A stretch of 25,321 nt of DNA from the IMG/VR virus record IMGVR_UViG_3300048121_000141, positions 1-25,321 of that record. The stretch is one strand, 5' to 3'. The stretch comes from a virus. Made by a program: the position numbers and the translations under genes. Position 1 is the first letter of the stretch; each line of letters opens with the position of its first letter. The notes under the pieces were generated by a model. The model saw only the letters and a program-made list of their open reading frames with translations, searched no databases and was not told the origin of the DNA. Below are positions 1-25,321 of the stretch, piece by piece.

Positions 1-138
1 GTTAGTGATAGCATCAATGAGCTTGCCTTGGTTCTCTGTCTTAGGTAGAATACCAGAGGTAGGCTTGGTAGCTGCACCTTTGTATGTTGTCTTGCGCCGT
101 GTACGTGTTGGCTTAGCTAGAGGTTCGATGTTGTTCAT
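1..138 (-). CDS. phoH: PhoH-like ATPase, N-terminal part (runs off left edge)
   Basis: Only the first 46 codons are in the window; the frame stays open to base 1. After a basic, low-complexity leader (many Thr, Lys, Arg) comes the segment GILPKTENQGKLIDAI at residues 29-44. It resembles the N-terminal Gln-containing motif that precedes the Walker A loop in phage PhoH-like proteins. PhoH proteins are P-loop ATPases, many fused to or acting with RNase/RNA helicase activities, and are very common in marine phages; their phage role is unsettled. The ATG overlaps the stop of the upstream gene as ATGA, so it is probably translationally coupled. No Walker motif is visible inside the window, so the family call rests on the short motif and on context. 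Confidence 0.5.
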   Translation of the reverse strand, partial: MNNIEPLAKPTRTRRKTTYKGAATKPTSGILPKTENQGKLIDAITN

Positions 139-578
139 GGAGTATTTACCAGTTCTGCTTCTGTGTAAGGAATATGAAAAAACATTTCGCCCTTTCGTAT
201 GTACCTACCTTTAGCCTCTTTTACCTCACATGATTTTAGCTGTTCTCCTGTAATACGCCAGCACTTATCAATGTGCTTATTGAACACATAAAAAGTAACA
301 TTGTAATCATACTTTTTTAGCAGGCGTGTTTTACGCTCTGGTATGCGGATCTCAGTCCAGTGCTCAGGCCAATCGCTATCCCACCCTTGCTTAACTTCTG
401 CTTCACTGTAATTAGTAACTCCGTCTTTAATAGACTCTACATCTGCATAGTAATTCTCTTTTAAGTGAGGTATCTCGTGGCCTTCTGCCTCAAGTAAAGA
501 CACTAGCGCAGACTTGGCAGGGTTGTCAAATCTGTCATACAGATGTTTTTCAAAAGGCTTACGTACAGGATTACTCAT
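135..578 (-). CDS. hypothetical phage protein, possible PD-(D/E)XK-type nuclease
   Basis: A 147-residue protein with no family I can name securely. Residues 44-62 contain an acidic stretch followed by EAEVK (YADVES...EAEVK). This could be the D...ExK active site of a PD-(D/E)XK nuclease-like fold, and a conserved-looking basic run RIPERKTRLLKK follows near residue 78. That reading is inference; a plain hypothetical protein is equally possible. The start has a clear Shine-Dalgarno AGGAG five bases upstream. The gene follows a terminator-like hairpin (592-626), so it may be a separate transcription unit or be reached by read-through, and it is coupled by ATGA to the PhoH-like gene. Confidence 0.6.
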   Translation of the reverse strand: MSNPVRKPFEKHLYDRFDNPAKSALVSLLEAEGHEIPHLKENYYADVESIKDGVTNYSEAEVKQGWDSDWPEHWTEIRIPERKTRLLKKYDYNVTFYVFNKHIDKCWRITGEQLKSCEVKEAKGRYIRKGEMFFHIPYTEAELVNTP

Positions 579-591
579 GGCTACTCCTATG

Positions 592-626
592 TTAAAGTAA
601 AGCCCAGCGCCGTAACGCTGAGCCTT
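592..626 (-). terminator. Rho-independent-type terminator after the RNR/glutaredoxin genes
   Basis: On the minus strand an 11-bp stem (626-616 pairing with 609-599, two G.U pairs) closes a 6-base loop and is followed by TTTACTTT. It lies six bases past the stop of the 48-aa gene. The opposite strand also has a T-rich tail (CCTTTGTTCTT), so it could act both ways, but all genes here run leftward. Confidence 0.6.
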
Positions 627-631
627 TGTTC

Positions 632-778
632 TTAGTCTTGTTGCTCTGTAGCAGGCTCTTCGTCAGCCAAGACTTCTTGCACCGTAGTACTTACAGTATC
701 GTAAGCCTCCGCTCCTAAATCAGCTGTAGCCTCTAGTACACCTACAGCCAAAAAGAAGTATAATACAAACCCAATCAT
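632..778 (-). CDS. 48-aa single-pass membrane peptide with acidic tail
   Basis: A small gene not obvious from length alone. Its ATG overlaps the glutaredoxin stop as ATGA, the junction style used throughout this arm, and it stops just before a terminator hairpin. The product starts MIGFVLYFFLAVGVL, a likely signal anchor or transmembrane helix (residues 2-15), followed by a strongly acidic tail rich in Glu, Asp, Ala and Thr and ending EEPATEQQD. No family recognised. It could be an inner-membrane peptide acting on the host; its place at the end of the nucleotide-metabolism operon gives no firm clue. Confidence 0.6.
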   Translation of the reverse strand: MIGFVLYFFLAVGVLEATADLGAEAYDTVSTTVQEVLADEEPATEQQD

Positions 779-1002
779 CCTAGTTTTTCCTTTAGTTCTG
801 TGTAACCACCTACGTAGTCACCGTTGTTGTCCCATATTTGTGGTACGCTCTTCATACCTGCCTTCTTAACAAGTGTCAAGAGCCACCTGCTACTTGGATC
901 GTCAAGTGAGTAGGCCGTGAAGCCTACCCTCTTCTCTCGCATTAAGTGTTTCGCCTTAGTGCAGAACTCACAGTGTGCTGTACCTAAGATTACGTAATTC
1001 AT
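775..1002 (-). CDS. grx: glutaredoxin (RNR electron donor)
   Basis: A 75-residue thioredoxin-fold protein. The redox motif is C11-E-F-C14 after the first beta strand (MNYVILGTAHCEFC), the cis-proline motif is SVPQIW around residue 54, and the glycine pair of the glutathione/target-binding loop is GGYTEL near residue 66. Length is normal for a short phage glutaredoxin or NrdH-like redoxin. It directly follows the ribonucleotide reductase gene with an ATGA overlap. Its likely job is to re-reduce the C-terminal cysteine pair of that reductase, a common pairing in T4-like and marine phages. Confidence 0.92.
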   Translation of the reverse strand: MNYVILGTAHCEFCTKAKHLMREKRVGFTAYSLDDPSSRWLLTLVKKAGMKSVPQIWDNNGDYVGGYTELKEKLG

Positions 1003-2897
1003 ACTAGATCCACAATCTCACAGCTGTCACCCGAGCAGGCCATTGTCTGCATGGATACCGTGTTATCCTCGTTCTCGTAGTCGTTAAGATCTTCCCAGTT
1101 AATGCTGCTAGGCATCTTGGCAAGCATCTCTTCGTACTCTTCCTTAGTGCAGTCCTGATAGGGTGCTTGCTGGTAGGTGTGATCTGAGTGAGGCAGGAAT
1201 GATACACCTGACATCTCATCAAAGTGTTCATACACAAACGCACCCACAGCCATCCACTCAGCATCTCGAACTGAGATAGTCACACTTGGCTTATGTTCAC
1301 ACCAGTGTCGCTGGTAAGTCAGCCACAACTCTAGCTGCTCTACTGCTGTCATGTCGTTACGTGTAACAGCCTGATCAGGTGACTTAACGGGGAAGCTAAA
1401 CACTACAGTAGAGTCAGGCTTCATAACGCAAGGCTCATTAGGAATACCTTGGTCAATCATGAACTGCGTCAGAGGATCTTTGTTGTCGCCACGGACAGTC
1501 CGAATATAATAGGGGCTGTGACGAGCATGAATACCAGAAGCAGAATCAACCAGCTGTGATACCGTACCGGAAGGTTTAACGCAGCTGATACTAGCAGAAG
1601 CAGGGATGCCAAGCAGCTCAGCCCACTCAGCGTTAGTAGCAACAGCGATAGAACGTAGATGCTCAAGGGTCTTCTCCAATCCTTTGTTAGAGTTTGTCAT
1701 AAGAGGGTTGTCCATAATGCCTGTCATAGACACACCAAGTAAGCGTTCCTCTGCAGTGTTCTTCTGCCATACCTTACGCAGGTAGGGAAACTTAATCATG
1801 GTAGACTGGATCGTACCCAAGATCGTAGCAAGCTTTACCTTACGCTCAAGATCCTCAATACTATCCGTTGCACGTACTACACACTCCGTTAAGTTACAAA
1901 ACTGATACGGACGTAAAATGATTTCAGAACAAGGGTTTGTACCAAACTCATGGTTAGGATCACGCCGCCCAAACTTAGCTGCTTGCTTCTTGGATGCTTC
2001 ACGATTAAAGATACCACGCTCACCAGACTTAGACTCAACGAGAGAGAGCCACTCACGCATGAATGTTTCCATGTCTGGCTTCTCAGTGTACGACACACTG
2101 TTGTTAGCCAAGGCACGATGCCCAGCATTTTCCCACCACTGTCCTGACTTAGCGTGACGCATACGGTCATCACTCAGGTTAGACAGAGAGATCATAGCTG
2201 AGCGGCGCACACCACCTACGACAACGATCTGACCAATGAAGCACATCAGGTCATGACATTCCATAGAGCTGAGCTTACGCCCTTGTGCAGCCTTGAAAGT
2301 GGCTACAGCAAAGTTAAATAGTTCTACGAGAGGCGCTGGGCCTGACGCTCTACCGCCAAACGTTTTAAGTCTTGCACCAGCAGGACGTACACGAGAGACA
2401 TCCCACTTGGGGATCTCACCAGCCCACAGGAGTGCAAGAACTTGACGGAACCCCTTAGCCCAGCCTTCCTTACTGTCCTTAACGACAACGACAGACTCAC
2501 TCTCGAAGAGCTCAGGCACTTCTGGGAGCTTGCTGATAAACTGGCGCTCAACGGAGAACCCGACACCAGTACCGCAGAGGAGGATGTACATAGCCTCATC
2601 GAAGGACTTAGGGTCATCTACGGGTAAGTAGCTACAGTTGTAGCCTGCAGTGTTGTCACGATCAAGCGCTGGGCCTGCTGTCATCATAGCTCTCATGGAT
2701 GGCATGATCTCTTGACCTAGAATAGCCTGCTCAATGTCATCAATGTAAGAGCTATCACCTGTAACACGGCGCACTACGTTGTCCATGTAGCGCCCTACTG
2801 TACTGCCCCATGACTCACGGCCTTCACCGTCAAAGTATTTAGCGTAGCGTGACTTGTGAATAAATGATTGGTAGTCTGTTGGTAGTTGATTGCTCAT
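999..2897 (-). CDS. nrdJ: class II (adenosylcobalamin-dependent) ribonucleoside-triphosphate reductase
   Basis: A 632-residue monomeric RNR of the Lactobacillus leichmannii RTPR type, reducing ribonucleotides to deoxyribonucleotides with B12 as radical source. Visible catalytic features: YNC with C88, the NPCSE loop with N321, C323 and E325, C334 in the following strand (QFCNL), and a C-terminal C621-x4-C626 pair (ACSGDSC) that relays electrons. Absence of an nrdB gene nearby fits class II. The family type protein is about 740 residues, so this is a compact phage version. It is coupled by ATGA to MazG upstream and glutaredoxin downstream. Class II enzymes need no oxygen but need host-supplied cobalamin. 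Confidence 0.95.
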   Translation of the reverse strand: MSNQLPTDYQSFIHKSRYAKYFDGEGRESWGSTVGRYMDNVVRRVTGDSSYIDDIEQAILGQEIMPSMRAMMTAGPALDRDNTAGYNCSYLPVDDPKSFDEAMYILLCGTGVGFSVERQFISKLPEVPELFESESVVVVKDSKEGWAKGFRQVLALLWAGEIPKWDVSRVRPAGARLKTFGGRASGPAPLVELFNFAVATFKAAQGRKLSSMECHDLMCFIGQIVVVGGVRRSAMISLSNLSDDRMRHAKSGQWWENAGHRALANNSVSYTEKPDMETFMREWLSLVESKSGERGIFNREASKKQAAKFGRRDPNHEFGTNPCSEIILRPYQFCNLTECVVRATDSIEDLERKVKLATILGTIQSTMIKFPYLRKVWQKNTAEERLLGVSMTGIMDNPLMTNSNKGLEKTLEHLRSIAVATNAEWAELLGIPASASISCVKPSGTVSQLVDSASGIHARHSPYYIRTVRGDNKDPLTQFMIDQGIPNEPCVMKPDSTVVFSFPVKSPDQAVTRNDMTAVEQLELWLTYQRHWCEHKPSVTISVRDAEWMAVGAFVYEHFDEMSGVSFLPHSDHTYQQAPYQDCTKEEYEEMLAKMPSSINWEDLNDYENEDNTVSMQTMACSGDSCEIVDLV

Positions 2898-3253
2898 CGG
2901 TTGTCACCTGATCCTTTAATAACGCCACGCTTAGCACGGCTATTTAGTTTATCCATATTAACTTGCAGCACCTCTGTGAGGTCACTGTTAAAGTAATTAG
3001 CTAGGGCTGTAGCATAGAACACAACGTCACCTAACTCCTTTACAATCTCATCTGCTGAGACCTTGTTGGAGTCACGCAGCATCTTCTTGATCTTCTCTGC
3101 TACCTCACCTGCTTCACCTACTAAGCCTAGTGTGTTCTCAACTAAGCGTGTCTCGCCTTCTGTGACGATCTTACCTTCTACCCAGTACGAATAGTCTTGA
3201 GGCTTAACATCCATCATATTCGCAAAGGCATCAATGTCTTCCTGTGTAATCAT
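2894..3253 (-). CDS. mazG: MazG-like nucleotide pyrophosphohydrolase
   Basis: A 119-residue all-alpha NTP-PPase. The metal-binding set is clear: GLVGEAGEVAEK gives E47, E50 and E53, and KELGDVVFYATAL gives E73 and D76 (the ExxD half). The tail NMDKLNSRAKRG is typical of the family. MazG-type enzymes hydrolyse (d)NTPs to monophosphates; phage versions have been linked to nucleotide recycling or to altering the host stringent response, and which applies here is unknown. It is ATGA-coupled to the RNR gene and to the small gene upstream. Confidence 0.92.
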   Translation of the reverse strand: MITQEDIDAFANMMDVKPQDYSYWVEGKIVTEGETRLVENTLGLVGEAGEVAEKIKKMLRDSNKVSADEIVKELGDVVFYATALANYFNSDLTEVLQVNMDKLNSRAKRGVIKGSGDNR

Positions 3254-3417
3254 GTTCTCTCCCTAACATTTAAGTTCTCTATATCCACGTCATCTACATC
3301 ATAAATAACATCTGTTATCAAGTCGTAAATATCTTGTTCGTGGTTCTCTTCGTATGATGATAATATGTTGTTGTTATCATCTACCTTCGCAACAAAGGTA
3401 ACGCTAAACTTCTTCAT
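3250..3417 (-). CDS. 55-aa hypothetical protein
   Basis: A small acidic protein beginning MKKFSVTFVAKVDD, with a dense Asp/Glu/Asn composition in the second half (DLITDVIYDVDDVDIENL). It is bracketed by ATGA overlaps on both sides (start inside the stop of the 117-aa gene, stop inside the start of mazG), the strongest evidence that it is translated. The N-terminal beta-strand pattern followed by an acidic helix resembles many small phage proteins of unknown role. No function assigned. Confidence 0.68.
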   Translation of the reverse strand: MKKFSVTFVAKVDDNNNILSSYEENHEQDIYDLITDVIYDVDDVDIENLNVRERT

Positions 3418-3767
3418 GCGCTACCCTTTGTCTTAGTCCAGCGGCTTATCTTGTAGACATTACCCTCTACTTCAACAGCCTTGCTTTCTTCTAGCTCCTC
3501 CTCTGCTTCTGCAAACAGATCAGGGAACATGCTTTGCATTATTTCAGATCGCAAGACAACGAAGTCTTCCCAAGCATCAGGGTAAAGATCCAAGAACTGC
3601 TGAGCTGCAGACATAGTGAGTGCCTCATCCAGTGCAGCCCTCATGCCTTCCTCAGAACCAGCAGAGCCAAACACCATGCCTGTCTTGATGTTGCCCGTCC
3701 ACTCACCATCCTCAATTACAGGTGATAGCACAATGGCTACATCACCAGCTTTAATCTCGTAGGCCAT
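3414..3767 (-). CDS. 117-aa hypothetical acidic protein
   Basis: Not recognised. The N-terminus (MAYEIKAGDVAIVLSPVIEDG) looks like beta strands. The middle is helical and Ala-rich, and residues 85-95 are a glutamate run (AEAEEELEE), followed by a basic tail (ISRWTKTKG). It starts with a TAATG overlap on the endonuclease I stop and ends with ATGA into the 55-aa gene, so it sits inside the same translational chain between recombination and nucleotide-metabolism genes. Confidence 0.7.
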   Translation of the reverse strand: MAYEIKAGDVAIVLSPVIEDGEWTGNIKTGMVFGSAGSEEGMRAALDEALTMSAAQQFLDLYPDAWEDFVVLRSEIMQSMFPDLFAEAEEELEESKAVEVEGNVYKISRWTKTKGSA

Positions 3768-4201
3768 TACGTTCTCCTTTTAACTTTGAGGCGTTGCTCT
3801 TTCATGCGAGAGCCTTTTTCTTTTAGCCACTCTTCTGGTATAACACGGTTAGCCCACTTAAAGCCCTTCTGGTCACACCAATCGCAATACCTACTCTTGG
3901 CTCCTTTGTAAAGACGTGATCTAGCATTACTGAATACAAATCTAATATCCAATCCTGGATGCTGTCGCTGTATCTCAATGTGCTTCCTACGATCTGCTGC
4001 TGAGAAGATGCCCTTTGTCTCAATGATGATACCATTGTCTAGCTCAAAGTCTGGTGTGTAAGTGCGATACTTTAGATCTTCCCATTCGATCTTTAGCTCT
4101 TCGTATGCTACTTTCTTTTGCCTATCTTTGAGGTACGCAGCAGCCTCTACTTCAAGACCACTGCGATACATGCGAGAGTTATGCTTCCTGTTCACCATCA
4201 T
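3767..4201 (-). CDS. T7-type endonuclease I (Holliday junction resolvase)
   Basis: A 144-residue protein matching phage T7 gp3. It cleaves branched DNA, resolving recombination intermediates before packaging and helping host DNA breakdown. The four catalytic residues of T7 endonuclease I (E20, D55, E65, K67) have counterparts E17 (SGLEVE), D51 (YTPDF), E61 and K63 (IIETKG). A basic C-terminus and the CDWC pair at residues 106-109 follow. The ORF begins with two ATGs and overlaps the upstream nuclease by 23 bases; either Met could be used. Confidence 0.92.
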   Translation of the reverse strand: MMVNRKHNSRMYRSGLEVEAAAYLKDRQKKVAYEELKIEWEDLKYRTYTPDFELDNGIIIETKGIFSAADRRKHIEIQRQHPGLDIRFVFSNARSRLYKGAKSRYCDWCDQKGFKWANRVIPEEWLKEKGSRMKEQRLKVKRRT

Positions 4202-5054
4202 CTTCTTTCTTTAAGAATACGTAGTCGATCATGGGTGGGTTCTTCGCTTTAGAGCTAGGCGAAGGTATTGTTTGAAGGTCAGGCCAACACTTGTGTTTGA
4301 ATGCGCAGAAGCCACACTCTGTGCCAAGCTTTAGGTTACCTGTCTTCTTACGATAGAACGTTTCCTCAATAGGCTCAAAGCAACGCTCAAATGGTTTGTC
4401 TTCGTTGATGTAGTCCGTAAGGTCTTCGATGTCTGACAGTACAGCCTCTTTGTCCACACCCTCTGCTGAGACGTATTTAAACTCACCATTAGCCTTGTTG
4501 ACTACCCACCAGCCACCAACACCCTTACCTGCGCCCTCTGCGTAGCCTACGAGCTGTGGGATATACCCAAAGCTGTCACCTGTAGCTAACGCATCAAAGG
4601 ATGCAAACTTGTTCTGGTATGACCACGGAGAGGCTGACTTAACATCGTCAATCTTACCGTCCAACTCCATGTCGTACTCACCACGGATCTCTGTACCGTT
4701 AGGTAGCTTGAGGGTAACGTAGTCGTTGTCCTTGAAGTCCACGTTAGCGGCCCTCATGATACCCTTGAACACAGCCTCAACAATGTCACCGAGGATCATG
4801 TTCATCAGGAAGTGTGGTGGGAATGGTGTCTTACCTTCTGGGTCATTCTTCTCATACCACAGCTGACACTTAGGCTTACCAATGTTAGACATACGTAAGC
4901 GAAACTTGTCACGAGGCCCACTATCAAACTGCTTAAACAGAGCAGCCTTAACATCGGAGGCGACTTTATCAGCCACCTCCTCTGTCATAGTAGTCTCACC
5001 AGCCATAGCCTTCTGCAGGAATGCGAAGATTGCTAACTCTGCTGGATGCTCCAT
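4179..5054 (-). CDS. Cas4/RecB-like PD-(D/E)XK exonuclease with Fe-S cluster cysteines
   Basis: A 291-residue nuclease-fold protein. The active-site motif is GEYDMELDGKIDDVKSAS, giving D128, D137 and K139. Four cysteines are placed as in Cas4/AddB-type 4Fe-4S nucleases: C63 near the N-terminus and C247, C250 and C256 (TECGFCAFKHKCWP) near the C-terminus. Such enzymes resect DNA ends; in phages of this type the gene serves recombination or host DNA degradation rather than CRISPR adaptation, and no CRISPR array or cas genes are nearby. The start overlaps the upstream stop by one base (TAATG). Asp-Asp-x-Lys replaces the common Asp-Glu-x-Lys spacing, within family variation. Confidence 0.85.
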   Translation of the reverse strand: MEHPAELAIFAFLQKAMAGETTMTEEVADKVASDVKAALFKQFDSGPRDKFRLRMSNIGKPKCQLWYEKNDPEGKTPFPPHFLMNMILGDIVEAVFKGIMRAANVDFKDNDYVTLKLPNGTEIRGEYDMELDGKIDDVKSASPWSYQNKFASFDALATGDSFGYIPQLVGYAEGAGKGVGGWWVVNKANGEFKYVSAEGVDKEAVLSDIEDLTDYINEDKPFERCFEPIEETFYRKKTGNLKLGTECGFCAFKHKCWPDLQTIPSPSSKAKNPPMIDYVFLKKEDDGEQEA

Positions 5055-5932
5055 TAGTATGCTGCCTCCTCTACATCAATAATAGAACCTACGAGACTAG
5101 CATCTTCTTTGCTCATACTTGTATTGGAACGCTCATTGTGTAGATCCAAGACCTTACCATTAGAGTAGTGAATGTAGTCCAAGAAGCCTGCTGCTGTCTC
5201 TTGCATGTAGGCATCATCCGCATCAGATGGAGTAACAATATCGCCTACGGATGATAGGGTATAACCATATGTAGCACCCGTAGGAATGGATGCCTCTGCA
5301 CCAGTAAGTGTGATCTTAGTCATGTGAGGCAGGCTGTTCTTACGAGCAATAGCCTTCTGTGATGCGTCTATATTCTTTAGGCTGTCACGATTCTTTACGT
5401 CCATGATGAATGGAATATCTACATACTCACCACTGATAGGTGTTCCAGTTTCATTTACAGGGTTATTAACAGTAAGCGTACCCATGAAGATCTTAACACG
5501 TTTAACAGTGCGGATGATGTCCTTAGTGGACTCTGGTAGGGCATTGAAGTCCTCAATGTAACCTGATGGACGACCAAGATTGTAACCACCTACGCTGTCC
5601 TGTAGATCGCTATTCACTGAGCGGCTCATGACTGACTTCTCCATCTCATTAGTAGAAGAGTTCCAGCGTTGCCACTGTAGTCGGTCTGTAATAATACGCA
5701 CATCAATACTCTCAGCGTAGAATACATCATCACCTAGCGTGATCTTGTATGCACCTACTGGTACAACATCTGTCTTAATCTTCTTGCCGCCAAGCTCAAT
5801 CTCACCCTTGATAGCGGTGCTAAGGACGTTCACACGTGCCAACGCAGAGCGCTGTTGTGTCTCTTGTTTGGGAGAACCCATAAGTTCTGCCAATGGGTTT
5901 GACGATCCTGTTGTTGCTAGTTCTGTACTCAT
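5054..5932 (-). CDS. hypothetical protein, candidate single-stranded DNA-binding protein
   Basis: A 292-residue protein with no motif I can name. Low-complexity N-terminus, beta-rich middle with aromatic residues (RLQWQRWNSS), and an acidic end (GSIIDVEEAAY). A separate acidic tail is typical of phage SSBs. Position supports the idea: first gene behind its own promoter, between DNA polymerase and the Cas4-like nuclease, where marine podoviruses often carry an SSB or recombination mediator. This is inference from context; a structural prediction would settle it. Shine-Dalgarno AAGGA lies about 9 bases before the ATG. Confidence 0.6.
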   Translation of the reverse strand: MSTELATTGSSNPLAELMGSPKQETQQRSALARVNVLSTAIKGEIELGGKKIKTDVVPVGAYKITLGDDVFYAESIDVRIITDRLQWQRWNSSTNEMEKSVMSRSVNSDLQDSVGGYNLGRPSGYIEDFNALPESTKDIIRTVKRVKIFMGTLTVNNPVNETGTPISGEYVDIPFIMDVKNRDSLKNIDASQKAIARKNSLPHMTKITLTGAEASIPTGATYGYTLSSVGDIVTPSDADDAYMQETAAGFLDYIHYSNGKVLDLHNERSNTSMSKEDASLVGSIIDVEEAAY

Positions 5933-5960
5933 CTGTATATCCTTTATTACAGTAAAAAAG

Positions 5961-5996
5961 AGTCTTAGTTATACCGTCACACATCCTGTACGTCAA
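5961..5996 (-). promoter_or_regulatory. Sigma-70-type promoter inside the 3' end of the polymerase gene
   Basis: On the minus strand, TTGACG (5996-5991), a 17-base spacer and TATAAC (5973-5968) lie over the last codons of the polymerase and the gap after it. A start near 5961 gives a leader of about 30 bases to the candidate SSB gene. Five of six bases match at each box with ideal spacing, one of the best promoters in the window. It would let the SSB, nuclease, RNR and PhoH genes be expressed independently of the upstream replication genes. Confidence 0.65.
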
Positions 5997-8025
5997 GCCA
6001 ATTCGGCCCGATTTTTGATTCTAGTAGTAACGGAACATTCATCTTTACGTTATAGGCTTGTTCTATTAAGTCTGTCAAGCCCTCATTCATGTCTTCAATA
6101 ATCTGTAGCACAGTCTCCTTCTCCTCTGGGTGAATATCTATAACAGTTGAGTCATGAACAGTGTTCACTAAGCAAGAGTTTAGATCCTTCAACCTCTCCT
6201 CCAGTTCGATAAGCACAACAGGAACAACGTCACCAGTAGCAAAACCCTGCACTGGATAGTTCTTAATCATAGTGAAGTGTGATACCCCGCCACGAGCATT
6301 GCGCTTAACGTCAGGGAATGCGTATTGCCGCCCAGACTTACTGGTAATCTTGTTGAACCTTATAGCTTCATCAGCTAAGCTCTTATGCCAAGCTGCTACA
6401 CCCTCATACTTCTCATTGAAGTGAATGTAGTATGCTTCCTCAGCCTTAGATCTGCCATACCCTGTAGCGCCAAAGAGGGGTGCAAATGTATGAGCCTTGG
6501 CTTCCTGACGTGACGTAGGCTGTCCTGCATCTGTAATAACTTGTGCAGTGTAGCTGTGTACGTCAAACCCTGTAGCAATCTCTTCCATAGCAACTTCATC
6601 CTGGGCTAGATACGCAGCCGTTCTAAACTCAAGCTGTGCAAAGTCTGCCTCACAGATGTAGCCGTTATCCCAGCGAGACACAAAGACACGCTTTACGGGA
6701 AACGTGCCGCCCCTTGGCATGTTTTGCATGTTGGGGTTTCGTCCAGAAAATCTACCTGTACTGGTGATATGCTGAGTGAGTCCCACATGCAGGAATCCGT
6801 CTGACTTAGTGAAAGTGTCGATACCCTCCACAAAACTAGAGAGGTAGCTACTAACAGCAGAAAGACGCTTAAGGTCAGTAAGAAACTCAACAGCAGCGTC
6901 CATGTTGTTCGTTTTAGCAGTACCCACAAGTACATCTAAGTTGTCCTTTCCTGTGCTAAAACCATTGGCGCTAACCCACTTCTTGCTTGGCGCACCAAAG
7001 CCTAGACCTGCAATATGGTTAAGCTCTTTCAAGCCGTAGCCACGAGCATCACAGTCCTTACATTTATTAGGCTTAGCAAACTTAGTGCCATCCTTCTTTA
7101 TCTTGTACGTCTTACCTGTGCCAGAACATGTAGGGCATGTAAAAGCCTTGGTACGTTTTATGATAGTACTGTTAGCATTTACTGCCTGCTTAAACTCTTT
7201 AGCACTACTCACATACTCAAACAGGTCAGCCCACTCCTTCTTGTTGTTAATTTTACGAGAGAAGACAACCTGAGACATCTGCTCTGGTGAGTTAAGATTG
7301 ATAGGTGTATCACCCATGATCTCACGTACCTTGTGCTGTAGTCTGTCCTCAATGTCGGCCTTCTCACGTTCAAACTCTATACGCACACCGTCTAGGGCTG
7401 TACGATCCACCCTGATTCCTGACATGTACATTCTGGTAAGGGTTTTACAGGTACGGAAGGTGACATCTCTGATGGTATGTAGGGACTCACTTTCGGGTTC
7501 ACTGTAGTCTGCTTCGATGCTGTGGAATAGCTCACGAGTTGTATCTAGGTCACACTTGAGATAAAAGCTAAGCTCACTGAGGGGGATCTCATTGGTGTTG
7601 TACCCTTCCTTAAAGTAACGCTTGAGAGTGTCATCCTTCTGAGCGTTAAGGTTCCTACGTTCTGCACAAGCCTCTAGGCTTAGTGGTTCCTTCTGACCAC
7701 GCAGTAAGATGTACTCTGCAAGCATGGTGTCATAGATAGCGCCATCATACTTAAAGCCACACTCCCACAGCCACATAAGATCGTGCTGAGCGTTGTGCAT
7801 GATTAGAAGAGTAGTCATGTCTAAGACTTGCTGGACTAGCTTACGCCCAGCGCCACTGGTGTCCTTCTTCTCAACGTGATCTAATGTTACAATGTGTAAC
7901 TCTTTGTCATTGTCTGCATTCTGCATACCGACTTGCACAAGGAAGTTACCCTCCTCGTAGGGGTCTAAGTGTAACTTCTCCCTACGTTTGTTTGTTGTGT
8001 TCTCAACGTCTAATACAAGTCTCAT
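5977..8025 (-). CDS. polA: family A DNA polymerase with 3'-5' exonuclease and inserted DnaJ-type zinc element
   Basis: A 682-residue replicative polymerase. Exonuclease: D6 and E8 (LDVEN), D82 (NAQHDL), Y155/D159 (YLKCD). Polymerase motif A: D461 in EADFAQLEFR. Motif B: R506-K510 in RQEAKAHTFAPLFG. Motif C: H624-D625-S626 in VHDS. TGRFSGRNPNMQN at 423-435 is the primer-binding consensus. Between the halves, residues 297-331 hold CPTCSGTG and, 22 residues on, CKDCDARGYG: C297, C300, C322, C325, a half-DnaJ zinc finger. An atypical polymerase with a partial DnaJ domain is a hallmark reported for phage HMO-2011. Strong SD (GAGGAG) before the ATG; 11 bases after the helicase stop. Confidence 0.95.
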   Translation of the reverse strand: MRLVLDVENTTNKRREKLHLDPYEEGNFLVQVGMQNADNDKELHIVTLDHVEKKDTSGAGRKLVQQVLDMTTLLIMHNAQHDLMWLWECGFKYDGAIYDTMLAEYILLRGQKEPLSLEACAERRNLNAQKDDTLKRYFKEGYNTNEIPLSELSFYLKCDLDTTRELFHSIEADYSEPESESLHTIRDVTFRTCKTLTRMYMSGIRVDRTALDGVRIEFEREKADIEDRLQHKVREIMGDTPINLNSPEQMSQVVFSRKINNKKEWADLFEYVSSAKEFKQAVNANSTIIKRTKAFTCPTCSGTGKTYKIKKDGTKFAKPNKCKDCDARGYGLKELNHIAGLGFGAPSKKWVSANGFSTGKDNLDVLVGTAKTNNMDAAVEFLTDLKRLSAVSSYLSSFVEGIDTFTKSDGFLHVGLTQHITSTGRFSGRNPNMQNMPRGGTFPVKRVFVSRWDNGYICEADFAQLEFRTAAYLAQDEVAMEEIATGFDVHSYTAQVITDAGQPTSRQEAKAHTFAPLFGATGYGRSKAEEAYYIHFNEKYEGVAAWHKSLADEAIRFNKITSKSGRQYAFPDVKRNARGGVSHFTMIKNYPVQGFATGDVVPVVLIELEERLKDLNSCLVNTVHDSTVIDIHPEEKETVLQIIEDMNEGLTDLIEQAYNVKMNVPLLLESKIGPNWLDVQDV

Positions 8026-8036
8026 CTCTCTCTCCT

Positions 8037-9263
8037 CTAGGCTGTGTATAGTGATCTCGCCCCGTCTAACTCACAGTGTACAACACCATGCCAACCACCC
8101 TTAAGCTTATTCTTGGCTATATTCAAGTGCCGTTGTGTGTCTTCCTCATCTGCACCCTCTACAATGGGGTTCTTAGAGATCAGAACCATTAGGTCTGCCT
8201 CTGCTGCTTTGCCTGTCTTAGAGCCTTCCATCATTGACTGGTCTACATAGACCTTACCCTCTGCTACAGCACTTAATTGTGACATCCATACAACACAACA
8301 ATTGTATTGCTTAGCGATGTTACGAGCATAGATAGCTGCATCCTTTAGGTACACATCTGACTTGTCGCTTGTCTTGCTGGCAAACTTATCACCCATGTCC
8401 AGGATCAGTACGTCTGGCTTCTCTTGCTTAACCAAGGACTCTACCCACTGCATATCCTTGTTGGTGCTATCCTTGATGCGGATATTGGCTCTGACAGGCT
8501 CGTAGCGGCTACGTGCGAGGGCTACGTTAGCCTTAACCTCATCCATAGACATGTTAGAGGCAGCACTAAGATAACGTGCTCCTACACGCTCATACGCTTC
8601 CTCATTACATAGCACTACGCACTTAGCACCCTGCCTTGCCCAGCCCTCTGGCCCTGCAATCAGTGAAGCATGGAAGGATGTCTTACCTGTGTTAGGCCGT
8701 GCGCCTACAAGTAATAGGTGACCACCGCTCACACCCTCTACCTTACGGCGTAGGCTTGGGATGTTAAACTTCCACTGTGTCTGTAGATCATTTGCCTTGA
8801 GTAGTGTGTCGATGCTGATGTCTTCCCACTCAATGCGAAGGTTAGGTGTGAAGTCATCCTTGTAGTTCTCTAGCATACGTCTCAGCGGTTCTAGGCTGGT
8901 CTGTGTGCCGTTAACGAAGTCAAAGCCAAGGTTGGCTACCTGCTCACCTACATACTGTTGAAACATCTTGCCCAGCACATCTGTAGCAATCTCTTCCTTG
9001 ATGACCTGCTCTTTGTCTATCTTACGGAACAGATCAGAGTAGGCTGTCTTGGTAGCGGTAGTCATAGTTTGGTTCTGAGCGTAGAACAGAGCCTCCAAGT
9101 CTGCTGTGTTTAGATCACCCTCATATGTACGCATAGCTGCATCTAGTGCCTGCTTAATCTTACGCACATCCTTGGTAAAGATCTTGTCGGGGCAACGTAT
9201 GCCCTTGTGTTGTTCATAGAAGTCACGACTAAGTAACGTCTTAATTAGTGCCAGTTCCATCAT
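8037..9263 (-). CDS. dnaB: DnaB-type replicative DNA helicase
   Basis: A 408-residue RecA-fold helicase. Walker A is GARPNTGKT (187-195) and Walker B is VLILD ending at D289. The motif CNEEAYERVGARYLSA (219-234) after the first ATPase strand is the DnaB H1a region, and VVWMSQLS near residue 325 is the sensor region. The N-terminal 140 residues are helical, as in DnaB primase-interaction domains. It should unwind the fork with the separate primase (12135-12914), unlike the fused T7 gp4. SD AGGAG lies 9 bases before the first of two ATGs. The gene overlaps its upstream neighbour by 23 bases. Confidence 0.93.
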   Translation of the reverse strand: MMELALIKTLLSRDFYEQHKGIRCPDKIFTKDVRKIKQALDAAMRTYEGDLNTADLEALFYAQNQTMTTATKTAYSDLFRKIDKEQVIKEEIATDVLGKMFQQYVGEQVANLGFDFVNGTQTSLEPLRRMLENYKDDFTPNLRIEWEDISIDTLLKANDLQTQWKFNIPSLRRKVEGVSGGHLLLVGARPNTGKTSFHASLIAGPEGWARQGAKCVVLCNEEAYERVGARYLSAASNMSMDEVKANVALARSRYEPVRANIRIKDSTNKDMQWVESLVKQEKPDVLILDMGDKFASKTSDKSDVYLKDAAIYARNIAKQYNCCVVWMSQLSAVAEGKVYVDQSMMEGSKTGKAAEADLMVLISKNPIVEGADEEDTQRHLNIAKNKLKGGWHGVVHCELDGARSLYTA

Positions 9264-9453
9264 TGTCTTTCTCTCCTACAAAGATACGATATATTACTTC
9301 CAGTGCAATCAGAGGCCACAGGAAGGCAAACTTGATAGGGCCAGATCTATTCTCCTCAGGATCTTCTGGCTCTACCATATGGTATAACAAGGGCAGCGCT
9401 AACACATAGGTTGCAAACATGCCAGCAAAAAAACCTTGCCCTAACTCATTCAT
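9241..9453 (-). CDS. 70-aa two-pass membrane protein
   Basis: Two hydrophobic segments, about residues 7-25 (GFFAGMFATYVLALPLLY) and 42-58 (FAFLWPLIALEVIYRIFV), are separated by an acidic loop with EPEDPEEN. A short acidic tail ends DNDGTGTN. This predicts a hairpin in the inner membrane. No family known to me. It overlaps the helicase start by 23 bases and the upstream gene by 8, so it is part of the replication transcript. A membrane anchor for replication or a host-modifying peptide are both possible. Confidence 0.65.
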   Translation of the reverse strand: MNELGQGFFAGMFATYVLALPLLYHMVEPEDPEENRSGPIKFAFLWPLIALEVIYRIFVGEKDNDGTGTN

Positions 9454-9682
9454 GTTTCAACTCTACATAATAGGAACCTTCTGAGCTTTTGTATGCAGCC
9501 ATCAAGTCTATCCACTGCTGTGCGCTCATGAGTATTAGCTGGTATGAATCCATATCTGGCTCGTACTGTCTGATGTACACATCACCACCATCACCCAAGA
9601 TAACCTCAACATCCTCATACATATCGTTTTGATCTAGCGTTGTGATTACTGCTGCATCTGATTCAAACTCAACTGTGTACAT
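9446..9682 (-). CDS. 78-aa hypothetical protein
   Basis: A small acidic protein. The first 45 residues look like alternating beta strands (MYTVEFESDAAVITTLDQ..., EVILGDGGDVYIRQY), followed by an amphipathic helix SAQQWIDLMAAYKSS and the end YYVELKHE. Related-looking short proteins are frequent in phage early regions without known role. Its ATG lies inside the end of the 42-aa gene and its stop inside the start of the membrane protein gene. Confidence 0.65.
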   Translation of the reverse strand: MYTVEFESDAAVITTLDQNDMYEDVEVILGDGGDVYIRQYEPDMDSYQLILMSAQQWIDLMAAYKSSEGSYYVELKHE

Positions 9683-9797
9683 CTGGTTGCTCCGCTACAA
9701 GAATGTTGACGTGTGCTATGTTACCCTCAACACGAGTGATGACATACTCTAACCCCGCCTTAGTGAGTAACAATCTTAGTTGACCTATAGGTATCAT
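9669..9797 (-). CDS. 42-aa hypothetical protein
   Basis: A short gene recognised by its junctions: its ATG forms an ATGA overlap with the stop of the DUF3310 gene, and its end overlaps the next gene by 14 bases. The product begins MIPIGQLRLLLTKAGLEYVI and continues with a beta-like segment (TRVEGNIAHVNILVAE). The pattern helix-strand-strand is compatible with a small folded domain. No function can be assigned. Confidence 0.5.
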   Translation of the reverse strand: MIPIGQLRLLLTKAGLEYVITRVEGNIAHVNILVAEQPDVHS

Positions 9798-10129
9798 AGC
9801 TTATCCTCTCCATTAAGTTGATTGATACGCATCTGACAATAGCGTTGGACTTTCTCTAAGTCAATGATCTCGCTTTGTACCTGCGTCTTACCCTCGTACA
9901 TCTTGTATCCTGCACGACTGGCATACTTAACAATGTTGCCACGCCAGAACTCAAAACCATTACGCATGATGTATGTGATAGGCTCAATAGCCCACCGTGC
10001 GTAGTGCTTAGGTTCATTTACTATATCTTTATTGCGTGTCATTGGCGGTTCTTCTTTATGCTCTGCCAATACATTCTCCCTAAAGTTTTCACGTTCTTTT
10101 ATTAGTCGATTCCATTCACTCTTTATCAT
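9794..10129 (-). CDS. DUF3310 family protein
   Basis: The core VNEPKHYARWAIEPITYIMRN...NIVKYASRAGYK...EIIDLEKVQRYC is the phage DUF3310 signature, sometimes annotated as a nucleotide-kinase-like protein on weak grounds; its true activity is unknown. The start is uncertain. The frame is open to a GTG at 10153, but the ATG at 10129 has GGTGAGA just upstream, and the conserved domain starts only at the later in-frame Met at 10042. I chose 10129, which overlaps the small upstream gene by 14 bases. ATGA coupling to the 42-aa gene follows. Confidence 0.78.
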   Translation of the reverse strand: MIKSEWNRLIKERENFRENVLAEHKEEPPMTRNKDIVNEPKHYARWAIEPITYIMRNGFEFWRGNIVKYASRAGYKMYEGKTQVQSEIIDLEKVQRYCQMRINQLNGEDKL

Positions 10130-10247
10130 TGCTCTCACCATTCTTTGCGTCACGTTCTTGAGCAGCCTTGCGCTCCTCTGGTGTCATAGGTCTAACGTCT
10201 GTGAAGTCTGCCTCTAAGGGCCACTCATTGTCTGTCACGGAGTACAT
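10116..10247 (-). CDS. 43-aa hypothetical protein
   Basis: A short highly charged product starting [18 protein letters not shown] and ending in a Lys/Glu/Asp-rich helix ([17 protein letters not shown]). It fills the gap between the 70-aa gene and DUF3310, overlapping the former by 23 bases and the latter by about 14. The SD is poor, so translation may depend on coupling. The amino acid pattern is typical of small phage proteins; no homolog recognised. Confidence 0.45.
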
Positions 10248-10437
10248 CCTCATACTTGTTGAACAACTGCTCAAACTTCCACTCGTATAACTGCTGCATA
10301 CCTATCAAGGCGTTCATCAGTTCATCCTCAGTAGGTTCACCGTCACCTACCTGTTTGAAGACAATCTCAAGGTCATTACACACACGCCAACAGTCCAATA
10401 TCATTGGCTCTAATTCATACATCTTACTCATCTTCAT
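10225..10437 (-). CDS. 70-aa hypothetical helical protein
   Basis: Almost entirely helical and acidic. [25 protein letters not shown] is followed, after a turn with GDGEPTEDE, by a second helix [20 protein letters not shown] and the end YEDVLRDRQ. Small proteins of this form are common in T4-like and marine phages without known function. Three possible Met starts lie in the first six codons. It overlaps the upstream gene by 14 bases. Confidence 0.65.
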
Positions 10438-10645
10438 CTCCCTTATAAAACAAAACGTGTTCCTCTTCTAATCTAACTAAGGATAACGAATACTTCTCTT
10501 GTTCGGTAACTACCCAATTTGTTGTTCTCTCATAGTGGTCGAGCCTCACGTTAGCAATAGCGTCCTCACGGGTTACACCATAGCTCTCTCGCCATTCCAA
10601 CTGCACGGTCTCTACCGCTACATAGTATTTTACTTCAGCTCCCAT
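10424..10645 (-). CDS. 73-aa hypothetical protein
   Basis: Predicted beta-alpha-beta pattern: [18 protein letters not shown], a helix [11 protein letters not shown], then strands ending [14 protein letters not shown]. The layout resembles small phage proteins of unknown role. It overlaps its upstream neighbour by 11 bases and the downstream one by 14. No catalytic motif is visible. Confidence 0.62.
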
Positions 10646-10946
10646 TTGTTTCCCCTTTCAGTTCTGCGAGGGTTTTAAGGGCCACGGCATATGCTGCGGT
10701 CATAGACTTTGGCTCATTATAGGCAAGGTCAACTTCATCATATTCAATGACCAATTGTTGCAACGCTTCCACCGCCTTCGCCAGATTAGATTCCAGTTCC
10801 TCAATGCGGTCGGCTGCATCGAATAGCATGTCAGTTGTCGCATCATAATCTACACTGCCGCCAAGATCGCCATGGGTGTCACCACTCCACCGCTTGCGAT
10901 GTTCGACTATGCCAAAACGCAGGTGTTTCACTAAATCATCAATCAT
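10635..10946 (-). CDS. 103-aa hypothetical protein (Ead/Ea22-like pattern)
   Basis: The pattern MIDDLVKHLR, then DMLFDAADRIEELESNLAKAVEAL (a coiled-coil helix), then AYAVALKTLAELKGE resembles phage proteins grouped loosely as Ead/Ea22-like, whose function is unknown. The DNA looks somewhat richer in GC than its neighbours, which could mean recent acquisition; I judged this by eye only. Its ATG overlaps, as ATGA, the stop of the UGA-interrupted reading frame described next. Confidence 0.65.
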   Translation of the reverse strand: MIDDLVKHLRFGIVEHRKRWSGDTHGDLGGSVDYDATTDMLFDAADRIEELESNLAKAVEALQQLVIEYDEVDLAYNEPKSMTAAYAVALKTLAELKGETNGS

Positions 10947-11185
10947 TCTAAAAGTCCCAGAAGATGCTTACGACTATCATCGTTATTATCAACCCCAAAA
11001 TAAGCATCTCTGTTGATTTCATTTAACCCTACCTTCCAAGTTGTTCCTCTTTTTATTCCGCCTTTTTGTATTGCTCTATCTAATCGCTTCCTATAGGAGT
11101 CTAGTCAAATCCTAAAAAAGAACCACAAAGCATAGAACCCTATTAAGGAAACAGGGATTGTGATTACATCTATAAAATCTTGCAT
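10943..11185 (-). pseudogene. membrane peptide gene interrupted by an in-frame UGA (pseudogene or read-through gene)
   Basis: From ATG at 11185 the frame encodes a transmembrane N-terminus (VITIPVSLIGFYALWFFF) and hits TGA at 11107-11105 after 26 codons. The same frame then stays open for 53 codons, encoding a basic tail (SYRKRLDRAIQKGGIKRG) and an acidic end, and stops at 10943 in an ATGA overlap with the next gene, as real genes do in this arm. No ATG, GTG or TTG start is available after the TGA in that frame. The base after the stop is C (UGA-CUA). It could be a nonsense mutation, a sequencing error or programmed read-through giving 80 residues. SD AAGGA lies upstream of the ATG. A competing 24-aa ORF in another frame (10948-11022) also looks membrane-spanning. 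Confidence 0.5.
10948..11022 (-). CDS. possible 24-aa membrane peptide (alternative reading)
   Basis: MKSTEMLILGLIITMIVVSI followed by FWDF and a TAG, in a different frame from the interrupted gene. A purine-rich GGAAGG precedes the ATG by about nine bases and the stop is one base before the next start. It is a plausible single-helix membrane peptide but may be a chance ORF inside the longer interrupted frame. Confidence 0.3.
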   Translation of the reverse strand: MKSTEMLILGLIITMIVVSIFWDF

Positions 11186-11190
11186 CAGTC

Positions 11191-11349
11191 TTAATCCTTT
11201 ACCATTGCTTGCGCCCAAGTTTCCTTATAACCAGTGTGATATACAAAAAATACGCCACCTTGTGGTCGCCAACCCTGCTCTATTCGAGTATTTACTTCTT
11301 TAGCAAGCGTATGGCAATGGCTAGATTTAAAAATGCGATACCTCATCAT
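11191..11349 (-). CDS. DUF1737-like small protein
   Basis: The product (52 residues) reads MMRYRIFKSS, then LAKEVNTRIEQGWRPQGGV, then ETWAQAMVK. The pattern LxxxVNxxIxxGWxPxGG...QAMVK is that of the short DUF1737 domain, found alone in phages and bacteria and of unknown function. The gene overlaps the end of thyX by 23 bases in another frame. The in-frame extension further upstream lies inside thyX and is not real. SD GGAG lies just before the double ATG; either Met is possible. Confidence 0.75.
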   Translation of the reverse strand: MMRYRIFKSSHCHTLAKEVNTRIEQGWRPQGGVFFVYHTGYKETWAQAMVKD

Positions 11350-12001
11350 CACTCTCCGTAAGTGCATCCCATGCCACTGGGAATAGTTCAAGCATCTTGT
11401 GGTCAATCTGTTGTGCAACTGCCCGTGTCTCTGCTTGTGTGTCTGACTTGCAGCGTAAGTTACACATATCAGCAAAGGCATCAAGACTACCTGACCAGTA
11501 CCACTCAGTCGTGTGGTTCAGAGGAAGGATGCCCCTTGCTTGTTCCTCACAAACGCCTGTCTGTAGCAGGTATCTGTACTGCTTAACCGCTTCGATGTGG
11601 GCATGACGGATAACTTCATCCTGCTGTATGCTAAGTATCAGAGGGTCACCACTGCCCTGCTTCTTGTCTGTAGCAGCAGCCCGTAGCTTAGGCTGGTAGA
11701 ACTCTGGTTCATCCTTGACATAACGCCTAGATATTTCGTTCCATCTCAAGAACTTATGCTTGACTAGCTGCCGTGCTACGAACACGGGAGCCTTGATGTG
11801 GAAGGATGCGAAGCAATGTCCGAATGGACTGATGTGCTTATGCTTGGCAAGGTAGCGGATCAGCTTATCGTCTTTCTTCTTGAGCTTAGGTGGCCCCCAA
11901 GGGTCATCCTCCATCTCGCTTGTCTTACCAAACGATACACGGGCAGCGTTAGCTACTGTTAAGTCTGTACCCATGTGGTCAATGTATGTTGCTTTAATCA
12001 T
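11327..12001 (-). CDS. thyX: FAD-dependent thymidylate synthase ThyX
   Basis: A 224-residue flavin-dependent synthase making dTMP from dUMP with methylene-tetrahydrofolate and NADPH. The signature RHRx7S region is present as KHKFLRWNEISRRY (81-94): conserved H82, N88, E89, S91 and Y94, but Lys in place of both flanking Arg. The N-terminus (ATYIDHMGTDLTVANAARVSF) and HISPFGHCFASFHIKAP are also typical. With the RNR it supplies dTTP for phage synthesis. It starts with a TAATG overlap on the 45-aa gene. The Lys variant is worth noting but probably functional. Confidence 0.95.
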   Translation of the reverse strand: MIKATYIDHMGTDLTVANAARVSFGKTSEMEDDPWGPPKLKKKDDKLIRYLAKHKHISPFGHCFASFHIKAPVFVARQLVKHKFLRWNEISRRYVKDEPEFYQPKLRAAATDKKQGSGDPLILSIQQDEVIRHAHIEAVKQYRYLLQTGVCEEQARGILPLNHTTEWYWSGSLDAFADMCNLRCKSDTQAETRAVAQQIDHKMLELFPVAWDALTESDDEVSHF

Positions 12002-12138
12002 TAGAATGGCACCTCACCGTTTGCATCTCGTGGATCTACATAATATCCTGGCTGCATATAGTCAGGCTTGGTTGCGCTGGGCTTAGGGTGGACACTCTCT
12101 AGTCCCATATCTTTGAGAAAATCTTTTAGATCGTTCAT
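12001..12138 (-). CDS. 45-aa hypothetical protein
   Basis: Between primase and thyX, locked to both by overlaps (ATGA with the primase stop, TAATG with the thyX start), so very likely translated. The sequence MNDLKDFLKDMGLESVHPKP continues with a Pro/Tyr-rich segment DYMQPGYYVDPRD and ends GEVPF. The short terminal motif ending in aromatic/hydrophobic residues could be a partner-binding tail, perhaps for a replication protein, which is only inference. Confidence 0.65.
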   Translation of the reverse strand: MNDLKDFLKDMGLESVHPKPSATKPDYMQPGYYVDPRDANGEVPF

Positions 12139-12914
12139 GATAGTAACTCCTTTAATCTCTCTAGGTCACCAGTTAGCCTATACTTGATGTCATCGTCAAG
12201 CCTAAAGGCTGTACTATTTGCTTTAGTCCATAGTGCTATCTCTCTGCTGAACTGCAATGTCTTGTGTGCAGCATCAGGATCTAGTGCTACTATTACATTG
12301 TCATACTCACCTATTTTAGCCATGTGTGCAGACGTAAGAGCTGTGCCAAGGATAGCCATAGCTGTAACATTAGGAAACTCTTGGTAAGCAACCATAGCAG
12401 AGACGCAATCCTCCAGTACAAGCAGGTTGCTACCTGTTCCTATGGTGTAGTAGTCAGCCTTACCTGTGTAGCGATACCACTTAGGCAACTTCTCGCCTAC
12501 TGCACGTCCATTAGCGTCAACTATGCGTCCCTTGTAGTGTATCGGAAATACAACACGTTCATCCTTAACGTCATAGAGTAGCCGTCTGTCTACGATACCC
12601 CAGCGCCTTGTGAACCTGTGAAACTTATCATGCTCTGCTGTAGGCTGTACGACATACTCAGGTATCTCCATAGTATCTGGCTCTAACTGTACAGGCTTCT
12701 CCTGTTTAGCCATGAGTATCTTTATCTCCGCTGCTGTGAGATCTGTGTGATGATACCCGCCAATGCTACAGTCTAACTTGTAGCAGTTGTACTTGATCTG
12801 TCCCATCTCTTTGGTGACTGTAAAGGTATTCTTAGCGTAGCAGGATGGGCAGTTCATACGTCTGCTCTCATCCTCACGCAAGTCTAGGCTGTCTAGGTAC
12901 TTACGAATGTTCAT
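12135..12914 (-). CDS. DNA primase (zinc-binding plus TOPRIM)
   Basis: A 259-residue stand-alone primase of the T7 gp4 N-terminal type. The zinc ribbon is C22-x2-C25 and C44-x4-C49. The TOPRIM fold is marked by E168 in LLVLEDCVSAMVA and by D212 and D214 in VIVALDPDAAHK. It should lay RNA primers for lagging-strand synthesis with the separate DnaB-type helicase. The helicase half of T7 gp4 is absent and encoded elsewhere, a split arrangement. It overlaps the upstream gene by 14 bases and is ATGA-coupled downstream. Confidence 0.9.
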   Translation of the reverse strand: MNIRKYLDSLDLREDESRRMNCPSCYAKNTFTVTKEMGQIKYNCYKLDCSIGGYHHTDLTAAEIKILMAKQEKPVQLEPDTMEIPEYVVQPTAEHDKFHRFTRRWGIVDRRLLYDVKDERVVFPIHYKGRIVDANGRAVGEKLPKWYRYTGKADYYTIGTGSNLLVLEDCVSAMVAYQEFPNVTAMAILGTALTSAHMAKIGEYDNVIVALDPDAAHKTLQFSREIALWTKANSTAFRLDDDIKYRLTGDLERLKELLS

Positions 12915-13281
12915 CTGTTTTCTTGCTCCAATACTCAGCGTCTTGCTCGACAGAACGGTAATATGTAGCCATGAAATGCTCTATACCCTCAGAGTGATAG
13001 TGTTTATTTCTTTTGTCGCTACCCCATTGACCTGTTGAGTAGTAGTACGAATAGCGAGGCGAATACCTATCCTTTGGGTCTTTACTCTTGTAAATAAAAA
13101 ACATCTTTATTTTAGGATACACTATGTAGTCTACCCCTAAGTCATCTAGGTACTTTTTTACATACTCCTCTGATTGATTAGTAAACTTACGGAACTTAGG
13201 CTTGCCGTTCTTTTTACGGCCTACATAAACCCAACCGTCTTTTTTTGGGCTATCGTCAAATGTTACTTCACTCATCATCAT
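12901..13281 (-). CDS. 126-aa hypothetical protein
   Basis: A basic, Tyr- and Lys-rich protein. Residues 10-35 (SPKKDGWVYVGRKKNGKPKF) look like a small beta unit, and the middle contains many Tyr (RYSPRYSYYYSTGQW). No family recognised. Three successive ATGs are possible starts at the 14-base overlap with the integrase end. Its place between integrase and primase suggests a DNA-related accessory role, without direct evidence. Confidence 0.62.
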   Translation of the reverse strand: MMMSEVTFDDSPKKDGWVYVGRKKNGKPKFRKFTNQSEEYVKKYLDDLGVDYIVYPKIKMFFIYKSKDPKDRYSPRYSYYYSTGQWGSDKRNKHYHSEGIEHFMATYYRSVEQDAEYWSKKTDEHS

Positions 13282-14176
13282 TACCTCTTGCTGCTAGAGC
13301 CTTGCTGGCTCCACTGAATGTATTAACCATGTAAGGCTTAACACTGTTGACATTCTTATGGCCTGTTACCTGCATAATACCTGCAAGGTCAACACCCGCT
13401 TCCATCATCTCTGTCACTGCTGTACGGCGTAAATCCATAGCTGTTAGGTGCTTAGGTAGATTAGCTTCTTCCAGTACCCCATTGATAAGATTTGATACCT
13501 CCTCTAAGTCATACGGTGTGTAAGCTCCTGCTCTAGGCTTAACTCTAGGTGCAACATATTCTTGGAAGCCAAAGTCATCCTTCTGCTGTTGCAGCATACG
13601 GCAAAGCCCTGCGCTAATTGGTAGGTGTACTTCTGCCCCACGCTTAGACTGTGTGATGTCGAGGCGACACTCTGTAAGATCCAGCTTGTCCCATGTAAGA
13701 ACACGCATATCACCTACACGCTGCCCCCAGTCATACGCCATGTGTACGATCAGAGTAATGCTACGCCATCTCATATCTGCATAGCCTACACTCAGGAATG
13801 TCTTGACTTGATCCCTGCTCCACTTAACCCTGCGTTGATTATCTGAGCTTGTCTTGATTAGACTGACAGGGTTGTGCTCCATAACGTCATTACGCATGGC
13901 GTACTTCCAGGCTGCGCTTAGACTAGCCTTACGATAGTTGGCAGTGCGAGTACCAGACAGTAGCCACTTCTCATAAGCTGCATTCAAGTGACGGGCTTTG
14001 ATGTCTGCTACTACATAGTTCTTCAACATGCGCCTACCTACCAAGGTATTACCTACAGCGGTTAGGTTGGCCTCATAACTTATTTGAGTTCTACCTTTAA
14101 GTTTAGCAAAGGCAGCACTCTTGAGGTAGTAGGTTAGTATTTTTTCTAGTGTGTCACTGCTATTAGGTATTCTCAT
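13268..14176 (-). CDS. int: tyrosine recombinase / phage integrase
   Basis: A 302-residue integrase with an N-terminal SAM-like core-binding domain (about 10-100) and a catalytic domain. Box I arginine is R153 (DWGQRVGDM), the lysine is near K178, box II is MDLRRTAV with R250, the third-box His is H273 (TGHKNV), and the nucleophile is Y282 (PYMVN) nine residues later. The usual His of HxxR is Met247, a deviation that many active members tolerate poorly or compensate for. SD AGGAG precedes the ATG. Presence suggests ability to lysogenise; I did not find an obvious att site or tRNA gene beside it. Confidence 0.92.
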   Translation of the reverse strand: MRIPNSSDTLEKILTYYLKSAAFAKLKGRTQISYEANLTAVGNTLVGRRMLKNYVVADIKARHLNAAYEKWLLSGTRTANYRKASLSAAWKYAMRNDVMEHNPVSLIKTSSDNQRRVKWSRDQVKTFLSVGYADMRWRSITLIVHMAYDWGQRVGDMRVLTWDKLDLTECRLDITQSKRGAEVHLPISAGLCRMLQQQKDDFGFQEYVAPRVKPRAGAYTPYDLEEVSNLINGVLEEANLPKHLTAMDLRRTAVTEMMEAGVDLAGIMQVTGHKNVNSVKPYMVNTFSGASKALAARGNDDE

Positions 14177-14240
14177 CTCTCTCTCCTACTTGGGTAAGTA
14201 ACCCGCCCAATGCGAGCAATCATCATGCGGGTCATCTGTA

Positions 14241-14312
14241 TTAGAATACATAGATCAGTAGCAATGCTATGAAAGGCCACAGTATGTACAAAGCGAATAA
14301 GTTTTTCATCAT
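14241..14312 (-). CDS. 23-aa single-pass membrane peptide
   Basis: MMKNLFALYILWPFIALLLI plus YVF: essentially one transmembrane helix with a Lys at the N-terminal side. The 17 bases ending at its second codon start (14310-14326) are identical to those at the glycine-zipper gene start (14789-14805), including the AAGG Shine-Dalgarno. This shared initiation region is the main support that it is translated. Such peptides can act as holin-like or host-membrane modifiers, but nothing here proves it. Confidence 0.5.
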   Translation of the reverse strand: MMKNLFALYILWPFIALLLIYVF

Positions 14313-14329
14313 GGTTTTGTTACCTTCCT

Positions 14330-14791
14330 TCACTTATCAAAGGTAACTTGGTACGACTTGCCGTTTACTACAAAGGTAATAATGCTATAGTCATACTGTT
14401 TACGATTAACCTCTTCAAAAGTCTCAACAGTCTCACACTGCAGTTCGTCACGATACCCTGTTACAACACGCTCTGTCTTCTTTTTGTCTGCTGTTGCTAC
14501 ACCGCCTATCACTGCACCTGCTGCCGCTCCCTTATCGTTACCTGTTACGACTTTGCCTAGCAAGCCACCTAAGAGCATACCACCCAGTATATCCCCACCA
14601 GATGCACCTTTGTTTCGTGTGCCATATACAGGGACTTGAACTGTTTGACACACACGTTTTGTCTCTGGGATACGCTCAACATAGTAAGTATAGAAGTCTT
14701 CTACTTGAGCGTTTGATACTCTGTCCTGTGCAACTAAGGGTGTCGCCATTAATAAAAATGCTAAGGGTGTTAGTTTAAGTGTATTAGTCAT
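14330..14791 (-). CDS. exported glycine-zipper (2TM) protein
   Basis: A 153-residue protein with a clear Sec signal peptide (MTNTLKLTPLAFLLMATPLV, cleavage probably after AQ at 22) and a glycine-zipper domain: GGDILGGMLLGGLLGKVV (65-82) and DKGAAAGAVIGGVA (86-99). This is the pattern of the Rickettsia 17-kDa antigen/Gly-zipper_2TM outer-membrane proteins. C48 and C119 flank the zipper and could form a disulfide in the periplasm. An envelope protein amid replication genes is unusual; it may be a host-derived gene altering the surface of infected or lysogenised cells, for example against superinfection. Located just upstream of the integrase block, as lysogenic-conversion genes often are. Confidence 0.85.
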   Translation of the reverse strand: MTNTLKLTPLAFLLMATPLVAQDRVSNAQVEDFYTYYVERIPETKRVCQTVQVPVYGTRNKGASGGDILGGMLLGGLLGKVVTGNDKGAAAGAVIGGVATADKKKTERVVTGYRDELQCETVETFEEVNRKQYDYSIITFVVNGKSYQVTFDK

Positions 14792-14991
14792 GGTTTTGTT
14801 ACCTTACTGTTTATTTCGGAGTGCAGGAATTTACCCGCAGCTGTGGTGAACGTAACACGCCTCACACTCTTGCGCTTGAATAGTCGTAGCTTCATGCGAT
14901 GTGCATCATGAGGAGTGAATACTGTGGTGATATACTCACCGTCAGGCTGACCTACACTGGCGTAGACCTTGATAGCTTTACTTGCGATCAT
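14788..14991 (-). CDS. 67-aa basic hypothetical protein
   Basis: A small basic protein. Beta-like start MIASKAIKVYASVGQPDGEY, then HDAHRMKLRLFKRKSVRRVTF and a C-terminus with KVTKP. The clustered Arg/Lys (RLFKRKSVRR) could contact nucleic acid. It is ATGA-coupled to the exported glycine-zipper gene and shares a one-base overlap with the HTH gene upstream, so it belongs to the transcript started at the 15271 promoter. Not recognised. Confidence 0.62.
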   Translation of the reverse strand: MIASKAIKVYASVGQPDGEYITTVFTPHDAHRMKLRLFKRKSVRRVTFTTAAGKFLHSEINSKVTKP

Positions 14992-15206
14992 TATGCTGTC
15001 TCCTCAATAAGCACATAGCGTGTGTACTGCTGACCAGTCACAGGGTGCTTACCCTTCACGCCATCAATGCGATAGCCTGACTTGCGTAGCTCAGAGATAC
15101 GCTTAGTGAATGACTGGATGCTGTAGTCCAGCATAGCCTCACGTTGGGTCAGACCCTTGGTTGCACGAAGGTGTGTGATGATCTTAGAGTTTTGTGTGTT
15201 AGTCAT
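14991..15206 (-). CDS. small helix-turn-helix regulator-like protein
   Basis: A 71-residue winged-HTH-type protein: ITHLRATKGLTQREAMLDYS, then KRISELRKSGYRI, then a hairpin ending YTRYVLIEE. This matches the phage helix-turn-helix domain with pattern LTxxEAxxxxxixxxxxRIxELRkxGyxI. I place the start at 15206, where AGGAG precedes the ATG by 9 bases. The longer frame from 15272 would begin inside the -10 box of the promoter at 15271-15279. It may bind the tandem repeats just upstream and control this operon; that is inference. Confidence 0.78.
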   Translation of the reverse strand: MTNTQNSKIITHLRATKGLTQREAMLDYSIQSFTKRISELRKSGYRIDGVKGKHPVTGQQYTRYVLIEETA

Positions 15207-15249
15207 GTCTTTCTCTCCTATGTTAGACATTGTTAGGTTAGTCATAGTA

Positions 15250-15311
15250 GTTGGCTGCGTCAATGTTACCATTATATCACGTTAGCTGCGTTAAGGTTGC
15301 CTTGATATAAC
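15250..15311 (-). repeat. two tandem 31-bp imperfect direct repeats upstream of the HTH gene
   Basis: Copies at 15250-15280 and 15281-15311 abut exactly and agree at 24 of 31 positions (core GCTGCGT and GTTRCC on the plus strand). The copy nearer the gene contains the -10 box. A 6-bp inverted repeat GTTGCA-TTTC-TGCAAC follows at 15312-15327. This is the layout of an operator, possibly bound by the adjacent HTH protein. Confidence 0.6.
15264..15279 (-). promoter_or_regulatory. extended -10 promoter for the HTH gene operon
   Basis: Minus strand TGATATAAT (15279-15271) is a perfect extended -10 (TGnTATAAT). No -35 better than chance lies 17 bases upstream, as is usual for extended -10 promoters. 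A start near 15264 gives a leader of about 58 bases to the ATG at 15206. It lies within a 31-bp repeat, so a repressor bound there would block it. Confidence 0.55.
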
Positions 15312-15327
15312 GTTGCATTTCTGCAAC

Positions 15328-15501
15328 TCATGATCCAAGTAACTCCTGTACTTTGACCAATACCTTGGCACGATCAAGGTAATACTGCATGAGGCTTACA
15401 TCATCATATTCAACCTCACCCCATGATGTCTGTTCCATGTCACCCTCAAGTAAATCCTTGAGCATCAACAGTTCACTCGTGTACAGTTCTAGCTTATCCA
15501 T
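15328..15501 (-). CDS. 57-aa hypothetical helical protein
   Basis: An acidic helical protein starting MDKLELYTSELLMLKDLLEG, with a second helix SLMQYYLDRAKVLVKVQELL. It looks like a two-helix hairpin. Linked to the preceding 47-aa gene by a TAATG overlap, with AGGAGG upstream inside that gene's end. It ends next to the palindrome of the HTH control region. No function is suggested by its sequence. Confidence 0.65.
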   Translation of the reverse strand: MDKLELYTSELLMLKDLLEGDMEQTSWGEVEYDDVSLMQYYLDRAKVLVKVQELLGS

Positions 15502-15644
15502 TATTCCACCTCCTCTTCTACTACTACATTGGTGAACTTGATGTATACGCCACCTTCACCGTCATCGTCAAGTAATTCTTGATAGTCTACGTCTGTGTCT
15601 TTGATCATCTGCCATAGGGCGTTAAAGAAATCTTCTCGTGTCAT
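15501..15644 (-). CDS. 47-aa hypothetical acidic protein
   Basis: Starts MTREDFFNALWQMIKDTDVD, followed by an acidic Gly-containing turn (LLDDDGEGG) and a strand VYIKFTNVVV before a run EEEVE. TAATG overlaps on both sides (with the methyltransferase-like gene and the 57-aa gene) show it is part of a coupled series. No motif or known family. Confidence 0.62.
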   Translation of the reverse strand: MTREDFFNALWQMIKDTDVDYQELLDDDGEGGVYIKFTNVVVEEEVE

Positions 15645-16372
15645 TACGCCATCTCCTCTACTGTCTGGCTGTTAAACTCATAGACTGCCTTAGCAAAGCC
15701 ACGGGGTGTGGCTGATCGTATATCTTTGGTGCGCTGTGACTTACCGCCCAGCTTCAAGTGTTGTGTGCTGTAGCCTGTCGGCTTGCAGGTAGGGATCTTT
15801 GTGGGCATACGAAAGCCGTTGCCTGTCCAGAGGCATGTCTTCTTTGTGTAGGCATCACGCTCTGCGATATACTCAGGCCAGCGTGGATGCACTGCCTCAG
15901 CATCACTTAGATATTCTCCGTATTCATAGGGGTGAAAACTATGGTCAGGCTTGCGCCACTTGGTAGCCAAGACACTGACAGGGTTCTCCACAAAGAAGGG
16001 AACGTGTAGGCTGTTGAACAGTCTGGCACACCATACGGCATAGCTCACAGCCTCATCTTGGAATGATGGGTTAGCCTCTGCCTTGCGCTTGAAGTGTGCC
16101 GCACCTGATACAGCCATGTCAGTACAGACAGGGAAGGCCATGCCAAACACTACGGGCTTGTCTGCAAACGCAGATTGTATGGCGTTGAGGTTTTTGTGGT
16201 CATGTAAGTCAACTTTATGGAAGCGAATAGAACCACCGCCATCAAAGCGATCAACCCATCCAGCCTCATCATGTTGAATGTCAAAGGCGTGACAGGTATA
16301 CCCTGCCTCTGCCCATGGTTTAAGTGCTTCACCTGTGAAGTCATACAGGCTGATTACGATACCTTTGGTCAT
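15644..16372 (-). CDS. C5-cytosine-methyltransferase-like protein
   Basis: A 242-residue SAM-dependent-methyltransferase-like protein. ISLYDFTGEALKPWAEAGY (7-25) fits the SAM-binding motif I with D31 in the following strand. FPVCTDMAVSGA (80-91) holds a possible catalytic C83 in place of the usual Pro-Cys pair. VENPVS (128-133) parallels the ENV motif IV, and IRSATPRGFAKAV (218-230) resembles motif X. It is shorter than bacterial Dcm enzymes (over 300 residues) and no target-recognition domain is evident. It may methylate phage DNA against restriction, or modify a nucleotide. Pro-Val-Cys makes me cautious on activity. Confidence 0.7.
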   Translation of the reverse strand: MTKGIVISLYDFTGEALKPWAEAGYTCHAFDIQHDEAGWVDRFDGGGSIRFHKVDLHDHKNLNAIQSAFADKPVVFGMAFPVCTDMAVSGAAHFKRKAEANPSFQDEAVSYAVWCARLFNSLHVPFFVENPVSVLATKWRKPDHSFHPYEYGEYLSDAEAVHPRWPEYIAERDAYTKKTCLWTGNGFRMPTKIPTCKPTGYSTQHLKLGGKSQRTKDIRSATPRGFAKAVYEFNSQTVEEMA

Positions 16373-16539
16373 TAGTTTACCTCCATTAGTTTACAAACCC
16401 TCAATGTGCCATGCCCACCTTCTGATCGGTGTTCATCCAACATAAAGTAACTCTCTGCGGCATCCTCTGTGCCTACCTGATCCACGTATTTAGTTTCATC
16501 ACCATCTGAATAGGTGAGTGTGATAACTTGTACTAGCAT
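16372..16539 (-). CDS. 55-aa hypothetical protein
   Basis: Strong Shine-Dalgarno GGAGG about six bases before the ATG. The product begins MLVQVITLTYSDGDETKYVD, goes through a helix TEDAAESYFMLDEH, and ends with a strand GTLRVCKLMEV. The beta-alpha-beta pattern is typical of small phage proteins. Its stop overlaps the methyltransferase-like start as TAATG. Not recognised. Confidence 0.68.
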   Translation of the reverse strand: MLVQVITLTYSDGDETKYVDQVGTEDAAESYFMLDEHRSEGGHGTLRVCKLMEVN

Positions 16540-16540
16540 A

Positions 16541-16762
16541 TTACACCTCCATTAGTGCGTTTGTCTTGTGAAAATATACATGGTTACGCATAAGACCACC
16601 CCGCTCACTCTTGAGCTTGTGGATGCTACTGATCTTGATGTCTAACTGTCCCTCTGCTGTCTCTGCCCACACAGTAATTCTGTCGGGATACTCAGACTTA
16701 AAGAGGGCCAAAGCTCTTGTTGCTACTTCCAAGGTGGTTGTGTCTATGTCTAAGTGTGCCAT
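16541..16762 (-). CDS. 73-aa hypothetical protein
   Basis: A helix with TTTLEVATRALALFKSEYPD is followed by strands RITVWAETAEGQLDIKISS and a basic end HKLKSERGGLMRNHVYFHK. It ends two bases before the next gene's ATG and begins with TAATG on the upstream stop. No known family; its neighbours are equally small and uncharacterised accessory genes. Confidence 0.62.
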   Translation of the reverse strand: MAHLDIDTTTLEVATRALALFKSEYPDRITVWAETAEGQLDIKISSIHKLKSERGGLMRNHVYFHKTNALMEV

Positions 16763-17001
16763 TAGAAATTCTCCGATATTGTTGCATAATCCAGTATTAC
16801 ATTGCGGCTGGTGGCGTGGGTGTAGCCCTCAATCATGCGATTTTCCCAGCCGTGCGTGATAGTATAAGACCACCCCGCATCCGCTTTTGTGTGTAGCGTT
16901 AAGGTCTTCCCAAAGCGATCCACTGCCACGAACTTGAAGCGTGGATTGCCACTGGTTGTATTGGTGAGCCTGCGCATAGACTTGATAAAATAGCGTTCCA
17001 T
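16762..17001 (-). CDS. 79-aa hypothetical protein
   Basis: Mixed alpha/beta, basic in the first half (MERYFIKSMRRLTN, NPRFKFVAVDRFGKTLTLH) and with aromatic residues in the middle (GWSYTITHGWENRM). The end RNVILDYATISENF is acidic. Good SD (AGGAG, 8 bases before the ATG) after a short gap of 30 bases from the DUF7178-like gene, so this could be the first gene of a coupled set. Not recognised. Confidence 0.62.
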   Translation of the reverse strand: MERYFIKSMRRLTNTTSGNPRFKFVAVDRFGKTLTLHTKADAGWSYTITHGWENRMIEGYTHATSRNVILDYATISENF

Positions 17002-17031
17002 TGTGTTAGTCTCCTATAGGTTTATATTGTT

Positions 17032-17625
17032 TTACTTGATGCCGTGTATTCTGCGCCATGTCACCCATGTGATAGCTTGCAGGTCACAGGCTTTGATGCC
17101 CAGTATAGCCGCCGCATCACGATAAGCTTGAGCAATGGTATTATATTCGGCCTTGTTTATGTTGGCGGCGTTAGACTTCAAGCCTACACGTTCAGCATAT
17201 GCAATATTCCTAGCGTGACCGTCCACTGTCACACTGTCACCGCCCATGATATTGTCAAAGAATGCAGATATTTTAGGGCCGTTCAAAGTCTTGAGAATAG
17301 CCGCATATCTGTTGACGCCATCCAATACCTTGTAACCTTTGAGGCGATTAGCTTTGTAAGCCATGCACCCGTCAATATTTTCATGGTCAATCTGTGCCGT
17401 GTGACCGTCAATGATCTGCTCCGCAGTTGGCACATTCTTAGGCCATCCAAGGTTAGGGCTTGATGCCGCCACTACGCCAACAACTTTCATCAGACTTAGA
17501 TTTTTAGTCTTGGCAACTTTGCGACAGTCACGCCGAGCACGATTGTACCATTGCAAGCCATCAAGTTTTTCTTGGCGTGTAGCCATGCCGTGACAGGTTA
17601 AGATATTATTTACAAGATTATTCAT
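17032..17625 (-). CDS. DUF7178-like phage protein (possible DNA-glycosylase-like fold)
   Basis: A 197-residue helical protein. The segments VVAASSPNLGW (51-61), DNIMGGDSVTVDGHARN (124-140, with D135 and H137) and LQAITWVTWRR near the C-terminus match a conserved phage family I know as DUF7178. The pattern of helices with a VD.H motif resembles HhH-GPD DNA glycosylases, but no activity is established, so I offer that only as a hint. It is the first gene of the leftward arm, 22 bases past a bipartite hairpin (17648-17697) in its leader. The SD is weak (AAGAGAAAGAGAA). Confidence 0.72.
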   Translation of the reverse strand: MNNLVNNILTCHGMATRQEKLDGLQWYNRARRDCRKVAKTKNLSLMKVVGVVAASSPNLGWPKNVPTAEQIIDGHTAQIDHENIDGCMAYKANRLKGYKVLDGVNRYAAILKTLNGPKISAFFDNIMGGDSVTVDGHARNIAYAERVGLKSNAANINKAEYNTIAQAYRDAAAILGIKACDLQAITWVTWRRIHGIK

Positions 17626-17639
17626 GGTATTCTCTTTCT

Positions 17640-17960
17640 CTTGTTAAGGTTAGACTATAGAAACGCCTGTTGATTGCAGGCGCTTACTAGTCCAACCAAA
17701 GAAGATGACCTTGCGCCTCTTTATTAGGCGTCAATCACATTGCTAGTTGAACAGAGACCCGCAGGCTAGTCCGTCAAAGCATCCTCTTTAGTTGTTCCCA
17801 TCATCGGCTTGCGCCTAGGTTTGAGGTAGATCCAGTAATGTCAAATAACGTTCGGTATTGTTTCAGACCTCAGAGTTTCTGACCATCGCCGCAACTCTTG
17901 AGCATCGCCGCCCGTTCCGTGTTGCTTAGGTCTTAAACCGTGGAATCATTAAGACCATAT
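17640..17960 (-). ncRNA. candidate structured non-coding RNA or long structured leader
   Basis: About 320 bases without an ORF, GC-richer than the AT-rich DNA beside it. Helices: 17648-17657 with 17688-17697 (10 bp) enclosing 17664-17669 with 17677-17682 (6 bp); 17711-17718 with 17726-17734 (8 bp, one bulge); 17822-17827 with 17867-17872 (6 bp); 17929-17936 with 17949-17956 (8 bp, perfect). CATCGCCGC occurs at 17884-17892 and 17903-17911. The 10-bp helix is complete as minus-strand RNA (one G.U) but has an A-C mismatch on the plus strand, favouring leftward transcription; the 17822 helix weakly favours plus. It does not match any RNA family I recognise. Also possible: structured DNA. Confidence 0.5.
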
Positions 17961-18133
17961 CCGAAAACATATGACAAGTAAAAACTTGCATGAATTGCAT
18001 ATTAATTTGTGTAAATAGTGTTAAGCTGCTGTTTTACTTGTAAAAGAAAATACAAATTAAATTGCAATAAATAGTATTCTTTTACAGTGTTCCTCTTTTG
18101 TTCTCAATTCCAGGCTGCAAGCTGCAATAAAAA

Positions 18134-18184
18134 CGAATCACTTTATAGGCTTTCAAACAGGTGATTCGCTTAGGTGATTCGCTT
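18134..18184. repeat. tandem 13-bp direct repeats plus inverted half-site
   Basis: AGGTGATTCGCTT occurs twice back to back (18159-18171, 18172-18184), and its core GTGATTCG has a perfect inverted copy CGAATCAC at 18134-18141. The second copy overlaps where a -35 would lie for the TATAAT at 18201-18206. This looks like a protein-binding site (repressor, activator or replication initiator). Confidence 0.55.
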
Positions 18185-18206
18185 GCAAATAGTTTGACTA
18201 TATAAT
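18178..18206 (+). promoter_or_regulatory. possible rightward promoter with consensus -10
   Basis: TATAAT at 18201-18206 with TTCGCT (3 of 6) 17 bases upstream, inside a 13-bp repeat. The poor -35 and overlapping repeat suggest a regulated promoter. Its transcript would run through the palindromes to the HNH gene. Confidence 0.35.
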
Positions 18207-18250
18207 GGCACGAAAAAAGATGCGCTGATTGGTGGTGCAATCAAGGTTCG

Positions 18251-18386
18251 GTATACAATTGTTCTGCATTGTATCGATACAGCAAGAGTGGGAACAATGG
18301 AAAGCAATGCAATGCAGTGGGATACAATAGAGTTTGTGATCACATATGTTGTATCATATACGTCTGGGTGTGTTTTGTGATCACAA
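18251..18386. promoter_or_regulatory. palindrome-dense operator-like region
   Basis: TGTGATCACA occurs at 18335-18344 and 18376-18385 (the latter a 12-bp palindrome), centres 41 bp apart, about four helical turns. The heptamer GATACAA occurs at 18321-18327 and inverted at 18269-18275 and 18349-18355, so two copies flank the first palindrome almost concentrically. GTATCGATAC (18271-18280) is another perfect palindrome. The set suggests binding sites for one or two dimeric regulators. Confidence 0.5.
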
Positions 18387-18401
18387 GCGAGGGGGATACC
18401 C

Positions 18402-18459
18402 TTTTTACTACATATGCCACAGTAGATGAAGATCTATCAGTTGTAATATGTAGTAAAAA
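18402..18459. repeat. perfect 14-bp inverted repeat (cruciform/hairpin)
   Basis: TTTTTACTACATAT at 18402-18415 is the exact reverse complement of 18446-18459. The 30-base loop itself contains TAGAT-GAAG-ATCTA. Arms of this length are not expected by chance. It ends in an A/T-run on both sides, so it could terminate transcription in either direction or be a cruciform or initiator site. Confidence 0.6.
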
Positions 18460-18564
18460 CAATCAATTATATAGCTATGATTGCATAATATAGGTTTTAT
18501 TATTTATTGGCCCAGCCTGAAAGCCCTTATTTATATGGTTTTCGTGATAGTAGTGCTCTAAAGA

Positions 18565-18599
18565 GGGGTGCGGGCAGGCTCCACCTACGGGTGGGTGGG
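18565..18599 (+). other. candidate G-quadruplex
   Basis: Five runs of three or more G on the plus strand (18565-18568, 18572-18574, 18589-18591, 18593-18595, 18597-18599) in otherwise AT-rich DNA. Loops are 3, 14, 1 and 1 bases, so a fold with one long loop is possible. It lies just upstream of the HNH gene promoter. Confidence 0.35.
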
Positions 18600-18636
18600 T
18601 ATACGTATATGTAGAAATACACCCACGTGGTTTTTT
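18581..18636 (+). terminator. possible rightward terminator upstream of the HNH gene
   Basis: GTGGGT (18595-18600) pairs with ACCCAC (18621-18626), and CCAC (18581-18584) can pair with GTGG (18627-18630), directly followed by six T. The loop holds the palindrome ATACGTAT. It would stop transcripts entering from the control region before the HNH promoter. The stem is imperfect and competes with a possible G-quadruplex. Confidence 0.35.
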
Positions 18637-18653
18637 AGTTGTGCCACACCCCC

Positions 18654-18682
18654 TTTACAAAAGAATATACATAGTGTATAAC
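18654..18682 (+). promoter_or_regulatory. Sigma-70-type promoter for the HNH gene
   Basis: TTTACA (18654-18659), spacer of exactly 17 bases, TATAAC (18677-18682). Each box matches the consensus at five of six positions. Start of transcription near 18690 leaves a leader of about 17 bases containing AAGGAG before the ATG at 18707. Confidence 0.65.
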
Positions 18683-18706
18683 TACAATAACAACAAGGAG
18701 ATAACC

Positions 18707-19513
18707 ATGAAGAGTTGTACAGTGTGTAAAATAGCAAAAGAACTGAATGAGTTTGACAAAATACGTAACTCTAAAGGAGAACAGGCCCCGACAGGTAGAT
18801 GTAAGGAGTGTAGAAGATCCTACATTAGAGCATATAATAGAAGAAAATCCCACGCAACAGGCTTAAACAGGGAGGATTACCTAAAAAGTGCAGGTAAACC
18901 GAAAGCTTCTACCAAAGAGAGGTACAAAGCTGGTAAGGCTAAATGGGATGCTTGGTATGCTGAATACAAGGAAAGCGGTGTTGTGGAGCGTATGCAGGAA
19001 GAGTGGCGCAAGAAAGCGGAACAAGAACGTGTAGCTGCTTTAGAAACAGGCGTTAGAGTATGTGGTACATGCAAAGAGGAGAAGCCTTTATCTCAGTACC
19101 ATATTCGTAACCGTAAACGCAAAGACGGTAGTGTTTATACTGTACCCTACTCTACATGTAAGACCTGTAGACGTAATAATAACAGGTATTATGACAAGAC
19201 CCCTACAGGTAAAGCTATTAAGAAGCGCAACAGGGTCATGCGTGACAGACGTAGCAAGAAAGCTACACCTAAATGGTTAACACCTGAACAGCGTAAGCAG
19301 ATAGTTAACATCTATGAGCATATGCGTGACTGTAGAGTAGTTACAGGTGAGGACTACCACGTGGATCACATTGTACCACTAAGAGGTGAGAACGTGTGTG
19401 GCTTACATGTACCGTGGAACTTACAAGTTCTACCTGCTTCGGTTAACATGGCTAAGTCTAACGAAGTAGAAGACCCCCCTACGGACCACTCTTCCAGGTA
19501 CCCTAAGCAGTAA
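18707..19513 (+). CDS. HNH endonuclease with two zinc ribbons (free-standing homing type)
   Basis: A 268-residue basic protein. Two zinc-ribbon pairs: C4/C7 with C32/C35, and C119/C122 with C151/C154. The C-terminal HNH motif is DYHVDHIVPL (H218, D220, H221), then WNLQVL (N238) and NMAKSN (about 247-252). Such enzymes cut DNA in genome competition between phages (homing) or at packaging sites. The frame opens earlier, but only the ATG at 18707 has a strong SD (AAGGAG, 6 bases) and it lies after the promoter. It stands alone between two non-coding control regions, consistent with later insertion of a selfish gene. Confidence 0.88.
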   Translation: MKSCTVCKIAKELNEFDKIRNSKGEQAPTGRCKECRRSYIRAYNRRKSHATGLNREDYLKSAGKPKASTKERYKAGKAKWDAWYAEYKESGVVERMQEEWRKKAEQERVAALETGVRVCGTCKEEKPLSQYHIRNRKRKDGSVYTVPYSTCKTCRRNNNRYYDKTPTGKAIKKRNRVMRDRRSKKATPKWLTPEQRKQIVNIYEHMRDCRVVTGEDYHVDHIVPLRGENVCGLHVPWNLQVLPASVNMAKSNEVEDPPTDHSSRYPKQ

Positions 19514-19645
19514 CCCTGTATTACAGTAACGAAATGTTACAGCTCTGTAATAATACATCACGTTTTGTTACAATAATGGAGATTAGTGCATTTTAGGGGT
19601 TGACCAGGGTGTTTCTATGGGTATAACTGCGGAGCAGGAGCACAC
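19514..19645. other. intergenic region with short palindromes and TGTTACA words
   Basis: Contains CTGTA-T-TACAG (19516-19526), TTACAG-CT-CTGTAA (19537-19550), and two TGTTACA heptamers (19535-19541, 19566-19572). No gene or clear terminator. It continues the theme of the adjacent palindrome array. Confidence 0.45.
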
Positions 19646-19771
19646 AGAGTATTACTCTTAGAGTTAAAACTAAAGTAAAGTAATAAATAAAGAAGAGTAT
19701 TACTCTATAAGAGAGTGTTACAAATAAGATAGTGGACATAGGAAGAGTTTTAACTCTAAGAGTTATACTCT
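19646..19771. repeat. array of AGAGT...ACTCT palindromes
   Basis: Four related palindromes: AGAGTATTACTCT at 19646-19658 and again at 19694-19706, AGAGTTTTAACTCT at 19744-19757, and AGAGTTATACTCT at 19759-19771. Starts are 48, 50 and 15 bases apart. The intervening ACTCTTAGAGT-type junctions are palindromic too. Consistent half-site AGAGT and changing centre point to repeated binding sites of a dimeric regulator upstream of the late genes. Confidence 0.6.
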
Positions 19772-19831
19772 ACAATCACGTATTATTACAATTTAACACT
19801 TGTAGTGTGTATATATTCGTGTATACTTGTA

Positions 19832-19942
19832 TTAATGTAACGATAATAACATAAAACAATGTTACATTAACTGATACGTGTCGCTCTCTATGTAACACTC
19901 TCTCCTCCCTCTCTCCTCATATGTAGTTTGCGGCACGTATCA
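19832..19942. repeat. two long inverted repeats at the late-operon promoter
   Basis: TTAATGTAAC (19832-19841) is inverted at 19861-19870 with a 19-base loop. TGATACGTG (19872-19880) is inverted at 19934-19942, extending to 13 bp with one T.G pair. Both arms are perfect at 10 and 9 bp. The second arm sits where the -35 of the TATAAT at 19958 would be. Confidence 0.55.
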
Positions 19943-19957
19943 CTTTATTTCCCCTTG

Positions 19958-19963
19958 TATAAT
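19958..19963 (+). promoter_or_regulatory. -10 box of the late-operon promoter
   Basis: Perfect TATAAT 17 bases before the ATG at 19980, with no -35 match at 16-18 bases spacing. The -35 position is occupied by the arm CACGTATCA of an inverted repeat, suggesting activator-dependent transcription of the genes that follow. Transcription start near 19970. Confidence 0.4.
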
Positions 19964-19979
19964 AAAAGTATTGACTTTC

Positions 19980-20237
19980 ATGTCTAAACGAATAAAACTA
20001 TACGCATCAGACTCCGTACTAGAAGAGTTTTACTCTGCTTTAGCTTCTAATGATGTTAAAGCTTTCCAGCGTGTACACATTCCTCGTAGTGACGTATTCT
20101 ATGTAAGAGCGCATTTACGTGAGGTGTTTCCTGATAAAGAGTTAACCCTAGATTACGTAGAGAGGATGATGTACTTAGAGGGTCTACTGGACCGCAGTGA
20201 CGTATTAGACCCTGATAGAGAGCGAGACTATGGCTAG
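19980..20237 (+). CDS. 85-aa hypothetical protein
   Basis: First gene of the late operon. The product begins MSKRIKLYASDSVLEEFYSA, continues helical with a basic patch (FQRVHIPRSD) and ends in a highly acidic tail LDRSDVLDPDRERDYG. No family recognised. A TTG nine bases upstream is in frame, but the ATG is the more likely start. No strong SD is visible, perhaps because the leader is only about 10 bases. It overlaps the next gene by 8 bases. Confidence 0.6.
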   Translation: MSKRIKLYASDSVLEEFYSALASNDVKAFQRVHIPRSDVFYVRAHLREVFPDKELTLDYVERMMYLEGLLDRSDVLDPDRERDYG

Positions 20238-20475
20238 AGATTACAAGAAAGAGTATGCTAACTACCAAGGTAAGCCCTCTCAGGTAAAGAAGCGTACATC
20301 TCGTAATGCTGCTCGTGCTAAGCTCTCTGCAGGTGGGTCTGTTAAGAAGGGTGATGGTAAGGATGTTCACCATAAGGATGGCAATCCTAAGAATAACAAG
20401 CGTTCCAACTTAACAGCTACAACTAAAGCTAAGAACCGTAGCTTCCCTCGTAATAGTAAAGCTGGAAAGAAGTAA
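20230..20475 (+). CDS. small HNH-like DNA-binding/nuclease protein
   Basis: An 81-residue very basic protein. The segment KDVHHKDGNPKNNKRSNL (44-61) has the His-His...Asn-Asn...Asn-Leu pattern of an HNH/homing-type nuclease core, but with little else of the fold. Similar short proteins stand near the terminase genes in many marine phages. It might assist packaging or be a remnant of an HNH element. It overlaps the previous gene by 8 bases and ends one base before the next ATG. Confidence 0.65.
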   Translation: MARDYKKEYANYQGKPSQVKKRTSRNAARAKLSAGGSVKKGDGKDVHHKDGNPKNNKRSNLTATTKAKNRSFPRNSKAGKK

Positions 20476-20476
20476 C

Positions 20477-20755
20477 ATGGCTATTGAATACAGAGGTGAG
20501 AAGTTTGAAGGTTACAACAAACCCAAGCGTACCCCTAAGCATCCAACTAAATCCCACGCTGTACTTGCCAAAGAAGGTGACACCATTAAGCTCATCCGCT
20601 TTGGTGAACAGGGAGCATCCACAGCAGGCAAGCCTAAAGCTGGTGAATCTGATCGCATGAAGAAGAAACGTGCCTCCTTCAAAGCTAGACATGCTAAGAA
20701 TATCAAGAAGGGTAAGCTCTCAGCTGCGTACTGGGCAGATAAAGTAAAATGGTAG
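20477..20755 (+). CDS. 92-aa basic phage protein (DUF6321-like)
   Basis: A recurrent small protein of T7-like and cyanophage/pelagiphage genomes: KRTPKHPTKSHAVLAKEGD, IKLIRFGEQG, then KKKRASFKARHAKNIKKG and SAAYWADKVKW. I recall this as DUF6321. Strongly basic with many Lys, so probably DNA- or RNA-binding, perhaps packaged with DNA. The motif ending AAYWADKVKW is characteristic. It overlaps the next gene by 7 bases. Function unknown. Confidence 0.75.
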   Translation: MAIEYRGEKFEGYNKPKRTPKHPTKSHAVLAKEGDTIKLIRFGEQGASTAGKPKAGESDRMKKKRASFKARHAKNIKKGKLSAAYWADKVKW

Positions 20756-20955
20756 GTACTCTTGGTGTAATCATGGTGTGTATGTCTGCTTTAGCTGAGC
20801 ATTGTCAGGTACTGACTAGTCCCTATGTGTTTACTACTATGGATGAGTGTAAAAAAGATACGGTAGCAGAGTCACGTAAGATTAAATCAATATACAGTCA
20901 CGCATTAATTGTACCTAACTGTGTCGAGTTAAAGTATGATGGGGAGGAGGCCTAA
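20749..20955 (+). CDS. 68-aa small exported cysteine protein
   Basis: An N-terminal signal-peptide-like segment (MVGTLGVIMVCMSALAEH) is followed by a short mature part with C19, C34 and C58, which could form disulfides in the periplasm. An acidic end (YDGEEA) follows. Its start overlaps the previous stop and its stop overlaps the next start as TAATG, so it is expressed with the Lys-rich proteins. Unclear function; it may act in lysis or on the envelope, like the 57-aa protein at 23171. Confidence 0.6.
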   Translation: MVGTLGVIMVCMSALAEHCQVLTSPYVFTTMDECKKDTVAESRKIKSIYSHALIVPNCVELKYDGEEA

Positions 20956-21134
20956 TGGCTAAGTCTAAATCAACAGTAAACGCTGCAGGTAACTACACTA
21001 AGCCTACCATGCGTAAGAACCTTGTAGCTAAAGTAAAGGCTGGTAGTAAGGGTGGTAAGCCTGGTCAGTGGTCAGCTCGTAAGGCTCAGATGGTAGCTAA
21101 GCAGTACAAAGCTAAGGGTGGAGGCTACAAGTAA
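20955..21134 (+). CDS. 59-aa basic phage protein
   Basis: The product starts MAKSKSTVNAAGNYTKPTMR and ends with SARKAQMVAKQYKAKGGGYK. This is a small Lys/Gly-rich protein repeatedly seen in marine T7-like phages and cyanophages beside the DUF5872 protein, with unknown function. Charge suggests nucleic-acid binding. TAATG start overlap with the upstream gene; its stop is one base before the next gene's ATG. Too short to be picked up by length-based calls. Confidence 0.72.
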   Translation: MAKSKSTVNAAGNYTKPTMRKNLVAKVKAGSKGGKPGQWSARKAQMVAKQYKAKGGGYK

Positions 21135-21135
21135 A

Positions 21136-21384
21136 ATGAAAGCACCACAGAAGTCTCTCAAGAAGTGGGGTAATGAGAAGTGGGGTACTAAGTCAGGTAA
21201 GCCCTCTACTCAAGGTAAGAAAGCTACGGGTGAGCGTTACCTCCCTAAGAAAGCTAGGGATGCCTTATCTCCTGCTGAGTATGCTGCTACAAGTGCAGCT
21301 AAGCGTAAGGGTACGAAAGCAGGTAAGCAATACGTAGCACAACCTAAGAAGATCGCTAAGAAGACAGCTAAGCACAGGAAGTAG
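21136..21384 (+). CDS. DUF5872-like basic protein
   Basis: An 82-residue protein reading KSLKKWGNEKWGTKSGKPST, then GERYLPKKARDALSPAEYAA, then a Lys-rich end. It is the typical DUF5872 phage protein, small and basic, of unknown role. The frame is open to a GTG at 21118 inside the previous gene, but the ATG at 21136, right after the preceding stop, is the natural start. Likely interacts with DNA through its Lys clusters. Confidence 0.78.
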   Translation: MKAPQKSLKKWGNEKWGTKSGKPSTQGKKATGERYLPKKARDALSPAEYAATSAAKRKGTKAGKQYVAQPKKIAKKTAKHRK

Positions 21385-21388
21385 TGAA

Positions 21389-21706
21389 ATGATGATGGGT
21401 ATGAGCTTAATGCTAGGGGAGCCACCAGAGGTAGACCCTAAGAACCGTGACCGTGCTGAGAAGTACTGGATGTATGGCGCTTCTGCAGAGGAGTTAGGCA
21501 AGGCTTGGGATAAGCCTACAAAGATGGCTAAGCTAAAGACCTGTGGTAACTGTGAGTATTTTGATAATCGTATGAAAACTCTTAAGTCTCTCAAAATTGA
21601 GTCTGGCTTAGGTGCCTGTACTAAGTTTAAGTTTGTGTGTAGCCAAGAGAAGTCCTGTCAGGGCTGGGATACACAAGATCACTATACAATGAAAGAAGAG
21701 GATTAA
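21389..21706 (+). CDS. 105-aa cysteine-rich phage protein (metal-binding?)
   Basis: Cysteine pattern TCGNCEYF (residues about 51-58), then GACTKFKFVCSQEKSCQGW (about 75-93): five cysteines with CxxC and CxxxxxxCxxxxxC-type spacing, and aromatic residues between. This looks like a zinc- or iron-sulfur-binding small fold; similar proteins occur in marine phages near structural genes. The N-terminus starts with three Met codons. Function unknown. Situated between basic proteins and a Gly/Lys repeat protein. Confidence 0.65.
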   Translation: MMMGMSLMLGEPPEVDPKNRDRAEKYWMYGASAEELGKAWDKPTKMAKLKTCGNCEYFDNRMKTLKSLKIESGLGACTKFKFVCSQEKSCQGWDTQDHYTMKEED

Positions 21707-21710
21707 GACT

Positions 21711-21872
21711 ATGATGAACAAAGGTATGAAAGCTCTTAAGAAAGAAGCACCTGAAGTAGCTAAGAAGATGGGTTACATGAAGGGTGGTATGTCTAAGAAG
21801 ATGGGATACAACAAGGGCGGATACTGCGGTGCATCTAACCCTGCAGAGCGTCCCATGAAGAAGGGCAAGTAA
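21711..21872 (+). CDS. 53-aa Lys/Gly repeat protein
   Basis: The product contains an internal near-repeat: KKMGYMKGGMS and KKMGYNKGGYC, with Met, Lys and Gly abundant (ten Lys). It ends RPMKKGK. Such KMGYxKGG repeats are known in small marine phage proteins near structural genes, function unknown. The start follows the upstream stop by four bases and the stop overlaps the next start as TAATG. Short but well supported by junctions. Confidence 0.6.
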   Translation: MMNKGMKALKKEAPEVAKKMGYMKGGMSKKMGYNKGGYCGASNPAERPMKKGK

Positions 21873-22165
21873 TGAAGTATTATCACAAATACCAGGAAGC
21901 CCTTGAAGCTAAGGGTTATCGTGTAGATGAGCATGGATACGTGTGGGACTCCATGGGTAACCAGTCTGCTGGTGAAGACAACTATGGCAACGTACAGAGC
22001 AATGTTAATGCTATCTGTGAGGCAGCTGACATTGCTGCTGTTAAGCCTAAGAAACCTACTAAAGCTAAAGCACCTGCAGGTAAGAAACGTGCTCGTACAG
22101 CTAAGGGACACTTTGTAAAGGATGACCCTAACACGCCAGAGAATGAAGCGTGGGTTGACGAGTAA
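21872..22165 (+). CDS. 97-aa hypothetical protein with basic middle
   Basis: An N-terminal folded portion (MKYYHKYQEALEAKGYRVDE, with aromatic GYVWDSMGNQ) is followed by a Lys/Ala linker (KPKKPTKAKAPAGKKRARTA) and an acidic end DDPNTPENEAWVDE. The ending pattern GHFVKDDPxTPxxNEAW is seen in several marine phage proteins. It starts and ends with TAATG overlaps. The basic linker suggests DNA association; no function known. Confidence 0.65.
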   Translation: MKYYHKYQEALEAKGYRVDEHGYVWDSMGNQSAGEDNYGNVQSNVNAICEAADIAAVKPKKPTKAKAPAGKKRARTAKGHFVKDDPNTPENEAWVDE

Positions 22166-22530
22166 TGGTTGTAGCTCGTGCATATAATACTGTAACAAAG
22201 GGTCTAACAGTTACCGCTACTTCAGGCGGTGCTAGTGCTGATCTTCTGTATGTATGCCCTGCTAACTTTGATGCAGAGATAGTATTCCTGCATGTTACTA
22301 ATGGTGATACTGCTAATCACAACATAAGCCTGCAGTGGTATCACGCAGATACAAATACGTATCACCACATACTAAACGATAAAGCTATAACTGGTAAAGA
22401 TGTGTATAACGTCATATCGTCAGATAGGATATTCTTACACTCAGGTGATAAGATATTAGCTTTTGACGGTAGTAGCGGCTCTTTAGAAGTGTTTATGTCA
22501 GCCAAAGAGATGTACAACCCTAACAGGTAG
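22165..22530 (+). CDS. 121-aa beta-rich protein, probable virion component
   Basis: Predicted beta sandwich: TVTATSGGASADLLYVCPAN, then AEIVFLHVTNGDTANHNISL, and DRIFLHSGDKILAFDGSSG. Proteins of this form in marine podoviruses and cyanophages are usually considered structural (decoration or tail-associated). No direct evidence here beyond composition and position among late genes. TAATG overlap with the upstream gene. A gap of 102 bases follows with no convincing element. Confidence 0.6.
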   Translation: MVVARAYNTVTKGLTVTATSGGASADLLYVCPANFDAEIVFLHVTNGDTANHNISLQWYHADTNTYHHILNDKAITGKDVYNVISSDRIFLHSGDKILAFDGSSGSLEVFMSAKEMYNPNR

Positions 22531-22632
22531 CATAACGGGTATGCAAACTTAGTAGAGGTAACTATCTGACATCTGTGTATAACTATGTACGTCCCTAGCA
22601 ATGGAGCTGGGCTTAACATAGGAAACACTACA

Positions 22633-22803
22633 ATGATCGCACTTATCATCAAAACATTCACTGACTTCTTGGAAAGCTTACAAAAAGCACAACAAGCCCG
22701 TGCTGACTACTGGATCTTAACCAACATGTCAGACAAAGAGTTACATGACATAGGCATTGCACGTGGAGAGATACGTAATGTCGTAGCAGAAAGTTTCAAA
22801 TAG
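22633..22803 (+). CDS. DUF1127 (YjiS-like) small protein
   Basis: A 56-residue protein: an N-terminal amphipathic helix (LIIKTFTDFLESLQKAQQAR) and the DUF1127 core WILTNMSDKELHDIGI with ARGEIRN. DUF1127 proteins are small basic/amphipathic proteins abundant in alphaproteobacteria, some binding RNA and affecting phosphate and arginine metabolism or stress responses. In a phage it is probably host-derived and may alter host regulation. The frame is open to an ATG at 22585, but the ATG at 22633 has a purine-rich AGGAAA upstream. Confidence 0.82.
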   Translation: MIALIIKTFTDFLESLQKAQQARADYWILTNMSDKELHDIGIARGEIRNVVAESFK

Positions 22804-22817
22804 TTAGGAGAGCTATT

Positions 22818-23168
22818 ATGGAAAACGTTAAGATACCCCTAGCACTTGTAGCCGCTATGGCTGTGCAGCTTGCTGGTGGAGTGTGGTGGGTATCTCAACA
22901 AGCCTCCACAATAGCAAGTTTAGAAGAAACAGTAAGCCAGTTAGGCTCACGTATGGCTATTGAAGATAACATTAACCTTAAGCGTGATGTTGAAAGCAAT
23001 AGAGTAGAAATACAGTACGTATGGAATGATGTAGAAGAGCTATGGGATGAGTTAGACTCCTTAGCTCGTACTATATCAAGGATCACTGAACTACAGCAGC
23101 GTGTAGCTATTATAGAGAATGATCTAAAGTATATAGGCCGTGACCATATAGAACTTATGGTTGAGTAG
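22818..23168 (+). CDS. 116-aa membrane-anchored coiled-coil protein
   Basis: One N-terminal transmembrane helix (IPLALVAAMAVQLAGGVWWV, residues 6-25) followed by a long acidic alpha-helical, probably coiled-coil portion (residues 33-110: LEETVSQLGSRMA, LWDELDSLARTISRITELQQ). This N-in, periplasmic coil arrangement is like an inner-membrane spanin (i-spanin) or a membrane-associated phage protein; no linked o-spanin is evident, so spanin is only a possibility. SD AGGAG lies 7-8 bases before the ATG. Confidence 0.62.
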   Translation: MENVKIPLALVAAMAVQLAGGVWWVSQQASTIASLEETVSQLGSRMAIEDNINLKRDVESNRVEIQYVWNDVEELWDELDSLARTISRITELQQRVAIIENDLKYIGRDHIELMVE

Positions 23169-23170
23169 TT

Positions 23171-23344
23171 TTGCTTTGTGTACTGGCCTTCATTTCATTC
23201 AATCATGCGTGGACTGAGGGTGGTAACAGATTGTTTCAGTATTGTTACTACGACTGTGGGTTACAGAAGAATGGTACATGGTACGACAGAGTGTACAGAG
23301 TAAGTTATAACTACGTATGCCCTATAGAGGTTAGATTCAAATGA
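23171..23344 (+). CDS. 57-aa small exported cysteine protein (TTG start)
   Basis: The frame after the coiled-coil gene begins TTG at 23171 and ends as an ATGA overlap with the next gene. The product has a signal-peptide-like start (MLCVLAFISFNHA) and a short mature part rich in Tyr and Cys (QYCYYDCGLQKNGTWYDR, then YNYVC). C25, C29 and C50 may form disulfides. It resembles the exported protein at 20749 in size. It is too short, and uses a non-ATG start, so usual calls would miss it. No function known. Confidence 0.5.
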   Translation: MLCVLAFISFNHAWTEGGNRLFQYCYYDCGLQKNGTWYDRVYRVSYNYVCPIEVRFK

Positions 23345-23817
23345 TTGATCCTTTTACAGCGTTTGCTGCGGCACAGACAGCCGTAACTGCTATCAAGAAG
23401 GGCATTCAGCTTGGTAAGGATATAGGTGGTATCTCTAGTGACTTAGCTAAGTTTGCTGGGGCTATGTCAGACATTAACTTTGCTCACAAGCAATCAGAAG
23501 AACCACCTTGGTATGCTGTATTATTCGGTGGCAATGGACCGAGTGCAATGGACATCTTCGCTAAGAAGAAGCAAGCGGAGGCCCTACGTGCCGAGATTAA
23601 ACAGTATATACAATTTGGTTATGGACAGAGTGCTTGGGAGGAGCTTCTTCGTATCGAAGCGCAGGTTCGTAAGGAACGCCAGAAAACTATGTATCGCAAA
23701 GCGGAGATTAAGCGTACTATTGTGGAGTGGTCTCTTGGTATATTGGTTGTTGTATCAGGAGTTGGTATCCTTGGCGTGGGGATTTATTTCCTTGGGAAGA
23801 AACAGAACAAGTGGTAG
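23341..23817 (+). CDS. 158-aa protein with C-terminal membrane segment
   Basis: A helical N-terminus MIDPFTAFAAAQTAVTAIKK, then GIQLGKDIGGISSDLAKF, a charged middle and a C-terminal transmembrane helix (SLGILVVVSGVGILGVGIYF) followed by a basic end KKQNKW. Proteins with this MIDPxTAFAxAQ start lie near terminase genes in many marine phages; role unknown. Tail-anchored topology would expose the N-terminal part to the cytoplasm. ATGA-coupled to the previous small gene. Confidence 0.65.
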   Translation: MIDPFTAFAAAQTAVTAIKKGIQLGKDIGGISSDLAKFAGAMSDINFAHKQSEEPPWYAVLFGGNGPSAMDIFAKKKQAEALRAEIKQYIQFGYGQSAWEELLRIEAQVRKERQKTMYRKAEIKRTIVEWSLGILVVVSGVGILGVGIYFLGKKQNKW

Positions 23818-23843
23818 AGATAAGAAGTAATAGGGAATAAACT

Positions 23844-24215
23844 ATGGCACGTAACTTAACAGAGAATCAACAGAAGTTTCTTGAAGTCTTATTTGATGAG
23901 GCGGGAGGCGATGTTGTACGTGCCAAGCAGTTAGCTGGTTATAGTGATAATACTCCCACAAGACTTATTGTAGAATCTCTAAAGGATGAGATTAACGCAG
24001 CAACTCGTACTCACTTTGCTCGTTCTGCTCCTAAAGCTGTTATGGCTCTTGTAGGCGCTCTTAATGACCCTACAGAGCTAGGCATTAAAGACAAGATGGC
24101 TGCAGCTAAGGACTTGCTAGATCGTGCAGGACTTGGTAAGGTAGACAAAGTAGATGTTACTTCTAATGGAGGTGGTATCTTTTATCTGCCCCCTAAAGAA
24201 GGTAATAATGAGTAA
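23844..24215 (+). CDS. terS: terminase small subunit (probable)
   Basis: A 123-residue protein with an N-terminal HTH-like start NLTENQQKFLEVLFDEAGGD followed by AKQLAGYSDNTPTRLI, a pattern typical of phage terminase small subunits that recognise the packaging site. The rest is helical (APKAVMALVGALND, AAAKDLLDRAGL) with a low-complexity end. It precedes the large terminase with one small gene between, and the organisation fits a packaging module. Confidence comes from the pattern and position rather than a precise family match. Confidence 0.75.
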   Translation: MARNLTENQQKFLEVLFDEAGGDVVRAKQLAGYSDNTPTRLIVESLKDEINAATRTHFARSAPKAVMALVGALNDPTELGIKDKMAAAKDLLDRAGLGKVDKVDVTSNGGGIFYLPPKEGNNE

Positions 24216-24217
24216 CA

Positions 24218-24640
24218 GTGGCCCAGTACGACTACGATAGAGACTTAGGATTCTGGGAGTTACCTAGACCTTTAAAGGGTAAAGAGAAGGAATGGCACGT
24301 AGTAGCACGTGTAACAGAGCGTCAGATTCCTTTTGGTTATAGGGTGCATCCGGATAATGATAGGCTCTTAGAACCTATACCAGAAGAGTTAGAAGCATTA
24401 GAGCTTGCAAAGCGTCACCTAAAGCAGTATTCTTATCGTGAAGTAGCAATATGGCTAAGTAAGACTACTGGACGCTACATATCTCATATGGGCCTACACA
24501 AGAGAATCAAAATTGAGCAAAAACGTAAGAAATCAGCTACAATTAAACGCAAGCTTGCCAGAAGGCTCGAAGAAACGCTCTCGCAAATCAAGAAGCTCGA
24601 AGAAGGCCGTATCGGTAGCTACAGTATCCCAGAAGATTGA
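24218..24640 (+). CDS. 140-aa helix-turn-helix protein before the large terminase
   Basis: GTG start (24218), two bases after the terS stop. Residues 65-100 (ELAKRHLKQYSYREVAIWLS, then GRYISHMGLHKRIK) form a helix-turn-helix like resolvase C-terminal domains. A basic helical tail follows (KIEQKRKKSATIKRKLARRL). It could be a second DNA-recognition component of the packaging machinery or a small regulator. The last part overlaps the beginning of the terminase large gene in another frame. Confidence 0.65.
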   Translation: MAQYDYDRDLGFWELPRPLKGKEKEWHVVARVTERQIPFGYRVHPDNDRLLEPIPEELEALELAKRHLKQYSYREVAIWLSKTTGRYISHMGLHKRIKIEQKRKKSATIKRKLARRLEETLSQIKKLEEGRIGSYSIPED

Positions 24641-25321
24641 GGAGCCTAAAGCAGTACCAGCTACTGCTAAAGCAGCTGAGTTTGATGCAGACATTGCACA
24701 AGAGGTGGTATTTAAGCCTAACCCAGGCCCACAGTCTAACTTTCTTAGTGCATCAGAGCGTGAGGTACTTTATGGTGGCTCAGCAGGTGGGGGTAAGAGC
24801 TACGCCATGTTGGCTGACCCTCTACACGGATTAAACGATCCTAACTTCTCAGGATTGTTAGTACGCCATACTACAGAAGAACTAAGAGAACTCATACAAA
24901 AGAGTCAGGAGTTATACCCTCGTGCAGTACCTGGAATTAAGTGGTCGGAACGTAAATCGCAATGGACTTCTCCTCAGGGTGGAAGACTTTGGATGTCTTA
25001 TCTCGACAAAGACACCGATGTCACACGATACCAAGGTCAAGCTTTTAATTGGATTGGGTTCGATGAGCTTACTCAATGGGCTAGCCCTTACGCTTGGGAT
25101 TATATGAGATCTCGCTTGAGGTCTGCACACTCTAACAAACTAGGTCTTTACATGAGGGCCACAACAAACCCTGGAGGAAGCGGTCATGCTTGGGTTAAAA
25201 AGATGTTTATTGATCCTGCGAGATCTAATGAGCCTTTCTGGGCAACGCATCTTGAGTCAGGTGAAACGATTACGTACCCTCAAGGACACAGTAAAGCAGG
25301 TCAGCCTCTATTTAAAAGACG
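24555..25321 (+). CDS. terL: terminase large subunit, N-terminal part (runs off right edge)
   Basis: The ATPase domain of the DNA-packaging motor: GGSAGGGKSY (about 74-83, Walker A), RHTTEELRELI after the adenine-binding strand, and WIGFDE with D170-E171 (Walker B and catalytic Glu), then YMRSRLRS and TTNPGG. The frame is open to base 25321. No ATG precedes the Walker A in this frame, so TTG at 24555 (product beginning PEGSKKRSRKS after Met) is my best start, overlapping the previous gene by 86 bases; GTG near 24705 is an alternative. A prokaryotic headful or cos packaging system cannot be decided here. Confidence 0.85.
   Translation, partial: MPEGSKKRSRKSRSSKKAVSVATVSQKIEEPKAVPATAKAAEFDADIAQEVVFKPNPGPQSNFLSASEREVLYGGSAGGGKSYAMLADPLHGLNDPNFSGLLVRHTTEELRELIQKSQELYPRAVPGIKWSERKSQWTSPQGGRLWMSYLDKDTDVTRYQGQAFNWIGFDELTQWASPYAWDYMRSRLRSAHSNKLGLYMRATTNPGGSGHAWVKKMFIDPARSNEPFWATHLESGETITYPQGHSKAGQPLFKR

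Follow-up and report, generated by a model that had tools for sequence, protein, structure and literature searches.

In the rRNA (rrn) operons of E. coli, boxA is reported to be necessary and sufficient for formation of the antitermination complex and recruitment of its factors, and the leader elements follow the order boxB-boxA-boxC (PMC10250234). The boxA signal is reused in the 5' leaders of mRNAs, namely E. coli suhB and a Citrobacter toxin gene (PMC5725501). A folded, cis-acting leader RNA located just after the early promoter is represented by HK022 put (PMC9378689). SIO1, the type of the cobavirus group, is reported to be T7-like and to have no RNA polymerase of its own, and cobavirus genes are arranged in two arms (PMC6775973).

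The window analysed here is the whole stretch of 25,321 nucleotides, a 25-kb virus record in which a block at 17640-17960 lies at the divergent point between a leftward and a rightward arm. The DNA of the block is similar to that of the Lentibacter phages ICBM1 and ICBM3, and the nearest relatives of the first leftward protein are found in roseophages CRP-207, CRP-1, ICBM2, P12053L and SIO1. Judged by these similarities, the virus is a cobavirus/CRP-type roseophage. Cobaviruses are marine phages and are widespread, and they reportedly lack the RNA polymerase that their T7-like relatives have. The leftward operon encodes a DNA methyltransferase, a tyrosine integrase, a primase, ThyX, a DnaB-like helicase, a family A DNA polymerase and a class II ribonucleotide reductase, and the rightward genes reach the large terminase. 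A terminator scan of the leftward operon gave only two terminator-like sites on the minus strand, both within ORFs, and over both strands of the operon there was no excess of such sites relative to shuffled sequences. No tRNA or tmRNA was found in the window. The tyrosine integrase gene (13268-14176) sits within the replication operon, and lytic cobaviruses are among the relatives of the phage. The rightward arm starts with a run of short ORFs that are very rich in lysine and arginine (20230-21384). In the AT-rich divergent region, GCGAATCACC/AACGAATCAC motifs are repeated at 18128-18185, and similar clusters of CGAATCAC occur in CRP-207 (contig L084, 6220-6300) and in contig L008. The repeated GCGAATCACC/AACGAATCAC/CGAATCAC motifs are perhaps regulator or origin sites.

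The preliminary description had presented the block as a non-coding, GC-richer segment filled with helices and placed beside AT-rich DNA, and these points hold. It contains no ORF of at least 50 amino acids, and its GC content is about 0.42-0.47 versus 0.32-0.33 just rightward. The minus-strand fold has an energy of -97.7 kcal/mol against -84.1 +/- 5.5 for shuffled sequences (z -2.5, with 0 of 100 shuffles as good), and the plus-strand fold is weaker (z -1.6). The 10-bp helix formed by 17648-17657 and 17688-17697 is indeed fully paired only as minus-strand RNA, where it includes a single G-U pair that becomes A-C on the plus strand. Covariation among homologs, which had been named as the evidence to look for, was found. 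The strongest structural evidence comes from a hairpin that had not been singled out earlier, at 17798-17819, which covaries strongly across 27 distinct sequences from phages. Read from the minus strand, 17640-17960 specifies a conserved structured RNA with compensatory changes in its relatives. A search of the window against Rfam gave no match at the gathering thresholds, and at E<10 the best sub-threshold match (E 0.83) was implausible. AT-rich DNA and repeated GCGAATCACC motifs adjoin the block, and this might point to a DNA element at the divergent point, either a replication origin or a cruciform. However, helix 17648-17697 pairs perfectly only as minus-strand RNA, and wherever the element recurs it has a fixed orientation ahead of the downstream genes, so that a DNA element is very improbable. 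The features of the RNA and its surroundings are collected in Table 1.

Table 1. Positions of the leader features, the candidate promoter and the adjoining leftward genes in the window.
Feature	Position	Strand	Basis
Structured 5' leader RNA of the leftward early operon	17640..17960	-	No ORF; fold z -2.5; homologs L004, L090, L093, L180; covariation
Candidate host sigma-70 promoter, TTGTCA-N17-TCTTAA	17949..17977	-	Comparison with L004, L090, ICBM1, SIO1
5' domain D1: GACC-UAA-GCAAC ... hairpin GGGC-GGCGAU-GCUC ... GUUGC-GGCGAU-GGUC	17881..17932	-	Pairing kept in relatives
Upstream hairpin, at the rrn/nut boxB position	17854..17869	-	2 nt before ACG of boxA
boxA, ACGTTATTTGACATT	17837..17851	-	G(C/T)TNTTTGA(C/A)AT in all elements
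Hairpin D2, CC-UA-GGC-GCAA-GCC-GAUGAU-GG	17798..17819	-	Covariation in phages and host rrn leaders; UA/GAUNAU internal loop
Long-range helix D3, arms 17780-17789 and 17698-17707, enclosing hairpin 17714-17732	17698..17789	-	Minimum-energy fold
Terminal hairpin D4: 10-bp helix and 9-bp inner stem	17648..17697	-	Sequence, fold; 22 nt before start codon
First gene after the leader, DUF7178 (PF23802, phrog_3842)	17032..17625	-	ORF list and profile matches
Leftward early operon served by the leader (putative)	135..17625	-	ORF list and profile matches

The inner stem of the terminal hairpin D4 is swapped for an unrelated, fully paired stem in contigs L090, L093 and L007. The stem reads GCGCCUG/CAGGCGU in the window, GGGGCGA/UCGCCCU in L090 and GUGGCAA/UUGCCAU in L007, and all of these are paired. 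Changes in the arms of the long-range helix D3 preserve pairing in L004, L180 and L090. The inner stem of the 5' domain D1 also varies with its pairing intact (GGGC/GCUC, AGGC/GCCU and AUGC/GCAU) among L090, L092, L094, L095 and ICBM1. This domain is modular, because L180 and other phage groups lack it. A scan with the D1 pattern AGAGTTGCGGCGATGG gave mostly chance matches within coding sequence, and D1 is therefore regarded as lineage-specific. Two matches of a D1 pattern in bacterial genomes, from unrelated taxa, were taken as chance from the match count alone. The sequence GGCGAU occurs twice in D1, in the hairpin loop and in the 3' flank.

A core that outlasts the rest of the leader was defined by comparing ICBM1, ICBM3, SIO1, ICBM2 and contigs L004, L090 and L092-L105. 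It consists of ACG(C/T)TNTTTGA(C/A)AT, a spacer, and the hairpin D2 of the form stem-UA-[GG..CC]-GAUNAU-stem, in which the internal loop is fixed. BoxA is the best conserved part of the element, with the consensus GCTCTTTGACAT in other phages. The covariation of D2 in the 27 distinct phage sequences is 0.43 versus 0.11 for shuffled sequences, with 35 cells changed on both sides and 0 of 500 shuffles as high, and sliding the partner by 1-3 bases lowers the score to 0.08 or less. Gaps have no influence on this count, for which each segment was cut at the fixed motifs and its loops were masked as N. Among these hairpins, inner pair 3 is found as GC, CG, UA and AU, outer pair 1 as CG, UA, GC and AU, and outer pair 3 as AU, CG, GC, UA and GU; inner pairs 1 and 2 and the 3' base of outer pair 2 were set by the search patterns and are uninformative. 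At the scoring cut-off, 34 of 42 phage elements have a stem ending 0-5 nt before boxA (81% versus 27% in shuffled sequences), and the stem sequences are unrelated. The corresponding hairpin of the window has 3 bp only and falls just under the cut-off.

The long terminal hairpin, 22 nt before the start codon, keeps its fold and not its sequence. This would suit a device for stabilizing or processing the mRNA (5' hairpins, an RNase III site) or a recruiter of rRNA-maturation factors, either of which would leave termination unchanged. In addition, rrn leaders double as processing signals. However, this explanation does not account for the strictly conserved single-stranded boxA or for the UA/GAUNAU loop, and the compact leaders of L137, L144 and L149 drop the long terminal helices yet retain the hairpin, boxA and D2. 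We regard it as unlikely.

The candidate promoter has counterparts in relatives, TTGCAA-17-TCTTAA in ICBM1 (from the comparison of L004, L090 and ICBM1) and TTGCTT-17-CTATAA in SIO1. In a consensus scan it scores 9/12, which is about the shuffled level, so the candidate is weak on its own. The transcript would begin approximately 7 nt past the promoter, near 17942. In the L149 group about a dozen elements have a promoter of the TTGACA-17-CATAAA type at a fixed distance of 79-81 nt before boxA, which would therefore be about 45 nt into the transcript. In this group a terminase-like gene with a Walker motif lies in the opposite direction. The boxA region might instead be a promoter itself, with TTTGACATT as its -35 element and the hairpins incidental, for a perfect TTGACA lies within TTTGACATT and likewise within the host rrn boxA. 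However, the position of the -10 element is occupied by D2, which covaries, and this reading is hardly credible. When TTTGACATT was tried as a -35 element in 42 elements, TATAAT matches 16-18 nt downstream had a mean of 2.05/6, which is lower than the random best-of-three value of 2.39.

A pattern scan of IMG/VR that required only TTTGACAT, TAGG and CCGATNATNG gave 57 contigs. The bases G(C/T)TN before TTTGACAT, which the pattern did not require, are present in at least 40 of the 57, where about 2 would be expected. A model, R1, was built from 18 phage core sequences with no host sequence, and with it E was <0.01 for most of the 45 additional contigs that the scan supplied. Where the context of a phage locus is readable, the first ORF of an operon mostly lies about 40-280 nt downstream of the element and has the same direction. 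A few short or truncated contigs give no information on position, nor do records such as L146, L169 and L176, whose ORF calls overlap the site. A BLAST search against phages found no isolate for the L137 and L144 groups.

The genes that follow the element are unrelated, and in some cases they are tRNA arrays. Record G005 (L185, 42 kb) has two copies, each right after a promoter of the TTGACA/TATAGT type, and the second copy heads a row of seven tRNA genes. Like rrn, this row is an untranslated operon, and operons of that kind are those on which antitermination of the rrn type is most needed. The tRNA array of L185 is dense, with 9 tRNAs in 5 kb. A riboswitch or other sensor of small molecules, controlling the nucleotide-metabolism genes of this arm, would be in keeping with a structured 5' leader ahead of an operon with ribonucleotide reductase and ThyX. 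However, there is no sign of a riboswitch, because the same core precedes unrelated genes and tRNA arrays; moreover, there is no Rfam match and the conserved loops are those of rrn leaders. Such a sensor is extremely improbable.

A T7-type RNA polymerase (PF00940) is absent from 13 of 14 element-bearing records, several of which are fragments. The exception is L156 (record G006, 73 kb), which has a SIO1-like element plus a T7-type RNA polymerase gene at 40444-41484. Some relatives manage without the full element, since R1 has no match in cobavirus P12053L, in CRP-207 or in CRP-1, and the lack of the element in P12053L indicates that it is not universally required. In P12053L (L086, 150-310) a promoter-like region is kept before the first gene, and boxA and the hairpin are missing. 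CRP-207 has only the boxA-like CGCTATTTAGACT. Hairpin D2 is absent from the long non-coding leaders of the close DUF7178 relatives L005, L006, L008-L011 and CRP-207, and only a boxA-like site is retained in L005, L006 and L009. The leaders of the CRP-207 type (L084 6440-6660 and L008 4560-4780) are long and non-coding, with the boxA-like CGCTATTTAGA and no D2.

Because the phage motif resembles boxA, the rrn leaders of Rhodobacterales were examined, the sample being 14 leaders of plasmid-borne rrn operons. All 14 have boxA and then the D2 hairpin, in the same order and on the same strand as in the phages. The host leaders contain GCTCTTTGACATTG and, downstream, CUCU-UA-GGC-UUCG-GCC-GAUGAU-AGAG or equivalents, and the boxA 12-mer of the window, GTTATTTGACAT, is identical to boxA in the Ketogulonicigenium rrn leader. 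The covariation of D2 in the 14 host leaders (0.83 versus 0.33 for shuffled sequences) is stronger than in the phages. In four of four Rhodobacterales rrn regions the top match of the phage-only model R1 is the rrn leader (Tritonibacter, E 7.6e-4), and R1 matches ten more Rhodobacterales rrn leaders at the expected place, most of them with boxA and D2 (best, Sulfitobacter, E 8.2e-6). Some of the host matches cover boxA only because the hairpin is more distant from it: the spacing from boxA to D2 is about 12-38 nt in phages versus about 75-95 nt in host rrn leaders, longer by about 55-70 nt than in most phages. No D2 hairpin was seen in the leaders of Sphingobium, Azospirillum, Sinorhizobium and Phyllobacterium, in which boxA-like sequences are present. 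With D2 in 14 of 14 Rhodobacterales and seen in none of these four other alphaproteobacteria, the hairpin is tied to the host order.

In the host regions L122-L135 the covarying stem-UA-hairpin-GAUNAU-stem, found in no Rfam family, is located about 100-300 nt upstream of 16S rRNA. An Rfam search of the Tritonibacter rrn leader gave nothing credible. A hairpin of this kind in Rhodobacterales rrn leaders appears in neither Rfam 15 nor the open-access papers searched, though the subscription literature might describe one. In the host rrn leaders D2 might serve 16S maturation. The host boxC motif GTGGGCGG (GUGUGGG-type, pairing with the trailer) was not seen in the leader of the window, which is therefore not an rRNA operon leader and is only partly built like one. 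The shared hairpin fits mimicry of the host or capture from it, and may reflect common descent or convergence.

Mimicry of the host rrn leader would suit a decoy acting in trans equally well. An abundant early RNA could titrate NusB-S10, SuhB or a D2-binding protein, drawing them off host rRNA synthesis, and thus shut down ribosome production. However, in many unrelated phages the element lies directly between the promoter and the first gene or tRNA array, as a cis element would, and no terminator-like site that could free the RNA is predicted inside the block. This makes a decoy improbable. The same points bear on the three readings offered in the preliminary description. A free phage non-coding RNA is disfavoured by the lack of a predicted release terminator and a riboswitch by the unrelated genes and tRNA arrays downstream, and the antitermination leader is retained, its boxA and hairpin being common to the host rRNA-operon leader.

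We consider it likely that the block is a host-mimicking, rrn-type, Nus-factor-dependent antitermination leader. By copying two signals of the host rRNA leader, it would probably let the host RNA polymerase pass along the phage genes without stopping, as happens on ribosomal RNA. The host RNA polymerase would initiate near 17950 and head leftward, and in the first 300 nt or so of the RNA the hairpins would fold around boxA. NusB-S10 would bind boxA and, with NusA, NusG, probably SuhB/S4, and a factor recognizing D2 through UA/GAUNAU, could convert the polymerase to a termination-resistant form. The converted polymerase, probably resistant to Rho, would then transcribe the 17-kb replication operon. 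With no strong intrinsic terminators predicted in the operon, the leader would have to act against Rho or pausing. A phage N protein would be unnecessary, as the site would act by imitating the host rRNA leader.

More generally, we lean towards the view that many phages of Rhodobacterales-like hosts carry a portable host rRNA antitermination signal for their early genes and tRNA arrays, which would replace an antiterminator or RNA polymerase of their own and would include an undescribed UA/GAUNAU module of the antitermination machinery of the order itself. No description of such an element in phages was found in the open-access literature searched, and the subscription literature could differ. 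The leader offers a concrete answer to the question of how cobaviruses may drive long early operons with the host polymerase, namely by borrowed host rRNA antitermination. It also draws attention to a hairpin that covaries among the rRNA leaders of Rhodobacterales, a major order of marine bacteria. The reuse of D2 by phages suggests that it may act in antitermination or in the handling of transcripts, in a way separable from ribosome building.

It is useful to compare this leader with the known systems. The phage order of hairpin, boxA and hairpin resembles the boxB-boxA-boxC order of rrn. The closest likeness is to the Rhodobacterales rrn leader, which also has boxA (GCTCTTTGACATTG, with GTTATTTGACAT as the variant of the window) and then the stem-UA-GG..CC-GAUNAU-stem hairpin. 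However, the phage element has no boxC-like GUGGGCGG helix and precedes protein genes or tRNAs, not 16S rRNA. The nut sites of lambda (boxA and boxB, with the N protein) are similar in having boxA and a hairpin near an early promoter in a phage relying on the host RNA polymerase, but the hairpin here matches the host rrn leader and not an N-binding boxB. None of the genes scanned, in a search not aimed at small arginine-rich proteins, stood out as an N homolog. HK022 put, compared by description, is likewise a cis-acting folded leader RNA immediately past an early promoter. It consists of two stem-loops in about 70 nt of RNA, acts alone on RNA polymerase and has no boxA, whereas the present element is centred on boxA. 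Finally, the leaders of suhB and the Citrobacter toxin gene also carry boxA outside rRNA, in a 5' leader. Those cases are bacterial and involve boxA alone, while in the present phage boxA is combined with a second element of the rrn leader.
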